Assembly: GCA_951812325.1 (NCBI GenBank)
Contig: OX638294.1
Span: 2,148,859 to 2,212,858 of the forward strand
Length of the DNA: 64,000 bases
Direction of reading: 5' to 3'
DNA from: an uncultured Thermoanaerobaculia bacterium
GTDB lineage: Bacteria > Acidobacteriota > Thermoanaerobaculia > Multivoradales > Multivoraceae
This document shows positions 1 through 64,000 of the stretch, piece by piece. How positions within the stretch are numbered: position 1 is the first letter of the stretch; the number at the start of each line of letters is the position of its first letter. Under the pieces are notes generated by a model. That model was not told the DNA's origin and searched no databases. It saw nothing but the letters and a program-made list of their open reading frames with translations. A program made the translations under genes and the position numbers.

Positions 1-1
1 C

Positions 2-3000
2 GTCTGGCGGAGAAAGACGGAATGGGAGGCAGAGAAACGGAGGCTCAACGAATGGCAGGAGGTTCGGGCGTACGACGCGTCCGATCTGGAGCAATGGTTG
101 GAGACCTCGCCGGCAACTCAGGTCTGGTTCGCCGAGCGCCTTGGCAGACCGGTGAAGGGCCTCCAGTCTCTAGACCAGTTCTGGAACGAGTGGGCCGCCG
201 TTGCCGATCCAGCGCTCTCGCCTGCGCTTTTTGCAGCGGCGGTCGACAAGCACTCAGGCGCGTTCTTCGACTGGCTCCGGAAGGACCCTGACCGACTCTT
301 CACGGTTGCCGCCGATTCGCGCCAGGAAGCCATCGCCTTCCTGGCCTGCCTGCTAAGAGCAGAGAGCGTTCCACCAGATCGCATGCTGGACCGGGCGGTC
401 GTCCTACATCGGCCTGGCGCGGTTAAACGTTTGAACGAGCTCACGAACCACCGTTTCGACAGGTCGGTCGAGAATCGCCAGTCCATCCCGCTCTTGGCGA
501 TCGCCGGCACTCGCGAGGTGGAAGAGAATCTCGCAGCATGGCGCCGGGCCTGCCACTGCGTGGCTCCCCAGCACCGTAACTCGGTCGGCCTCATCGACCG
601 ACAGCGCGACATTGAGCTCGACATACTGACGACTTGGGACTTCGGAAAAGCCCTGGCGTCAATGAACATCTCGGGGGCGAAGGTCGACCAACTCGCCCAG
701 GACACGGCTCGTTCGCCGACCATCCTCCGCAGAAGACTCTCGACGACGCCGGCAAGCCAGCGAGCCGGCTGGACATGCCACGACGACAATCTTGAAGCAG
801 CCGTGGCGCCAGCCTTGGTTGGCGCATGGAATGCCGGGGCCGAAGCTGACAAGGAAGCGCTCTCTCTCTTGGCCAACACCGACTACGAAGAGATCGAGAC
901 GGCCGTCGCCCGACTGCGGAACCTGGAAGATCCTCCAGTCTGGTGTATTCGGCAGTACCGTGGCGTGTACTCGCGGATCGACGCGCTCTTCTCGGTAAGC
1001 CCGGCCGTGACGCGGCAGAAGCTGACCGACTTCTTTCTCCTTGCCGAGTGCATTCTCGCCGAACGTGACCCCGCACTTGACCTTCCATCTGAAAGCCGTT
1101 GTATGGCTGCGGTCTTCGACAAGGTTCGCAACCATTCCGACGCGCTACGCATGGGCATCAGAGAGACATTGATCCTGATGGCCGCGCACGGAAACCGGCT
1201 GTTCGACGAACGACTGGGCGGCAACACGGAACGGGAAGTCGAGGCGCTTGTGCGCGGCCTTCTGGAGCCGCTCACGCTGGAGACCTTGTTGTCGCACAAG
1301 GACGATCTTCCGGACTACGCGGAGGCGGCCCCTGATGCCGTTCTTGACCTCCTCGCCAGAGATCTCGAGACGACTGAACCCGCTGCCTTCGCGATTCTGA
1401 AGTGTCCAGAAGGAGAGCCGGTGTTTCAGAGCTGTCCACGTACTGGACTGCTGTGGGCACTTGAGTCTCTTGCCTGGTTGCCGAACCGGCTGCCACGAGT
1501 GGCGACTATTCTCGCCCAACTCTCCGAGCCCGAGATACACGACCGCTGGATCAACACACCATTCAACTCTCTTGTCTCCCTGTTCCGCACGTCAATGCCG
1601 CAGACGCTTGCGCGCCTTCCCGTTCGGCTTCACGCGCTTGATAGCATCGTACGTTCAAGCCCCGACGTGGGCTGGCGCCTCTGTGTGGAGCTATTGCCGA
1701 AACACCACGACACGTCCCACGTGAACCGCCTTCCCAAGTGGCGCGGCGACACGTCTCTGGCACATACTCTACCGCCCGCCAGGGAGATCCGTGAGGCCGA
1801 AGAAGCCGCCTGCCAGAGAGTCCTCGACTGGCCTGCTCACGACGAAGAGACGCTAGGAGATCTTGTGGACAGACTCCGGTCATTCCCAGAAGCCGACCGA
1901 AGTCGGATCTGGGGTCTGATCGACGACTGGAGCGCCAATGCACCGGATCACGCCAAAGTCAGCCTTCGAGACCGGATACGGAAGCGCTATCGCGCGGTAC
2001 GCGATGAGCGCGCAAGGCGGGCCGTCGAGGCGCTTGCTCCCGCCGACGCAGTGGCACGAAACCAGTGGCTGTTCGCGGCGACATGGGAGGTCGAATGGAG
2101 TGAATCGGACTCGGAGACATCCTACGAAGAAACGCTGGCGCGGGTCAGAACGCGCCGTGAAGCGGGTATTCGGGAGGTTCTGCAAGAGCGGGAACACGAC
2201 GGACTCGTTGAACTGGTCGAGCGCTGCGAAGCGCCTCGCTTGGTCGGCAGTACGTTGGCCGACCTCCTCGACCGCGAGGCACTCGCTGACTTTGCGATTG
2301 GCATCGTGGGCAGAGCCGCGGCAGCAGCCGACACCGCTTATCGCAAGTGTTTGCAAGGCTTGCTGGCTCCAGCAGAGCCCGTTGTTCTTGAGCGACTCGT
2401 GCAACACTTTCGCCAGCCCGACGGCGCAGCTTCACGACTGGCCCTCTACCTGGCCATGCCATGGGGCCACGCGACCTGGCAGTTTCTTGAAGACGAGGAT
2501 CGGAGGCTTCGAGAGTCCTACTGGAATCGGGTGGCGCCTTTTCGAGTTCAGGAGTTCGGAGCCGATGAGTTGCACCAGTTGATTGACAGGCTGGTAGACG
2601 CGAAGCGCCCAGCCGTCGCGCTCTGGGCAGCGCAATGGAGTCTCGCCTCGGTTGAGACGAAGCGACTCCAGCGACTCCTGCGGGCACTGGCGAGGGACCC
2701 TGATGCTCCAGTGCCAGACACTTTCGTCTTGACTCAGGCAGTCGAACATTTGGGAAGCCGCGTCGACGTCGATGGGTCAGATATAGTCGCGATCGAACTC
2801 GCCTTCCTGCCGCAACTGCGGCTCACAGAACACGGCATTCCGAACCTCCAGAAGCGAGTTCTCGAGTCGCCCGTCCTCTTCGTCCAAGCGGTTGCGCTCG
2901 CATTCCAGCCCGAGAACCGAGGCGAGGACCACTCACCGTGGCGGGTAGACGATCCGGAACAACGAGCCGCGGCAAGATCGGGGGCCAGCGAATTTCTGGA

Positions 3001-3472
3001 CAGCGTTCAGGTCATTCCAGGTACTCAAGACGACGGCAAGTTGGATGCCGAGGAGCTTCACACGTGGCTGGCCGCCGCCAGAAAGATGTGCGCTGAACTT
3101 GACCGGACCCGTGTTGGCGACACCTTGATCGGCGAGTGGTTGGCACGAGCCTCCGCCGTGGACGGTGTCGCACGTCCGCGAAGCGAAGTGGCAGATGCCA
3201 TTGAGTGGATGGACTCCAACGACGTCGAAGTAGGCTTCCGCACGGGCGCACGGAATGTCCGCGGCGTGACTTCGAGATCGCAGGGAGGAGACCAGGAGCG
3301 GGCCTTGGCAACAACATATCGACAGATGTCGCAGAAGATGACCGATTGGCCCCGAACCAGCCGCATCCTTGACAGGGTTGCCCGATCATACGAGGACGAG
3401 GCGGAGTATTGGGACCGAAGCGACGAGGTCGAAAAGCGCCTGCCGTCGATCGGACCGGTGTTCGACGCGTGA
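2..3472 (+). CDS. Large protein of unknown function, partial (N-terminus outside window)
   Basis: The frame is open at the left edge, so the gene is incomplete; 1,156 codons are visible. No P-loop, helicase or methyltransferase motif is visible in this part. It begins with a Trp/Lys/Glu-rich stretch followed by RAYDASDLEQWLE, a segment I associate with very large defence-island proteins whose N-terminus carries a nuclease-like fold. That link is inference, because the deciding N-terminus is missing. The rest is charged and Leu/Ala/Arg-rich, consistent with a helical protein. Its stop lies two bases before brxF, so it is probably co-transcribed with the BREX genes and may belong to the defence island. 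An internal ATG at 98 is a possible start, but the frame is coding-like upstream of it. Confidence 0.7.
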   Translation, partial: VWRRKTEWEAEKRRLNEWQEVRAYDASDLEQWLETSPATQVWFAERLGRPVKGLQSLDQFWNEWAAVADPALSPALFAAAVDKHSGAFFDWLRKDPDRLFTVAADSRQEAIAFLACLLRAESVPPDRMLDRAVVLHRPGAVKRLNELTNHRFDRSVENRQSIPLLAIAGTREVEENLAAWRRACHCVAPQHRNSVGLIDRQRDIELDILTTWDFGKALASMNISGAKVDQLAQDTARSPTILRRRLSTTPASQRAGWTCHDDNLEAAVAPALVGAWNAGAEADKEALSLLANTDYEEIETAVARLRNLEDPPVWCIRQYRGVYSRIDALFSVSPAVTRQKLTDFFLLAECILAERDPALDLPSESRCMAAVFDKVRNHSDALRMGIRETLILMAAHGNRLFDERLGGNTEREVEALVRGLLEPLTLETLLSHKDDLPDYAEAAPDAVLDLLARDLETTEPAAFAILKCPEGEPVFQSCPRTGLLWALESLAWLPNRLPRVATILAQLSEPEIHDRWINTPFNSLVSLFRTSMPQTLARLPVRLHALDSIVRSSPDVGWRLCVELLPKHHDTSHVNRLPKWRGDTSLAHTLPPAREIREAEEAACQRVLDWPAHDEETLGDLVDRLRSFPEADRSRIWGLIDDWSANAPDHAKVSLRDRIRKRYRAVRDERARRAVEALAPADAVARNQWLFAATWEVEWSESDSETSYEETLARVRTRREAGIREVLQEREHDGLVELVERCEAPRLVGSTLADLLDREALADFAIGIVGRAAAAADTAYRKCLQGLLAPAEPVVLERLVQHFRQPDGAASRLALYLAMPWGHATWQFLEDEDRRLRESYWNRVAPFRVQEFGADELHQLIDRLVDAKRPAVALWAAQWSLASVETKRLQRLLRALARDPDAPVPDTFVLTQAVEHLGSRVDVDGSDIVAIELAFLPQLRLTEHGIPNLQKRVLESPVLFVQAVALAFQPENRGEDHSPWRVDDPEQRAAARSGASEFLDSVQVIPGTQDDGKLDAEELHTWLAAARKMCAELDRTRVGDTLIGEWLARASAVDGVARPRSEVADAIEWMDSNDVEVGFRTGARNVRGVTSRSQGGDQERALATTYRQMSQKMTDWPRTSRILDRVARSYEDEAEYWDRSDEVEKRLPSIGPVFDA

Positions 3473-3474
3473 CC

Positions 3475-3984
3475 ATGGACCCTCTGCCCAACCGCATTGC
3501 AGCGAGCATAGCGTCGCTCGACAGCCTCTATCATCGACTCCTGCTCGTGGTGGGACCGTCGCGCAGCGGGAAGACCGAAGCGCTGCGGTCTCTGGCCGAC
3601 GGGCATGACTGGCCGCTCGTCAACGTCAGCCTCTCTCTCTCGGAGCACCTGATGGGGCTTTCGCCTGGCAGGCGAGCAGTGAACGCCCCCAAGGTCTTGC
3701 ACGACCTCCTGGAAGGCAGCGGCGGCGGTGTGCTGCTGCTCGACAACACCGAACTGCTCTTCAGCACCGGTCTGGAGCTTGACCCGCTGCACCTGCTCCA
3801 GGCCGTTTCCAGGCACCGGGCTACGGTCGCCTCCTGGGCGGGCTGCTACCAGGGGAAGCGGCTGACCTATGGCAACGCGGACCATCCTGAATTCAGGCGC
3901 TACGAGAACCCCGCTGCCATTATCGTTACGGCTCTTGCCGGCGGGTGTCCCGCGCCCCCCGCCACAGTTCCAGGTGCACCGTGA
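3475..3984 (+). CDS. brxF: BREX type 3 P-loop protein BrxF
   Basis: 169-residue protein with a Walker A motif GPSRSGKT at about residues 27-34 and a hydrophobic Walker B-like strand GVLLLDNTELLF near residue 84. BrxF is the small predicted ATPase specific to type 3 BREX phage-exclusion systems; its size, motif order and position directly before brxC match. I start it at the ATG at 3475, two bases after the upstream stop, rather than at the longer open frame from 3409, which overlaps the previous gene by 64 bases. Its end overlaps the brxC GTG start (GTGA), which suggests translational coupling. Its exact biochemical role is not known. Confidence 0.85.
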   Translation: MDPLPNRIAASIASLDSLYHRLLLVVGPSRSGKTEALRSLADGHDWPLVNVSLSLSEHLMGLSPGRRAVNAPKVLHDLLEGSGGGVLLLDNTELLFSTGLELDPLHLLQAVSRHRATVASWAGCYQGKRLTYGNADHPEFRRYENPAAIIVTALAGGCPAPPATVPGAP

Positions 3985-6900
3985 AGTACGCCGATCTCAT
4001 CCGCTTCGAGCCCATCGAGTCGGTCATACAACTCCGGCAGGCCGACAAGGCCGACGACGCAAGACGCCTCGTTGAGACGTTCGTGATCTCTGAGCGCATG
4101 GCAGAGCAACTTACCGGTCTCGTGTTCCCTCAGCTCCAGATCGAACAGCCGACCGAACACAAGGGCCTGCTCATCGTCGGCAACTACGGTACCGGCAAAT
4201 CCCATCTGATGGCACTCATTTCGGCCATAGCCGAGCATCCCGACCTGGCCGCTGCCGCCACGAACGAGACCGTCGCGTCGAAGGCAGCCGCGATCGCCGG
4301 ACGCTTCCAGGTTCTTCGAGCCGAGATCGGGTCCACCACGATGAGTCTTCGCGACGTCGTCTGCCGCTACATCGAGGATCGGCTTGACCAACTCGGCGTC
4401 GAGTACCGGTTCCCGCCGGCCAGCGAGGCACCGAACAGCAAAGACTCCTTCGCCGCGATGATGGCCGCCTTCGAGGCGTCCTACCCCAGCCAAGGCCTGC
4501 TTCTCGTGCTGGACGAGCTACTCGACTACCTGCGCACACGCAACGAGCAGGCGCTCATCCTGGACCTGAACTTCCTGCGCGAGGTGGGAGAGATCTGCCG
4601 GTCGACGCGGTTCCGCTTCGTTTCCGGCGTCCAGGAGAGCCTATTCGACAATCCCCGGTTCCAGTTCGTGGCCGACACGCTTCGGCGGGTCAAGGACCGC
4701 TTCGAGCAGGTTCGCATCGCCCGCGAGGATGTTGCCTACGTCGTCTCGGAGCGGCTCCTGCGGAAGACAGCCGAACAACGCGGGATGATCCGCGAACACC
4801 TGGAACGATTCGCGAACCTGTACGGCTCATTGAACGAGCAGATGGACCGTTTCGTTGAACTCTATCCCGTCCATCCAGCCTATCTCGAGACATTCGAAAG
4901 GGTCTACGTCGCGGAGAAACGGGAGATCTTGAGGACCCTTAGCGCCGCCATCCGCGGCCTCGTGGACCGGGACGTGCCCGCTGACGAGCCCGGTCTGATC
5001 GCCTACGACAGCTACTGGGGCGAGCTGAGGAACAACCCGTCGTTCAGGTCCGTGCGCGAGATTCGGGAGGTCATCGACAAGAGCGGAGTGCTCGAGGATC
5101 GTGTCCGGCAGGCCTACACGAAGCCTCCCTACAAGAAGATGGCCCTTCGCATGATCGACGCCCTCTCGGTGCACCGGCTAACAACGGACGACATCTACGC
5201 GCCTCTCGGCGCCACGGCCACCGAGCTGCGGGACGATTTGTGTCTGATCCTGCCCATGCCGGAGCAGAGCGCCGAGTTCCTGCACACCTTGGTGGAAACG
5301 GCGCTGGACGAGATCCTGCGCACAGTGAGCGGCCAGTTCATCACGGCAAACCCCGAAAACGGGCAGTACTACCTGGATCTGAAGAAGGATATCGACTTTG
5401 ACGCGCTCATCGCCCGCAGAGCGGAGACCCTCAGCGAAGATCAGCTCGACCGGCACTACTTCACGGCGCTCGCCCGGGTACTCGAAGCGGCCGAAGAGAC
5501 GTACGTATCCGGCTACAGGATCTGGGAGCACGAGATCGAGTGGCGCGAACGGAAGTCAAACCGAAGCGGTTATCTATTCTTCGGGGCTCCCAACGAGCGC
5601 TCCACCGCGCAACCGCCGAGAGACTTCTATCTGTACTTCATCCAGCCTAACGACCCGCCGCACTTCCGGGACGAGAAGAAGCCCGATGAAGTGTTCTTCA
5701 GGCTGAAACAGCCGGATCAGGACTTTGAGGAATCGCTACGACTCTACGCGGGCTCCAGGGAACAGGCGGCGACCGCTTCCGGAGAGAACCGCCGTATCTA
5801 CGAACAGAGAGCCTACTCGCACCTTCGGCGCTTGACGGAATGGCTGCGCGAACGGATGGCGACAGCCTTCGTGGTGTCCTGCGAAGGAAGGGCGCGCTCG
5901 TTGCGGGAGGTGATCCAGGGCAAAGTGGTCGGCGGAGAAGGTCGAGCGTCGGTGCGGGAACTAGTGGAAACGGCCGGCAGTGTCTGCCTTGCACCACACT
6001 TCGAGAACCAGAGCCCGGAGTACCCGAGCTTCACCATTCTGATCACACGTCGAAACCGGGAACAGGCTGCCGGGGAGGCTCTCAGGTGGATCGCGGGAGG
6101 CATCAAGAGCCGGCAAGGCGCGGCAGTGCTCGATGCCCTCGGCCTGCTGGACGGAGACGAGCTGAGACCCCGCGAGTCGCCGTACGCCCAGAACATCCTG
6201 GATCTGCTGAGGCGGAAGCGCTCGAATCAGGTGCTCAATCGCGCGGAGTTGATCCAGGAAGCGCACGGGACGGAGTACTGGGAGGCTTTCCGGCTTGAGC
6301 CGGATTTTCTTGTGGTGACCCTCGCCGCTCTGATTCACAGCGGGTCGATCGTTGTGAGCCTGCCCGGGCGGAAGATCGGTGCCGGAACAGTTGAGTCTTT
6401 GGCGCGGATTCCCGTCCGCGAACTCTCCAACTTCAAGCACATCGAACGACCGCGGGGATTCCCGTTGGAGCCCCTCCAGGTACTGTTCCGGCTGTTCGGT
6501 CTGGCGGAGGGCAAACTCGTAACCCGCAGTGCACGTGACCAAGCCGCAACCGACCTCCAGATCGAGGTCGGGAACCGCCTTCACAGGCTGGTGCTCGCTC
6601 AAGCAAGACTGCGGGAGGGCATCGTCTTCTGGGGCCGTACCGTGCTGGCCGAGTCGCAGGGCATGTGTGACGGCCAAGGTGCAGAATGGAGCGCCATTCT
6701 CGGCAACACGAAGAACTTCCTCGAGTCTCTCCAAGTCTTCAACACCGCCGGCAAACTGCGGAACTTCCCTCACGACGTCGAAGCAGTGACCGGCCGCAAG
6801 ATAGGACTCGACTTGGTCCACGAGATCGAAGACCTGGTTGCCCTGGTCGCTGAACTTGGTCCGGCAGCGGACTACCTGCTGGCCGCACAGGCGGTACTGC

Positions 6901-7694
6901 CCAGTGACCATCATTGGCGGCGCCAAGCTGAAGGGGTTCGCGGAGACCTGGTCGCTCAGATCGCGACGCGCGAACAACGCTCGGCCCACAGCTTCCGAGC
7001 GAGAGCAGCTCGGACTCTCCGCGAACTGAAGGAGGCCTACCAGACGACCTACCTGGAGCTGCACCGCCGGGCGCACCTCGGAGCCCGGGACGAGGCCAGG
7101 AAGACGCTACTCGAGAAAGACCGCCGATTGAAACAACTGAAGGCCCTCGACGCCGTGGAGATCATGCCCCACCAGCAGTTGCAGACGTTCGGCACTACGC
7201 TTCGCGGATTGAATGGGAGCCCCGTTCTGGGTCGCAGCGACCTTGACGCGAATCCCGTATGCCCGCACACGGGTTACCGCCCGGTGGCGAACCCGGCGCC
7301 AGCAGTCAGCGCGGCTCAAGTGCTCGCCTCTCTCGAAGACCGTCTCGCCGATCTCCTGGAAGACTGGACAGAAACCCTGCTGGCGAATCTCGCCGACCCG
7401 GCCGTCAGAGACAACATCGCCCTGATCAGCGACCAGGACGGCAAGATCGGACTTGAGGCGTTTCTTGCTGCGCGCGAACTTCCCAACCCCGTGACGGGAG
7501 CACTTGTGCGAGCGCTCCAGGAAGCGCTGACCGGGCTTGAGAAGGTCGAGATCACCGCGGCTGACATTCGCGACGCCCTCGCGTGTGGCGGCCTCCCCTG
7601 TTCCGTTCAGGAACTGCAGAGACGTTTCGAACGCTACGTGGCCGAAATCACCGCGGGCAAGACAGCAGGCCGGGTACGTGTCGTCATCGAGTAG
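3981..7694 (+). CDS. brxC: BREX type 3 ATPase BrxC/PglY-like (DUF6079 family)
   Basis: 1,237-residue AAA-type ATPase. Walker A GNYGTGKS is at about residues 67-74 and a Walker B strand with LLLVLDE is near residue 173. A long helical C-terminus follows, with paired EK/RD-rich stretches around 1,000-1,070. Size, the N-terminal KYADLIRFEPIESVIQL-type opening and the brxF neighbour fit the large ATPase of type 3 BREX, needed for exclusion of phage DNA together with PglX and PglZ. The start is the GTG at 3981, overlapping the brxF stop. No frameshift or internal stop is seen, so this core gene looks intact. It is followed by a toxin pair instead of directly by pglX. Confidence 0.87.
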   Translation: MKYADLIRFEPIESVIQLRQADKADDARRLVETFVISERMAEQLTGLVFPQLQIEQPTEHKGLLIVGNYGTGKSHLMALISAIAEHPDLAAAATNETVASKAAAIAGRFQVLRAEIGSTTMSLRDVVCRYIEDRLDQLGVEYRFPPASEAPNSKDSFAAMMAAFEASYPSQGLLLVLDELLDYLRTRNEQALILDLNFLREVGEICRSTRFRFVSGVQESLFDNPRFQFVADTLRRVKDRFEQVRIAREDVAYVVSERLLRKTAEQRGMIREHLERFANLYGSLNEQMDRFVELYPVHPAYLETFERVYVAEKREILRTLSAAIRGLVDRDVPADEPGLIAYDSYWGELRNNPSFRSVREIREVIDKSGVLEDRVRQAYTKPPYKKMALRMIDALSVHRLTTDDIYAPLGATATELRDDLCLILPMPEQSAEFLHTLVETALDEILRTVSGQFITANPENGQYYLDLKKDIDFDALIARRAETLSEDQLDRHYFTALARVLEAAEETYVSGYRIWEHEIEWRERKSNRSGYLFFGAPNERSTAQPPRDFYLYFIQPNDPPHFRDEKKPDEVFFRLKQPDQDFEESLRLYAGSREQAATASGENRRIYEQRAYSHLRRLTEWLRERMATAFVVSCEGRARSLREVIQGKVVGGEGRASVRELVETAGSVCLAPHFENQSPEYPSFTILITRRNREQAAGEALRWIAGGIKSRQGAAVLDALGLLDGDELRPRESPYAQNILDLLRRKRSNQVLNRAELIQEAHGTEYWEAFRLEPDFLVVTLAALIHSGSIVVSLPGRKIGAGTVESLARIPVRELSNFKHIERPRGFPLEPLQVLFRLFGLAEGKLVTRSARDQAATDLQIEVGNRLHRLVLAQARLREGIVFWGRTVLAESQGMCDGQGAEWSAILGNTKNFLESLQVFNTAGKLRNFPHDVEAVTGRKIGLDLVHEIEDLVALVAELGPAADYLLAAQAVLPSDHHWRRQAEGVRGDLVAQIATREQRSAHSFRARAARTLRELKEAYQTTYLELHRRAHLGARDEARKTLLEKDRRLKQLKALDAVEIMPHQQLQTFGTTLRGLNGSPVLGRSDLDANPVCPHTGYRPVANPAPAVSAAQVLASLEDRLADLLEDWTETLLANLADPAVRDNIALISDQDGKIGLEAFLAARELPNPVTGALVRALQEALTGLEKVEITAADIRDALACGGLPCSVQELQRRFERYVAEITAGKTAGRVRVVIE

Positions 7695-7715
7695 CAGGCC
7701 GCGAGGGATTCACAC

Positions 7716-8201
7716 TTGATCGCGAAGCCCAAGGTCTACGTCGACACGACGGTCGTCAGCTATCTGACCGCGAAGCCCTCGCGCGAGATCGTGACGGCGG
7801 CACACCAGCAGATCACGCTGGAGTGGTGGCTGTCTGCCGACAGCCGGTTCAATCTGGTAGCTTCGGACCTCGTAATCGAGGAGGCGGGCGGAGGCGACCC
7901 GCCCGCGGCTCGCGCCCGTCTGACGGCGCTTGAAGGCCTGGAGATCATCGACGCAACGACGGAATCCGAGGCGCTCACCGAAGAGCTCCTTGCCTCAGGC
8001 GCTCTACCGCCTGCAGCCGGCCGCGACGCCGCGCACGTCGCGACGGCGGTGACGAACGGCGTCGACTACTTGGTAACATGTAACCTGCGCCACATGGCGA
8101 ACGCGCCTGTTCGGGCCGCGATCGAGCGCGCCTGCCGTCGCGCCGGCTACCGGCACACGGCGATCTGCACACCCGAAGAACTTCTGGAGATCAAGGAATG
8201 A
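7716..8201 (+). CDS. PIN-domain protein, probable type II toxin ribonuclease
   Basis: 161 residues from a TTG start. PIN-fold acidic residues are visible: VYVDTTVVSYL near the N-terminus (Asp 10), conserved acidic positions around ASDLVIEEAGG, and GRDAAHVATAV with DYLVTCNLRHMAN towards the C-terminus. PIN proteins of this type are usually VapC-like RNases neutralised by a small partner. The following gene starts inside its stop (ATGA), as expected for a toxin-antitoxin pair, though the toxin-first order is unusual. It sits between brxC and pglX, so it may stabilise the island. Whether it acts on tRNA or mRNA cannot be told. Confidence 0.75.
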   Translation: MIAKPKVYVDTTVVSYLTAKPSREIVTAAHQQITLEWWLSADSRFNLVASDLVIEEAGGGDPPAARARLTALEGLEIIDATTESEALTEELLASGALPPAAGRDAAHVATAVTNGVDYLVTCNLRHMANAPVRAAIERACRRAGYRHTAICTPEELLEIKE

Positions 8202-8407
8202 CTTCCTACAAGGACCCCATCGTGGAAGAGGTCTGGACCTTGCGGACACGCCTCTTCGCGAAGCACGGGGGCACGGTCGAAGGCCTCTTCAAGCACCTGA
8301 GGGAGGTCCAACGAAGCTCGGGCCGGACCTACGTGCGCTATCCCGCCGAGCGTATCGAGCCAGAGAGGCCGGAATCGCGCGCAGCGCCCGAGGACGCCAC
8401 GAAGTGA
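8198..8407 (+). CDS. Small protein, probable partner of the PIN toxin
   Basis: 69-residue protein overlapping the PIN gene by four bases (ATGA). It opens with SYKDPIVEEVWTLRTRLF and has a charged C-terminus rich in Glu, Arg and Pro. Small proteins with a DPIVEEV-type opening commonly sit beside PIN toxins, so an antitoxin role is the simplest reading, but no DNA-binding fold is obvious. It ends about 90 bases before the next gene. Confidence in it being a real gene is good because of the coupling; its function is inferred only from position. Confidence 0.6.
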   Translation: MTSYKDPIVEEVWTLRTRLFAKHGGTVEGLFKHLREVQRSSGRTYVRYPAERIEPERPESRAAPEDATK

Positions 8408-8498
8408 CTGCTTCCGCCAGCCGGCGAGCCATCGAAGGCGGCCTGCACGACCGTCATGTCCGACGAGCTGCGCACGACAACAACCCCCCGGCATTGCC

Positions 8499-10397
8499 TT
8501 GATCGACACCGCGCCCTTCCGCCACGCCGCGATGGTCTACCCTCAGCCTGTCGCCGAGGCTTGTGGGCGGCTTCTCCGCGTCAAGGACGCGCGGTCTCAG
8601 CTTGATGCCTGCCTCAAGGCCGCCGAGGTGCTCTGCAGGTACTTGGCAGCCTTGGCGCTGGCATCCCTGCGCAGCCGTGAAAGACGAGACTTCCCGCCCA
8701 ACGTCAAGAAACTGAAGGGCAGTCTCAGCTTCGGCCACTATCTCCGTCTTGTCCAAGCCACGGCCACAAGCCCTGGCCATCCTCTAACCCAACACTTCGG
8801 GCCGTTCCGCCAACGAAGCAAGGGCCGGGGACCCGGGAAGGCCGACCGGCGGTTGGTGTCGCTGCGTGAACTTCGAAATGAGATTAGCCACGACTTGGCG
8901 CCGATGCCCGATGTCCGGGCCCGAGTCCTGCTCAGCGAGCACCGCCCCCAAGAGAAGCTCTTGAATGCGCTCAAGAGCCTTGAAGGCCTACTCTCCCTAC
9001 CGCTCTTCGTGATTCACGGCCTCGGTTACCGCAACATGGAAATGTTCGCTCAGCGCCTGCTCCTCATGGGCGAAAGTCAAGACCCAGTCCCCGATGAACT
9101 GCGACTGCTGGAACCGCTGCAGGAGCACACTCCCTACGTGGCGCTGGACAACCATGCGCTCGCGCTTCCTCCGGTCATGGTCTTCGCGGACATCGAGTCG
9201 CCGCCCGTGCAGCGACTCGCGTTTCTTCACGCCGTAAGCTGCCGCAAACTCGACTTCAAAACTCTCGACTCGGACACGGTTGAAGACCACGAGCAAGCCC
9301 ACGCCTTGGACGCTTTGTTCCGGGAGGCGCCAACACCGCCCCTTGAAGTGCGCCTACCGGAAGGCAAACCCGCGATGCAACGGGAGTGGGCCGACCGTCG
9401 CCAAAGAATCGAGTCGGCCGACAGACAAGGCCAAGGAACGCCTCCGTGGACGGAGTACGACCAGGAGACGATGGCCAAGTACGCGAACCGCGTCGCCGAC
9501 GGCCCAGCAACCAAGCCACCCGCAGAGATCATCATCGACCTCCTCCTTGACGGCCGGTCCACTGGATTGGCAGAGGCCGAGCTCCGCCAGCTGCTCCTCC
9601 TCTTCGGCAGCGACACCGCCATCCGAATCGCTTTGGGGCGAGAGGTGTACGACTTCCGCTCTCGGAAGAACTCAGCCGCTAGATGGCACGGGCGAAAAAT
9701 CGGCAGCCGGAACATTCTCGGGACACTCCAGACTGCAACGGCCTTCTTCTCGGAGCATGTGGGCCTTGATGCTGGGGAAACAGCGGACCTCGCCAGGAAT
9801 GAAGGCAGCCCGGACTACATCGCGATGCGCGAAGCCTTGGTGAACCAGTTCCTTCACCAGGACTACTCGGACCGCACCGCCGCCGCTCAAGTTGATCTGA
9901 CGCCCGAACGGGCGGTGTTCTTCAATACGGGACACAGCTTGGTCACCGCCGACGCTTTGACCGACGGAGGCAGGAGCCAAGCCCGGAACCCTCTCATCGC
10001 GCGAGGGCTCAGGCTGATCGGCTATGCCGAGTTGGGAGGGAGCGGCGTCCGCACCCTTCAGCACGAGTGGCGGCAGGCCAGCCGGCGGCCGCCTCTATTC
10101 GTCTCGCACCGGGAGGCGAACAGTTTCACGCTAACTCTTGACTGGCGCACGGTGCCGAACGCCTACGACCGGTTTTGGAAGGACTCGATCGGCGTGGAAG
10201 TCTCGGGCGCGCAAGCCCAGATCCTGAATCTCGCAACGGATCGGGCCGGAGTAACCGCCCACCTGGCGGCAGCCGGGACAGGTCTTCCTCTGGAAGACGC
10301 CCGCGACTCGCTCGCGTACCTCACACACCAAGTTCTGCTCAGCGAGACGCTCGGACGTTATCACTTGGCGCCCCATCTTCGGGAAAGCCTCAAATGA
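8499..10397 (+). CDS. ATP-binding protein with a divergent GHKL-type ATPase domain, BREX-associated
   Basis: 632 residues from a TTG start (an ATG twelve codons in, at 8532, is an alternative). The C-terminal half (about residues 440-540) contains REALVNQFLHQDYSD and ARNPLIARGLRLIGYAELGGSG, the signature of the HATPase_c_4 domain found C-terminal in AlbA_2/RecG-like regulators. The last 90 residues may be a winged-helix segment. The N-terminal half (1-300) resembles nothing I recognise. It lies inside the BREX-3 operon and its stop overlaps the start of pglX (ATGA), so it is translated with the methyltransferase. A regulator of the defence operon or an added effector are both possible. Confidence 0.65.
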   Translation: MIDTAPFRHAAMVYPQPVAEACGRLLRVKDARSQLDACLKAAEVLCRYLAALALASLRSRERRDFPPNVKKLKGSLSFGHYLRLVQATATSPGHPLTQHFGPFRQRSKGRGPGKADRRLVSLRELRNEISHDLAPMPDVRARVLLSEHRPQEKLLNALKSLEGLLSLPLFVIHGLGYRNMEMFAQRLLLMGESQDPVPDELRLLEPLQEHTPYVALDNHALALPPVMVFADIESPPVQRLAFLHAVSCRKLDFKTLDSDTVEDHEQAHALDALFREAPTPPLEVRLPEGKPAMQREWADRRQRIESADRQGQGTPPWTEYDQETMAKYANRVADGPATKPPAEIIIDLLLDGRSTGLAEAELRQLLLLFGSDTAIRIALGREVYDFRSRKNSAARWHGRKIGSRNILGTLQTATAFFSEHVGLDAGETADLARNEGSPDYIAMREALVNQFLHQDYSDRTAAAQVDLTPERAVFFNTGHSLVTADALTDGGRSQARNPLIARGLRLIGYAELGGSGVRTLQHEWRQASRRPPLFVSHREANSFTLTLDWRTVPNAYDRFWKDSIGVEVSGAQAQILNLATDRAGVTAHLAAAGTGLPLEDARDSLAYLTHQVLLSETLGRYHLAPHLRESLK

Positions 10398-10789
10398 GCA
10401 ACCAAGCCACCCTCCAATCGCGGTCCGGCGGGCCCGTAGAGTGTCTCGGCAGGACCTTCGACAGCGACGAGACACGCCGGGAACACTATCTGCGACTCTT
10501 GGCCCTTAGATTGCGCGATCCGGACTTCCGAGCGATATCCGGCTTCCCAGAGGGGACCGACGAAGCGATCTTGAGCATGTCCGACCCGCCCTACTACACG
10601 GCATGCCCGAATCCATTCCTGAACGACTTCGTCCGCTTCCACGGGCGTCCGCACGACCCTGCCGAGGATTACGCCCGCAGGCCGTTTGCAGTAGACGTCA
10701 GCGCCGGTAAGACGCACGCCATCTACAAAGCCCACGGTTACCATACCAAGGTGCCGCACCTGGCTATCGTTCCTTCCATCCTGCACTAC
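10394..10789 (+). pseudogene. pglX: pglX (BREX-3 DNA methyltransferase), 5' fragment cut off by an insertion sequence
   Basis: First 132 codons of the BREX type 3 adenine-specific methyltransferase PglXI. The fragment carries SDPPYYTACPNPFLNDF, a methyltransferase-like DPPY segment, and ends at SILHY where the insertion sequence begins. The next codon of the gene is found at 12285: joining 10789 to 12285 gives SILHYTKPGDLVLDGFCG in one open frame, with methyltransferase motif I directly after the joint. Removing the element and one copy of the CTAC duplication would restore a gene of about 917 codons. The start at 10394 overlaps the upstream stop. Without its second half this fragment should be inactive. 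Confidence 0.88.
10786..10789. repeat. Target-site duplication CTAC, left copy
   Basis: CTAC immediately before the element matches CTAC at 12281-12284 immediately after it. The uninterrupted gene would contain it once, as shown by the restored reading frame. Confidence 0.8.
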
Positions 10790-12280
10790 CAGCCCGTGGT
10801 GAAAGTCGCCCTGGCGCGAGTCTGCATGGGTGGTAGTATTGGTCCATGTCTATGGGCAAGAAGGGTAGTGGTGGGAATCAGGAGCCTCTCTGGGTGTCGG
10901 GAACGGATCTTCCCAGAAGCTCTGGTCACCCGTTCTATGAGCGGTTGAACGAGGTCCTGGAGTCGGCGGGATTCGACGAGTTCGTGGAGTCGGCGTGTGC
11001 GGGGTTCTACGCTGATCGGATGGGGCGTCCGAGCCTGCGTCCGGGCCGGTACTTCCGGCTGTTTCTGTTGGGCTACTTCGAGGGTCTGGACTCGGAGCGG
11101 GGAATCGCCTGGCGGGCTCAGGATTCCCTGAGCGTTCGCTGGTTCCTGGACTTGGGTGTAACCGAATCGGCGCCGGATCATTCGACGATTTCCCGCACTC
11201 GGCGGCGGATCGACTTGGAGACTCACAAGCGAGTGTTTTCGTGGGTTCTCGGCCGTTTGGCGGAGTCCGGGCTGGTGTCGGGCAAGACGTTGGGCGTGGA
11301 TGCGACGACTCTGGAGGCGAACGCGGCACTGCGCAGCATCGTGCGGCGGGACACCGGGGCGGACTACGATGAGTTCGTGCGGGGTCTGGCGGAGGCCTCG
11401 GGCGTGCCCACACTGACGCGGGCGGATTTGGTCCGTTTCGACCGCAAGCGCAAGAAGAAGCTGCCGAACGAGGAGTGGCAGAATCCTCACGATCGGGAGG
11501 CTGAGATCACGAAGATGAAGGATGGCCGCACGCACTTGGCGTACAAGGCGGAACAGGCGGTGGATCTGGAGAACGGGACCATCCTGGGCGTGACGATTCA
11601 TGGCGGCGCGAAGGGCGATACGGATTCGCTGTCCGAGACGCTTGAGGAGACGTTCGAGCAGGTGGAGTCGGCACTCGGAGACTCGTGGGCGATCCAGGAG
11701 GTGGTTGCAGACAAGGGCTACCACAGCAACGGCGTTCTCGCCTCGATGGACGAGTTGGGGCTTCGCAGCTATATCGCCGAACCGAACCGCGGTCGCCGTC
11801 GTTGGAAGGGCAAGAAGGACCTGCAGGCAATCGTTTACGCGAACCGTCGACGGATTCGAGGGGATCGGAGCAAGCGGCTGCATCGTCAGCGTGGCGAACT
11901 CCTTGAACGACCGTTTGCTCATCAGTTCGAGACCGGCGGCATGAGGCGACTGCATCTGCGCGGGTGCCGCAATGTGCTCAAGCGCGTCTGCATTCATGCC
12001 TGCGGCTTCAATCTCGGCCTCCTGATGCGTCAGCTCGTGGGGGTTGGAACGCCACGGGCCCTCCAGAGCCGCTCCGCGGCGGTCCGGCGCGCCCTCGCTG
12101 GCCGATGTACGCCGCTTTGGCAGCCCCTTGCAGCGTCAATTCGGCGAATCTTCGCCCGATGGCTGGGAAACCGCTTCGAGGTGAGACCCGGAATCAACTT
12201 CGTCTCTTTCGGCACCGAGCAACCGCGACTCTGAACCAACCGCCCGGCTCCGGCCGCACGACGACTTCTGCCACGGGCTG
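10790..12280 (+). mobile_element. IS1182/IS5-like insertion sequence inside pglX, 1,491 bp
   Basis: The element is bounded by imperfect inverted ends: the left end begins CAGCCCGTGGTGAAAGTCG and the right end, read inward, begins CAGCCCGTGGCAGAAGTCG. A 4-bp CTAC duplication flanks it. It contains one long transposase gene in the same orientation as pglX. Solo copies of its ends occur elsewhere in the window (37439, 39064, about 44071 and 55431), so the family has been active in this genome. The insertion point lies exactly between the N-terminal part and motif I of the methyltransferase. Family assignment is from protein appearance only. Confidence 0.85.
10846..12234 (+). CDS. DDE transposase, IS1182/IS5-like (DUF772-type N-terminus)
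   Basis: 462 residues. The N-terminal RPGRYFRLFLLGYFEGLDSE and DHSTISRTRRRI segments are typical of the DUF772 domain of IS1182/IS5-type transposases. DDE-type catalytic acidic residues are suggested by LGVDATTLEANA, the VADKGYHSNGVL segment and a downstream Glu. The C-terminal 80 residues look less conserved. The ATG at 10846 lies about 55 bases inside the left end. No frameshift is seen, so the transposase may be functional. The pglX frame resumes downstream of it, after the right end. Confidence 0.85.
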   Translation: MSMGKKGSGGNQEPLWVSGTDLPRSSGHPFYERLNEVLESAGFDEFVESACAGFYADRMGRPSLRPGRYFRLFLLGYFEGLDSERGIAWRAQDSLSVRWFLDLGVTESAPDHSTISRTRRRIDLETHKRVFSWVLGRLAESGLVSGKTLGVDATTLEANAALRSIVRRDTGADYDEFVRGLAEASGVPTLTRADLVRFDRKRKKKLPNEEWQNPHDREAEITKMKDGRTHLAYKAEQAVDLENGTILGVTIHGGAKGDTDSLSETLEETFEQVESALGDSWAIQEVVADKGYHSNGVLASMDELGLRSYIAEPNRGRRRWKGKKDLQAIVYANRRRIRGDRSKRLHRQRGELLERPFAHQFETGGMRRLHLRGCRNVLKRVCIHACGFNLGLLMRQLVGVGTPRALQSRSAAVRRALAGRCTPLWQPLAASIRRIFARWLGNRFEVRPGINFVSFGTEQPRL

Positions 12281-12284
12281 CTAC

Positions 12285-14642
12285 ACGAAACCCGGCGATC
12301 TCGTCCTTGACGGATTCTGTGGATCCGGAATGACCGGTGTCGCCGCACAATGGTGCGGTACAGCTGCAGCGGACTACCGTCGTAGTCTAGAGGCCGACTG
12401 GAAACGGGACGGCCACGAGCCACCAGCGTGGGGCGGCCGGAATGTTCTTCTCGGCGACCTTGGGCCGGCCGCCACCTTCATCGCCGCCAACTTCAACCTA
12501 CCCTTTGATATCGACGATTTCTCCAAGGCTGCTGAGCGCGTACTTGATGAAGTAACGAATGAGCTTGGATGGATGTACGAAACGCTGCACACTGACGGCA
12601 CCACGAAGGGGAACATCAACTACACCGTCTGGAGTGAAGTACTCGTCTGCCGGGACTGCGGAACGGAGTCGGTCTTCTTGACCGAAGCCCTCGACCTTAG
12701 GAGCAAGCGAATCGCCAAGACTATCAGGTGTCCTGGCTGCGCAGCCATCGCCACGAAGGAAGAGATGGACCTGCTCTTCGAATCGTTCTTGGATCCGTCG
12801 GGAGGGACTGGGCGACGGCCGCGCCGGGTGCCTGTTCTGGTGTGCTACAACGTAGGCAAAGCTCGCTTCAAGAAGACACCTGATCCGTGGGATTTGGCCG
12901 TGCTTGACCGGATCGCCCGGCTTCCGTGGCCTTCGGAGGTTCCCGACCTGGAACTTCCCGACTGTCAGATGACCCGGGTCGGGAGAATGCGGACCACGAA
13001 GACTACCACCGTACCCCATTTGTTTCTGCCTCGCCAAGCACACGCGCTCGCAGCTCTGTGGCGCAAAGCAAGGAGGGCCGAAGGTCGCACACGGCACATG
13101 CTCTTGTTCTTTGTGGAACAGGCTGTTTCCACTATGTCAACGCTCAACCGGTACCGCGCAAATCAAGGCTCGCAGTCGAACCAGGTGTTGCACGGCGTCT
13201 ACTATGTCCCGTCGCAGATCGCGGAGATCTCTCCGACGTACAGGCTTCGATCGAAAGTCCGAACGATTCCTCGAGCGCTCGCTAGTCATGGCCAGTCTGT
13301 CGGCGCTTCCTGCATAACGACGGGTGATTGCGGCGCACTTAGAGGCTTGCAGGACGCTACCGTGGACTACATTTTCACCGATCCGCCATTCGGCGAGAAC
13401 ATCTATTACTCGGATTTGAATCTTCTCGTTGAGTCTTGGCACGGCGTGCTCACAAGCACTGCTCCGGAAGCCATAGTGGACCGCGTCAAGCGAAAGGAAG
13501 CAGGCGACTACCAGCGTCTGATGCGGAACTGCTTTGAGGAATACCACCGAGTGCTCAAGCCTGGGCGGTGGATGACGGTCGTCTTCAGCAACTCGAGGAA
13601 TAGCATCTGGCGAGCCATTCAGGAAGCGATCGGGGCCGCTGGTTTTGTGGTGGCTGATGTTCGCACCCTCGACAAGAAGCAGGGCTCCTTCAAGCAGGTG
13701 ACGAGTTCAGCCGTCAAGCAGGACCTGGTGATTTCGGCCTATAGGCCCACGGAGGGTCTGGCACGGCAGTTCGCGCTGGAGACAACGCAACCCGATCGCG
13801 CTTGGGCCTTCGTGGACGAGCATCTGGGCAACCTACCCGTCTTCGTCGCTACTACGGACGGCGCAGAGACGATAGCGGATCGGACCGACCAGGTTCTTCA
13901 CGACCGCATGATCGCCTTCTTCGTCCAGCGCGGTGTGGCGGTTCCTGTCACCGGCCCGGACTTCTTCGCTGGCCTTCAGGAGCGGTACCCGAAGCGCGAC
14001 GGCATGTACTTCCTGCGCGAGCAGGTTCCAGAGTACGATCGGAAGCGGTCAGTCGTAAGGCAGGTGCACCAGCTCGAACTCTTCGTCTTTGACGAGGCGA
14101 GCGCCACGCAGTGGGTGCGGCAGGAGCTCCACAAGAGGCCGCAGAACTTCCAGGATCTCCAGCCGCGGTTCATGCAGCAGGCCCAGACCTCTTGGGCCAG
14201 ACACGAGAAGACGATCGAGCTCAGCCTTCTGCTCCAGCAGAACTTTCTCTGCTACGAGGGCGACGGCCCGGTCCCGAGCCAGGTCCACAGCTACCTTTCG
14301 ACCGCCTATCGGGACATGCGGGGCCTCGACAAGAACGACGATCGGCTCAAGGAGCGGGCATCCGACCGATGGTACGTGCCCAACCCAGCAAAGATGGGCG
14401 ATCTCGAGAAGGTCCGCACCGGCGCTCTGCTGCGGGAGTTTGAGGGGTACAAGACGACGCCGAAGAAGCGAATCCGCCAGCTTCGCACCGAAGCAGTTCG
14501 CGCCGGGTTCAAGCACTGCCACGAACAGCAGGACTTCCAGACCATCATCGACGTAGCCGCCAAGCTGCCGCGCAACGTCCTCCAGGAAGACGAGAAGCTT
14601 GTCATGTACTACGACGTAGCCGCCACCCGGCTCGGCAAGTGA
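12285..14642 (+). pseudogene. pglX: pglX (BREX-3 DNA methyltransferase), 3' fragment with the catalytic core
   Basis: 785 codons continuing the 5' fragment. S-adenosylmethionine motif I LVLDGFCGSGMTG is near the start, a Cys-rich pair (CRDCGTE and CPGCAAI) suggests a small zinc-binding insert, and motif IV TDPPFGENIYYSDLN is about 350 codons in. In BREX, PglX methylates host DNA at one strand of a short site as the self mark. The frame is also open upstream through the IS end to 11964, but that is IS sequence. The fragment contains no internal stop, so the insertion appears recent. Its end overlaps a GTG of a short open frame (GTGA at 14639). Translation from a fortuitous start inside the IS would lack the N-terminal 132 residues. 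Confidence 0.85.
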
Positions 14643-14906
14643 CACTCACGGGCGACTGGCGGCCAGTCCTCGCGCTCAACACGGCTGCCGGCAATGCTAA
14701 CGGTGGCGCACGCCTTGGAGGCTGAACACATCGTGGGCAGGACGACCATTATCAACGATCCGCTACGTCGGCGACTTCGGCAGGAAGGTCAGCAGGCGTG
14801 GGAGCGGGAGGACCTCGTGGTTTCCATCGAGACGCATTTTCGCTGCGCTGCCGGGCTGCATCGCCTTTCCGGCCGGCCGCTGACCGGGCTGGGAGTGCGG
14901 GCGTGA
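14639..14906 (+). pseudogene. Probable remnant of the missing BREX-3 helicase gene (brxHII position)
   Basis: Type 3 BREX operons normally carry a helicase gene between pglX and pglZ; here only 263 bases separate them. The stretch holds a 28-codon frame starting GTG inside the pglX stop (VTLTGDWRPVLALNTA), as a genuine next gene would. In a different frame it also holds a 70-codon frame (14694-14906) ending inside the pglZ start, with WEREDLVVSIETHFRCAAGLHRL written in two overlapping runs around 14800. A start-like piece coupled upstream and an end-like piece coupled downstream are what an internal deletion of a long gene would leave. That reading is inference; neither piece shows a helicase motif. 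Confidence 0.4.
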
Positions 14907-17047
14907 TGCGCGTCGTTTCGGTCCCGGACCAGGAGCAGGGCTGGCGCGCTCCGATTCTGGAGCACTTCGAGCTCGAGCTCGTCGGGGCAGCGCGGCTGAC
15001 TGCGGTCGCTGACCCCGACCGCCTCCTGGCCGAGGGGGCGACCCTTCGGGAACTGGCGAGCCGGGGCTTCGACTTTCTCCCCTACCATGAGCCCGTCGCT
15101 TTCCGCCATGCCTACGAGAGCGGCTATCGGAACGCATGGGACAACGGAGACTGCCGAACTCACCTCGTCGTAGTGGTCCAAACCGAGGCGGCCGACTTCG
15201 ACAGTCTTCCCTTCGACGTTCTTCACGAGGCAAGACGAGACGGACGTTGTCTGCGGCTATCGATGAACAGCCTGTTTCCTGACCTCTCGCCCAGCGTTCT
15301 GCGAACGCTCGACCGAAGAGCATTCGACCTTCTCTTTGCGGCTCAATCGCAGGACCCTCCGAACCGACCACTCGGAGCGAGCGCAACACGGGACTATGTG
15401 CTCAGCCACGTGTACGGGTTGTCGGCTGAGACGATCACGAGTCCGGCCGGGCTGCTGCGGGTGCTGCTTCGGTGGCACTATCGCGGATTCTGTCGTTCGT
15501 CTGGGCTCGCAGAGCACCTGTTGCAGGCGCTTCGCCGAACCGCCCGCTGGAACGACTGGCCTCTCGAAAAAATTGTCCCAAGCCGACGCCTGTTCTTCGC
15601 GTTCCTGAACGAACGCTGGCCGTTCTTCGTCCGTCGCGCCAATGGCACCATCGAACCGACCGTCTCCTGCGGTACCGACAACCTGCTTTTCTCCGGGCCG
15701 CTGGAGCTGCCTTTCGGCCACCCCGATGTACGCGTCTACATTGACAAACTTTTTCAGGAAGGGCAGCTCGAACCGGCAGCGGGCTACCGTACCGGCCACG
15801 CCCCGGAGGAATGGATGCGGGTGGGAGTCCGCGCCGACGACCCTGATCGCTATGAGCGATCCAGGCGCCTTCGGGAGCGCCTGGAATCAGAGCTTCCGCC
15901 GCTATCCGCCGACCACCGCGAATGGGTCGAGTTTGCCTGGGTCTGGGCCGAGTGGCTCGCACTTCGTTGGGGCCTCGGTCCAACCGGCCCGACACCCGGC
16001 CCCCTCGGCAAGGATGCAGGCGGTGGCGAGCCTCCGCAGGTGGGGCACGATGCCGCTCAGCCTCTGCACGACCTGGTCGAGGCCAGGTTCGCGGAATGGA
16101 TGGCACCGAACTTCGCCACTCTTCACAACCTCTCGGTCTACGAACGACCGGCGATGGTCCATCACGTTCCGCATCATATGGCTCTCTCGCTAACAGCAAC
16201 GAGTTCGCCCAACACGAGCAACGGCCCTGCCATTCGACAAGCGCTCATGGTCGTCGACGGGCTGGCACTTGATCAGTGGATCGTACTGCGAAACGCCCTG
16301 GCCGAGCAGTTGGACACGAACGTCGAACTGGAGGAAGATGCCTGTTTCGCTTGGGTTCCGACTTTGACCTCGGTATCCCGACGGGCCATCTTCTCTGGAA
16401 GAGAACCGTTTTCCTTCAAGACCGGCCTTGCACACACGAGGAGAGAATCCCGTTGCTGGACGACCCTCTGGGAAGAGTACGGTCTGAGGCAATCCGAAAT
16501 CGGGTACCTGATCGAAGGCCGGAATCGCCTCGACGCACATTTTCTCGCCGAGGTTCATCGCGCGGCGGATGATCACCGGTTGCGTGTGCTCGGCATCGTG
16601 GTCAACAAGATCGACGAGGCCATGCACGGTACGACTACCGGCAGCGGAGGCCTTCACGCAATCGTTCGGCAATGGGCCCAGGGAGGCACGTTCGGCCAAC
16701 TGCTCGGGATTCTTACCGAACGAGACTTCCGCGTCGTAGTGACAGCCGACCATGGCAACATCGAAGCTGTTGGTATGGGAAGGCTCGATGCCGGCGCCCT
16801 GGTCGGGGAACGCAGTGTGCGCGCCCACGTCTTCCGGAACGAAAACACGCGCGCTGCGGCAGCGGCGCGCTTCCAAGGCACAATCGAATGGCCAAGGGGA
16901 ATCGGTCTACCAACCGACTGTTTTCCTCTGTTGGCCCCCGGCCGTCGCGCGTTCCTCAAGGAGGGCCGGCATGCCGTGGGCCATGGCGGCATCTCTCTGG
17001 AAGAGGTCATCGTGCCATTCGTCAGAGTCCAGAAGACCGCGCGGTGA
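14906..17047 (+). CDS. pglZ: BREX type 3 PglZ, alkaline-phosphatase-superfamily protein
   Basis: 713 residues. The PglZ phosphatase-like core lies in the C-terminal half: MVVDGLALDQ near residue 447 and VVTADHGN near residue 611 carry the metal-binding Asp and Asp-His expected for the superfamily. The N-terminal half is specific to PglZ. PglZ is one of the two hallmark BREX proteins and interacts with PglX and BrxC in phage exclusion. I take the ATG at 14906, overlapping the stop of the preceding short frame, rather than the upstream in-frame start at 14798. The end overlaps the next gene (GTGA at 17044). The gene appears intact, in contrast to pglX. Confidence 0.88.
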   Translation: MRVVSVPDQEQGWRAPILEHFELELVGAARLTAVADPDRLLAEGATLRELASRGFDFLPYHEPVAFRHAYESGYRNAWDNGDCRTHLVVVVQTEAADFDSLPFDVLHEARRDGRCLRLSMNSLFPDLSPSVLRTLDRRAFDLLFAAQSQDPPNRPLGASATRDYVLSHVYGLSAETITSPAGLLRVLLRWHYRGFCRSSGLAEHLLQALRRTARWNDWPLEKIVPSRRLFFAFLNERWPFFVRRANGTIEPTVSCGTDNLLFSGPLELPFGHPDVRVYIDKLFQEGQLEPAAGYRTGHAPEEWMRVGVRADDPDRYERSRRLRERLESELPPLSADHREWVEFAWVWAEWLALRWGLGPTGPTPGPLGKDAGGGEPPQVGHDAAQPLHDLVEARFAEWMAPNFATLHNLSVYERPAMVHHVPHHMALSLTATSSPNTSNGPAIRQALMVVDGLALDQWIVLRNALAEQLDTNVELEEDACFAWVPTLTSVSRRAIFSGREPFSFKTGLAHTRRESRCWTTLWEEYGLRQSEIGYLIEGRNRLDAHFLAEVHRAADDHRLRVLGIVVNKIDEAMHGTTTGSGGLHAIVRQWAQGGTFGQLLGILTERDFRVVVTADHGNIEAVGMGRLDAGALVGERSVRAHVFRNENTRAAAAARFQGTIEWPRGIGLPTDCFPLLAPGRRAFLKEGRHAVGHGGISLEEVIVPFVRVQKTAR

Positions 17048-17808
17048 GCCGGAGCCGGCGCATCGGCCTGGACCGTCGCTTGGACATCGAGTGGCTCGAT
17101 GCCGTGGCGGCGCAGGTGGCAGCCGGCGCCGACGAACCCGTCGTGCGTAGCCGCCTGTTTGAATCGCTGCGCCACCAGGCACCCGGAAGCCGGAAGCCGG
17201 GAACAGCGCACCACAAGACGGTGGGCGTTCTGGTTGGGGCATGGGTGCTGACGCCACCCAGACTCATCGCCTTCCGACAACGCGCCATCGAGCTCCTTCC
17301 TTCCCTCTCACCGGGGGAGCGTCTGGCCATTCACTGGGCCCTACTCATGGCGGTCTACCCCTTTTTCGGGGATGTTGCTCGTCATGCAGGGCGAATGCTG
17401 TCCTTGGATGGCAGCGTCACCCTGGCCAATCTCACGGGACGAATGCGGCGGGAGTGGGGCGACCGTTCGACCGTCGACCGCGCAGCGCAGAGGATCGTCC
17501 GCTCGATGGTCGGTTGGGAAGCACTGAGAGACGCAGGCGTGCGGGGCGTGTACGAGGCGCTGCCCGAGCGGATCCTTCTCGGCCACAATACTTCGAGCCT
17601 CGTCCTTGAAGGACTGCTCCAGTACGCGCAGAAACCGCTCCCGATCGACGACGCTCTTCGCCATCCGGCACTGTTTCCAATGGAGTTGGAGCTCCGCCCT
17701 TACGACCTTCGCGGCTCTGACCGGTTCGAGATTCAGCGACTGGGCCTGGATCTGGACATGATCGAACTCCGCCGACAGGGCGGCCTGGGCAGGAGGATGT
17801 CATGCTGA
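17044..17808 (+). CDS. brxA: BrxA-like protein (DUF1819-type), end of the BREX-3 operon
   Basis: 254 residues from a GTG that overlaps the pglZ stop. Segments such as LAIHWALLMAVYPFFGDVA and a following helical DRSTVDRAAQRIVRSM stretch resemble the DUF1819/BrxA family, a small DNA-binding-like BREX component that comes last in type 3 operons. The family match is by eye and moderate, but the position supports it. The protein ends in an Arg-rich tail and its gene overlaps the next start by seven bases. Confidence 0.6.
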   Translation: MSRSRRIGLDRRLDIEWLDAVAAQVAAGADEPVVRSRLFESLRHQAPGSRKPGTAHHKTVGVLVGAWVLTPPRLIAFRQRAIELLPSLSPGERLAIHWALLMAVYPFFGDVARHAGRMLSLDGSVTLANLTGRMRREWGDRSTVDRAAQRIVRSMVGWEALRDAGVRGVYEALPERILLGHNTSSLVLEGLLQYAQKPLPIDDALRHPALFPMELELRPYDLRGSDRFEIQRLGLDLDMIELRRQGGLGRRMSC

Positions 17809-18606
17809 CGCGCGTGAGACTTGAGCGGTTCACCGCCTTCAAACGGCTCGACATCCCCTTGAACGCCGGCATCAACGTCTTGATTGGCGCCAACGGCACG
17901 GGCAAGTCCCATCTCCTGAAGGTGGGTTACGCGGCGTGTGAAGCGACTCGGCCAGGGGCCAACTTCGGCGAGAAGCTCATTCGCCTGTTCCTGCCTTCCA
18001 ACCGGGCCATGGGTCGGTTGGTCAAGCGGCAACAGGGGGAGTTCCCGCGCTGTAGCCGAAGTCTGGCGCGGCGACCTGAAGCTCCGTATCTCCTTCTCCA
18101 ACCACTCGAAAGTCGCGTCTTCCGCCACGGTGACCGGCCGTGCTCCCTGGGCAGAGGAGTCGATTGAAAGCGTCTTCATCCCCGTCAAGGAAATGCTCTC
18201 CCATGGCCCCGGCTTTCGCTCTCTGTACGGTCAGCGGGAGATTCACTTCGACGAGGTCTACGCCGACATCCTCGACCGCGCCTACAGGCCCGCCCTTCGC
18301 GGCCCAATCGACCAGACACGCGGCGGCGTGCTGACGACCCTGCAACGCGCCATCGCCGGCAAGGTCACGCTCAGCAACGAGGAGTTCTTCCTGAGAAACC
18401 GGCAAGGGAACCTGGAGTTCACGCTGCTGGCGGAGGGTGTGCGGAAACTGGGCCTGCTGTGGCTGCTCGTCCAGAACGGGACATTGCTTGATGGCTCGGT
18501 CCTCTTCTGGGACGAGCCGGAGGCGAACCTGAATCCGGGTGTCTTCCCCGTTCTGGTCGACATTCTGCTGCAACTGCAGCGACTTGGAGTGCACGTCCTG
18601 CAGGGG
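17802..18606 (+). pseudogene. AAA-family ATPase (SMC/OLD-like), frameshifted and lacking its C-terminus
   Basis: Starts MLTRVRLERFTAFKRLD with Walker A GANGTGKS at residues 29-36. The frame breaks near 18045: beyond that point the homologous-looking sequence (GDLKLRISFSNHSK onwards) continues in the next frame up to a Walker B region VLFWDEPEANLNP around 18510. After about 18600 the usual C-terminal ATPase part is absent and sequence resembling a second gene begins. ABC-type ATPases of this kind pair with a small acidic partner in many defence islands. The combination of one frameshift and a 3' deletion makes it very likely inactive, unless the frameshift is a sequencing error. Confidence 0.7.
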
Positions 18607-18949
18607 GCGAGCTCCGTTTCACCTTCAGCGGAGACTGGACCACGTCGAGACTCGACGAACGAGGAGCGCCCGTACCCCACGGCATGGCCTTCGTCGACTT
18701 CGTGGTGGAGCGCGGCAGCGAGTTCTGGTCGAGGTGAAGGACCCCGCAGCCTCTCCGGCCAACGAGAGCCGCAAGTATGCAGCCAGGCTGTCAGGCAAGC
18801 AGCTGGTGAACGAACACCTTGTGCCGAAGGCTCGCGACTCGTACACCTGGCTCCATCTGACGCGCCGCGATCCGGACATGGTTGACCTCCTCCGACAGAG
18901 CGGCTGGGATCGACTCTCGGGTTTGAGCGCCAGCGAGCCTCGTGGCTGA
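18606..18949 (+). pseudogene. Truncated, frameshifted partner gene of the AAA ATPase
   Basis: The frame 18606-18720 reads PHGMAFVDFVVERGSEFW, then a one-base shift is needed to reach VEVKDPAASPANESRKYAAR and ARDSYTWLHLTRRD, ending at 18949. A hydrophobic strand ending FVVER and a following VEVKD look like the core of a nuclease-fold (D-ExK type) protein. Such proteins commonly follow this ATPase type; that identification is inference. The 5' end is missing because it is fused to the truncated ATPase. Both decayed genes close the BREX island; the next gene lies on the other strand. Confidence 0.55.
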
Positions 18950-19003
18950 CCAGAACGCCGCCCGGGGGATGCCCGGTGCAACCGTGTATCGGAGCGCCCT
19001 GTC

Positions 19004-20146
19004 CTACCTCTCCGCCGCCCGGCGCTCGCGCCAGTAGCGGACCTGCCAGCGGGCGACGTTGCGGTTGTGCTCGGCGAGTGTCTCGGCGAAGACGTGGGTG
19101 CCGTCGTTGCGGCTGACGAAGTACAGGTAGGGAACGTCGGCGGGCTGAGCGGCGGCCTGCAGGCTGTGCGCGCCCGGCGAGCAGATCGGGCCCGGCGGGA
19201 GGCCGGGGTACCTGTAGGTGTTGTAGGGCGAGTCGAGTTCCAGGTCCCGTCGGCGCAGGTTGCCGTCCCAGGTTCCGGCCAGCTTCAGCGCGTAGATGAT
19301 CGTCGGATCGGCGTAGAGGCCGATGCCGCGGGCCAGCCGGTTGTGGAAGACCGCGGCAACGAGGGGCCGCTCCTCGACATCGCCGGCTTCCTTTTCGACG
19401 ATGCTCGCGAGCGTGACCAGCGAACGGACGTCCAGGCCGCTGCGTGACGCCGGATCGAGATGCTCCTCCACGCGCCGCCGGAAGTTGCGGACCATCGCCT
19501 CGACGATCTCCTGCTCGCCGGCGCCTCGCGGAAACGTGTAGGTGTCGGGAAAGAGATAGCCCTCCAGCGACTCCGCGGCCGGGTCGAGATCCGCGATCAG
19601 CGCCGGCGAAGCCATCAGGGCGAGGAACGCGTCGAGCTCGCCGAAGCCCTCGGACGCCAGCCGCTCCGCCGTCTCGCGCAGGGTCAGGCCCTCCACCACC
19701 GTGACCGGATAGGTCACGACCTCCCCGCGGATCACGCGGTCCAGGGCATCGGCCGCACTCATCGGCTGCTCGAACCGGTACTCGCCCGCCCGCAGCATGT
19801 CCTCCGGCCGCCGGTACTCCAGGTACAGACGCGCCGTCAGCGGATCGCCGATCACGCCGGCCGCCGCCAACTGGTCGAGAATCGCGGTCAGGGGCGCGCC
19901 GCGCTCGATGACCACCTGAACGGCGCCCGAACCGCGGGGCCGTTCGAGTTCCCCCTCGGCCCAGGCGACCAGGCCGGCAACGATCGCGGCAACCGCGGTC
20001 AGGGCAGCGACCGCCCCGGCAACCGACCACAGGAGCAGCCGCCGCGGGCGGCGCCGCGCCGGGACGTCGGACGATCCCGAACACCGCCGAGGTCCCGGCG
20101 AACGCCTGGGGCGACGTCGGCGGCGCTGCGGGAGGTCGGAGGTCAT
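19004..20146 (-). CDS. mltG: Endolytic murein transglycosylase MltG
   Basis: 380 residues. An Arg-rich cytoplasmic start (about 1-37) is followed by one membrane helix (about 38-62, LLLWSVAGAVAALTAVAA) and the YceG/MltG domain. The catalytic Glu is in LASIVEKEAGD, and the C-terminus has the family features NRLARGIGLYADPTIIYAL and SPYNTYRYPGLPPGPI. MltG cleaves nascent glycan strands at the inner membrane and so ends chain elongation. The start is the ATG at 20146, overlapping the ruvX stop (ATGA), so the pair is translationally coupled. The N-terminal Arg/Pro tract is longer than usual. No defect is seen. Confidence 0.93.
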   Translation of the reverse strand: MTSDLPQRRRRRPRRSPGPRRCSGSSDVPARRRPRRLLLWSVAGAVAALTAVAAIVAGLVAWAEGELERPRGSGAVQVVIERGAPLTAILDQLAAAGVIGDPLTARLYLEYRRPEDMLRAGEYRFEQPMSAADALDRVIRGEVVTYPVTVVEGLTLRETAERLASEGFGELDAFLALMASPALIADLDPAAESLEGYLFPDTYTFPRGAGEQEIVEAMVRNFRRRVEEHLDPASRSGLDVRSLVTLASIVEKEAGDVEERPLVAAVFHNRLARGIGLYADPTIIYALKLAGTWDGNLRRRDLELDSPYNTYRYPGLPPGPICSPGAHSLQAAAQPADVPYLYFVSRNDGTHVFAETLAEHNRNVARWQVRYWRERRAAER

Positions 20147-20556
20147 CCGGCCTCCCGATCCAGTTCCTCCTGCAGGAGGATCTGCGCGGCCGTCGCGTCG
20201 ACCCGTTCCGGATGGCGCCGCGGATCGACTCCCGCCTCCCGCAGCCGGTGCTCCGCCTCGATCGAGGTCAGCGATTCGTTCACTGTCCGCACCGGCAGTT
20301 CGCAGGCCCTGCCCAGCTTGCGGGCAAACGCCCGGGCACGCTCCGCCGCCGGTCCGATCGAGCCATCGAGACGCCGCGGCTCGCCCACCACCAGCACCTC
20401 CGTGCCCGACTCGACAGCCAGCGCCTTCAGCTCCGCGATCAACTCGCGGTCGTTCGTGCGCCCCAGAGTCGAGTGCGGGACCGCGATGCCGACCCGGGAA
20501 TCCCCCTCGGCCACCCCGACCCGCTTCTCGCCGAAGTCGATGCCAAGGAAACGCAC
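20143..20556 (-). CDS. ruvX: RuvX/YqgF family Holliday-junction resolvase-like protein
   Basis: 137 residues with the RNase H-like opening FLGIDFGEKRVGVA, the VGEPRRLDGSIG strand and the C-terminal VDATAAQILLQEEL carrying a conserved Asp. In the family this protein is a putative resolvase also linked to 16S rRNA pre-end processing. I take the GTG at 20556, which puts the conserved first strand at residue 4 and gives the usual length; the longer upstream frame to 20745 is not family-like. It overlaps mltG downstream, a pairing seen in many bacteria. Confidence 0.9.
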   Translation of the reverse strand: MRFLGIDFGEKRVGVAEGDSRVGIAVPHSTLGRTNDRELIAELKALAVESGTEVLVVGEPRRLDGSIGPAAERARAFARKLGRACELPVRTVNESLTSIEAEHRLREAGVDPRRHPERVDATAAQILLQEELDREAG

Positions 20557-20783
20557 AGCAGCGCCACTCTGAAGCGGGCCGCCAGGGCCTGTCAACCGGG
20601 GCGGGCCGCCTGCCGGGGCAATGATCGGCGTGGACCCCACCCGGGCGCCGGGGGGGCTGGGTCGGTCGCTGACCCGCGCCTCCGGCCCCGGCATGGCAAT
20701 TGCTACCATGCGCGGCATGGGAACGCTCCGGATCCGTGCCCGCATCGGCCCCTCGGACTCGCTGCGGTCGAGCGCGGGGGACG

Positions 20784-23168
20784 ATGTTCACCGCTGACTT
20801 CGCGGGTCTGACCGTCTCCCTGGCGCTGGGCTTCTGCCTGGTCGTCCCGGCCTCCGCTCAGGAGCCGTGGGCGCCTCCAGGGCCGGAGGAGGCAGCCGAG
20901 ACTTCGACGACAGGGATCGGCGGCGAGGAGTCGGCCGACGAGCCGGCCGCTCCGGAGGAGCCACCCGACCCCGGCCCGCCAAAGCCGGACGGCGCTGCCG
21001 AGTTCGAGTTCAGCATCGAGGACGAGGCCGGGGGCGGGCAGCTCACAGGCTGGGCGGGCACCATGCAGGGCCCCGTAGGGGAGCCGGGCGAACACACCCT
21101 GTCGGGAGGATTCTCGGTTCGCTTTCGCGACTACCGGGCCTGGGGCGACAAGCTGTTCTACGACGAGGAGACCGAACGGATCCGCGCCGAGGGGTCCGTC
21201 GTTCTCATGCGCGGAAACGAGGTCCTCAAGGGGTCTCGCCTCGAACTCGATCTGAGGACCGAAACCGCCTCGGTCTTCGACGTCGAGGGCAATCTGGGCA
21301 CCGACTACTTCTTCACCGGCAGCGCGGTGCACAAACTGAGCGATGAGCGCTTCACGATCCTCGACGCCCGGTTCACCGCCTGCGAGGCCACGGACGGCAG
21401 GGTTCCGGACTGGAGCTTCCGCGCCAGGAAGGTCAACGTGAACGCGAGCGGCTACGCGAAGACCCGGGGAGTCTCGTTTCGGGTCAAGAACGCACCGGTC
21501 ATCTACCTGCCGTACATGCTGTGGCCGGTCAAGGGGTCCCGCGTCAGCGGCTTCCTGATGCCGAAGCCCGGCTACTCCACCCGCCGGGGTCCCTCTCTCG
21601 GCATCGGCTACTTCTGGGCGATCAACCGAAGCTACGACGCCACCTTCCACGTCGACCTCTACGCGGGAACACCGACCGGCGCGGAGAGCGCGTTGTCCGA
21701 GGAGTCCTTCTGGGGCCTCGGAACCGAGTTCCGCTACCGGCCCAGCGAGGGGACGACGGGCGTCTTCGACGGCTACCTGATCGACGACGCGGAACGGGGC
21801 GAGAGGCGCTGGAGGTTGCGCTGGAACCACGCGTCGAACGACCTGCCGGGCGGCTTCCGCGGCGTGGTCCAGGCCGAGGACGTGTCCGACTTCGACTTCT
21901 TTCGCGACTTCGAACGGCGGGGTCGACCGCAACAGCCAACGCCAGCTCTACTCGACCGCCTTCATCAGCCGCAACTGGGGCAACCAGTTCCCTCAACGTA
22001 CATCTCGACCAACGCAAGACGTTCATCACGGCCGAGCGCGAGGTCCAGCTGCGCCAGTTGCCCGAGATCGAGTACAGGCTGCGTTCCACCCGGCTCGGAG
22101 AGGCACCCCTCTACCTGCAGTTGAAGAGTTCGCTGCACTATCTCGATACCAACCGCTCAGCGCGACAAACAGGCCGCTATGCGCGGGCCAATCTCGAACC
22201 CGAGATCAGCGTTCCGGTGCCGGTGACCACCTGGCTGTCCCTGTCGCTCACCGCCGGCGGTCACCTGACCTGGTACGGCGACAGCCTGATCACCGGCCAG
22301 GAACGGCAAGCCGCGATGACCGACACGGACTTTCGGGGCGAAGACCTGATGCGGCTCGTGCCAACCGCTCGCGCCGAAGTCATCGGCCCCGGGTTGTCAC
22401 GCATCTTCGATCTCGCGGAGGGCCGGCGCTTCTCACGGATGAAGCACGTGATCGAGCCGCGCGTCGTCTACGCCTACTTCGATGACTTCGAGGATCGTCT
22501 GCGCATCCCCCTGTTCGACGAGCTCGACATCCTGCGCGGACGCAACGTCGCCCGCTTCAGCCTGTTCAACCGCCCTGCTCGCCAAACCGGCCGATTCCCG
22601 AGCAGGGCGGCGCCTTCGAGATCCTCTCGGTCGAGTTCTTCCGCGAGCTGTCGCTCGACAGCGAGAAGCCGCTGCTGCACTCCGCCGACCGCTCCCTGAC
22701 CAGCCGGAACGGCCCGATCGGAACCCTGCTGCGGTTCAATCCGTCGCAGCGCACGGGCCTGCGCTTCGACGCGCTCTCTACGACACCCTGTTCTCCCAGT
22801 TCTCTTCGACCGGGATTTCGGCGACTCTCGGACTCGGCGACACGAGTTCGTTCGGTCTCCGCTGGGCCGTGCGCCGCAACCCCGAACTGGACAGAACGAG
22901 CCGCCACCACGCGCAGATCTCGGCCGGCCTGCAGTTGATCCCGAGCAAGCTCCGCCTGGACAGCATGGTGAGCTACGATGTCGAACAGAGCCTCCTGCAG
23001 ATCCAGCGCCACGTGATCCACTACCAGGCCTGCTGCTTCGGTCTCCGCCTCGAGGTCGCGAACTTCCGCACCACCCGGCGCCAGGACACCCAGTACCGGC
23101 TGCTGGTGACGCTCAAGAGCGTCGGCTCGTTCTTCGACATCACCGGCGGCCAGAGCGAAGCCCTGTGA
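20784..23168 (+). pseudogene. lptD: LPS-assembly outer-membrane protein LptD, multiply frameshifted
   Basis: Starts MFTADFAGLTVSLALGF with a signal peptide ending ASAQ, then the OstA-like periplasmic domain (EGSVVLMRGNEVLKG) and the LptD barrel with CEATDGRVPDWSFRARKV and APVIYLPYMLWPVKG. The barrel continues to 23168 only if the frame is switched: near 21927 (after DFDFFRDFER), near 22003, near 22572, near 22610 and near 22775. Each piece is LptD-like and uncorrupted apart from the one-base shifts. Intact, the gene would encode about 795 residues, normal for LptD, which inserts lipopolysaccharide into the outer membrane. Because LptD is usually essential, five separate indels in otherwise clean sequence may be consensus errors rather than a dead gene. 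Confidence 0.8.
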
Positions 23169-24043
23169 TGCAGGCCAGGCGTGGCGGCGCTTCCAGGGCA
23201 GTCGTGCTGGGGGCGGCGGGCCAGCTTGGACGCGAGGTGGTCGATGAACTCCGGCGGCATGGCACGGAAGTGCTCGCCGCCGACCGCGCCCGCGCGGATC
23301 TCCGTGACACGCGCGAAACCGCCGCACTCGCCGCGCGCTTCGGCGCCCAGGCCATCTTCAACTGCGCCGCCTGCACCGATGTCGACGGCTGCGAGAGCAA
23401 CCCGGACCTGGCGATGGAGGTCAACGGCAGAGCGCCTGAACGGCTCGCCGCCGCCCTGGCGTCCGACTGCAGCCTGATCCACGTGTCCACGGACTACGTC
23501 TTCGACGGCCTGGGCCAGCGGCCCTACCGCGAAGATCACGCCACCGCGCCCCGGTCCGCCTACGGCCGTTCGAAGCTGCACGGGGAGCAGGGCGTTCTCG
23601 ACGCCGGCGGCCTCGTCGTCCGCACGAGCTGGGTGTTCGGCCCCGAGGGTCGGAACTTCGTTTCGGCGATCGCTTCGCGCCTCGGCCGGGGCGCCCCGGT
23701 GCGCGTCGTGACCGATCAGGTGGGTTGCCCCACCTACGCCCGCTACCTGGCGCGGGCGCTGGTCGATCTGGCCGCCGCCGGCGCCTCGGGCATTGTCCAC
23801 TACTGCAACTCCCCGCCGACGTCCTGGCACGGTTTCGCCCTCGCCATCGCCGAGGCCCTCGGACTGAACGTGTCCATCGCTCCCACCTCGTCCTCCGAGC
23901 TGACCCGGCCGGCCACCCGGCCCGCGTACTCCGTGCTGGATACGGCGCACTTCGAGGCGCTGACGAACCGCGGGGTGGAAAACTGGCGATCCGGCCTCGA
24001 AGAGTACTTCGAGCGCCTGCGGCAGGGCCGGAGCGAGTCATGA
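23168..24043 (+). CDS. rmlD: dTDP-4-dehydrorhamnose reductase
   Basis: 291 residues of the extended short-chain dehydrogenase type. The nucleotide-binding turn is GAAGQLG near the N-terminus, then HVSTDYVFDG, the YGRSK catalytic Tyr-Lys pair, and VTDQVGCPT. RmlD reduces dTDP-4-keto-L-rhamnose to dTDP-L-rhamnose for surface glycans. The ATG at 23168 overlaps the lptD stop; a GTG at 23165 in the same frame is an alternative. The gene overlaps the next one by four bases, so lptD, rmlD and the next gene look like one transcript. Confidence 0.88.
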   Translation: MQARRGGASRAVVLGAAGQLGREVVDELRRHGTEVLAADRARADLRDTRETAALAARFGAQAIFNCAACTDVDGCESNPDLAMEVNGRAPERLAAALASDCSLIHVSTDYVFDGLGQRPYREDHATAPRSAYGRSKLHGEQGVLDAGGLVVRTSWVFGPEGRNFVSAIASRLGRGAPVRVVTDQVGCPTYARYLARALVDLAAAGASGIVHYCNSPPTSWHGFALAIAEALGLNVSIAPTSSSELTRPATRPAYSVLDTAHFEALTNRGVENWRSGLEEYFERLRQGRSES

Positions 24044-25029
24044 CCCGCGTGCTCGTCACCGGCGCCGAGGGTTTCGTCGGCGGACGCCTCGTGCCCCGGC
24101 TGCTCGAACGCGGCGCCGACGTCATCGCCTGCCACGGCCCGGAGGCCGCCCCCGGACCGGACGAGACCGCCGGGACACGCACAACGATGGCCGCGTCCGA
24201 GGCCTCTGCCTCTGCGCCCGACCGGTGCGAGCGGGTTGAACTCGATATCTGCGATCGCGACGCGGTGGAACGGGTTCTCCGGGACCACGCGCCGGATGCG
24301 GTGGTCCACCTTGCAGGGCTCTCGGATGTCGGCGCCTCCTGGCAACGAATCGCCGACTACTACCGGGTCAACGTGGAGGGTTCCGAGTTCGTGGCCGGAG
24401 CGACCCGGGCGGTCTCGCACTCCTGCCGGCTGATCGTCGCCTCGAGCGCCGAGATCTACGGGCGGGCGCCCGAGAACGAACTGCCGGTCGGCGAGGAGCG
24501 CCCTCCCCGTCCCCGGTCTCCGTACGCGATGACCAAGGCCGCCGTCGAGAGACTGACCCTCGGCCAAGGGGCCATCGTCACGCGTTCCTTCAACCTGATC
24601 GGCCCCGGTCAGAGTCCGCAGTTCGCGCTGCCCTCCTTCGCCGCGCAGCTTGCGGAGATCGACGCCGGGCGACGGGAACCCGTGCTCCGGGTCGGCAACC
24701 TCACGTCGCGCCGCGACTTCGTCCATGTCGACGACGGCGTGGACGCCTACGCACTCCTCGTCGAGCGCGGCGAACCGGGCCGCGCCTACAACATCGCGCG
24801 CGGCGAGGCCATCGAACTGGCCGCGGCGCTGCGGCGCCTGATCGAGATCAGCGGCGTGGAAACCGCGATCCGCGAGGATCCCGAACGCCTGCGGCCCGCG
24901 GACGTTCCCGTCCTCTGCGGTGACGCCAACCGTCTCCGCACTCTGGGCTGGAAGCCTCGACGCAATTTCGACCAGGCTCTGGAGGCGATCTGGGAGGACG
25001 CCAGGGACCACAGCCTGGCAACCCCTTGA
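24040..25029 (+). CDS. rmd: NAD-dependent sugar epimerase/reductase, probably GDP-4-keto-6-deoxy-mannose reductase
   Basis: 329 residues. The GAEGFVGGRL nucleotide-binding turn, DAVVHLAGLSDVGASW, SSAEIYG, the YAMTK Tyr-Lys pair and FNLIGPGQSPQFALPSF are clear. The last segment, with its RVGNLTSRRDFVHVDD continuation, resembles the reductase that makes GDP-rhamnose more than GDP-mannose dehydratase. The residues between about 40 and 60 form an Ala/Ser/Glu-rich insert not typical of the family. The start overlaps rmlD (ATGA). Together with rmlD it suggests two rhamnose-type sugar donors for surface polysaccharide, possibly used by the glycosyltransferase operon at 27.9-33.5 kb. Exact substrate is inferred. 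Confidence 0.7.
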   Translation: MTRVLVTGAEGFVGGRLVPRLLERGADVIACHGPEAAPGPDETAGTRTTMAASEASASAPDRCERVELDICDRDAVERVLRDHAPDAVVHLAGLSDVGASWQRIADYYRVNVEGSEFVAGATRAVSHSCRLIVASSAEIYGRAPENELPVGEERPPRPRSPYAMTKAAVERLTLGQGAIVTRSFNLIGPGQSPQFALPSFAAQLAEIDAGRREPVLRVGNLTSRRDFVHVDDGVDAYALLVERGEPGRAYNIARGEAIELAAALRRLIEISGVETAIREDPERLRPADVPVLCGDANRLRTLGWKPRRNFDQALEAIWEDARDHSLATP

Positions 25030-25242
25030 AGAACGGCGCCACGGCTCACGGCCGTTCTCCGAAGGTGCGCAGACCTTCCGGTCCGCATCAGGTGCGCCGC
25101 CGCGAAGCGGCGGGCCCGAGGCCTCGGGGGTCGCTCCGATCCGTTGGCCTGCCCGCCTGTCCGGCCGCGTTCGGCGGCAGCGGACGAGAAGGTCCGCGCG
25201 CCCTCAGGCCCGGGGCCGGTTTGGCGGCGCTAGCCGGCCCCG

Positions 25243-25752
25243 TTACCCGGCCTCGTTGCCCCGCTCCAGGGCGAGTAGTTGCGCCTTCCGTTTCCTGCCG
25301 CCGATGTAGGAACCCGGGCCGCTCCGGCGCGGCACGACCCGGTGGCACGGCACGAGGATCGGCAACGGGTTCGCCATCAGCTTCGACCGGATCAGTCGAT
25401 AGGCGCCCGTCCGGCCCGACGAGGTTGCCACGTTGCGGTAGGTGCGCGTCAGGCCATACGGAATTCGCGCCGTCTCCGCGAAGATGCGGCGCGAGAGGGC
25501 GTCCAGGCCAATGCGCTCGAGATCGTAGGGAAGATCGAGGGTTCGCCGTGCCCCCGCGAAGTACTCGGAAAGCCGGCCCAGCGCCTCGTCGATGAACTCC
25601 GTCGTCTCCACCGCGCCCAGCGTGGGGAACTGGTCTTTCTCGGTGTCGGCCGGATCGATGACCAGACGCGTCACCAACCGGCCCACGAACTCCAGGCCCA
25701 GGGAACCGAGCGGCGAAGGGATCAGAACCCGGCGCGGCTCAACGGCGGTCAT
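25243..25752 (-). CDS. ogt: Methylated-DNA--protein-cysteine methyltransferase
   Basis: 169 residues. The C-terminal domain has the acceptor-cysteine motif ILVPCHRVVP, preceded by IPYGLTRTYRNVA and followed by SYIGGRKRKAQLLALE. The protein removes alkyl groups from O6 of guanine by a one-time transfer to the cysteine. I take the start at 25752 (MTAVEPRRVL), which gives the usual length; in-frame starts up to 25830 would add a non-family N-terminus. It is monocistronic, with about 200 bases to the neighbour upstream. Confidence 0.87.
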   Translation of the reverse strand: MTAVEPRRVLIPSPLGSLGLEFVGRLVTRLVIDPADTEKDQFPTLGAVETTEFIDEALGRLSEYFAGARRTLDLPYDLERIGLDALSRRIFAETARIPYGLTRTYRNVATSSGRTGAYRLIRSKLMANPLPILVPCHRVVPRRSGPGSYIGGRKRKAQLLALERGNEAG

Positions 25753-25955
25753 CGCAGGCCACGCCGGCACACCGACCGGCGCCTGCACAGGGCTCACCGT
25801 TTCCTGAACCACGACGAGACATGGTAGCATGGCGACTTTTCCATGTCCAAAACGGTCCTTCAGAGTGGTCTCGGAGTGGTCCTTGCGGTGCACCGACGCA
25901 CCGCATGATGCAGCGCCAGACCTTCGGGCCAGCAGCCCTGCCGCTAGCCCTGCCG

Positions 25956-26792
25956 CTAGCCCTGCCGCTTGCCTTGGAACGAGTATCGGAGCGAGTTCGA
26001 CAAGACGACATCCGTCTCTCTCACCGCGCTCGGCGGCTCGCTGTCGTGGGCGACGTTCAAGCTGATCGCCAGGGCAAGCCGACGGAAGAGCTGAATCTCG
26101 AACGAGGTCTCCGAGAGCAGGCGGAAGTCCTGCAGGCGGTCGAGGCGAGGTTGGGCGTAGACAGTCTGAACCAGACGCAGGCGTTCGTCCTCGCTGTTGT
26201 AGCGGACGGTCACATAGCTGGTCGACCGTTGGTGCTCGCTGCTCGTCCCACCCGGCAGGTCGACGTTCTCGTGCTCGAGCATGTAGCCCGAACCGACGAA
26301 GACTTCGGTGCGCTCGGCCCGGACCAGGACGAAACGGCCGCCGCCCCCGGCGAGAAAGCGGTCCTCGAGGCGGGTGAATTCGTTGAACTGGTACTGGCCG
26401 AAGACCTCGAAGGCGATCCTCGGGCCGTGCTGCCGGACGAACCGCAAGTGCCCTTGGGCATCGTTGACGTACCGGTTCTCGCTCGCGCGACCGAAGGAGT
26501 AATTGGAGACCAGGAAGATGACGTTGGCCGGAGCCTCTTTCTCGTCGCCCGCTCCGGTTTCGTCGTCGGCCGCCTCGGGCCGGGGCCAGGCGTACTGGAG
26601 CCGGACGCCGGCGCCGAGCATCTCGCGCTCCGTGTTGCCCTGCTGGAGCGAAACGCTGGCGTCGTAGGTGCCGCTCCATCCCGGCTGGTTGGCGCCGACC
26701 CGCATCTTCTCCGTATTGATCTGGGCGGCGGCGGGCGCCGCGAGTACCGCCGCCAGGGCGAGTGGCGCCAGAGCGCGAACGGCCACGCGCAT
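25956..26792 (-). CDS. DUF481-like outer-membrane beta-barrel protein
   Basis: 278 residues from the start at 26792, which gives a textbook signal peptide (MRVAVRALAPLALAAVLAA, cleavage after AAAQ). The mature part alternates strands typical of the DUF481 salt-induced outer-membrane family: WSGTYDASVSLQQGNTE, then NRYVNDAQGHLRF and a C-terminal strand pattern. An upstream GTG at 26897 overlaps the previous stop and stays in frame; it would add 35 residues that duplicate part of the signal peptide (ALAPLALAA twice), reflecting a DNA repeat. The role is unknown beyond an outer-membrane location. Confidence 0.7.
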   Translation of the reverse strand: MRVAVRALAPLALAAVLAAPAAAQINTEKMRVGANQPGWSGTYDASVSLQQGNTEREMLGAGVRLQYAWPRPEAADDETGAGDEKEAPANVIFLVSNYSFGRASENRYVNDAQGHLRFVRQHGPRIAFEVFGQYQFNEFTRLEDRFLAGGGGRFVLVRAERTEVFVGSGYMLEHENVDLPGGTSSEHQRSTSYVTVRYNSEDERLRLVQTVYAQPRLDRLQDFRLLSETSFEIQLFRRLALAISLNVAHDSEPPSAVRETDVVLSNSLRYSFQGKRQG

Positions 26793-26849
26793 CGTGGGGC
26801 GGTCGCCCTCGCCGAGCGGGGAGGCCGCCAGGGCGAGTGGCGCCAGAGC
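26750..26849. repeat. Direct repeat pair duplicating signal-peptide sequence
   Basis: A 25-base sequence beginning GCCGCCAGGGCGAGTGGCGC occurs at about 26750-26774 and again at about 26825-26849, 75 bases apart. It encodes the ALAPLALAA core of the signal peptide, so the N-terminus of the DUF481 gene has been partly duplicated. Confidence 0.7.
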
Positions 26850-26893
26850 CCACGCGACCGGGCCGGGGCCGTCTGACAGGTCGTTCAGCGGCT

Positions 26894-27916
26894 TCACTGG
26901 CCCGGCTCCTGCTGAAGTTCGATGCGAAGCGACACGTCTTCGCCCCTGCCCGCCTCGAACCCGCGCACGGCGGACGCGTAGCCCGGCCGTGTCACCTCCA
27001 GGCGATGCGCCCCCGGATCGATGATCAGAGGCGAATGGAGATTCGCGAGTTCGGCGCCGCTTCCCAGCAGTCGCCCGTCCAGGTAGACGACCGCGTCGGC
27101 GGGCAGCACCTCGACCAGCAGGCGCGCCGGCGTGGTCCTTTGGTCCTGCTCGATCGGCTGGCCGCGATTCTCGACCCGCCAGGACTCGCCGGCAGGTGCA
27201 GTTCGCTCGGCGACGCGCGTCCGGCCAGACGCCGACGTCCCGGTGTCCGGAGCCGCCGCAGCTTCACTCGTCCGTCGCCTCGCCACGGGCGCCGGGGGCT
27301 GCGGCTCCTCCGCTCGACCGGGCGCCAGGTCCTCGTCGATCCTGATCACCACGCCGGGGCGTACGCTGATGTTCCGCTCCAGGGTCTCATGGCCCTCCAT
27401 GAAGATCGCCAGTCGATAGCTGCCCTCCCGCAGCCAGAGATAGCGGGGGAAACCGTCGAAGGCGCCGGCCCGCCCGATCAGTTCGCCATCGAGGTAGACC
27501 GACGCCTTCTTGGGTTTCGTGTTGATATCCAGGGCGCCCGCGTTCGGCTCGGCGAAGCCGACCGGCCCCCAACCGTAGGGATACTGGCCGAACGCGTACG
27601 GCGAGACGTAGTAGGGCCAGAAGGAACCGAAGCCCCCATACCAGCCGAACGAACCGTGGTAGGGGCGGTACACCACCCGCGACCGGCTTCGGCGCCGCTC
27701 GCGAGGCCCCGCCCGTCTGCCTCCCCGACCTTCACCCCGCTCGGTTGCCACGGCGCCGACCGGCGCCGAGACCGCTGCCGCGTGAGCGATCCGCGCCTGG
27801 CCGCCCTGCACGCCAGGGGCCGCCTCCGCATCCCCGGCCAACCCGAGTCCAAACAGGAAGACAACGGCCGGCGCAGCCGCCCGACGGACCAGCGTGTCGC
27901 ACCCGCGTTCTCTCAT
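26894..27916 (-). CDS. Secreted PEGA-domain protein
   Basis: 340 residues. A signal-like N-terminus (VVFLFGLGLAGDAEA) is followed by an Arg-rich linker, a Tyr/Gly/Phe-rich patch (SFGWYGGFGSFWPYY) and two PEGA-type repeats. The first, near residues 125-190, contains KKASVYLDGELIGRAG. The second, near 265-335, contains DAVVYLDGRLLGSGAEL and ends GYASAVRGFEAG. PEGA domains are cell-surface modules of uncertain ligand. The start overlaps the glycosyltransferase stop (ATGA at 27913) and the end overlaps the alternative start of the DUF481 gene, so it may be the tail of the glycosyltransferase operon. Confidence 0.75.
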   Translation of the reverse strand: MRERGCDTLVRRAAAPAVVFLFGLGLAGDAEAAPGVQGGQARIAHAAAVSAPVGAVATERGEGRGGRRAGPRERRRSRSRVVYRPYHGSFGWYGGFGSFWPYYVSPYAFGQYPYGWGPVGFAEPNAGALDINTKPKKASVYLDGELIGRAGAFDGFPRYLWLREGSYRLAIFMEGHETLERNISVRPGVVIRIDEDLAPGRAEEPQPPAPVARRRTSEAAAAPDTGTSASGRTRVAERTAPAGESWRVENRGQPIEQDQRTTPARLLVEVLPADAVVYLDGRLLGSGAELANLHSPLIIDPGAHRLEVTRPGYASAVRGFEAGRGEDVSLRIELQQEPGQ

Positions 27917-28893
27917 GACGAACCTCCCTGGTTCAGACCGACCCCATCGGACCAGCCGTTCCTCAGTCCTTTCAGATAGTGATGCCGCATCGTCTTTTCC
28001 CAGAGCCGGGGCAGTCTGAACGGCATCCCCTGCAACGCGCGCGCCAGCCGCTCCTGGGCCCACAGCAGGGCGCGCTCCACGGCGCCTCTCGCCAGGGGGG
28101 GCTGGCCGTTCTGCATCCCCAGAAAGGGCCCTAGCTGTTCGTGGCGGCGGAAGAACACGACCGCGCAGTAGCCAGATCGGTACTGCCGCTGCGCGAACCG
28201 CGCCAGATCGGTTGGGTGGTCGTGCGCCACGCGGGCCGCGGGCCGGTAGAGCAGCCGCAGGCCGTGCGCCGTGAGTCGGTAGCCGGCCTCGACATCCTCC
28301 CAGGCGGCGAAGGGGAATGCCGGATCGAACGGCTCCGCCGCCATCGCTGCCCGGTCGACCGACAGGTTCGAGGTGTAGAAGAAGTTGAACGGCACGTTGT
28401 CCCGATCCTCGATCAGGGCGAATCCGAACTGCAGTCCATGCTCGTTGATGTAGTCGAGGAAGGGCGTGCGACGCATCCGAGGATGCCAGTCCGTCCTGCC
28501 GATCACGCCGACGCAACCTCCGGCGGAACGAATCTCCCGGGCCAGCTCACCCTGCTGGACCCTGGCATGGGCGGCCAACCATCCAGGAGCGGGGACGGTG
28601 TCGTCCCCGAGAAAGGCCACCCATCGGCCCCGGGCCTCGGAGACGCCCCGATTTCTGGCCACGGCAGGCCCCGCGTTCGGCTGGTGCAGAACCCGAAGCC
28701 CGGTCCCGCCGGCGTCGCTGACGGCCGCGCGTTCGTCCAGCCAGTCCGCGGTGCCGTCCGAACTGCCGTCGTTGACCACGATCACCTCGAAGGACGGTCC
28801 CTCCTGCGCGTGGAGCGCCTCGATCACCTCCTGCAGCGCCGGCAGGCGATTGAAGGTCGGAATCACGACGCTCCACTCCGGCGGACCGGTCAC
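27913..28893 (-). CDS. Family 2 glycosyltransferase
   Basis: 326 residues from a GTG overlapping the upstream stop. GT-A fold landmarks are VVIPTFNRLPALQEVI, IVVNDGSSDGTADWL, the ARNRGVSEARG strand and FLGDDTVP (acidic donor-binding motif). WEDVEAGYRL near residue 235 is the acceptor-side acidic motif. It is the last glycosyltransferase of a four-gene minus-strand operon in which every junction overlaps by four bases. Sugar and acceptor are not predictable. Confidence 0.85.
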   Translation of the reverse strand: MTGPPEWSVVIPTFNRLPALQEVIEALHAQEGPSFEVIVVNDGSSDGTADWLDERAAVSDAGGTGLRVLHQPNAGPAVARNRGVSEARGRWVAFLGDDTVPAPGWLAAHARVQQGELAREIRSAGGCVGVIGRTDWHPRMRRTPFLDYINEHGLQFGFALIEDRDNVPFNFFYTSNLSVDRAAMAAEPFDPAFPFAAWEDVEAGYRLTAHGLRLLYRPAARVAHDHPTDLARFAQRQYRSGYCAVVFFRRHEQLGPFLGMQNGQPPLARGAVERALLWAQERLARALQGMPFRLPRLWEKTMRHHYLKGLRNGWSDGVGLNQGGSS

Positions 28894-30269
28894 CGCTCGA
28901 CCTCCATGACCTCTTCCAGCGTACGCCGAACCAGCGTGAGTTCCTCCGGCAGCAGGGCCTTGAACCCGTCGCTCCGGAACAGTGCTTCGTCGCCGGGATA
29001 GGTCGGTACCAGGTAGAGCGGGAAACGCTCGAAGATCTCTCGGTCCGGCCGCCGCCGCCGGGTCTGAACGAGGCATCTGCGCTTTGCCGCCCCGTCGAGC
29101 TGACGGAGAATCGACGACACCGCGCGCACCTGGGCCAGGGTCCGTTCATCGACCACCGCAGGCACCCGATCCGGCACCCCCCCGATGCGGCGCCGCAGAC
29201 GACCGAGACGGCTGCGCAGTGCCACCCTGGCGCGGGCGCGGCGCCAGGCAGTCCGGGGCCCGATACCGACGATCGGCCATCGACGCGGCGCTGCCCCGCC
29301 TGCTGTCGGCCCGCTGTCGCCCGCCGTCGCGGCGGCGGCGGCACCGTCGTCGCCGTCCTGGAGCGGGCCGAACGGATCGAGAGAGAGCTGTTCGCCGTTC
29401 GGATTGCACGTGGCCAGCAGGTGCTGGGTACGGGCAAGCAGGGTCATCTGCACCGCCGGCATCAACTGCGGCCAGAGCTCGGCGTCGTAGTTCTTGAACG
29501 CCGTCAGGTAGGCGTTGCGTTCGAAGAGCATGCCGCGAAACGCATTCCCCAGCAGATCGCTGGTGGCCATCGAACGATGGTGGACCACCGCCGCCGGCGC
29601 CGACAGCACCCGCTCTCCGCCGGACCACAGGCGCCAGCCCAGGTCGACATCCTCGAGATAGGCGAAGAAGCCCTCATCGAAGCCGCCCGCCGCCAGGAAA
29701 CGGTCGCGGCGTACGATCATGTTGCCGCCGCAGGGAAAGAACAGCTCACTCCCGGAGGTCGGCGGCGCGGCCACTTCCAGAGCCCGGTGGTAGTCGAGCT
29801 GAAAGGCGTGACCATCGAAGGTCATCACGCCGCGGCCGAAGTCCAGACGGCTGCCTTCCCAGTCGAGGATGCAGCCCGAGATGGCCGCGACGTCCGGAGG
29901 CGCTTCGCGCAGGGCGGCAACGAGTTCGGCGAGCCAATCCGGCCGCGGTCGGGTGTCGTTGTTGACGAGCGCCAGCGCATCGGCGGTGCTGCGCTCGGCG
30001 AGCCTGTTGTTCGCGGCGCTGAAACCGATATTGACCGGGTTCTCCACGACCTCGACAGCCGGGTGCGTGGAGCGCAGCCACTCCACCGTCCCGTCGGTCG
30101 ACCCGTTGTCGAACACGCGGATCCTGACCACGACGCCCGGATCCTGCTGTTCCCCCAGCGCCGGGAACAGCTTCTCCAGGTGGTGGCGGCCGTTCCAGCT
30201 CACGACCAGCACGTCGACGCTGTCGATCCTGTTCCGGCTGCCGGCGCCGGCTGTTTCCGGCCCGCTCAT
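28890..30269 (-). CDS. Family 2 glycosyltransferase, rhamnosyltransferase-like, with C-terminal extension
   Basis: 459 residues. GT2 features are DVLVVSWNGRHHLEKL, FDNGSTDGTVEWL, NIGFSAANN, LVNNDTRP and EDVDLGWRLW. About residues 315-459 form an extra Arg-rich region with Ala/Gly-rich low complexity (AAAAATAGDSGPTAG) that is not part of the fold. The start at 30269 overlaps the upstream stop (ATGA). Domain order and neighbours point to surface polysaccharide assembly. Confidence 0.83.
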   Translation of the reverse strand: MSGPETAGAGSRNRIDSVDVLVVSWNGRHHLEKLFPALGEQQDPGVVVRIRVFDNGSTDGTVEWLRSTHPAVEVVENPVNIGFSAANNRLAERSTADALALVNNDTRPRPDWLAELVAALREAPPDVAAISGCILDWEGSRLDFGRGVMTFDGHAFQLDYHRALEVAAPPTSGSELFFPCGGNMIVRRDRFLAAGGFDEGFFAYLEDVDLGWRLWSGGERVLSAPAAVVHHRSMATSDLLGNAFRGMLFERNAYLTAFKNYDAELWPQLMPAVQMTLLARTQHLLATCNPNGEQLSLDPFGPLQDGDDGAAAAATAGDSGPTAGGAAPRRWPIVGIGPRTAWRRARARVALRSRLGRLRRRIGGVPDRVPAVVDERTLAQVRAVSSILRQLDGAAKRRCLVQTRRRRPDREIFERFPLYLVPTYPGDEALFRSDGFKALLPEELTLVRRTLEEVMEVER

Positions 30270-31543
30270 CCTCTGCCGGTTGCGGGAGCGCCGACCAACC
30301 GCGTCCGAAGGAAGCGCCGCAGCCGGAAACCCGGCTCGTCGTCCGGAGCCCTGGTGCCCGGCCGGAACGCGAAGTCCCGCTTCGTGGCGTCGCTCTTCGG
30401 CGACGACAGAAAGGCGGCCAGGGGGGTCAGGCTGCGCTCCCACGAGAATGCCGCCAGCGTCTGCTCGCGACCGCGGCGAGCCCGCGCCTCGACAGCCGGG
30501 CCGCCCGCCACCAGTTCGGCGAGACCGTCGCGCAGCGCATCGACATCACCACAGGGAACGACCAGGCCGGCGCCCCACTCCCCCAGCAGCCGGGGCACCG
30601 TTCCGCCTTGTGTGGTCAACACCGGGCAGCCGACCGCCAGCGCATCGACGAAGCGCGTGCGCAGCGACAGCTCCGTCTCCAGGCCGGGCTGGTGACAGGC
30701 TGCGAGGGCATCGACGTCGCGCAGCAGGTCGTAGCGACGCTCATGGGGAACCCAGTCCAGAAACCGGATCCGCTCCGGATCCAGCCGCTGGCTGCGCGCC
30801 TCCACTTCGGCCAGCAGCCGCTGCGGAGCGAGGGCGCCCGGCGGCTGGCGCACGAACAGGAGCCTCGCGTTCGGCTCGGGCAGCCGCGCAAAGGCCTCGA
30901 GCAGGGGCTCGGGGTCGTACCAGTCGTAGAGGCCGCCGAAGAGCACCCGACGCTCTCCCTCACCCCGCGGCGGCAACAGCGGGCGGTACGCGGGCATGGG
31001 TTCCGGCACTCCGAAGGGGGCCTCGGCAATCAATCCGGCCAACTCCGGATCCTCACGGTAGCGGTGCGGATTGACCCGCCCCAGCGCGGTGAGGAAACCC
31101 AGATAGTACGCGCGCTGCTCGGCGGACGAGCACAGGAAGAAATCGCCCCCGGCCAGCTGCCGCACCCAGGTCCGGTGGTCGTTGCGGTAGGGGTCGAGAC
31201 CGAGGCTGTCGAAGTGGATCAGGTTCTCGACCAGAAAGGGATCGTACAGATCGATCACCGTCGGCAGATCGGGCAGTTGGTCCAGCAGATCGTTCGCCAA
31301 CTGTCCCTGCGCCACGACCGCCGCGCAGTCGGCGAACAGCTCCGGGAGCGGTGCGGAATCGAAACGGTGGACCTCCACCGGCACGTTCGGGAAGCCGGGC
31401 GGGCGGTCCGAGCGCCAGGGGGAGACGAGGACGACCTCGAACCCGAGGGCCGGCAACCGGCGCGCCATCTCGAGGTAGCGGATGCCGATTCCCGCCGCGC
31501 GCTCTCCGAGCGCCTCGCTGCACAGCAACCCGACGCGGCTCAT
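30266..31543 (-). CDS. Family 4-type glycosyltransferase
   Basis: 425 residues with two Rossmann-like halves. The N-terminal half begins MSRVGLLCSEALGERAAGIG and the C-terminal half has VLFGGLYDWYDPEPLL, then FLDWVPHERRYDLL and a donor-site region SLRTRFVDALAVGCPVLTT. The classical E-x7-E is degenerate. Such enzymes transfer sugars from nucleotide donors. Four-base overlaps link it to both neighbours. Confidence 0.8.
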   Translation of the reverse strand: MSRVGLLCSEALGERAAGIGIRYLEMARRLPALGFEVVLVSPWRSDRPPGFPNVPVEVHRFDSAPLPELFADCAAVVAQGQLANDLLDQLPDLPTVIDLYDPFLVENLIHFDSLGLDPYRNDHRTWVRQLAGGDFFLCSSAEQRAYYLGFLTALGRVNPHRYREDPELAGLIAEAPFGVPEPMPAYRPLLPPRGEGERRVLFGGLYDWYDPEPLLEAFARLPEPNARLLFVRQPPGALAPQRLLAEVEARSQRLDPERIRFLDWVPHERRYDLLRDVDALAACHQPGLETELSLRTRFVDALAVGCPVLTTQGGTVPRLLGEWGAGLVVPCGDVDALRDGLAELVAGGPAVEARARRGREQTLAAFSWERSLTPLAAFLSSPKSDATKRDFAFRPGTRAPDDEPGFRLRRFLRTRLVGAPATGRG

Positions 31544-33468
31544 CCGCCGGCGTCTCCGCCGCCGCCCGATCCGGCCCGCGGACCCCGCCGGAAGTGGATC
31601 AACTCGTGAAGGCGCCAGGCGCGGGTCGACTTCATCGTCTCGATCAGGCGCTCCAGTTCCTTCTCGCGGGCGTAGAGCCGGTGAACCTCCACCTCGCCCA
31701 CGCGAAGGTGGCGCCGCAACTCCTCGAGCTCCCGGTCCCGCTCCTCGATTGCCCGGTCCCGCTCCTCGATTGCCCGGCCCCGTTCCTCGAGTTCCCGGCC
31801 CCGTTCCTCGAGTTCCCGCTCCCGGTCGCGAATCAGAGCCCGCGCCGCCTCGCCCGCCAGCACGGCATCCCGCCGCATCCGTGCCACGGCTCCTGCCAGA
31901 ACCGTCGCGTCGAGCTGGTCCGCGTGCTTGGCAAGCACTCTGGCTTTCATCTGTTCGAAGTCGCGGCGCTGCGAGGCAGCCCCACCCAGGGCATGACTGC
32001 CCGGCGCATCGCCGCCACCGCCCAGAAAGTGCCGGTACTCGCAGGTCGTCCGCGCAAGATGAACGAAATCCGAAGTTGCGGAAAGCCGGATCAGAAAATC
32101 CCAGTCCTCGAACACCGGCAACGACTCATCGAACGGGCCGGCCCGTTCGACCGCCTCCCGCGTCATGAGCACGGTGTGGAACGGGATGTAGTTGTCCAGC
32201 AACAGGATGCCCCGGTCGAAGTCCCGGCTGTAGGGGAGGCGCCGACCGCACTCCACCCAACCGCCCGTCCCCGGCTCGTAGCTGACCACGGCCGCGTCGC
32301 TGTAGGCCGCCTCCACGTCGCCGGACAAGAGCGGAGCGAGCGTCTCGAGATGCTCCGGCGCCAGCAGATCGTCGTCGTCGAGGAAGCCGATGCAGTCGCC
32401 TGAAGCCGCGTCAACGCCAGCCTGCGCAGCGGCGGCGCGGCCGCGGTTGCGCTCCAGATCGACCCTGCGCACCTCGAAGGGAAAGTCCTCCGCCACTTCG
32501 GGACGCCGACCCCCGTCGTTCACCAGAACCAGTTCCACGTTGCGCCAGGTGCTGCGGGCCAGGCTGTCCAGCGCCTCCGCGAGCCGCCGCGGCCGGTTCC
32601 AGGTCCGTACCACGATCGACACCCGGCGCGGCGAGGCCACCTCGACCAGGCAAGGCGCTCCGCCGAGGTGCGCGATCAGTTGGGCGGGACTGCGGGCGGT
32701 GAAATCGCTGACCTTCAAGCGGCAGTAGCCCTCGGCGTAGCGACACGGATCCGGCAGGCTGAACGCCCGGTACCGGCGCAGGGCCCGACAGAAACCGAGG
32801 TAGTCGTGCCGCTCCAGCTGGCTCGGATAGCGGGACATCGCGTCGGCGACTCCATCCATCTCGGCAGTCACGTCGACAAGCAGATCGGGATAGAAGGGGT
32901 GGTTCACCTCGTAGCCGAGAACCCGCACGGACGGATCCCCCGGCGACGAGTCGTCGTCCTGACGCGCCAACGCTTCGCCCGCCTCCGATCGCCGACGCCG
33001 CCGGTTGATCAGAGCCTCGTGCAGCGCTCGGAACGTCGCCCGGTGATCGGGCGTCACTTCCAGAGGCGAGGGCAAGAGAAGCAGGTCCGGACCGTGTTCC
33101 TCGAGCAGCTCCTCGATGTGACCGGTGAGTTGGTCCAGGGAGGAGGCCAGAGCGCCATCCTTCAGGCCGTGGCGCGCGCCCACATGCTCCAGCCGGTCGA
33201 TCCCGAGAACCTCGGCGGCAGCGGCCGCTTCCGCCTCCCGCCGCTCGGAGTACTCGTCTCCCGTCGACCCCTCCGGCGGTCCCTCCACGCCGCCCGAACC
33301 GTCGCTCAAGAACGCACAGACGACCTTGGCGCCGCCCGCTGCCAGCTGCAGAATCAGGCCGCCGCACCCCAGCACCTCGTCGTCGTGGTGGGGCGCAAGG
33401 ACGAGCACGCGGCGTGCCGCGACAGACTCCGGCGCACCAGGCGGAAGCGGCCGCTTGCGACCCGTCAC
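31540..33468 (-). CDS. Fusion of PIG-L deacetylase and family 2 glycosyltransferase with coiled-coil tail
   Basis: 642 residues from a GTG. About residues 18-255 are a PIG-L/LmbE deacetylase: VLAPHHDDEVLGCGG (zinc ligands), the LPSPLEVTPDHRATF His-x3 region. About 282-480 are a GT2 domain: VSIVVRTWNRPRRL, LVNDGGRRPEV, FLDDDDLLAPEHL. Residues about 545-615 form a strongly charged coiled coil of repeated ELEERG/AIEERD units. Deacetylation of an N-acetyl sugar and transfer of a sugar are thus joined in one chain, first gene of the operon. It is divergent from argS, leaving about 140 bases for both promoters. Confidence 0.85.
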   Translation of the reverse strand: MTGRKRPLPPGAPESVAARRVLVLAPHHDDEVLGCGGLILQLAAGGAKVVCAFLSDGSGGVEGPPEGSTGDEYSERREAEAAAAAEVLGIDRLEHVGARHGLKDGALASSLDQLTGHIEELLEEHGPDLLLLPSPLEVTPDHRATFRALHEALINRRRRRSEAGEALARQDDDSSPGDPSVRVLGYEVNHPFYPDLLVDVTAEMDGVADAMSRYPSQLERHDYLGFCRALRRYRAFSLPDPCRYAEGYCRLKVSDFTARSPAQLIAHLGGAPCLVEVASPRRVSIVVRTWNRPRRLAEALDSLARSTWRNVELVLVNDGGRRPEVAEDFPFEVRRVDLERNRGRAAAAQAGVDAASGDCIGFLDDDDLLAPEHLETLAPLLSGDVEAAYSDAAVVSYEPGTGGWVECGRRLPYSRDFDRGILLLDNYIPFHTVLMTREAVERAGPFDESLPVFEDWDFLIRLSATSDFVHLARTTCEYRHFLGGGGDAPGSHALGGAASQRRDFEQMKARVLAKHADQLDATVLAGAVARMRRDAVLAGEAARALIRDRERELEERGRELEERGRAIEERDRAIEERDRELEELRRHLRVGEVEVHRLYAREKELERLIETMKSTRAWRLHELIHFRRGPRAGSGGGGDAGG

Positions 33469-33608
33469 GGCGGCAGCCCGGTGCAGGGTTGCGCCGGGAG
33501 CAGGACCGGCCGGACGGGGCTATGGCGGTTCTCGTTCACGGCGCTTCCTGGATCATCGAACATGCTACCGGAGGCCGGGCTTTCCTCCGGTACACTCCGC
33601 GAACTCCG

Positions 33609-35744
33609 ATGCTGCAGCGCAGGAAATCCCTGGTCGCCGACGCGCTGCGAAGCGCCCTTTCCGGCGCCTTCGGAGTCGACCACGAGCCGACCGTGGAAGT
33701 GCCGCCCCAGCGTCGGCTGGGCGATCTCGCGAGTCCCTGCGCACTTCACCTCGCGCGCGAACTCCGCCAGGCGCCGCGCAGGATCGCCGAGCGCCTGGTC
33801 GAGGCCCTGGATCTGCCGCCCGGGTTCGACCGCGTGACCGTCGAAGGTCCGGGCTATGTCAACTTCCACCTCGACCGGACGGGATTCGCGGCCGCGATGC
33901 TCGACGCGGTTCCCGTAGCGCCCTCTGCCGGCGCCGATCAGCCCGACAAGGTCATCGTCGAGCACACGAACATCAATCCGAACAAGGCTGCCCACATAGG
34001 CCACCTGCGCAACGCCGTCCTCGGCGACGTTCTGGCGCGCGCCCTGCGCAGTCTCGGACGAACCACCGAAGTCCAGAACTACATCGACGACACCGGCGTC
34101 CAGGTCGCCGACGTCGTGGTCGGCTTCGTCGATCTGCGGGGGTGTTCGGTGGCCGACATCGAAGCCCTGCCGGAACCGTTCGACTACACCTGCTGGGATG
34201 TCTACAGCGAGGTCGGCCGGTGGTACGGGACGGACTCCGCGCGGCTCGAGCTCCGGCGACGCACCCTGCACGCCCTGGAATCGGGCCGGGGCCGGCGGGC
34301 GGAGGCCGGCCGCCTGGTCGCCCGACGGATCGTCAGCCGCCACCTCGCCACGATGGGCCGCATCGACATCGACTACGACCTGCTGACGCGCGAAAGCGAG
34401 ATCCTGCGCCTGGACTTTTTCGTCGCCGCCTTCGAGCAACTCAGGCAGAGCGGCGCCGTGCGCCTCGAGGAGACCGGAAAGAACGCCGGCTGCTGGGTCA
34501 TGCCACTCTCGGAGAGCCAGGAATTCCAGGGGCTCGAGGACCCCGACAAGGTGATCGTGCGGTCGGACGGCACGGTGACCTACGTGGGCAAGGACATCGC
34601 CTACCAACTCTGGAAGTTCGGCCTGCTCGGCCGCGACTTCGAGTACGAGCCCTTCCGGGATGGACCCGGCCCGGAAGGAACCCCCCGGGCTGAGCCGGGG
34701 AGAAACGGCCCCGGCCCGGATGGACCCCGCCGGGCTGAGCCGGCCGGAGACGGCCCCGGCCGGGAAGGAACCTCCCGGGCTGAGCCGGGCGGAGACGGCG
34801 CCGGCCCGGATGAACGCCGCGGACATGGACCCGGCCGGGAGGAACCCGGCGGCGAAGGACCCCTGTGGGAAACCGCAGCGTCCAGCACCGGGTCCGGCCC
34901 GAAGCAGGCGCCCGCGTTCGGCGCCGGAGCCCGGGTGATCAACGTGATCGACGCGCGTCAGGCCTACCTGCAGAAGATCGTCCGCGCCGGTCTGGAAGCT
35001 CTCGGCCACACCCGCGAAGCCGGCGAGAGCATCCACTTCGCCTACGAGATGGTCGCCCTGTCGGCCCGGACCGCCGAACAGCTCGGCTTCAGCGGCGACG
35101 CGGTGCTGGAGATGTCCGGCCGCAAGGGCATCGGCGTCAAGGCGGACGACCTGCTCGACCAGCTCGAGGCGAAGAGCCGGGCCGAGATCGCCGCCCGTCG
35201 CGGCGACGGCGACACCGAGGGCAAGGCCGACCGGGACACCGAGCTCCTGGCGCGCCAGATCGCGACCGCGGCGCTGCGCTTCTTCATGGCGCGCGCGACC
35301 ACCACCCGCGTGATCGCCTTCGACATCGACGAAGCCACCGCCTTCGAGGGCGAAACGGGACCGTACCTGCAGTACTCCATCGTGCGCGCCAGGAACATCC
35401 GCCGCCGCCTGGCGGAAGAGGGCCTACCGCACGAAGTCGGCGGAGCGCGAGCCGCGCAACTCCCCATCGAGGCCTGGCCCGACGACCTCTGGGACCTGGT
35501 GCTGCTCGCCTCGGGGTGCCAGGAGACGGTCGAGCGCGCCGCAACCACGTTGGAGCTATCCCTGATCGCCAGGCACGCGGTCAACCTGGCGCAGAAATTC
35601 CACGCCATCTACCATCGCCATCCCATCCTGCACGAGAAGAACGCTGATCTGCGCAACGCGCGGCTTGCCGCCACGCAGATCTTCGTCCGCTCCCTTGAAG
35701 CCCTGGCCGAGATCCTCGGCGTTCCCCTGCCCGAACGGATGTAG
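33609..35744 (+). CDS. argS: Arginyl-tRNA synthetase with a repeat-coded insertion
   Basis: 711 residues. The N-terminal tRNA-recognition domain is followed by the class I HIGH motif (NPNKAAHIGHLRN, about residue 130). TYVGKDIAYQLWKFG comes near 320, and the region of the KMSKS loop is MSGRKGIGVKADDLL near 501. The C-terminal anticodon domain ends at PLPERM. Between the catalytic strand ending DFEYEPF and the strand INVIDARQAYLQ lie about 80 residues of Gly, Pro, Arg and Glu that other ArgRS lack; they come from a 45-bp tandem repeat. The enzyme charges tRNA-Arg and is essential, so the insert must be tolerated. I start at the ATG at 33609, which fits the family N-terminus. Confidence 0.9.
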   Translation: MLQRRKSLVADALRSALSGAFGVDHEPTVEVPPQRRLGDLASPCALHLARELRQAPRRIAERLVEALDLPPGFDRVTVEGPGYVNFHLDRTGFAAAMLDAVPVAPSAGADQPDKVIVEHTNINPNKAAHIGHLRNAVLGDVLARALRSLGRTTEVQNYIDDTGVQVADVVVGFVDLRGCSVADIEALPEPFDYTCWDVYSEVGRWYGTDSARLELRRRTLHALESGRGRRAEAGRLVARRIVSRHLATMGRIDIDYDLLTRESEILRLDFFVAAFEQLRQSGAVRLEETGKNAGCWVMPLSESQEFQGLEDPDKVIVRSDGTVTYVGKDIAYQLWKFGLLGRDFEYEPFRDGPGPEGTPRAEPGRNGPGPDGPRRAEPAGDGPGREGTSRAEPGGDGAGPDERRGHGPGREEPGGEGPLWETAASSTGSGPKQAPAFGAGARVINVIDARQAYLQKIVRAGLEALGHTREAGESIHFAYEMVALSARTAEQLGFSGDAVLEMSGRKGIGVKADDLLDQLEAKSRAEIAARRGDGDTEGKADRDTELLARQIATAALRFFMARATTTRVIAFDIDEATAFEGETGPYLQYSIVRARNIRRRLAEEGLPHEVGGARAAQLPIEAWPDDLWDLVLLASGCQETVERAATTLELSLIARHAVNLAQKFHAIYHRHPILHEKNADLRNARLAATQIFVRSLEALAEILGVPLPERM
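34662..34800 (+). repeat. 45-bp tandem repeat inside argS, about three copies plus degenerate remnant
   Basis: Units start at 34662, 34707 and 34752 and encode 15-residue blocks of the pattern GPGPxGxxRAEPxxx. Degenerate continuation runs to about 34860. It keeps the reading frame of argS. Confidence 0.85.
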
Positions 35745-35854
35745 CCAAGCTTCCCGCGGCAGAAGCGGCCATCTGAGCCCATTGAGCGAGCCTCGTTCCG
35801 TTCCTGAGCCAGTCGATGGCGTAGCGCTTTACGGCTCGTTGGGAGAACGGACCG

Positions 35855-37428
35855 TCAGTCGTAGTGGACCGACGGAATGCGCCCGGAGGAATCCCAAGCG
35901 TCGCGGAGGGAGATGGTCGTGCCGTAGCCCCATACGGCGCAGCGGTTGTCCGCCCGGTTCGCGGGGTACGCACAATGGACGAGCCGGTCCGCTGCATCGC
36001 CCGGATCGCTGAACACGTCCCTTCCGAAGCCGGTGATCGCCACCCATCCGTCGCCGGTGCCGCGGTGGGCTACACGGGCAACGGAGCGCAGATCGGAAGC
36101 GACGGCGAGGTCGAACCACCAATGGCCGTCGATGCCTCTGCCGTCCAGCACCTTGACCAGAGCCTCCGGGTTCTGGGAGTCGAAGAGCCAGTACAGGACT
36201 CCCTGGTCAGACGACCACCCGGAAGTGCCGAGCGTCGTCGAGTCGTTCGCCGAGGCGCTGAAGTCGATGCTGAACCGGGAGCCTTGGAGAGTGCTCGCCG
36301 CCGCCGCGGCCGTGCCTGGCACGGTCGGAGCCACGGAATCGCTGTCCCCGTAGAGGTCGCCACGAATTGCGCGTACCGCGAGACTGCTCGCCACCGAGGC
36401 TCCACCGAAGGCGGGCAGTGGGCCGCCGATTCCACCGGCGCTCCCGAATTCAGGCCCGGCGCCTGGACTTAGAAGCGGACCCGCGCAGCACCGCTGGGCG
36501 AACTGGTCGTCCGCGACTTCCGCGGTCACGTCCGAGCTGTCGGCGGAAGGAAGCTCGCCAGTGGCGATTGCACCCTCGTCGCCGCCGTTGGCGCTACTGA
36601 GTCGCGTCGGAGGCGAACCTGCCTCTGCCTTGTTTCCGTTGACGGAAGCGGAAGAGGCCTTGAAGTATCTCGACGGAATGGGGCCGGAGGAATCCCATGC
36701 GTGACGGAGGGAGATGGTCGTGCCGTATCCCCGGAACGCGCATCGGTTGTCCGCCCGGCTCGCGGGGTACGCGCAATGCACGAGGCGGTCTGCGGTGGCG
36801 CCAGGATCACCGAACACGTCCCTTCGGAGGCCGGTGATCACGACCCATTCGTCGCCGGTGCCGCGGTGGGTCACGCGGGTGATCGCGCGCAGGTCGGACG
36901 CGACGGCGAGGTCGAACCACCAATGGCCGTTGATGCCTCTGCCGTCCAGCACCTTGACCAGAGCCTCCGGGTTCCCGGAGTCGAACAGCCAGTACAGGAC
37001 GCCCTTGTCGGACGACCACCCGGCGGGTTCGCCGACGGTGGTCGAGTCGTTCGCCAGGGCGCTGAAACTGACGCCGAACCGGGCGCCCTGGAGCGTCCCC
37101 GGTGTCGGGGTGCCCGGGCCTGGCATGGTGACGGCGACGGAATCGCTGTCCGCATGAAGGTCGCCGCGGAATGCGCGCACGACAAAGCGGTAGCGGCCGC
37201 CCGGGCGGAGACCGTAGAGCCAACCCTCCTCCGCGTTCGCCGACGTGATCACGGCCGTCTCCCGCCGTAGCGACCGTACGGCGGAAAGCGCCGGACCGGT
37301 GATGTCAAAGCCTTTTGAGCCACCAGGTTCCGTTCGCGGTTCACCTTGACGCGTTCAGAGACGGTCTGTGCGTATGCGGACCCAAAGCTGAGTGCAAGTG
37401 GAAAAGCAAGAATGGCGTTTCGAACCAT
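35855..37428 (-). pseudogene. Secreted protein with two VKVLDG-type domains, 5' truncated or frameshifted
   Basis: The long frame (35855-37252) encodes the end of a fibronectin-III-like segment (GLRPGGRYRFVVRAFRGD), then two copies of a domain containing GVLYWLFDS, PEALVKVLDG, GHWWFDLAVASDL and GYGTTISLR. The same layout forms the C-terminal half of the metalloprotease at 41,058-43,720. Upstream, in another frame, an ATG at 37428 opens a signal peptide (MVRNAILAFPLALSFGSAYA). Joining it to the long frame needs one shift near 37255. So this is either a secreted protein with a frameshift or a fragment of a metalloprotease paralogue fused to a new signal sequence. The function of the domain is unknown; I infer cell-surface or secreted. 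Confidence 0.6.
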
Positions 37429-37438
37429 TGGTACTTAG

Positions 37439-37499
37439 CAGCCTGTGGTGAAAGTCGCTCTGGCGCGAGCCCGCCTGGGTGGTAGCATCCGTCCATGTC
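37439..37499 (+). mobile_element. Solo left end of the IS1182/IS5-like element
   Basis: About 61 bases starting CAGCCTGTGGTGAAAGTCGC match the first 61 bases of the element at 10790, up to and including its transposase start codon context (GTCCATGTC), with about eight differences. The rest of the element is absent and an unrelated gene end follows directly. Confidence 0.8.
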
Positions 37500-37500
37500 A

Positions 37501-39024
37501 CTAACACACTGGCAGCTTGATACCGCCCTGCTGGGGGTTGATACGCCGCCTGAATTCGCGAAATGTAACGGGAATGCAACCAGTCAGCTGGTTGTTTTCC
37601 AGCGAAAATTCGCTCTTCGACAGTCTTCTCAACTGTACCAACCCAGGTGGTATGGAGCCACTCAGTTCATTCAAGCTCAAGTCAAGCTCCCTCAGTCTTC
37701 TCAATTGTCCCAACTCGGCTGGTATGGAGCCGGTCAGTTCATTCTCACGCAAGTCAAGCTCCGTCAGGCTCGTCAATTGCCCCAACTCGGCTGGTATGGA
37801 GCCGGTCAGTTCATTCTCACGCAAGTGGAGCGTCGTCAAGCTCTTCAACTGCCCCAACTCTGGCGGTATGAAGCCGGTCAGTTCATTCTCACGCAAGTCA
37901 AGCTCCGTCAGGCTCGTCAATTGCCCCAACTCGGCTGGTATGGAGCCGGTCAGTTCATTCTCACGCAAGTGGAGCGTCGTCAAGCTCTTCAACTGCCCCA
38001 ACTCTGGCGGTATGAAGCCGGTCAGTTCATTCTCACGCAAGTCAAGCTCCGTCAGGCTCGTCAATTGCCCCAACTCGGCTGGTATGGAGCCGGTCAGTCC
38101 ATTCGACCTCAAGTCAAGCTCCGTCAGGCTCGTCAATTGCCCCAACTCGGCTGCTATGAAGCCGGTCAGTTCATTCTCACGCAAGTGAAGCGTCGTCAAG
38201 CTCTTCAACTGCCCCAACTCTGGCGGTATGAAGCCGGTCAGTTCATTCTCACGCAAGTCAAGCTCCGTCAGGCTCGTCAACTGTCCCAGCTCTGGCGGTA
38301 TTGAGCCGCTAAGGCGATTCTCACCCAAGTCAAGCTCCGTCAGGCTCGTCAACTGTCCCAGCTCTGGCGGTACTGAGCCGCTAAGGCGATTTTCACCCAA
38401 GTCAAGCTCCGTCAGGCTCGTCAACCGTCCCAGCTCTGCCGGAATCGAACCGGTCAGCTCATAGCCTGTCAACGAAAGCTGCGTCAACTGATCGTTCGAG
38501 ACCGTGACCCCGGACCAATTTTCAATCTTGGTGTCAACGGACCAGTTCAACCATGGTGTCGACGAATCAGTACTCTGCCCCAACTCTGTGTCGCTTAGTT
38601 CCTCCAACACAGCGCCGAGAAGCTCGGTAAAGAACCGCTTTCCGCGGCTGGGACTTCCTAGTTCATCCATGAGGCCGAGAAGGGTGTTGCAGTCGGAACG
38701 GATGGCGGCTCCGGTATAGGACTCTACAGCGGGACTTCCTGCCGTACACGGCGCTTGCGACTGCGCGTGGACCAGTGGCGTGGAGAGCAAGAAGATAGGC
38801 AGAGCCAGAACAGAGACCGAAAGCAGTAGCCGAGCGCAGCGTTGTCGGCGCGGCCTGCTGTTTGTGTGGCGAGCGTGTCGCCGGCTGTGCATGCCGCAGG
38901 CAAGGGGCGGTTTTGAAAAGAGCCCCAAGCCGGGCAGCAGCCCATTGCTGCTTTGGTGCCAGATCGGCAGAACTTCCCGTGCTTTGGGACCTTCGAGTAT
39001 CTTTGGTAGTTCAAGTGCGGTCAT
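37501..39024 (-). CDS. Secreted leucine-rich-repeat protein 1
   Basis: 507 residues. The start at 39024 is fixed by GGAGG six to seven bases upstream, and the same start and context occur in paralogue 2. A long Arg-rich n-region (about 70 residues) precedes a hydrophobic core LLLSVSVLALPIFLL and cleavage after VHAQ. A capping region with LNWSVDTKIENWSGVTV follows. About twelve 24-residue plant-type LRRs come next (pattern LTSLTELDLRENELTGSIP with PELGQL), then a Cys-containing cap (TGCIPVTFREFRRRINPQQ) shared with paralogue 2. LRR proteins bind protein or glycan ligands; a role in host or cell contact is inference. Near-identical repeats imply recent expansion. Confidence 0.82.
   Translation of the reverse strand: MTALELPKILEGPKAREVLPIWHQSSNGLLPGLGLFSKPPLACGMHSRRHARHTNSRPRRQRCARLLLSVSVLALPIFLLSTPLVHAQSQAPCTAGSPAVESYTGAAIRSDCNTLLGLMDELGSPSRGKRFFTELLGAVLEELSDTELGQSTDSSTPWLNWSVDTKIENWSGVTVSNDQLTQLSLTGYELTGSIPAELGRLTSLTELDLGENRLSGSVPPELGQLTSLTELDLGENRLSGSIPPELGQLTSLTELDLRENELTGFIPPELGQLKSLTTLHLRENELTGFIAAELGQLTSLTELDLRSNGLTGSIPAELGQLTSLTELDLRENELTGFIPPELGQLKSLTTLHLRENELTGSIPAELGQLTSLTELDLRENELTGFIPPELGQLKSLTTLHLRENELTGSIPAELGQLTSLTELDLRENELTGSIPAELGQLRRLRELDLSLNELSGSIPPGLVQLRRLSKSEFSLENNQLTGCIPVTFREFRRRINPQQGGIKLPVC
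37660..38440. repeat. LRR-coding tandem array, 72-bp units in 144-bp super-repeats
   Basis: On the plus strand the block from GTCAAGCTCCGTCAGGCTCG to the alternative GTGGAGCGTCGTCAAGCTC recurs with a 144-bp period between about 37757 and 38270, each being a pair of 72-bp LRR units. Copies differ at only a few bases, which would allow slippage or unequal crossing-over to change LRR number. Confidence 0.85.
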
Positions 39025-39063
39025 CGGTTTCCTCCATACGTTCTAGGCGCTGCTGGCCCATGG

Positions 39064-39125
39064 CAGCCCGTGGCAGAAGTGGTTGTGCGGCCCGAGCCGG
39101 GCGTCGCCGGGCCGTTGAGCTGCGG
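39064..39125 (-). mobile_element. Solo right end of the IS1182/IS5-like element (inverted)
   Basis: CAGCCCGTGGCAGAAGTGG and the following GC-rich bases match the terminal 40-60 bases of the right end of the element at 12280, in opposite orientation. It lies in the 420-base gap between the two LRR genes, where the 5' untranslated region of LRR protein 1 should be. Confidence 0.7.
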
Positions 39126-39142
39126 CTTCCTTGAAGCTTCCT

Positions 39143-39433
39143 TCATTGCGACGGTGAAGTCCGTTGCCGAGCGAAGCTGACCGTGAGGTGCGGCTGCGGC
39201 GAAAAGAACCCTGCCGAAGACGATCGTCCCCGTCCGATCGACCATCGACTCGTCGCTGGCAGGATGTTGGTGATTCCCGTTGCCGGTCCCGCAGCTGCCA
39301 GGAGCATGGCTACGGCAGTGCCAGGTTGACGACCGTAGAGGCCAGGAGCGCCGATGAGCTGCAGGAGGTCTGTATCTTTGTGAGCGAGATCGTCGCGAGT
39401 GGGAACTCCGTACATGCGTACCGTCAACGCCAC
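39143..39433 (-). pseudogene. Fragment of the metalloprotease-type N-terminal cassette
   Basis: Pieces in two frames resemble the start of the metalloprotease at 43720: AMLLAAAGPATGIT (signal region) in one frame, and DESMVDRTGTIVFGRVL in the next. The rest of the gene is absent. It fills most of the spacer between LRR protein 2 and LRR protein 1. Confidence 0.65.
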
Positions 39434-39445
39434 TGCTTGTGCGTG

Positions 39446-40492
39446 CTAGCACTTTGGCAGCTTGATGCCGCCTTGCTGCGGATTGATACGCCGCCTGAAT
39501 TCGCGCAAGTCCACGGGAATGCAACCGGTCAGCTGATTCTCCTCCAACGAAGACCCTAACCTTTTCAGGTTCGTCAACTGTCCTAACTCGGGCGGTATGG
39601 AGCCGTTCAGGAAATTGGACTCCAAGGAGAGCCTTGTCAGACCTTTCAACTGTCCTAACTCGGGCGGTATGGAACCACTCAGTTCATTGCGGGCCAACTT
39701 GAGCCACTCCAGGCTTTTCAACTGTCCTAACTCGGGCGGTATGGAGCCGCTCAGTTCATTTCCAGCCAATTTGAGCTCTATCAGGCTCGTCAACTGCCCC
39801 AACTCGGGCGGTATGGAGCCGCTCAGTTCATTGAAAGACAAGTCAAGCTCCGTCAGGCTCTTCAACTGTTTTAGCTCAGGTGGTATGGAGCCGCTCATTC
39901 TATTGGTCTCGGGTAATCTGGAGCTGAGGCCCAATGACGATGGCTTTCTCAAAGGGTCCTTCGCCCATTCTATCCTGTCAGCAATCGATGCAGCAACGTC
40001 CCTATGTGCCGGAGTCGAACCAGTCAAGCCATTCAATGAAAGACCCGCCACGCGATTGTTCAGTACCGTAATCCCGAACCAGTCCTCCATCTTGGTGTCA
40101 ACGGACCAGTTCAACGACGCGCTGCCGCGCAGGTCATCCATGAGGCCCAGCAGGGTTTTGCAGTCGGAAACGATGCCGGCTCCGGTATAGGAACTCACAG
40201 CGGTACTTCCTGCCGTACACAGCGACTGCGCGTGGGCGAGTTGCGTGGCGAGCAGGGGGGTGAGCAGAGCCAGGCCAAGGACGGAAGGCAGCAGCCGGGT
40301 GCAGCCTTGTCGGCGCGGGCTGTTGTTTGTGCGGCGGGTGTGTCGCCGGCCCTGCGGGCTGCTGGCAAGGGGCCGTCCTGGGAAAAGGGCCAAGCCGGCC
40401 AGCAGCCCTTTGGCGTGGTTTCGGTGGCACGCCGGCGAAGGCTTCAGTGTCCTGGAACTCTCGAGTATCTCCGGTGATTCAAGTGCGGTCAT
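39446..40492 (-). CDS. Secreted leucine-rich-repeat protein 2
   Basis: 348 residues, paralogue of LRR protein 1: same GGAGG-preceded start (MTALES at 40492), same long Arg-rich n-region, hydrophobic core LLPSVLGLALLTPLLA ending AHAQ, and the same terminal cap with TGCIPVDLREFRRRINPQQ. It has about five regular 24-residue LRRs (SGSIPPELGQLKSL) and an irregular segment before them (about residues 130-170). The frame remains open upstream to 40831, where an ATG with GGAG nearby starts MGKVKQPPLKARRR; a longer fused product of 461 residues is possible but lacks a signal at its start. Confidence 0.8.
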   Translation of the reverse strand: MTALESPEILESSRTLKPSPACHRNHAKGLLAGLALFPGRPLASSPQGRRHTRRTNNSPRRQGCTRLLPSVLGLALLTPLLATQLAHAQSLCTAGSTAVSSYTGAGIVSDCKTLLGLMDDLRGSASLNWSVDTKMEDWFGITVLNNRVAGLSLNGLTGSTPAHRDVAASIADRIEWAKDPLRKPSSLGLSSRLPETNRMSGSIPPELKQLKSLTELDLSFNELSGSIPPELGQLTSLIELKLAGNELSGSIPPELGQLKSLEWLKLARNELSGSIPPELGQLKGLTRLSLESNFLNGSIPPELGQLTNLKRLGSSLEENQLTGCIPVDLREFRRRINPQQGGIKLPKC

Positions 40493-41057
40493 CGGTTTCC
40501 TCCATACGTTGTTAGCTCCTTTTGTAGTATACGCCCGGTCCGGACTCGAAGTCGCAACAGATGCAACGATGCTCGGACACGCAACGCATATTAATGGGCA
40601 ACGGTTCACCTCTGGCAGAAAGGCGATCCCCAAGTTGTGACGCAGGTCTCTACGGTGTTGCGTAGGCGCCCGTCGTGTACATCGCAAGAGTGATGAGTAG
40701 GACAACGCAACGGCGAAGGAAGCCTGGCGGTTGGCGTTGCTGTCGGCGCCGATTTCGGCAAACACTCCGGGCTGTCCCTGGAGAACCGCACGCCTTCGTG
40801 CCTTGAGCGGAGGTTGCTTGACTTTGCCCATGAGGGTCTACTCCTTCGTTGGTTTCACCGACTCCGGGATTGGACTCGGCCATGGTGAGTGTTCGCTGAG
40901 CGAGCGGACGTCTTTTTGGAGAATCGTCCTGTTGGGCGGGGAGCTCCACCGGGGCAATGTCGAAGAGCGCGATCGTCGACGAATCGCGGCTACCTGAAGC
41001 GGGCGGTTTCGGTTTCATGTCGGCTCTGGCGATCTTGCTGCGTGAGAAGCCGACCCG
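40493..41057 (-). other. 565-base gap with two overlapping small candidate frames
   Basis: Two frames compete. One starts at 40831 (MGKVKQPPLKARRRAVLQ) behind GGAG and runs in frame into LRR protein 2. The other, 40650-41018, encodes 122 residues with TMAESNPGVGE in the middle and a hydrophobic C-terminus (VVLLITLAMYTTGAYA). The DNA around 40850-41018 is homologous to 57985-58170, where the same TLAMAESNPGVGE peptide is readable in a shorter frame, so the second frame may be a conserved small gene. I cannot decide between them. Confidence 0.35.
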
Positions 41058-43720
41058 TCAGTCGTGGTGGACTTGGGGGATTCGCCCGGAGGAATCCCAA
41101 GCGTCGCGGAGGGAGATGGTCGTGCCGTAGCCCGATACGGCGCACCGGTTGTCCTCTCGGCCCGCGGGGTATGCACAGTGCACCAGGCGATTCGCCGCGG
41201 CGCCCGGATCCAGGTAGACGTCTCTTCCGAAGCCGGTGATCGCCACCCATTCCTCTCCGGTCTCCCGGTGGATCACGCGGGTCGTGGAGCGCAGATCGGA
41301 AGCGACAGCCAGGTCGAACCACCAGTGGCCGTTGAAGCTTGTGCCGTCGAGCACCTTGACCAGTGCCTCCGGATTCTGGGGGTCGAAGAGCCAGTACAGG
41401 ACGCCCTGGTCGGACGACCACCCGGACGTGCCGACGGTGTCCGTGTCGTTAGCCGTAGCGCTGAAGTGAATGTCGAACCGGGCGTCCTGGAGGTTCCCGG
41501 GCTCCGTTGGGCGTGCGCCTGGCACGGTCAGGGCCACGAAGTCGGCATCCAAACGGAGGTCGCCGAGGGTTGCGCGCACCTGGTGAGTGCTCGCAGGCGC
41601 CGCTTCGGCGGACGCGGGCGGAGGAAAGACGACTCGGCCGGCGCCGCCGAAGTCAGGCCCGGTTCGCCGCCTCGGGGAGAGCACGGCGAGGGAGGTGCTT
41701 GCCGGGACCGGCAGCGGGCCCGGGCAGCAGAGCCGGGCCGACTCGTGGTCCGCGAGTCCCGCGGTCACCTGCGACCCGTTGGCGGACAGGAGGTCGCGGC
41801 CGGCGATTGCGCCCTCGGCGCCCCCGTTCGCGTGAGGGAAGAACCCGGGAAGAGAAGGTGCCTCCGGCCGGCTTCTGGCGGCGGAAACGGACGCCGACGC
41901 CAGGTACTTCGACGGAATGCGTCCAGACGAATCCCAGGCGTCGCGGAGGGAGATGGTCGTGCCGTAGCCCGATACCGCGCAGCCGTTGTCCGTGCGGCTC
42001 GCGGGACGTGCACAATGCACGAGGCGATTCGCCGCGTCACCCGGATCAATGTAGACGTCCCTTCCGAAGCCGGTCATCGCCACCCATTCGTCACCGGTGC
42101 CGCGGTGGGTCACGCGGGCGGCGGAGGGCAGATCGGAAGCGACCGCCAGGTCCAGCCACCAATGGCCGTTGAAGCCTGTGCCGTTCAGCACCTTGACCAG
42201 AGCCTCCGGGTTCCCGGAGTCGAACAGCCAGTACAGGACGCCCTTGTCGGACGACCATTCGGCGGCTCTGCCGACGGTCTCGGAGTCGTTCGCCGTGGCG
42301 CTGAACTCGACGTCGAATTGGGCGCCCTGGAGGGTCCCCGCTTCCTGGCCTGGCATGGTCACAACGACGGAATCGCTGTCCGCGTACACGTCGCCGCGGA
42401 ATACCCGGACGAGGAAGCTGTAGCGGCCTTCCGGGCGGAGACCGGAAACGGACGCTTCCTGAGCGTTCGCCGAGGTTGTCACGGCCCGGTTCCAGTCGGC
42501 GCCCTCGAGCCGCTTCCAGACCATGAAGCCGTCCTCGTCGTCCGAGCGGTCCGTCCAGACGATGTGAACGGTCGTGCTGCTGGTCGGCGTTGCGCGCACG
42601 CCGGTCGGCGCGGCCGGCGGTGGTTCGCTCACCGGCAAGCCGTAGAGGAGCCGGAGTATCTCCTGGTCGTCCGAAGACAGGCGGGCGCCGCGGCCGTCCG
42701 CGCGAATCCGGGGATACATGAGCGCTTCCCTCTTCGCCTCCGTGTTGCAGTCGTGCGTGGCGTCGGCATCGCAAGGATGGGCGATGCCCAGCGAATGTCC
42801 GAGCTCGTGGCCGAGCAGCTCTTCCATGTAGACGCGTCTGCCCGCTTCGCTGCTGTACCGACGCCGAAGGTGGTCGCCGAGCCCCCGCCGGGTGTTGACG
42901 TCGGACTGGACAATCTGCACGTCCGCGTAGCGCTCGTGCGGCGAAGGGCGTGGAACCGGCGGACTGTTGCACGCCCACCAGGTGGTGGCCCACCCGACCG
43001 CGCCGCCGTCCGGTTCCAGTTCTCCCATCTCGTTGAAGGGATCATCGAACATGATGAGGTTCCGGCCGCGGTAGGCGTCGGCCTCGGGCGGCGCGGGAGG
43101 CCGGTCGTAGCGAAGATCCACCCGGCTCTGCGGATCGCGGTTCCAGGCCCGCATCGCCGTGCTCACGGCCTGCCGCGTGGACGCTTCGCCCAGGCCGGGT
43201 TGCCCGCCCTGCTGAATCCCGAAGTTCACGCTCTCGCCGCGCTCGAACGCAAACCAGCGCACGGTCTCGTTCGGATACGCGCAGTCTCTTCCCGTGCGGC
43301 TGAACCGGTAAGGCTGGCGGACCGTCGCCGGGCCGCGGACGACCTCGCCCTCCGGCACGAAGTAGTCCGCGGCGCGTTGCGAGCCGGCCGCTCGATCCCG
43401 GATCCAGCGGCGGAAGCGGGCGCCGTCCCGCAGGCCGACCACCGGCTCGGCGCCGGCGTCGGGTCCGGTTTCCATCACGTCGTTCCTGAGCGACGGTTCG
43501 CGCTCCAGCAGGACGCCGCCCTCCATTGGGATGCTGCGGCGGAGAGCACCCGGCCGAAGACGATCGTCCCGGTCCGATCGACCATCGACCCGTCGCTGGG
43601 CACGATGTAGGTGATGGCCGCCGCCGGGTGCGCGGCCGCCAGGACCGTCGCCAGGAGCATGGCGCCGACCGTGCCGAGTTGACGGGAGGGGGAAAGGCCA
43701 CGAGCACTGATCGGTCGCAT
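41058..43720 (-). pseudogene. Secreted matrixin-like zinc metalloprotease with C-terminal repeat domains, one frameshift
   Basis: The start at 43720 (MRPISARGLSPSRQ) has AGGAGGTG upstream and a signal peptide ending PAAA, then ITYIVPSDGSMVDRTGTIVF. At about 43537 one base is missing relative to the intact parallel copy at 50391; after it the frame continues without stop to 41058. The protease part has the zinc-binding HELGHSLGIAHP motif near 42810 and an ALMYPRIR turn resembling a Met-turn. A fibronectin-III segment follows (about 42430-42600), then two VKVLDG domains separated by a Gly/Ala/Pro linker. Intact it would be about 887 residues. It lies downstream of template repeat 1 in unit I; in units II and III this position is held by deletion derivatives of the same gene. 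Confidence 0.7.
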
Positions 43721-43740
43721 CGGGTTCACCTCCTGTGGGC

Positions 43741-44040
43741 AAATCACCCGAGAAAGTGGCCTCGAGTGGAAGTTCTGTGCGTGTCCCCGTCAAACTGGCG
43801 TACCATGACACAGAAGGCGTCTGGACGCAACATGACGGAGGTGCCTGTCCGAGTTGCGTGAAGACCTCCGGGCCCGGAGTGGAGCGGATCGCATGAGGCG
43901 CGGGCTCGAGCCACATGGGTTGCTCCCCGGTCGCCCTCGCTCCTCGAATCGAGGGCGACCCGGTATGCCCGATCTTCGGGCCTTGCTGGACGGGGTCTGA
44001 GCGCTGCCGGAGCGACGGCAGCACGACCGAGGATCCCGGC
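43741..44040. repeat. Repeat R, copy 1
   Basis: About 300 bases upstream of the metalloprotease start, repeated at 50412-50700, 55100-55398 and 58540-58832. It contains a 9-bp inverted repeat TCGCCCTCG/CGAGGGCGA (43931-43958) whose arms are only partly kept in the other copies. It marks the junction between DGR units and probably carries the promoter of the gene that follows on the minus strand. Confidence 0.8.
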
Positions 44041-44070
44041 GCCAAAGGCCCACGGAACCGGGTCAAGCTC

Positions 44071-44130
44071 ACAACCCCAACTCTGAAGCAACCGACCGGC
44101 CCGGAAAGCAGAACCACTTCTGCCACGGGC
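44071..44130 (+). mobile_element. Relic of the right end of the IS1182/IS5-like element
   Basis: CTCTGAAGCAACCGACCGGC through CCACTTCTGCCACGGG parallels bases 12231-12277 of the intact element's right end with several differences. The same relic recurs at 55431-55490 next to template repeat 3, so it was present before the units duplicated. Confidence 0.6.
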
Positions 44131-44244
44131 GCCTGAGCCCTGACGGTGTACTGCCACGGCAACGCCCACCCCTCCCCCGCCCAGCTACCGCGAGCGGGGC
44201 AAGAGGGGCGGCGCCGTGGTTTCATCATGACTCTCCCTGGACGC

Positions 44245-45483
44245 TCACTGCTCTCCCGGCGCCGCCGTGGCGACTCCAGATCTCGCTGCTGAGCGTGCGG
44301 GCAACGCGGAAGCCGTTGTTGTTGTTCCGGTCTCCGGTCCTGTTCCTGTTGCGGTTCGCGGAGCGGAGGTTCCTCGGTTTGTTGTTCCAGGAACCGCCCC
44401 GAAGGACGCGACGGGGGGAGGGTCAGGCCCTTGCGACGGGTCGAACCACCCGTCGCGAAAGATCGCGTGACGCAGACGCCAGGTGTCCGCGTGTTCGGCG
44501 TGGGCGATCCAGCTCCGGATACGCCGTCGCACTTCGTCTTCGGACACCGTGCCGTGCCGCCAGCGGTCGCGCAGACCGCGCAGGCGGTTGCGGAAGCGGC
44601 GGACGTTCTCCTCGGGCAACCGCCTGCGGCCGCCGGGAAAGAGGACGAAGCCGAGAAACTCCACTGGCACGGCCGTCGCCTGGACTGAGGTCTTGCGCGC
44701 GTGGAGCCGCAACCGCCGCCCCTCCAGAAAGCGCACGAGACGCCCGCGCCACTCTTCCAGCCGTTCCCGGTTGTCGTGGAAGAGCGCGAAGTCGTCCACG
44801 TAGCGCACGTATCCCTTGGCACGCAGGACTTCCTTGACGAAGTGGTCCATGCAGTCCAGGTAGAGGTTCGAGAAGAACTGGCTGGTCAGATTGCCGATGG
44901 GCAGCCCGCGGCGCCGCTCAAGCGGCGTCAGCAGATCGTCGCCGGGAAAGAGCTGATAGACCGGCTCCTGCCGGTTGGCGCCGTCGATGATCCGGTCAGC
45001 GAGCTCCAGTGTGCGGTCGCAGGCGATGCGTCGACGCAGGTCCCGCTTCAGGATCTCGTGGTCGATGGCGGGGAAGTAGCGAAGAATGTCGCAGCGCAGA
45101 ACATGGCGGAAACGATCCCGGAACTTCTCGTAGCGGGCGACCGCGCGGTGCGTGCCCTTGCCCACCCGATTGGCGTAGCTGTCGTGAATGAAGCCGCGCT
45201 CGAAAATCGGCTCGCAGACGGCGCAGAAGGCATGGTGAACCACCCGGTCCCGAAAGGGGGCCGCGGAGACGATGCGATGCTTCGGATCGCGGATCTCGAT
45301 CTTCGTGTAGCGTCCCGGACAATAGCGGCCAGCGTGCAACTGCCGCTCGAGCCGCAGGACCTCGGTCTCGAGGTTGGCAAGAAAAGCGGCGACGCCCGGC
45401 TTCCCGCGCTTCGCCCGCGCGGCGCGCAGTGCGGCCGCATGCAGCGCCTCGAAGGAGGCGATGCGGTCGAACAGGTCAGGCAC
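44245..45483 (-). CDS. DGR reverse transcriptase RT1
   Basis: 412 residues from the GTG at 45483, which overlaps the avd1 stop. Motif A carries Asp 132 (RCDILRYFPAIDHE). The DGR-specific form of motif 4, LPIGNLTSQFFSNLYL, is at 194-209, where other RTs have QGxxxSP. Motif 5 is YVDDF at 228-232, and the thumb VEFLGFVLFPGG near 274. In DGRs this enzyme copies the template-repeat RNA with errors at adenines. Family length is about 350; the last 60 residues are an artefact-like tail because the frame reads on through TR1 before stopping at 44245. It is nearly identical to RT2, with changes such as Leu/Phe in motif A and Ala/Pro before RKTS. Confidence 0.93.
   Translation of the reverse strand: MPDLFDRIASFEALHAAALRAARAKRGKPGVAAFLANLETEVLRLERQLHAGRYCPGRYTKIEIRDPKHRIVSAAPFRDRVVHHAFCAVCEPIFERGFIHDSYANRVGKGTHRAVARYEKFRDRFRHVLRCDILRYFPAIDHEILKRDLRRRIACDRTLELADRIIDGANRQEPVYQLFPGDDLLTPLERRRGLPIGNLTSQFFSNLYLDCMDHFVKEVLRAKGYVRYVDDFALFHDNRERLEEWRGRLVRFLEGRRLRLHARKTSVQATAVPVEFLGFVLFPGGRRRLPEENVRRFRNRLRGLRDRWRHGTVSEDEVRRRIRSWIAHAEHADTWRLRHAIFRDGWFDPSQGPDPPPVASFGAVPGTTNRGTSAPRTATGTGPETGTTTTASALPARSAARSGVATAAPGEQ
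44291..44410 (-). repeat. DGR template repeat TR1
   Basis: 120 bases which, read on the minus strand in the target-gene frame, encode VLRGGSWNNKPRNLRSA, then NRNRNRTGDRNNNNGFR and VART. AAC codons cluster exactly where the target genes vary, as in known template repeats. It lies just downstream of RT1, whose open frame runs through it in another frame. It differs from TR3 at one base of the core: minus-strand G at 44332 where TR3 has A. The matching variable regions are 47596-47715 and 52282-52401. Confidence 0.9.
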
Positions 45484-45833
45484 CGCCACGACCGGCGTGC
45501 GCCTTTCCCCAGGCGCCGACCTTCCGCCCCGTCTCATCGATGGAACGCGCGGCATACTCGTAGCGACGCCGGTCAAGTGCGCGCAGATCGCAGGCCAGGC
45601 GGAACAGGAAACGGAGCTTCTCAAGCCCCAAGTTGGCGGCAGCGAGATGATCGGCTCTGCGCCGTGAGTAGGTCGCCTCGATCAAGTGTTCAAGGACGTC
45701 CAGTGCCGTGTCCTGGATCCGGTCTCCCAGCAGGAACTTGCGGCTCCGGGGGAAGCGCTCCACCACCGGCACGAGCCACAGAACGAACCGGTAGTGGGAC
45801 TCAAGAGCAGGACCGGTCGCTCTTGCCGCTCCC
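45476..45833 (-). pseudogene. avd: DGR accessory gene avd1, 5' end separated by an IS3-family insertion
   Basis: The body encodes HYRFVLWLVPVVERFPRSRK, FLLGDRIQDTALDVLEHLIE and LEKLRFLFRLACDL with DETGRKVGAWG, the four-helix bundle of the bAvd family that helps the RT bind template RNA. In unit II the gene starts at an ATG 26 codons before HYRF. In unit I that ATG and first codons lie at 47426-47481, beyond the IS. No ATG is visible in frame upstream of the body here, so expression would need a GTG inside it (45772) that omits the first helix start. The body itself is undamaged. Confidence 0.75.
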
Positions 45834-45872
45834 GGAACCTGGCAACGACATTGACACAGCGGTGTTCTGGAT

Positions 45873-46871
45873 TTACTGAGTCGTTTCTGCAGTCTCGCTG
45901 TCGGGTTTGTTGATCCATACAGCCTGGGGCAGTGTCGGATGCACGGGCACGCCGCCGCCGAATCGTTCAGGGTGGCGTTTCCAGGCTGCTCTCAGGGTGC
46001 GCTGGCGCTGCTCGATGACGGCATGGGCCCGGCCGTAGTGGACGGTCTCGGGTGTGAGCATGGCGATTCCGGCATGGCGGTGTTCCGTGTTGTACCAGGG
46101 GAAGAACGACCGGCAGTAGTCGGTCGCGGCGTCCTGGCCGGGGAAGCGGCCTGGGAAGTCGGGGTGGTACTTGAGGGTCTTGAACTGGGCTTCGGAGTAG
46201 GGGTTGTCGTCGCTGACCCGAGGGCGGCCGAGGGACCGGTTCACGCCGAGGCGCGCGAGCAGTTGAGCGGTGCCCTGGCTGGTCATGGGGGCGCCTCGGT
46301 CGGAATGCAGTGTCAGGACATCGGGCTTGACGCCGTGCTTGAGGCAGGTCTCCTCGATGAGCCTTTGGGCGAGCGCGGAGTTTTCGCGGTCAGCGACCAT
46401 CCAGCCGACCGCGTAGCGGCTGTAGAGGTCAAGCAGGACGTAGAGGTAGTAGTAGTTCCAGGTCTGCGGTCCGAGCAGCCTGGTGATGTCCCACGACCAG
46501 ACCTGGTTGGGCACGGTGGCGACCAGCTCCGGCTTGGCGTACTGCGGGTGAACCCGCTGGTTGCGGCGGTCCTTCACCGGGTGATTCGCTTCGAGAATGC
46601 GGTACATCGTGCGCTCCGAGCACAGGTACCGGCCCTCGTCGAGCAGGGTGGCCACTACTTCTCCCGGCGAACGATCGACGAAACGAGGCGACGCAAGCGT
46701 CGCCTCGACCCGTTTCCGCTCTACTTCGCTCAGTGCCCGGGCAGGCGTGGGGCGGGGCTGCCGTTGCCCGGGAGCGGGCCTCGCGCGACGATAGAAGGTC
46801 GACCGCGACACGCCCAGCGCCCGGCACGCCGGCGCGACGCCGACCTGCCGGGCCAGGGACCTTGCCGCCAT
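45873..46871 (-). CDS. IS3-family transposase OrfB (rve integrase domain)
   Basis: 332 residues from the ATG at 46871, which overlaps the orfA stop (TGATG). An N-terminal helix-turn-helix (CRALGVSRSTFYRR) is followed by the DDE core: Asp in VWSWDITRLLGP, Asp in LTLHSDRGAPMTS, and Glu in NPYSEAQFKTLKY. Catalyses strand transfer of the element. It appears intact. Confidence 0.9.
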   Translation of the reverse strand: MAARSLARQVGVAPACRALGVSRSTFYRRARPAPGQRQPRPTPARALSEVERKRVEATLASPRFVDRSPGEVVATLLDEGRYLCSERTMYRILEANHPVKDRRNQRVHPQYAKPELVATVPNQVWSWDITRLLGPQTWNYYYLYVLLDLYSRYAVGWMVADRENSALAQRLIEETCLKHGVKPDVLTLHSDRGAPMTSQGTAQLLARLGVNRSLGRPRVSDDNPYSEAQFKTLKYHPDFPGRFPGQDAATDYCRSFFPWYNTEHRHAGIAMLTPETVHYGRAHAVIEQRQRTLRAAWKRHPERFGGGVPVHPTLPQAVWINKPDSETAETTQ

Positions 46872-47351
46872 CAACAGTCCTTCCCGTCCTCGAGGCTGAA
46901 TCCCAGCAGCCCTGCAACTTTTCCCTGGACGTCCAGGATCGTGTGCGCGGCGGCGAGTTCCTTCTCCAGCCGCCTCACCTTCGCTTCCAGCCGCCTCACC
47001 TTCGGCGTCAGAGGGTTGGCCTCGACAGGCTTGCGGCCACGCTTCTTCGGCCTCAGACCGGACAGCGCGCCCTTCCGCCGCGCCTTGCGCCAGTTGGCCA
47101 GATGGGAACTGTACAGACCTTCTCGCCGAAGCAGCCGGCCCACTTCGCCGCGATCCGTGCACCGGTCCGCCTCCTCCAGAATCCGAAGCCGGTACTCCGC
47201 CGTGAACTGCCGCCGGCTTCGCCAGCACTTCCGGGTCGGGAACCCCTCCCGCAGACGACGCGCCGGCCCCGGGGGCCTCGTCGCTACGCTCCTCAACCCC
47301 CGGGGCCGGGAGCTCCGAGCCGCCGTCAAGTCTCTGCTCTCGTCTTGCCAT
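46871..47351 (-). pseudogene. IS3-family OrfA, frameshifted
   Basis: Starts at 47351 (MARREQRLDGGSE) behind GGAGG, reads to GGVPDPEVLAK, then needs a one-base shift near 47230 to continue as RRQFTAEYRLRILEEADRC. After that come LLRREGLYSSHLANWR (helix-turn-helix) and a leucine-zipper-like VRRLEAKVRRLEKELAAA. Without OrfA the element should not move on its own. The alternative start in the second frame (47329) would give an N-terminus unlike the family. Confidence 0.7.
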
Positions 47352-47531
47352 CGATCCTCCTCGCAAACGTGTGCCCTCCACTATTCAACGGGACGGCCCC
47401 TGTGTCACGTACGTTGGCAGAGAGGGCTCCCGCCCGTGCCGTCCGACGCTCTTGCTGTTCCCCCGACAAAGCTCTCTGCATGCCATGCCTTCCTCGCCAC
47501 AGCCGAAAGCGACTGCAACCCGGGCGCCGGA

Positions 47532-47553
47532 CCAAGGGGGCCAGCCCCCTTGG
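47532..47553. promoter_or_regulatory. DGR hairpin after variable region VR1
   Basis: Perfect 10-bp inverted repeat CCAAGGGGGC / GCCCCCTTGG with a two-base centre, 34 bases beyond the stop of target 1. Known DGRs need a hairpin or cruciform just after the variable region for efficient retrohoming; position and GC-rich stem fit. It is equally perfect after VR2. Confidence 0.8.
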
Positions 47554-47586
47554 AACCCCCCCCGGAGGAGGTAAAGAGGTAAAGAC

Positions 47587-48858
47587 TCACGGGGTGAGCG
47601 TCCGGGCAACGCGGAAGCCGTAGTTGAGGCTCCGGTATCCGGTCCAGCTCCTGAAGCGGGACGCGGAGCGGAGGTTCCACGGTGGGTAGTTCCAGGAACC
47701 GCCCCGAAGGACGCGAAAGGAACAGTTACCGAGCAGCCAGGCGCTGCCGTCGGACGGCGCCCCAACGTAGCTCCCGTTCCAGCAGTCCTCAACCCACTCA
47801 TATACGTTGCCATGCATGTCGTGCAAACCAAACGCGTTTGCAGCAAACGAACCCACTGGCGCCGTCCTGTCATCGTCCCAACGGCTACCGCAACCATCGC
47901 AGTTCGCACGGTTATCACCAATCTCATCGCCCCAACTGTACGCCGTGCGGCTCCCAGCCCGAGCAGCGTACTCCCACTCCGACTCGCTCAACAACCGATA
48001 CTCGAAACCCGTCTCCGCCGAAAGCCACGCAACGTACTCCTGCGTGTCCTCCCAACTCACCCGCACCACAGGACGATTGCCGCGACCCCAACCCGCATCA
48101 TCTGGAACATGACGGCAACCGCCAGCCTCCACGCATGCATCCCACTCAGAAAACGTCACCTCGTACTTCCCCACCGCAAGAGGCGCCGGAATCGTCACCG
48201 TATGCACCGGAAACTCATAGCTCGAGCACCCCACGCCCGACACACAGCCCATCTCAAAACTGCCGGCCGGAATCACGGCCGACTCCGGACCACCGCCGAC
48301 GGCGCCACTACATCTGAAGGCGCTCGTATCGCTCCTGGTTGGAGCTGTCGTGCCCGCCTCGTTTGTATGAGTCCAGGTGTCCCCGTCCGGCCCGGTGACC
48401 CGAAGCTCGAAGCCGAGGTCCGTCACCGGCGCCACGAAGACCCATCGGTGACCGTTGTACTCGCAACCGTCCAGCACCTTGACCAGAACCTCGGCGTTCT
48501 CACGGCTGAAGAACCAGAGAATCCCGGATTGACTGGAAGCCCATACACCTGCCCGCGCCTGCCCCGTCTCGCCTTCGACGGTGATGTAGCACATGCGAAC
48601 CCTGTAGCCGCCGTCGAACTGAAGCACGTCGGACGTCGGCGTACAAGGGCCGTCCGTCGAAGAGCTGCCAACCGGAATCACGACCAACTCCGGACCACTG
48701 CCGCCTGAACGCAGAGCATCGCGAACGCTCGCCAATGGCGATCCTTCGTCGGCCCCCAAAGCAGCCGAATCCGCCACCTCCTCCTGACGCGACTGTGCAG
48801 CGACTGGACTGGTGAACATCGCGAAAGCGATCGTTGCGCCGACAAACAACTTGAACAT
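47587..48858 (-). CDS. DGR target protein 1: secreted VKVLDG domain plus FGE/C-type-lectin-like variable domain
   Basis: 423 residues. Signal peptide MFKLFVGATIAFAMF ending VAAQ; about 60-190 is the VKVLDG domain (GILWFFSRENAEVLVKVLDG), ending TNEAGTTAPTRSDTSAFRC. About 196-423 is an FGE-sulfatase/SUMF1-type fold: HTVTIPAPLAVGKYEVTFSE, RPVVRVSWEDTQEYVAWLS, SEWEYAARAGSRTAYSWGD and LHDMHGNVYEWVEDCW. This C-type-lectin-like fold is a classic DGR target. Residues 382-421 are the variable region (WNYPPWNLRSASRFRSW, then TGYRSLNYGFRVART). The protein is probably exported and displays a diversified binding surface; its ligand is unknown. A conserved inverted repeat lies 27 bases upstream. Confidence 0.9.
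   Translation of the reverse strand: MFKLFVGATIAFAMFTSPVAAQSRQEEVADSAALGADEGSPLASVRDALRSGGSGPELVVIPVGSSSTDGPCTPTSDVLQFDGGYRVRMCYITVEGETGQARAGVWASSQSGILWFFSRENAEVLVKVLDGCEYNGHRWVFVAPVTDLGFELRVTGPDGDTWTHTNEAGTTAPTRSDTSAFRCSGAVGGGPESAVIPAGSFEMGCVSGVGCSSYEFPVHTVTIPAPLAVGKYEVTFSEWDACVEAGGCRHVPDDAGWGRGNRPVVRVSWEDTQEYVAWLSAETGFEYRLLSESEWEYAARAGSRTAYSWGDEIGDNRANCDGCGSRWDDDRTAPVGSFAANAFGLHDMHGNVYEWVEDCWNGSYVGAPSDGSAWLLGNCSFRVLRGGSWNYPPWNLRSASRFRSWTGYRSLNYGFRVARTLTP
47596..47715 (-). repeat. DGR variable region VR1
   Basis: 120 bases aligned without gaps to the template repeats. By hand alignment the core differs from TR3 at 15 positions, all template adenines (for example AAA to CCA, AAC to TTC, AGG to TGG). 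Against TR1 one of these is a G-to-T change. Two further differences lie in the last 15 bases (CGC/CGG and AGC/ACC), the region where the initiation site differs between template and target. Confidence 0.88.
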
Positions 48859-48884
48859 AAACGCTTATCCTTCCCACACCATGG

Positions 48885-48918
48885 CAATCATGGTGATTGA
48901 ATGTGATTATCATGATTG
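48885..48918. promoter_or_regulatory. Conserved inverted repeat upstream of target 1
   Basis: CAATCATG and CATGATTG arms of 8 bp, 18 bases apart, centred about 43 bases upstream of the start. The same element is at 53574-53607 before target 2 and, slightly worn, at 57890-57919 before target 3. AT-rich against a GC-rich background, so an operator or a promoter-overlapping site is plausible. Confidence 0.55.
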
Positions 48919-48989
48919 AACAGTCGGTAATGGTGCATGCCATGCCGTCCTCGCCACAGCCGAAAACGACTGCAACCCGGCCCGCCAGA

Positions 48990-49090
48990 CCAAAGGGGCC
49001 AGACCTCTTGGAATTCCCAAAAGAGGTGAAGAAATGAAGACTCACGAGGTGAGCGTTCGAGCAACGCGGAAGCCGAAGTACCTGCTGGTG
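48990..49090 (-). pseudogene. Relic of an FGE-type C-terminus with decayed hairpin, behind the unknown secreted gene
   Basis: At 49042-49075 the minus strand reads FGFRVARTLTS then stop, the exact ending of the target proteins. A decayed hairpin (CCAAAGGGGCC / CCTCTTGG-type arms at 48990-49011) follows at the expected distance. The sequence before it does not align to the template, and no target gene is attached. Confidence 0.7.
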
Positions 49091-49135
49091 TACGTCGTAG
49101 TCAAGGTTGCTGCCGCAATCCAGACCCGAGTCAAA

Positions 49136-49999
49136 TCATGGCGACTCGACGCAGTGTGGAAAGTGCTGCCTGATGAGCTCGCGGTCAGGGGGGGACACAG
49201 GCCACTCAAACGCTGCAGTGTCTTCGTGCTCCCCGGACCGAACGGCCACCCCGAAGGTCCGCTCGCTCGAAGCAACCATGCCCACAGTCGGTATGGTAAC
49301 TGTCTGGCCCTGTTCCTCGACCGTGGCGCGGTCCACCCGGATCTCCAGAATTCGATCGCCATGGTCGGACTCGCCGGCGGTGTACGCCCACCATTCGCTG
49401 GACTCCGGATCGTCCTGGCGCACAGTCAGCTGGGCAGCGCAGGCCCGCGTCAGCCACAGGATCCCCAGAAGGTGATCCTGATCACTGCGCATTGCAGGGA
49501 CGACGGGCGAGACAATCTCGTCCGAAAGCGGCACCGACTCACCCCAGTCGTTCTCGCCTGGCTCGAAAAACCAGGCCGGTTGACTCTGGAATTGCTCCTG
49601 AGCCTCCTCAGCCTCGTGGTCTACCGGCCATGAATAGCCGTGAGCGTTTGCGACCTGCCTGGCCTGAACCTCAAACTCAGCCGTCGCCGAAAAGGAGCAC
49701 AAGCGCGCGGGCGGCGCAGAGTCATTCGTGAAGTAGACACTCTGCACTTCGTAGAAGTCGGAATCCTCTGTGTGTCCCGCAACATAGTGCGAGTAACCTG
49801 CCGCCTGACAGGCGCTGGCAGCCCGAACAGCAAGCGCCCGATTGCGGGCTCTTACGCCGCGAAACAGAGATGCCACCCGAACTTCGCATTCGTTCGGCGA
49901 AAAGCACTCCAGCCATGTCGGAACAGTCCTGGCCTGGCCGTGGCCATCCGCGGGCAGCGTCAGAGCCAAGGCAATGGCCACCATCATTGTGAGCTTCAT
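49136..49999 (-). CDS. Unknown secreted protein, copy 1
   Basis: 287 residues from the ATG at 49999, with GGGGAGG upstream. Signal peptide MKLTMMVAIALALTLPADG, cleavage after HGQ. The mature protein has Cys-containing segments TWLECFSPNECEVRVASLF and ASACQAAGYSHYVAG, then WFFEPGENDWGESVPLSDE and a C-terminal RELIRQHFPHCVESP. I recognise no family. A near-identical copy lies at 53825-54688, differing by a handful of residues (for example Ala/Val before HGYSW, Gly/Glu in VRSxEHED). It sits between the small cassette gene and a relic of a DGR target end, so it may have replaced a target gene. Confidence 0.75.
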   Translation of the reverse strand: MKLTMMVAIALALTLPADGHGQARTVPTWLECFSPNECEVRVASLFRGVRARNRALAVRAASACQAAGYSHYVAGHTEDSDFYEVQSVYFTNDSAPPARLCSFSATAEFEVQARQVANAHGYSWPVDHEAEEAQEQFQSQPAWFFEPGENDWGESVPLSDEIVSPVVPAMRSDQDHLLGILWLTRACAAQLTVRQDDPESSEWWAYTAGESDHGDRILEIRVDRATVEEQGQTVTIPTVGMVASSERTFGVAVRSGEHEDTAAFEWPVSPPDRELIRQHFPHCVESP

Positions 50000-50049
50000 G
50001 CGTGAATCGACCTCCCCTTTGCTACGCATTGGTGTCAGTGCGCTTCCGG

Positions 50050-50391
50050 CTAACGACAGCTGAACGCGCTCGTATCGCTCCTGGTTGGCGCCGTTGTGCC
50101 CGCCTCGTTGGTGTGGGTCCAGGTCTCGCCGCCTGGCGAGGTGACGCGGTCGTTCCTGAGCGACGGTTCGCGCTCCAGCAGGACGCCGCCCTCCATTGGG
50201 ACGCTTGCGGCGGAGAGCACCCGGCCGAAGACAATCGTCCCGGTCCGATCGACCATCGACCCGTCGCTGGGCACAATGTAGGTGATGGCCGCCGCCGGGT
50301 GCGCGGCCGCCAGGACCGTTGCCAGGAGCATGGCGCCGACCGTGCCGAGTTGACGGGAGGGGGAAAGGCCACAAGCACCGATCGGTTGCAT
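50050..50391 (-). CDS. Short secreted hybrid protein: metalloprotease N-terminus joined to a VKVLDG-domain end
   Basis: 113 residues. The first 75 match the start of the metalloprotease (signal peptide, ITYIVPSDGSMVDRTGTIVF, VPMEGGVLLEREPSLRND). The rest (GGETWTHTNEAGTTAPTRSD, TSAFSC) is the end of the VKVLDG domain of the DGR targets. So a large deletion fused two gene families. GGAGGCG precedes the ATG at 50391. The frame is intact here at the base where the copies at 43537 and 55000 are shifted (GCAAGCGTCCC against GCAGCATCCC). Function unknown; it could simply be an unselected remnant. Confidence 0.55.
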   Translation of the reverse strand: MQPIGACGLSPSRQLGTVGAMLLATVLAAAHPAAAITYIVPSDGSMVDRTGTIVFGRVLSAASVPMEGGVLLEREPSLRNDRVTSPGGETWTHTNEAGTTAPTRSDTSAFSCR

Positions 50392-50411
50392 GGGGTTCGC
50401 CTCCGGTGGAC

Positions 50412-50700
50412 AAACTACGCGAAAACGTGGCCTGTAGTCGAAGGTCTGTGCGTGTCGCCGCCCAACTGGCGCACTATGACACAGGAACCGTCTGGACGCA
50501 ACATGACGGAGTTACCTGTGCGGGTCGCGTGAAGACCTCCGGGCCCGGAGTGGAGCGGATCCCATGTGGCGCGGGCTCGCGCCACGCGGGTTGCTCCCCG
50601 GTCGGCCCTCGTTCCCCGAATCGAGGGCGGCCCGACATGCCCCGTCTTCGGGCCTGGCCGGACGGGTGTCTGAGCGCTGCCGGAGCGACCGCAGCACGAC
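50412..50700. repeat. Repeat R, copy 2
   Basis: Parallel to 43741-44040 and 55100-55398. Its right edge abuts the end of RT2 directly: the 250 bases that elsewhere hold the IS-end relic and the template repeat are deleted. Confidence 0.8.
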
Positions 50701-50705
50701 CGCGG

Positions 50706-51767
50706 TCAGACCCCCCGCGACAGGACGAACCACCCGCCGCGAAAGATCGCGTGACGCAGACGCCAGGTGTCCGCGTGTTCGGCGTGGGCGATCCAGCTCT
50801 GAATACGCCGCCGCACTTCGTCTTTGGACACCGTGCCGTGCCGCCAGCGGTCGCGCAGACCGCGCAGGCGGTTGCGGAAGCGGCGGACGTTCTCCTCGGG
50901 CAACCGCCTGCGGCCGCCGGGAAAGAGGACGAAGCCGAGAAACTCCACTGGCACGGCCGTCGCCTGGACTGAGGTCTTGCGCGGGTGGAGCCGCAACCGC
51001 CGCCCCTCCAGAAAGCGCACGAGACGCCCGCGCCACTCTTCCAGCCGTTCCCGGTTGTCGTGGAAGAGCGCGAAGTCGTCCACGTAGCGCACGTATCCCT
51101 TGGCACGCAGGACTTCCTTGACGAAGTGGTCCATGCAGTCCAGGTAGAGGTTGGAGAAGAACTGGCTGGTCAGATTGCCGATGGGCAGCCCGCGGCGCCG
51201 CTCAAGCGGCGTCAGCAGATCGTCGCCGGGAAAGAGCTGATAGACCGGCTCCTGCCGGTTGGCGCCGTCGATGATCCGGTCAGCGAGCTCCAGTGTGCGG
51301 TCGCAGGCGATGCGTCGACGCAGGTCCCGCTTCAGGATCTCGTGGTCGATGGCAGGGAAGTAGCGAAAAATGTCGCAGCGCAGAACATGGCGGAAGCGAT
51401 CCCGGAACTTCTCGTAGCGGGCGACCGCGCGGTGCGTGCCCTTGCCCACCCGATTGGCGTAGCTGTCGTGAATGAAGCCGCGCTCGAAGATCGGCTCGCA
51501 GACGGCGCAGAAGGCATGGTGAACCACCCGGTCCCGAAAGGGGGCCGCGGAGACGATGCGATGCTTCGGATCGCGGATCTCGATCTTCGTGTAGCGTCCC
51601 GGACAATAGCGGCCAGCGTGCAACTGCCGCTCGAGCCGCAGGACCTCGGTCTCGAGGTTGGCAAGAAAAGCGGCGACGCCCGGCTTCCCGCGCTTCGCCC
51701 GCGCGGCGCGCAGTGCGGCCGCATGCAGCGCCTCGAAGGAGGCGATGCGGTCGAACAGGTCAGGCAC
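50706..51767 (-). CDS. DGR reverse transcriptase RT2
   Basis: 353 residues from the GTG at 51767, overlapping the avd2 stop. Motif A RCDIFRYFPAIDHE, DGR motif GLPIGNLTSQFF and YVDDFALF are all intact, and length is typical of DGR RTs. The last residues (GGWFVLSRGV) differ from RT1 because a deletion removed the following template repeat and replaced the end. With its own avd2 uninterrupted, this is the best candidate for an active enzyme in the window, but it must use a template transcribed from another unit. Confidence 0.93.
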   Translation of the reverse strand: MPDLFDRIASFEALHAAALRAARAKRGKPGVAAFLANLETEVLRLERQLHAGRYCPGRYTKIEIRDPKHRIVSAAPFRDRVVHHAFCAVCEPIFERGFIHDSYANRVGKGTHRAVARYEKFRDRFRHVLRCDIFRYFPAIDHEILKRDLRRRIACDRTLELADRIIDGANRQEPVYQLFPGDDLLTPLERRRGLPIGNLTSQFFSNLYLDCMDHFVKEVLRAKGYVRYVDDFALFHDNRERLEEWRGRLVRFLEGRRLRLHPRKTSVQATAVPVEFLGFVLFPGGRRRLPEENVRRFRNRLRGLRDRWRHGTVSKDEVRRRIQSWIAHAEHADTWRLRHAIFRGGWFVLSRGV

Positions 51768-52167
51768 CGCCACGACCGGCGTGCGCCTTTCCCCAGGCGC
51801 CGACCTTCCGCCCCGTCTCATCGATGGAACGCGCGGCATACTCGTAGCGACGCCGGTCAAGTGCGCGCAGATCGCAGGCCAGGCGGAACAGGAAACGGAG
51901 CTTCTCAAGCCCCAAGTTGGCGGCAGCGAGATGATCGGCTCTGCGCCGTGAGTAGGTCGCCTCGATCAAGTGTTCAAGGACGTCCAGCGCCGTGTCCTGG
52001 ATCCGGTCTCCCAGCAGGAACTTGCGACTCCGGGGGAAGCGCTCCACCGCCGGCACGAGCCACAGAATGAACCGGTAGTGGGACTCAAGAGCAGGACCGG
52101 TCGCTCTTGCCGCTCCCGCCCGTGCCGTCCGACGCTCTTGCTGTTCCCCCGACAAAGCTCTCTGCAT
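51760..52167 (-). CDS. avd: DGR accessory protein Avd2
   Basis: 135 residues from the ATG at 52167 (MQRALSGEQQERR). The first 27 residues are an Arg/Ala-rich extension. The bAvd four-helix bundle follows: HYRFILWLVPAVERFPRSRK, DRIQDTALDVLEHLIEATYS, LEKLRFLFRLACDLRALDRR and IDETGRKVGAWG. Avd forms a pentameric barrel that binds template RNA and RT in studied DGRs. The stop overlaps the RT2 GTG, so the two are translated together. It is the only undamaged avd of the three copies. Confidence 0.87.
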   Translation of the reverse strand: MQRALSGEQQERRTARAGAARATGPALESHYRFILWLVPAVERFPRSRKFLLGDRIQDTALDVLEHLIEATYSRRRADHLAAANLGLEKLRFLFRLACDLRALDRRRYEYAARSIDETGRKVGAWGKAHAGRGGA

Positions 52168-52216
52168 GCCATGCCTTCCTCGCCACAGCCGAAGCGACTG
52201 CAACCCGGGCGCCGGA

Positions 52217-52238
52217 CCAAGGGGGCCAGCCCCCTTGG
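52217..52238. promoter_or_regulatory. DGR hairpin after variable region VR2
   Basis: Same perfect 10-bp arms CCAAGGGGGC / GCCCCCTTGG as after VR1, 35 bases beyond the stop of target 2. Confidence 0.8.
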
Positions 52239-52272
52239 AACCCCCGCCCAGAGGAGGTAAAGAGGTAAAGAC

Positions 52273-53547
52273 TCACGGGGTGAACGTCCGGGCAACGCGG
52301 AAGCCGATGAAGTTGCCCCGGCTGCCGGACCTGAGCCAGTTGCGGTTCGCGGAGCGGAGGTACCTCGGATCGAAATTCCAGGAACCGCCCCGAAGGACGC
52401 GACGGGAACAGTCACCGCGCAGCCAGGCGCTGCCGTCGGACGGCGCCCCAACGTAGCTCCCGTTCCAGCAGTCCTCAACCCACTCATATACGTTGCCATG
52501 CATGTCGTGCAAACCAAACGCGTTTGCAGCAAACGAACCCACAGGCGCCGTCCTTTCAAAGTCCCAACGGCTACCGCAACCACCGCAGTTCGCACGGTTA
52601 TCACCAATCTCATCGCCCCAACTGTACGCCGTGCGGCTCCCAGCCCGAGCAGCGTACTCCCACTCCGACTCGCTCAACAACCGGTACTCGTACCCCGTCT
52701 CCTCCGAAAGCCACGCAACGTACTCCTGAGTGTCCTCCCAACTCACGCGCATCACCGGACGATTGCCGCGACCCCAACCCCAATCATCCGGAACATGACG
52801 GCAACCGCCAGACTCCACGCATGCATCCCACTCCGAAAACGTCACCTCGTACTTCCCCACCGCCAAAGAAGCCGGAATCGTCACCGTATGCACCGGAAAC
52901 TCGTCGTCGTCACACAACACGCTGTCCGATACACAGCCCATCTGAAAACTGCCTGCCGGAATCACGGCCGACTCCGGACCACCGCCGACGGCGCCACTAC
53001 ATCTGAAGGCGCTCGTATCGCTCCTGGTTGGAGCTGTCGTGCCCGCCTCGTTTGTATGAGTCCAGGTGTCCCCGTCCGGCCCGGTGACCCGAAGTTCGAA
53101 GCCGAGGTCCGTCACCGGCGCCACGAAGACCCATCGGTGCCCGTTGTACTCGCAACCGTCCAGCACCTTGACCAGAACCTCCGCGTTCTCCCGGCTGAAA
53201 AACCAGAGAATCCCGGATTGACTGGATGCCCATACGCCTGCCTGCGCCTGTCCCGTCTCGCCTTCGCCGGTGATGTAGCACATGCGAACCCTGTAGCCGC
53301 CGTCGAACTGAAGCACGTCGGACGTCGGCGTACAAGGACCGTCCGTAGAAGAGCTGCCAGCCGGAATCACGACCAACTCCGGACCACTGCCGCCTGAACG
53401 CAGAGCATCGCGAACGCTCGCCAAGGGCGATCCTTCGTCGGCCCCCAAGGCAGCCGAATCCGCCACCTCCTCCTGAGGCGACTGCGCAGCGACTGGACTG
53501 GTGAACATCGCGAAAGCGATCGTTGCGCCGACAAACAACTTGAACAT
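52273..53547 (-). CDS. DGR target protein 2: secreted VKVLDG plus FGE/C-type-lectin-like variable domain
   Basis: 424 residues, the same architecture as target 1 and almost identical to it up to the variable region. One notable difference is the segment CVSDSVLCDDDEFPVHTV where target 1 has CVSGVGCSSYEFPVHTV. Variable-region residues are WNFDPRYLRSANRNWLRSG then SRGNFIGFRVART. Signal peptide MFKLFVGATIAFAMF. Four-residue and single-residue differences from target 1 outside the variable region are few, so most divergence between the paralogues is concentrated in the variable region. The gene precedes avd2-RT2. Confidence 0.9.
   Translation of the reverse strand: MFKLFVGATIAFAMFTSPVAAQSPQEEVADSAALGADEGSPLASVRDALRSGGSGPELVVIPAGSSSTDGPCTPTSDVLQFDGGYRVRMCYITGEGETGQAQAGVWASSQSGILWFFSRENAEVLVKVLDGCEYNGHRWVFVAPVTDLGFELRVTGPDGDTWTHTNEAGTTAPTRSDTSAFRCSGAVGGGPESAVIPAGSFQMGCVSDSVLCDDDEFPVHTVTIPASLAVGKYEVTFSEWDACVESGGCRHVPDDWGWGRGNRPVMRVSWEDTQEYVAWLSEETGYEYRLLSESEWEYAARAGSRTAYSWGDEIGDNRANCGGCGSRWDFERTAPVGSFAANAFGLHDMHGNVYEWVEDCWNGSYVGAPSDGSAWLRGDCSRRVLRGGSWNFDPRYLRSANRNWLRSGSRGNFIGFRVARTFTP
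52282..52401 (-). repeat. DGR variable region VR2
   Basis: 120 bases, gap-free against TR3. By hand alignment 16 core differences fall at template adenines (AAC to TTC, AAA to GAT, AAC to CTC, ACC to TCC, GGA to GGC and others) and one does not (AAC to AAT). At the site where TR1 has GAC, VR2 has AGC, a single A-to-G step from TR3's AAC. Confidence 0.87.
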
Positions 53548-53573
53548 AAACGCTTATCCTTCCCACACCATGG

Positions 53574-53607
53574 CAATCATGGTGATTGAATGTGATTATC
53601 ATGATTG
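53574..53607. promoter_or_regulatory. Conserved inverted repeat upstream of target 2
   Basis: CAATCATG and CATGATTG arms identical in sequence and spacing to those at 48885-48918. Confidence 0.55.
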
Positions 53608-53678
53608 AACAGTCGGTAATGGTGCATGCCATGCCGTCCTCGCCACAGCCGAAAACGACTGCAACCCGGCCCGCCAGA

Positions 53679-53779
53679 CCAAAGGGGCCAGACCTCTTGG
53701 AATTCCCAAGAGAGGTGAAGAAATGAAGACTCACGAGGTGAGCGTTCGAGCAACGCGGAAGCCGAAGTACCTGCTGGTG
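53679..53779 (-). pseudogene. Second relic of an FGE-type C-terminus with decayed hairpin
   Basis: Near-identical to 48990-49090: FGFRVARTLTS and stop at 53731, with the same decayed hairpin. It was duplicated with the unit. Confidence 0.7.
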
Positions 53780-53824
53780 TACGTCGTAGTCAAGGTTGCT
53801 GCCGCAATCCAGACCCGAGTCAAA

Positions 53825-54688
53825 TCATGGCGACTCGACGCAGTGTGGAAAGTGCTGCCTGATGAGCTCGCGGTCAGGAGGGGACACAGGCCACTCGAAC
53901 GCTGCGTTGTCTTCGTGCTCCTCGGACCGAACGGCCACCCCGAAGGTCCGCTCGCTCGAAGCAACCATGCCCACAGTCGGTATGGTAACTGTCTGGCCCT
54001 GTTCCTCGACCGTGGCGCGGTCCACCCGGATCTCCAGAATTCGATCGCCATGGTCGGACTCGCCGGCGGTGTACGCCCACCATTCGCTGGACTCCGGATC
54101 GTCCTGGCGCACAGTCAGCTGGGCAGCGCAGGCCCGCGTCAGCCACAGGATCCCCAGAAGGTGTTCCTGATCACTGCGCATTGCAGGGACGACGGGCGAG
54201 ACAATCTCGTCCGAAAGCGGCACCGACTCACCCCAGTCGTTCTCGCCTGGCTCGAAAAACCAGGCCGGTTGACTCTGGAATTGCTCCTGAGCCTCCTCAG
54301 CCTCGTGGTCTACCGGCCATGAATAGCCGTGAACGTTTGCGACCTGCCTGGCCTGAACCTCAAACTCAGCCGTCGCCGAGAAGGAGCACAAGCGCGCGGG
54401 CGGCGCAGAGTCATTCGTGAAGTAGACACTCTGCACTTCGTAGAAGTCGGAATCCTCTGTGTGTCCCGCAACATAGTGCGAGTAACCCGCCGCCTGACAG
54501 GCGCTGGCAGCCCGAACAGCAAGAGCCCGATTGCGGGCTCTTACGCCGCGAAACAGAGATGCCACCCGAACTTCGCATTCGTTCGGCGAAAAGCACTCCA
54601 GCCATGTCGGAACAGTCCTGGCCTGGCCGTGGCCATCCGCGGGCAGCGTCAGAGCCAAGGCAATGGCCACCATCATTGTGAGCTTCAT
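53825..54688 (-). CDS. Unknown secreted protein, copy 2
   Basis: 287 residues, near-identical to the copy at 49136-49999, with the same start context (GGGGAGG before ATG at 54688), signal peptide and Cys positions. The two copies lie 4,689 bases apart, the size of one DGR unit. The unusually even conservation means the duplication is recent or the copies are homogenised. Function unknown. Confidence 0.75.
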   Translation of the reverse strand: MKLTMMVAIALALTLPADGHGQARTVPTWLECFSPNECEVRVASLFRGVRARNRALAVRAASACQAAGYSHYVAGHTEDSDFYEVQSVYFTNDSAPPARLCSFSATAEFEVQARQVANVHGYSWPVDHEAEEAQEQFQSQPAWFFEPGENDWGESVPLSDEIVSPVVPAMRSDQEHLLGILWLTRACAAQLTVRQDDPESSEWWAYTAGESDHGDRILEIRVDRATVEEQGQTVTIPTVGMVASSERTFGVAVRSEEHEDNAAFEWPVSPPDRELIRQHFPHCVESP

Positions 54689-54738
54689 GCGTGAATCGAC
54701 CTCCCCTTTGCTACGCATTGGTGTCAGTGCGCTTCCGG

Positions 54739-55079
54739 CTAACGACAGCTGAACGCGCTCGTATCGCTCCTCGTTGGCGCTGTTGTGCCCGCCTCGTTTG
54801 GGTGGGTCCAGGTCTCGCCGCCTGGCGAGGTGACGCGCTCGTTCCTGAGCGACGGTTCGCGCTCCAGCAGGACGCCGCCCTCCATTGGGATGCTGCGGCG
54901 GAGAGCACCCGGCCGAAGACGATCGTCCCGGTCCGATCGACCATCGACCCGTCGCTGGGCACAATGTAGGTGATGGCCGCCGCCGGGTGCGCGGCCGCCA
55001 GGACCGTTGCCAGGAGCATGGCGCCGACCGTGCCGAGTTGACGGGAGGGGGAAAGGCCACAAGCACCGATCGGTTGCAT
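54739..55079 (-). pseudogene. Frameshifted copy of the short hybrid secreted gene
   Basis: Parallel to 50050-50391. Start MQPIGACGLSPSRQLG at 55079; one base is missing near 55000 (GCAGCATCCC), so the frame passes into SQWRAASCWSANRR. The intended ending (SPGGETWTHPNEAGTT) is readable in the next frame to 54739. It shares this missing base with the metalloprotease at 43537. Confidence 0.65.
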
Positions 55080-55099
55080 GGGGTTCGCCTCCGGTGGAC

Positions 55100-55398
55100 A
55101 AACTACGCGAAAACGTGGCCTGTAGTGGAAGGTCTGTGCGTGTCGCCGCCAAACTGGCGCACTATGACACAGGAACCGTCTGGACGCAACATGACGGAGT
55201 TACCTGTGCGAGTCGCGTGAAGACCTCCGGGCCCGGAGTGGAGCGGATCCCATGTGGCGCGGGCTCGCGCCACGCGGGTTGCTCCCCGGTCGGCCCTCGT
55301 TCCCCGAATCGAGGGCGACCCGGCATGCCCGATCTTCGGGCCTTGCTGGACGGGGTCTGAGCGCTGCCGGAGCGACGGCAGCACGACCGAGGATCCCG
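55100..55398. repeat. Repeat R, copy 3
   Basis: Parallel to the copies at 43741, 50412 and 58540. It continues without a break into the IS-end relic (55431-55490) and TR3, as in unit I. Confidence 0.8.
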
Positions 55399-55650
55399 GC
55401 GCCAAAGGCCCACGAAACCGGGTCAAGCTCACAACCCCAACTCTGAAGCAACCGACCGGCCCGGAAAGCAGAACCACTTCTGCCACGGGCGCCTGAGCCC
55501 TGACGGTGTGCTGCCACGGCAACGCCCACCCCTCCCCCGCCCAGCTACCGCGAGCGGGGCAAGAGGGGCGGCGCCGTGGTTTCATCATGACTCTCCCTGG
55601 ACGCTCACTGCTCTCCCGGCGCCGCCGTGGCGACTCCGGCTCTCGCTGCT

Positions 55651-55770
55651 GAGCGTGCGGGCAACGCGGAAGCCGTTGTTGTTGTTCCGGTTTCCGGTCC
55701 TGTTCCTGTTGCGGTTCGCGGAGCGGAGGTTCCTCGGTTTGTTGTTCCAGGAACCGCCCCGAAGGACGCG
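55651..55770 (-). repeat. DGR template repeat TR3
   Basis: 120 bases, identical to TR1 in the core except for A at the minus-strand position 55692 (codon AAC instead of GAC). Encodes NRNRNRTGNRNNNNGFR after WNNKPRNLRSA. It lies behind the wreck of RT3, so it has no enzyme of its own, yet it explains both VR1 and VR2 better than TR1 does. Confidence 0.9.
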
Positions 55771-56085
55771 ACGGGGGGAGGGTCAGGCCCTTGCGACGGG
55801 TCGAACCACCCGTCGCGAAAGATCGCGTGCCGCAGACGCCAGGTGTCCGCGTGTTCGGCGTGGGCGATCCAGCTCCGGATACGCCGTCGCACTTCGTCTT
55901 CGGACACCGTGCCGTGCCGCCAGCGGTCGCGCAGACCGCGGAGGCGGTTGCGGAAGCGTTCCTGCCGGTTGGCGCCGTCGATCATCCGGTCAGCGAGCTC
56001 CAGTGTGCGGCCGCAGGCGATGCGTCGACGCAGGTCCCGCTTCAGGATCTCGTGGTCGATGGCGGGGAAGTAGCGAAGAATGCGC
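55771..56085 (-). pseudogene. RT3, reverse transcriptase relic lacking the catalytic core
   Basis: Two RT pieces remain. One runs from ILRYFPAIDHEILKRDLRR to DRMIDGANRQE and is joined at about 55960 directly to RFRNRLRGLRDRWRH and the C-terminus. The first 130 residues with the motif A Asp, and the segment from QLFPGDD through GNLTSQ and YVDD to the thumb, are gone. The remaining sequence is almost identical to RT1, so the deletions happened after duplication. Confidence 0.85.
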
Positions 56086-56545
56086 CGCCACGAGCGGCGT
56101 GCGCCTTTCCCCAGGCGCCGACCTTCCGCCCCGTCTCATCGATGGAACGCGCGGCATACTCGTAGCGACGCCGGTCAAGTGCGCGCAGATCGCAGGCCAG
56201 GCGGAACAGGAAACGGAGCTTCTCAAGCCCCAAGTTGGCGGCAGCGAGATGATCGGCTCTGCGCCGTGAGTAGGTCGCCTCTGCGCCGTGAGCAGGGTCG
56301 CCTTGATCAAGTGTTCAAGGACGTCCAGTGCCGTCTCCTGGATCCGGTCTCCTGGCTGGAACTTGCGGCTCCGGGGGAAGCGCTCCACCACCGGCACGAG
56401 CCACAGAACGAACCGGTAGTGGGACTCAAGAGCACAGGACCGGTCGCTCTTGCCGCTCCCGCCCGTGCCGTGCTTCGCTCTTGCTGTTCCCCCGACAAAG
56501 CTCCCTGCATGCTATGCCATCCTCGCCACAGCCGAAGCGACGGCA
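56086..56545 (-). pseudogene. avd: avd3 relic
   Basis: The start region (MQGALSGEQQERSTARAG) is readable at about 56510, then a two-base insertion near 56435 shifts the frame. VVERFPRSRKFQPGDRIQET is readable, followed by a short internal duplication (CTCTGCGCCGTGAG twice at about 56255-56295). The last part LEKLRFLFRLACDLRALDRR to GRKVGAWGKAHAARGG is in frame again and then fuses to RT3. Not functional as written. Confidence 0.75.
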
Positions 56546-56559
56546 ACCCGGGCGCCGGA

Positions 56560-56581
56560 CCAAGGGGACCAGCCCCCTTGG
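56560..56581. promoter_or_regulatory. Imperfect DGR hairpin after the target 3 end
   Basis: CCAAGGGGAC / GCCCCCTTGG: same position as the other two hairpins but with one mismatch in the stem, in keeping with a variable region that no longer matches the template. Confidence 0.6.
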
Positions 56582-56604
56582 AACCCTCAAGAGGAGGTGA
56601 AGAG

Positions 56605-57861
56605 TCACGGGGTGAGCGTCCGGGCAACGCGGAAGCCAAAGGTGCCCTCGTCGGCAGTCCGATCGTCAGGCGTATTATAGGTGCGGCTCGCGGAGCGAAC
56701 ACCGGTCGGACTGTGACTCTTGGACCCGCTCCGACGAACGCGATAGGGACAGTCACTGCGTTCCCGCGCGCTGCCGTCGGACGGCGCGCCAACGTAGTTA
56801 TCGTTCCAGCAGTCCTCAACCCACTCAGATGCGTTGCCATGCATGTCGTGCAAGCCGAACCGGTTCGCACCAAACGAACCCACAGGCGCCGTCCTGTCGT
56901 CGTCCCAACGGCTACCACAACCACCGCAGTTCGCACGGTTATCACCAATCTCATTGCCCCAACTGTACGCCGTGCGCGTGCCCGCCCGAGCAGCGTACTC
57001 CCACTCCGACTCGGTCAACAGACGATACTCAAACCCGGTCTGCGCCGAAAGCCAAGCAACGTACTCCTGCGTGTCCTCCCAACTCACATTGATTACCGGA
57101 CGATTGCCGCGACCCCAACCCCAATCAAGCGGAACATGACGGCAACCGCCAGACTCCACGCAGGCATCCCACTCCGAAAACGTCACCTCGTACTTCCCCA
57201 CCGCGAGAGGCGCCGGAATCGTCACCGTATGTACCGGAAACTCGTCGTCCCAGCACCCCACGCCCGACACACAGCCCATCTGAAAGCTGCCAGCCGGAAT
57301 CACGGCCGACCTACATCTGAAGGCGCTCGTATCGCTCCTAGTTGGCGCCGTTGTGCCCGCCCCGTTTGTATGGGTCCATGTGTCACCGTCTGGCCCAGTG
57401 ATCCGAAGTTGGAAGCCAAGGTCCGTCACGGGCGCCACGAATACCCATCGGTGACCGTTGTACTCGCAACCGTCCAGCACCTTGACCAGAACTTCCGCGT
57501 TCTCCCGGCTGAAAAACCAGAGAATCCCGGATTGACTGGAGGCCCACACACCTGCCTGTGCCTGTCCCGTTTCGCCTTCGCCGGTGATGTAGCACATGCG
57601 AACTCTGTAGCCGCCGTCGAACTGAAGCACGTCGGACGTCGGCGTACAAGGACCGTCCGTAGAAGAGCTGCCAGACGGAATCACGACCAACTCCGGACCA
57701 CTGCCGCCTGAACGCAGAGCATCGCGAACGCTCGCCAAAGGCGATCCTTCGTCGGCCCCCAAGGCAGCCGAATCCGCCACCTCCTCCTGAGGCGACTGTG
57801 CAGCGACTGGACTGGCGAACATCGCGAAAGCGATCGTTGCGCCGACAAACAACTTGGACAT
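56605..57861 (-). CDS. DGR-type target protein 3 with a non-matching C-terminus
   Basis: 418 residues from MSKLFVGATIAFAMF at 57861. Same signal peptide, VKVLDG domain and FGE-type domain as targets 1 and 2, but with WGNEIGDNRANCGG, FGANRFGLHDMHGNASEW and a C-terminus YRVRRSGSKSHSPTGVRSA, then SRTYNTPDDRTADEGTFGFR. The variable-region equivalent (56614-56742) is nine bases longer than the template and differs at many non-adenine sites, so it was not made by this template. It may be a fixed version, the product of another template, or an ancestral family member. An extra linker (GGGPES) present in the other two is absent. Confidence 0.87.
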   Translation of the reverse strand: MSKLFVGATIAFAMFASPVAAQSPQEEVADSAALGADEGSPLASVRDALRSGGSGPELVVIPSGSSSTDGPCTPTSDVLQFDGGYRVRMCYITGEGETGQAQAGVWASSQSGILWFFSRENAEVLVKVLDGCEYNGHRWVFVAPVTDLGFQLRITGPDGDTWTHTNGAGTTAPTRSDTSAFRCRSAVIPAGSFQMGCVSGVGCWDDEFPVHTVTIPAPLAVGKYEVTFSEWDACVESGGCRHVPLDWGWGRGNRPVINVSWEDTQEYVAWLSAQTGFEYRLLTESEWEYAARAGTRTAYSWGNEIGDNRANCGGCGSRWDDDRTAPVGSFGANRFGLHDMHGNASEWVEDCWNDNYVGAPSDGSARERSDCPYRVRRSGSKSHSPTGVRSASRTYNTPDDRTADEGTFGFRVARTLTP

Positions 57862-57889
57862 AGACGTATATCCCTCCCACACCATGGGA

Positions 57890-57919
57890 ATCATGGTGAT
57901 TGAATGTGATTATCATGAT
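57890..57919. promoter_or_regulatory. Conserved inverted repeat upstream of target 3, slightly degraded
   Basis: ATCATG / CATGAT arms with the same spacer GTGATTGAATGTGATT as the perfect versions at 48885 and 53574. Confidence 0.45.
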
Positions 57920-57929
57920 GGAACACTTT

Positions 57930-58200
57930 GAAGTCGTCCCGGTTTCGCGAACAATGGCCGCCTGGGAATTCAGGCGGCTTCCTGAACCGCCTCCTCGCTT
58001 CTGTGGTCTTCACCGACTCCGGGATTGGACTCGGCCATGGCGAGTGTCCGCTGAACGAGCGGAACCTCTCTTGGAAGATCGTCTTGTTGGGCGAGGACCG
58101 CCACTGAGGCAATGTCGAAGAGCGCAATCGTCGCGAATGGCGGCTACCTGAAACGTGCGTTTCGGTTTCATGTCGCCCTTGGCGACTTCGCTGCGTGAAA
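57930..58200 (-). other. Region homologous to 40,850-41,018, small candidate frame
   Basis: The minus strand reads IALFDIASVAVLAQQDDLPR and TLAMAESNPGVGEDHR, ending EEAVQEAA before a stop near 57966. The parallel region before LRR protein 2 shares most of this DNA and the peptide TMAESNPGVGE. A conserved small gene is possible, but the start is unclear. Confidence 0.35.
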
Positions 58201-58204
58201 AGGC

Positions 58205-58505
58205 GAACCGTCAGTCGTAGTGGACCCTGACGGACCGTCGTCGGGCCGCGGACGACCTCGCGCTCGGGCACGAAGTAGTCCCCGGCGCGTTGCGAGCCCG
58301 CCGCTCGATCCCGGATCCAGCGGCGGAAGCGGGCGCCGTCCCGCAGGCCGACCACCGTCCGGCCGAAGACGATCGTCCCGGTCCGATCGACCATCGACCC
58401 GTCGCTGGGCAGGATCTAGGTGATGGCCGCCACCGGGTGCGCGGCCGCCAGGACCGTTGCCAGGAGCATGGCTGAGACCGTGCCAAGTTGACGGGGGGGG
58501 GGGGC
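58205..58505 (-). pseudogene. Scrambled remnant of the metalloprotease gene
   Basis: Contains, in minus-strand order, a worn signal region, DGSMVDRTGTIVFGR, then a jump to VVGLRDGARFRRWIRDRAAG and YFVPEREVVRGPTTVR, matching two separated parts of the gene at 43,300-43,680. A run of twelve G (58493-58504) lies at the beginning of the signal region. Confidence 0.7.
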
Positions 58506-58539
58506 GGCAGGTGCGCCGGACTTCCAGTCTGCAAATGGC

Positions 58540-58832
58540 CCGAGAACGTGTTCTCGAGTGGAAGTTCTGTGCGCATCTCCATCAGAGTGGCGCACTATGA
58601 CACAGGAAGGGGCTGGACGCAACATGACGGAGTACCTGTCCGAGTTGCGTGAAGACCTCCGGGCCCGGACTGGAGCGGATCCCATGTGGCGCGGGCTCGC
58701 GCCACACGGGTTGCTCCCCGGTCGCCTTCGTTCCCCGAATCGAGGGCGGCCCGACATGCCCCGTCTTCGGGCCTTGCCGGACGGGTGTCTGAGCGCTGCC
58801 GGAGCGACCGCAGCACGACCGCGGATCCCAAC
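58540..58832. repeat. Repeat R, copy 4
   Basis: Parallel to the other three copies, with more differences. It marks the outer edge of the repeat-rich island; ordinary intergenic sequence and ftsZ follow. Confidence 0.75.
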
Positions 58833-59031
58833 ACTAGACTAGACTGACAGTGATCCCCCTTGACGGCGAAGTCGCCTCGCAGTCCGCACCGTGGCCGCAC
58901 CGGCCGCCCTGACCGGGCGCCATGTCGGCGCGCCGGTCCCGGACCGGCGCAGGCTTGCGGGGATGGGCTGGCCGGACGCCGATCGCGAGGCGGCGGGCTA
59001 CTCGCCTGCACGCACCGGCTCAGTGGCCGGC

Positions 59032-60312
59032 TCAGTCCATCTGCTTGCGCAGCACGGTCGGGATGTCGTAGTCGTCGTTACCCTGCCAGTTGACGCCGTA
59101 GGGGTCCGGCTTGATCTCATGGGTCTCGGCGCGCAGGCGATCACGGAAGTCCGGGTTGCCGCCCGGGTCCTGCGCCGCTCTCTCCCCGGAGGTCGCCGCT
59201 GGCGCCGGGTTGGCGGCAGCGAGACCAGCCGGCGAGTCCGCCCCCCCCGCGTCCGCCTCGACGTCCGCAGGCTGCGGCGCCGAGCCGTCCACATGGGGCT
59301 GCCGGTCTTCGGCGAAGCCGGTCGCGATCACGGTGACCTTCATCTTCTCGTCCATCGTCTCGTCGACCACGAGGCCGGAGATGATGTTCGCGTTCGGGTC
59401 CACCGCCTCGGTGACCATGCGGGCGGCCTCGGCGACCTCGTGGAGCGTCAGGGAGCTGCCGCCCGTGATGTTGATCAGGCAGCCGCGGGCGCCCTCGATC
59501 GAGGCGTCCTCGAGCAGGGGCGAAGACACGGCGCCCTGGGCCGCTTCGAGAGCCCGGTTCTCGCCCGACGCCAGACCGGTGCCCATCACCGCGATCCCCT
59601 GACCGCACATGATGGCCCGCACGTCCGCGAAGTCGGCGTTGACCTCGCCCGGCATCGTGATCAGGTCACTGATGCCCTGCACCGACTGGCGGAGCACGTC
59701 GTCGGCAGTGAGGAAGGCCTCCGAGATTGCCGTGCCCCGATCGACGAAGCTCAGCAATCGCTCGTTCGGGATCGCGATCACCGTGTCGACGGCCTTGTGC
59801 AGCTCTTCCAGGCCCCGCTCCGCGATCAGCATCCGACGCCGGCCCTCGAACGCGAACGGCTTCGTGACCACGGCGACCGTCAGCGCTCCGACCTCCGCCG
59901 CCAGGGAGCCGATGATGGGCACCGCGCCCGTGCCGGTGCCGCCGCCGAGCCCTGCCGCCAGAAACACCATGTCGGCGCCGCTCAGCACATCGAGCACCTT
60001 GTCCGTGTCCTCCAGGGCCGAGTTGCGCCCGATGTCCGGATCGGCGCCGGCGCCCAGACCGCGAGTGATCTTGCGGCCGAGCTGAAGCTTCTTCTCCGCC
60101 TGACAGCGCCGGAGCGCCTGCAGGTCCGTGTTGGCCGCGATGAACTCGATGCCGCTCAGCTGGCTGGCGATCATCCGGTTGACGGCATTCCCGCCGCCGC
60201 CGCCGACACCGACGACCTTGATCCTGGCCGGACCGAAGCTGTCCTCGGAGGATGTTGTCTCATCGATCATCGGTTCCGTTGCGGCCGACTGCTGTTGTTC
60301 CATCAGAATCAT
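59032..60312 (-). CDS. ftsZ: Cell-division GTPase FtsZ
   Basis: 426 residues. The tubulin signature [12 protein letters not shown], the N-terminal [16 protein letters not shown], the T7 region [11 protein letters not shown] and the C-terminal conserved peptide [13 protein letters not shown] are all present. A Pro/Ala/Gly/Glu linker (about 335-405) is of ordinary length. FtsZ forms the division ring. The start is the ATG at 60312; an in-frame ATG three codons later is possible. It is the last gene of the minus-strand division cluster and borders the accessory island. Confidence 0.97.
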
Positions 60313-60353
60313 GGCACTCTCACTTTCGAACCCTCCGGTTCAGTAACTCAAGG

Positions 60354-61607
60354 TCAGAGAAGATCGCTGAACATCTGGCGCAGGCTGCCCACCATCCCGC
60401 GCATTCCGCGGGCGCGGCCCTGGCGTACGAGAGGCGACCGGGCCTGCTCCATGGCAACGGCGTAGCGCACCAGACCGGCCGCTGTAGACCACGTCGGATC
60501 GGCAAGACCCTGGTGGATCTCGCTGGTGAAACCGAGCGGCACCCCGTAGCGCGCGTCGCAGGAAAAGAACTGCTGGGCCAATTCGGGGAGACCGGCCAGC
60601 TTCGAGCCGCCGCCGCTGAGGACGATTCCGCCCCGGAGCTGCTCGGCGCAGCCCGCCTTCTCCAGCTCGACCTGGACGAGATGGAACATCTCTTCGGCGC
60701 GGGCCTGCAGGATCTCGGCGAGCCGAGCCCGCGCAATCGTCCGGCTGGCGCCTCCCCCTACGGACGGCACCGCCACTCCCTGGTCGCCGTCAACCAGACC
60801 GGGGAGGCAGCTGCCGTGACGGAGTTTCAGCGTTTCGGCGCCGGCGAACGAGGTACGCAGCACCGAGGCCAGGTCGGCCGTGAAGTGGCTGGCGCCGAAC
60901 GGAAGGACGCCGCTGTGCTGAACTTCCGACTGGTGAAAGAACGCGAAGCCGCAGGTGCCGGACCCGATCTCCAGCATCAGGACACCGAGTTCGCGCTCAT
61001 CGCGGAGCAGGACCGCCTGCGCCGTCGCCAGCGGCTCGAACACGACCTCCGTCGCCTCCACGCCGGCCTGGTTCAGGCAACGGACCAGCGTCCTCGTTCG
61101 CGGTGCGTGCCCCATGACCAGGTGAACCTTGGCCTCGAGACGGCTTCCGAGCATGCGCTGGGGGTCGGCTATGCCGCCGTGGTCGTCGACCGCGAACTCC
61201 TGCGGGATCGCCTGCAGGATCTCGCGGTCGGGAGGAAGCGGCACGTCGCGGGCGGCGTTCAGAACCAGATCGATGTCAGCGCGCGTTACGCCCCCGTCAC
61301 CGTTGTCGATGTAGGCCGTGCCGTGACTGTTCGCGGAGCGCACATCGCTGCCGCCGACACCGACGTAGGCGCGGGAAATCTCGGTTCCCGCCATCGCCTC
61401 GGCTTCCTCGGTAGCCCGACGCAGCGCCTTGACCGTCGCATCGACGTTCACGATGTGGCCCTTCAGCGTGCCGCGGTTGGGCGCCCTGCCAGCCCCCACG
61501 ACCTTCAGACCGGGCTCTCCGTCGATCTCCGTCCGCTCCACGATCAGAACGGCGACCTTCGCCGAGCCGACATCAATGGCTACCAAACGTGTGTCCGTCT
61601 TCGGCAT
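60354..61607 (-). CDS. ftsA: Cell-division protein FtsA
   Basis: 417 residues of the actin-like fold: VAIDVGSAKVAVLI (phosphate 1), LEIGSGTCGFAFFHQ and VLSGGGSKLAGLPEL (adenosine). The C-terminal RGMVGSLRQMFSDLL is the amphipathic helix that ties FtsA and FtsZ to the membrane. It ends 41 bases before ftsZ. Confidence 0.95.
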   Translation of the reverse strand: MPKTDTRLVAIDVGSAKVAVLIVERTEIDGEPGLKVVGAGRAPNRGTLKGHIVNVDATVKALRRATEEAEAMAGTEISRAYVGVGGSDVRSANSHGTAYIDNGDGGVTRADIDLVLNAARDVPLPPDREILQAIPQEFAVDDHGGIADPQRMLGSRLEAKVHLVMGHAPRTRTLVRCLNQAGVEATEVVFEPLATAQAVLLRDERELGVLMLEIGSGTCGFAFFHQSEVQHSGVLPFGASHFTADLASVLRTSFAGAETLKLRHGSCLPGLVDGDQGVAVPSVGGGASRTIARARLAEILQARAEEMFHLVQVELEKAGCAEQLRGGIVLSGGGSKLAGLPELAQQFFSCDARYGVPLGFTSEIHQGLADPTWSTAAGLVRYAVAMEQARSPLVRQGRARGMRGMVGSLRQMFSDLL

Positions 61608-61625
61608 CCTCTCGTCCTTCCCCTG

Positions 61626-62552
61626 TCAAGAGGGATCTCCATCCGTCACACCGTCCGCCGGACCGCCGCCACCCGGCGCTTCGGCCGACAGCACGATCCG
61701 GTCCCTGAACCGCAGGTCGACGACCTCGGGATCGCTCTGTTCGCTGATCGCCGCCTGCAGCAGATCGAACACCGAGCCCTTCGCGGTCAGATCGCTCCCG
61801 CGCACCAGGACGGTCGCCGGTCGGCCGCTGCGCTCGAGCAGGTAGTCGTCGTCGCTCAGGACGCCGACCGCGAACACCTCGCGGCCCCACTCGAACGACC
61901 TCACCTCGCTCCAGACGTCGATGGCCTGTTTGAGCGTCCGGGCAAGCAGTTCGCCCGAACCGTCCCTCGAAGCCGATCCCGCAACACCCGGATTCCGCGC
62001 CGGACTCTCCGCGGCTCGCTTCCCGAGCAACGCACTCTGAATCGACACCCGAACCAGGGCGTTGCCGGCGCCTGCGACCGCATTGCCGTCGCAGAGATCG
62101 GCAGCCCGCTCGCACGCCACGATCGTCCTGCCTTCACGATCGAGAATCCACGAGCGATCCCCGGCCTCGAACACCGCCGCCGGCACGTGCTCCACGATCC
62201 TCACGTCGAGCTGGTTCGGCAGCCTCCTCACCAGCTTCGCTTCACGCACCCAGTCGTGTTCGAGCTGCACCGCGGCGCTCTCCAGAGAGAGCAGCGGGAG
62301 GTTGCGTCCCACCAGGCCGGCAAGCCGGCCGCGCACCCACTCCCCGGACACCCTCGGCCCCGTCTCGACCCCGATGTCGGGCTTCACATCGAACGCCGGC
62401 GCCGTCACCAGCCACACGCCGACCGCCGCCACCGGCGCCACGCCCAGAAGCACCTTGCCGACTCCCATCGCAAGCCAGACGACGGGCCCCGCGCGACGAC
62501 GGCGCACGGTCCGGCGCCCAACGAGAGGCAGCCCGGTCCTGCCGCGCCTCAT
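61626..62552 (-). CDS. ftsQ: Cell-division protein FtsQ/DivIB
   Basis: 308 residues. Arg-rich cytoplasmic start, one membrane helix (VGKVLLGVAPVAAVGVWLV), then a POTRA-type domain with LPLLSLESAAVQLEHDWVRE and RRLPNQLDVRIVEHVPAAVF, and a beta domain to the C-terminus. It links late division proteins in the periplasm. The start overlaps the murC stop; murB and ddl, often located between them, are absent here. Confidence 0.9.
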   Translation of the reverse strand: MRRGRTGLPLVGRRTVRRRRAGPVVWLAMGVGKVLLGVAPVAAVGVWLVTAPAFDVKPDIGVETGPRVSGEWVRGRLAGLVGRNLPLLSLESAAVQLEHDWVREAKLVRRLPNQLDVRIVEHVPAAVFEAGDRSWILDREGRTIVACERAADLCDGNAVAGAGNALVRVSIQSALLGKRAAESPARNPGVAGSASRDGSGELLARTLKQAIDVWSEVRSFEWGREVFAVGVLSDDDYLLERSGRPATVLVRGSDLTAKGSVFDLLQAAISEQSDPEVVDLRFRDRIVLSAEAPGGGGPADGVTDGDPS

Positions 62553-63970
62553 CTTCCGTTCTCCCCATCAGCCACCAGGAGTCGGGCCAGACGGTAGATA
62601 TCCCCGGCCCCGAGCGTCAGGATCATGTCGCCCTCGCGGACGGCCGCGCCGAGGCGCTCCGGGGCCATGCGCCAGGGGCCGCAACCCTGGACGCTGGTGT
62701 GGCCGCCGCCGACCGCCGCCGCGACCACCAGACTCCCATCCACCCCGGGAAGCGGTTGCTCGCGAGACGGATAGATGTCGGTGACCAGGGCGTTGTCGGC
62801 GAGCAGCAGGGCACGGCCGAAGTGGTCCGCAAGGTCCCGCGTCCGACTGAACAGGTGGGGCTGAAACACGGCGTGAAGGCGGCGCGGCCGCCCACCCTCC
62901 CGCTTGAGATCCAACACTTCGCGAGCCGCCCGCAGGGTGGCCTCGACCTCGGTCGGATGGTGCGCGTAGTCATCGACCACGGTCGCTCCCTGCCAACTGC
63001 CGACGCGCTCGAAGCGCCGGTGAACGCCGGTGAACCCGGCCAGCGCATGAGCGGCCGTCTCGAAGTCGAGCCCGACCGCCCGCGCCGCGGCCACCGCCGC
63101 CAACGCGTTCAGGACGTTGTGTCGACCGGGCATCGGCAGTTCGAGCTGGCCGAGACGACCCGCGGCCGAATCGACGACCTCGAAGCGCACCCCCGCGGCA
63201 ACGGGCTCGACATGGAACGCCCGCAGATCCGCCCGGGCGCCGAACCCGTAGGTCACGATGCGCCGGTCCCCGAGGCGCAACAGGATGTCCCGCACGTTCC
63301 GGTCGTCCATGCAGGCGATGACCTGACCGAAGAAGGGAACCCGGCTGGCAAAGCGCACGAAGGCATCCTTGATGTCGGCCAGGTCGCGGTAGGTGTCCAG
63401 ATGATCGACATCGATGTTCGTGATCACGGCGACCACCGGCGCCAGATCGAGAAAGCTGCGGTCGAACTCGTCCGCCTCGGCAACCAGGTAGTCGCCCCTG
63501 CCGTGGCGCGCCCCCGTGCCGGACACACGGAGCCGGCCGCCGACGACGACGGTCGGGTCGAGACCCGCCCCGGTCAGTACGCTGCCCACCAGCGAGGTCG
63601 TCGTCGTCTTGCCGTGCGTCCCCGCCACGGCGATGCCGTACTTGAGCCGCATCAGCTCCGCCAGCATCTGCGCTCTGCGCACGATCGGAACGCCGCGACG
63701 ACGGGCCGCGACGACCTCTTCGTTGTCGGCGGGGACGGCCGAGGAAACGACGACCAGGTCGGCTTGCGCCACGTTCTCCGCGGAGTGGCCGAGAGAGACG
63801 GACGCACCGAGTTCAACCAGCCGCCGTGTCGTCCCGCCGGCCTGCAGATCGGAGCCGCTGATCGCCAGATCGTAGTTCAGCAGGACTTCGGCGATGCCGC
63901 TCATTCCGGCGCCGCCGATGCCCACGAAGTGGATCCGTTCGAGACCCGCGGTGCGCAGGAACAGCGGCAT
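62549..63970 (-). CDS. murC: UDP-N-acetylmuramate--L-alanine ligase
   Basis: 473 residues. HFVGIGGAGMSGIAE at the N-terminus, the ATP-binding GTHGKTTTTSL near 113, the central NIDVDHLDTY and NVLNALAAVAAA, and VVDDYAHHPTEV in the C-terminal domain. Adds L-alanine to UDP-MurNAc in peptidoglycan synthesis. Its ATG overlaps an upstream stop by one base (TGATG). Confidence 0.96.
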   Translation of the reverse strand: MPLFLRTAGLERIHFVGIGGAGMSGIAEVLLNYDLAISGSDLQAGGTTRRLVELGASVSLGHSAENVAQADLVVVSSAVPADNEEVVAARRRGVPIVRRAQMLAELMRLKYGIAVAGTHGKTTTTSLVGSVLTGAGLDPTVVVGGRLRVSGTGARHGRGDYLVAEADEFDRSFLDLAPVVAVITNIDVDHLDTYRDLADIKDAFVRFASRVPFFGQVIACMDDRNVRDILLRLGDRRIVTYGFGARADLRAFHVEPVAAGVRFEVVDSAAGRLGQLELPMPGRHNVLNALAAVAAARAVGLDFETAAHALAGFTGVHRRFERVGSWQGATVVDDYAHHPTEVEATLRAAREVLDLKREGGRPRRLHAVFQPHLFSRTRDLADHFGRALLLADNALVTDIYPSREQPLPGVDGSLVVAAAVGGGHTSVQGCGPWRMAPERLGAAVREGDMILTLGAGDIYRLARLLVADGENGR

Positions 63971-63999
63971 CAGCGCCTGCTCCCGCCGGCGAAGGCATC
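63970..63999 (-). CDS. Last codons of the gene upstream of murC, possibly murG
   Basis: The minus strand reads DAFAGGSRR and a stop that overlaps the murC start. The usual neighbour at this position is murG, but nine residues cannot identify it. Confidence 0.35.
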   Translation of the reverse strand, partial: DAFAGGSRR

Positions 64000-64000
64000 C

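Follow-up and report, generated by a model that had tools for sequence, protein, structure and literature searches.

TR1, the template repeat (TR) of the only complete avd-RT-TR cassette in this diversity-generating retroelement (DGR), carries a G that is very probably derived, and the template that wrote most of the variable regions (VRs) of the genome very probably bore A at the same base. This conclusion applies to the allele and not to the locus of TR3, the orphan template repeat in which A is found. Both repeats lie in the window, by which we mean the whole 64,000-nt stretch of DNA that was analysed, and the system to which they belong is a duplicated, partly decayed DGR, of a known kind and of modest novelty.

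Cassettes, enzymes and targets

Four cassettes (A-D) of one ancestry could be recognised (see Table 1 for the features in the window). Cassette A is complete and has the order target 1, transposase insert, avd1, RT1 and TR1. Cassette B, which holds VR2, consists of target 2, avd2 and RT2 and has no TR, a 389-nt gap replacing it, while cassette C comprises target 3, a broken avd3, an RT3 with two deletions and TR3, which has no working avd or RT alongside. Cassette D (C1:2414.3-2416.9 kb; C1:2414300-2416900) has a target and a decayed RT. Duplication thus extended to the TR-less cassette type, since B and D have the same TR deletion junction.

Table 1. Retroelement features of the window (positions are those of the window)
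Feature	Position	Strand	Description
TR3, orphan template repeat	55651..55770	minus	120 nt compared; A at 55692, codon AAC
TR1, template repeat of the complete cassette	44291..44410	minus	G at 44332, codon GAC
Diagnostic base in TR3	55692	minus	A (T on + strand)
Diagnostic base in TR1	44332	minus	derived G (C on + strand); synonymous in RT1 ORF (third position, GAG)
Target gene 1, FGE-sulfatase domain PF03781	47587..48858	minus	VR1 at 3' end, 47595-47716; Pfam and TR match
Target gene 2, FGE-sulfatase domain PF03781	52273..53547	minus	VR2 at 3' end, 52281-52406; Pfam and TR match
Target gene 3, FGE-sulfatase domain PF03781	56605..57894	minus	VR region unlike the template save at its 3' end; 25 nt match TR3
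avd1, retroelement accessory protein	45476..45802	minus	bAvd PF22296, E 1.5e-18; start codon provisional
RT1, intact	44245..45480	minus	PF00078; IGNLTSQ 44898, YVDD 44802; ORF passes through TR1; actual start a little upstream of 45480
Insert between target 1 and avd1	45835..47425	minus	transposase-like ORF 45873-47381, integrase core
avd2	51760..52086	minus	intact, by translation
RT2, intact core	50706..51764	minus	PF00078, YVDD 51086; without TR: 389 nt including TR deleted at 50704/50705
avd3/RT3 remnant upstream of TR3	55788..56461	minus	avd frame disrupted by 23 additional nt; RT deletions of 392 and 367 nt remove the catalytic motifs
Conserved 36-nt element 3' of TR3	55611..55646	minus	10-bp covarying hairpin; covariation 0.81 vs 0.28 shuffled
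Equivalent 36-nt element downstream of TR1	44251..44286	minus	T at 44280, T at 44278

The system is a DGR, with the RT motifs, Avd, VRs that depart from the TR at template adenines and FGE-like targets all present. The motifs IGNLTSQ and YVDD are found in both RT1 and RT2, IGxxxSQ being typical of DGR RTs, and PF03781 reaches the C terminus in the three targets of the window, in keeping with the 3'-terminal placement of the VR in a DGR target gene. A chimeric origin of RT1 was also considered and set aside; the site patterns show only that units A and C are near-identical in the vicinity of the TR and differ more further out. Upstream of targets 1 and 2, at 49055-49074 and 53744-53763, there are VR-like 3' ends (GGCTTCCGCGTTGCTCGAAC) of degraded target copies. 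Two leucine-rich-repeat genes with 72-nt tandem repeats (37501-40831) adjoin the retroelement region, and a division/cell-wall cluster with ftsZ, ftsA and a Mur ligase gene (59032-63970) borders the retroelement cluster.

This DGR resembles that of Bordetella phage BPP-1 (avd-TR-brt) in having an RT, Avd, a TR, a target with a 3'-terminal VR and adenine-specific change, as well as in the structured RNA 3' of the TR (PMC12875486), which is here a predicted hairpin. Unlike BPP-1, in which one TR precedes the RT and there is one target, the TR here follows and overlaps the RT ORF, and there are at least 11 targets and several cassettes. Cellular DGRs with FGE-type targets (Binatia, Alphaproteobacteria, Latescibacteria, Nitrospira and others), whose RTs are mostly 60-75% identical, likewise have the TR after the RT, the same repeated AAC plan and the same post-TR hairpin; however, nearly all of those loci differ from this genome in having one TR, with A at the test base.

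Comparison of TR1 with TR3 and polarity of the diagnostic base

TR1 and TR3 are identical at 119/120 bases of the core, the single mismatch being 44332 G/55692 A in the minus-strand reading (GGA GAC CGG in TR1, GGA AAC CGG in TR3), and within the transferred region this is the sole base that distinguishes them. The sequence-only reading had reported this one-base difference, GAC against AAC, and we could confirm it along with the deductions drawn from it, namely that the TAC of VR1 and the AGC of VR2 can be reached from TR3 via template adenines alone, while from TR1 the former requires G>T and the latter G>A plus A>G. The G of TR1 is synonymous in the RT1 frame that overlaps it (GAG vs GAA, both Glu), and protein sequence therefore does not explain the change.

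Searches with the RT led to 38 loci from many phyla, and the TRs beside those RTs provided a 30-taxon alignment in which the diagnostic base is A in all 30 TRs of other taxa. In a separate tally A was present in 28/29 TR-like sequences, the exception being TR1. A congeneric genome, that of an uncultured Thermoanaerobaculia bacterium (Acidobacteriota) from another species of the genus and here called G016, has exactly one TR, which is identical to TR3 over 141 nt and lies beside the same RT3 remnant. Based on the A in 30/30 TRs of other taxa and in the sole TR of G016, these alignments show the ancestral template to have carried A and the G of TR1 to be derived, and the direction of the A-to-G change previously proposed for TR1 is supported.

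We dropped selective conservation as an explanation for the identity of TR3 with the TR of G016, since the dead RT3 around TR3 is equally identical (0 differences in about 1600 nt between the two genomes); the identity thus says little on selection. The avd-RT of G016 (C6 about 106662; L039 near 9313) ends immediately before YVDD, where other sequence takes over; the missing remainder is absent from the whole G016 genome, and the DGR of this species looks dead. A Spirochaetia MAG also has two TR copies (L068, 6319-6425 and 8514-8636), of which one is on the opposite strand and has small deletions, and orphan decaying templates may be common.

Further mismatches between TR1 and TR3 lie just 3' of the 120-nt core, at 44280/55640 and 44278/55638, in a 36-nt element that aligns gap-free across 30 sequences from DGR loci of many phyla; these two sites border the hairpin that the element forms. 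In its 10-bp hairpin 92% of cells are paired, and the covariation given in Table 1 compares with values of 0.22 or less when slid. The T of TR1 at 44280 occurs in 0/30 other taxa and the T at 44278, which changes a C-G pair to U-G, is the state in 7/30 taxa, while TR3 has the commonest base at both sites and has kept the whole covarying hairpin. By this measure, TR3 would be no worse a template RNA than TR1. A search of Rfam found no family matching the region of the element. In BPP-1 the complex of RT and Avd is recruited by RNA that lies 3' of the TR (PMC12875486); the hairpin described here is probably part of the template RNA and is a candidate for the same recruiting role.

States of the test codon in the variable regions

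A BLAST search of the whole genome, a single 4.63 Mb contig containing the window, with TR3 as the query identified two TRs and eleven full-length VRs in total; nine of these VRs are outside the window, and no TR was found near them. The test codons of the eleven VRs are TAC, AGC, GAC, GCC, CTC, GTC, TTC, GAC, AAC, CGC and CAC, with first bases T, A, G, G, C, G, T, G, A, C and C, respectively. The test base is therefore non-G in 7/11 VRs (P about 2e-6 for at least 7/11 under an immutable template G), differs in this from the non-adenine core sites (Fisher P 3.6e-6) and is not unusual compared with other template-adenine sites (Fisher P 0.34, this genome), although these P values are indicative since the VRs are paralogues and related sequences are counted as independent. 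Changes are present at 201/319 of the other adenine sites in the VRs of this genome versus 34/495 of the non-adenine core sites. VRs fixed at G, which the sequence-only reading had named as the evidence that would speak against it, are thus not what the eleven VRs show, and its choice between a mutation of TR1 after the last diversification and the use of TR3 is supported, the VRs being free at this base and the G of TR1 derived. On the usual DGR model, A was present in the template from which VR1, VR2 and no fewer than five of the remote VRs were last written. The G arose later, by a point mutation in TR1, the repeat of the only complete cassette; how this mutation is timed relative to each VR is inferred.

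The variable core of VR1 differs from the template at 15/30 adenines and 0/45 other sites and that of VR2 at 16/30 adenines and 1/45 other sites, and the VR at C1:3867943 also has 0/45 non-adenine changes in its core. Based on this lack of non-adenine change, VR1 and the VR at C1:3867943 look youngest and are the likeliest of the VRs to have homed recently; their test bases are T and C, respectively, and not G. VR2 and the VR of cassette D have a common C-to-T mark and neighbouring states at the 5' end, and they differ further 3', including at the test codon (AGC vs GTC), which suggests a rewriting of the 3' part after duplication.

The four G-first VRs (GAC, GCC, GTC and GAC) are compatible with TR1, of which there may have been some use. 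Across both genomes G occupies the test site in 9/18 cases, whereas the other adenines in first position give 25% (uncorrected P 0.02). We considered whether this excess might mean that TR1 and TR3 are both in use, and set the idea aside because two other adenine columns are equally G-rich and misincorporation has been documented to depend on context (PMC12875486). The six VRs that were compared at the 3' edge all have G where both TRs carry C, a candidate IMH/IMH* difference of the kind that would spare the TR from being a target itself. A search of IMG/VR found no copy of this TR in viral contigs. In other species of the genus there are eight loci (L105-L112) with an almost identical VR, changed at 14-16/30 adenine sites and 2-5/45 others; an RT search found no RT in these species, and the loci look as if one diversified VR had been frozen after loss of the retroelement.

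Choice of template and its meaning

TR3, TR1 before its mutation and a lost TR2 are inseparable as loci because all would leave the same A mark in one genome. Consequently, the proposal of the sequence-only reading that TR3 is the parent of both VRs stands for the A-bearing allele, given that 7/11 VRs are non-G, and does not stand for the locus, which any template with A would fit. It is close to an even chance that VR1 and VR2 go back to TR1, acting in cis before it mutated and lost its A, with TR3 a silent relic. Only the cassette of TR1 combines avd, RT and TR, and, with the two repeats otherwise identical in the transferred region, one later point mutation is enough. However, the core of VR1 is free of non-adenine change, so its homing was recent and the mutation of TR1 must be still later; in addition, the 3' element of TR1 bears other derived bases and the transposase insert splits target 1 from avd1-RT1. 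A possibility that we hold somewhat more tentatively is that TR3 is the template now in use, read in trans by RT1 and/or RT2, while TR1, little used, drifts. TR3 has kept the commonest base at three sites where TR1 departs, plus the whole covarying hairpin, cassettes B and D exist without a TR, and there is an inferred precedent in Thiohalocapsa PB-PSB1 (PMC10907252), but the dead RT3 beside TR3 is equally conserved. Also favouring TR3 is the intact core of RT2, which differs from RT1 by 6 synonymous and 5 replacement changes (pS 0.023, pN 0.006), whereas the truncated RT of G016 has pN about equal to pS versus RT1 and about half of pS versus RT2, a dN/dS contrast that is built on 11 differences.

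It is improbable that the VRs were written by a third template with A, either the deleted TR2 or another lost copy. While units B and D each once had a TR position, since deleted, and VR2 sits in unit B, such a template must have equalled TR3 in the core, given the lack of non-adenine changes in VR1 and in the VR at C1:3867943, and the deletion is old enough to be common to two cassettes. An assembly or consensus error at 44332 is very improbable: duplicated units about 96-99% identical favour such errors and the position was read from the assembly only, but TR1 and TR3 are on one contig with distinct flanks and seven differences in 566 nt. As the template of the latest homing events, TR3 and pre-mutation TR1 have about even claims. 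Template use in trans is likely, because TR3 is without a working avd or RT while RT2 and cassette D have lost their TR, although VR2 and the remote VRs may have been written by earlier templates in cis. TR3 is alone among the surviving copies in having the ancestral sequence; it has kept its 3' RNA element, its own avd and RT are dead, and to function it would have to be read in trans by RT1 or RT2.

The nine-locus DGR set of Thiohalocapsa sp. PB-PSB1, for which trans activity was inferred (PNAS 2024, PMC10907252), is similar to the system described here in its duplicated and in part incomplete DGR loci, in the transposons among the loci and in VRs that agree with a TR located elsewhere at all non-adenine sites. 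Template choice was read there from non-adenine matches between TR classes and from metagenomes; in this genome, unlike in Thiohalocapsa, near-identical TRs differ at one mutable base and the VR states themselves exclude one allele.

Adenine mutagenesis of AAC gives 15 possible residues and that of GAC gives four (Ala, Asp, Gly and Val), to which the test codon would be limited if TR1 is used henceforth. Since TR1 can give only GNC and TR3 gives NNC, VR variants in a population would directly report cis versus trans template use. Template choice in a multi-copy DGR is normally invisible because the copies are identical, and the one mutable base lost in one copy is a natural tag of that choice. 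It is possible, although we would put it below even, that the orphan TR3 serves in trans about a dozen target genes genome-wide while TR1, in the only complete cassette, is decaying. If TR3 does so, the A/G difference records template choice in every new VR. The system also illustrates that template and enzyme can separate while the targets spread across the genome.
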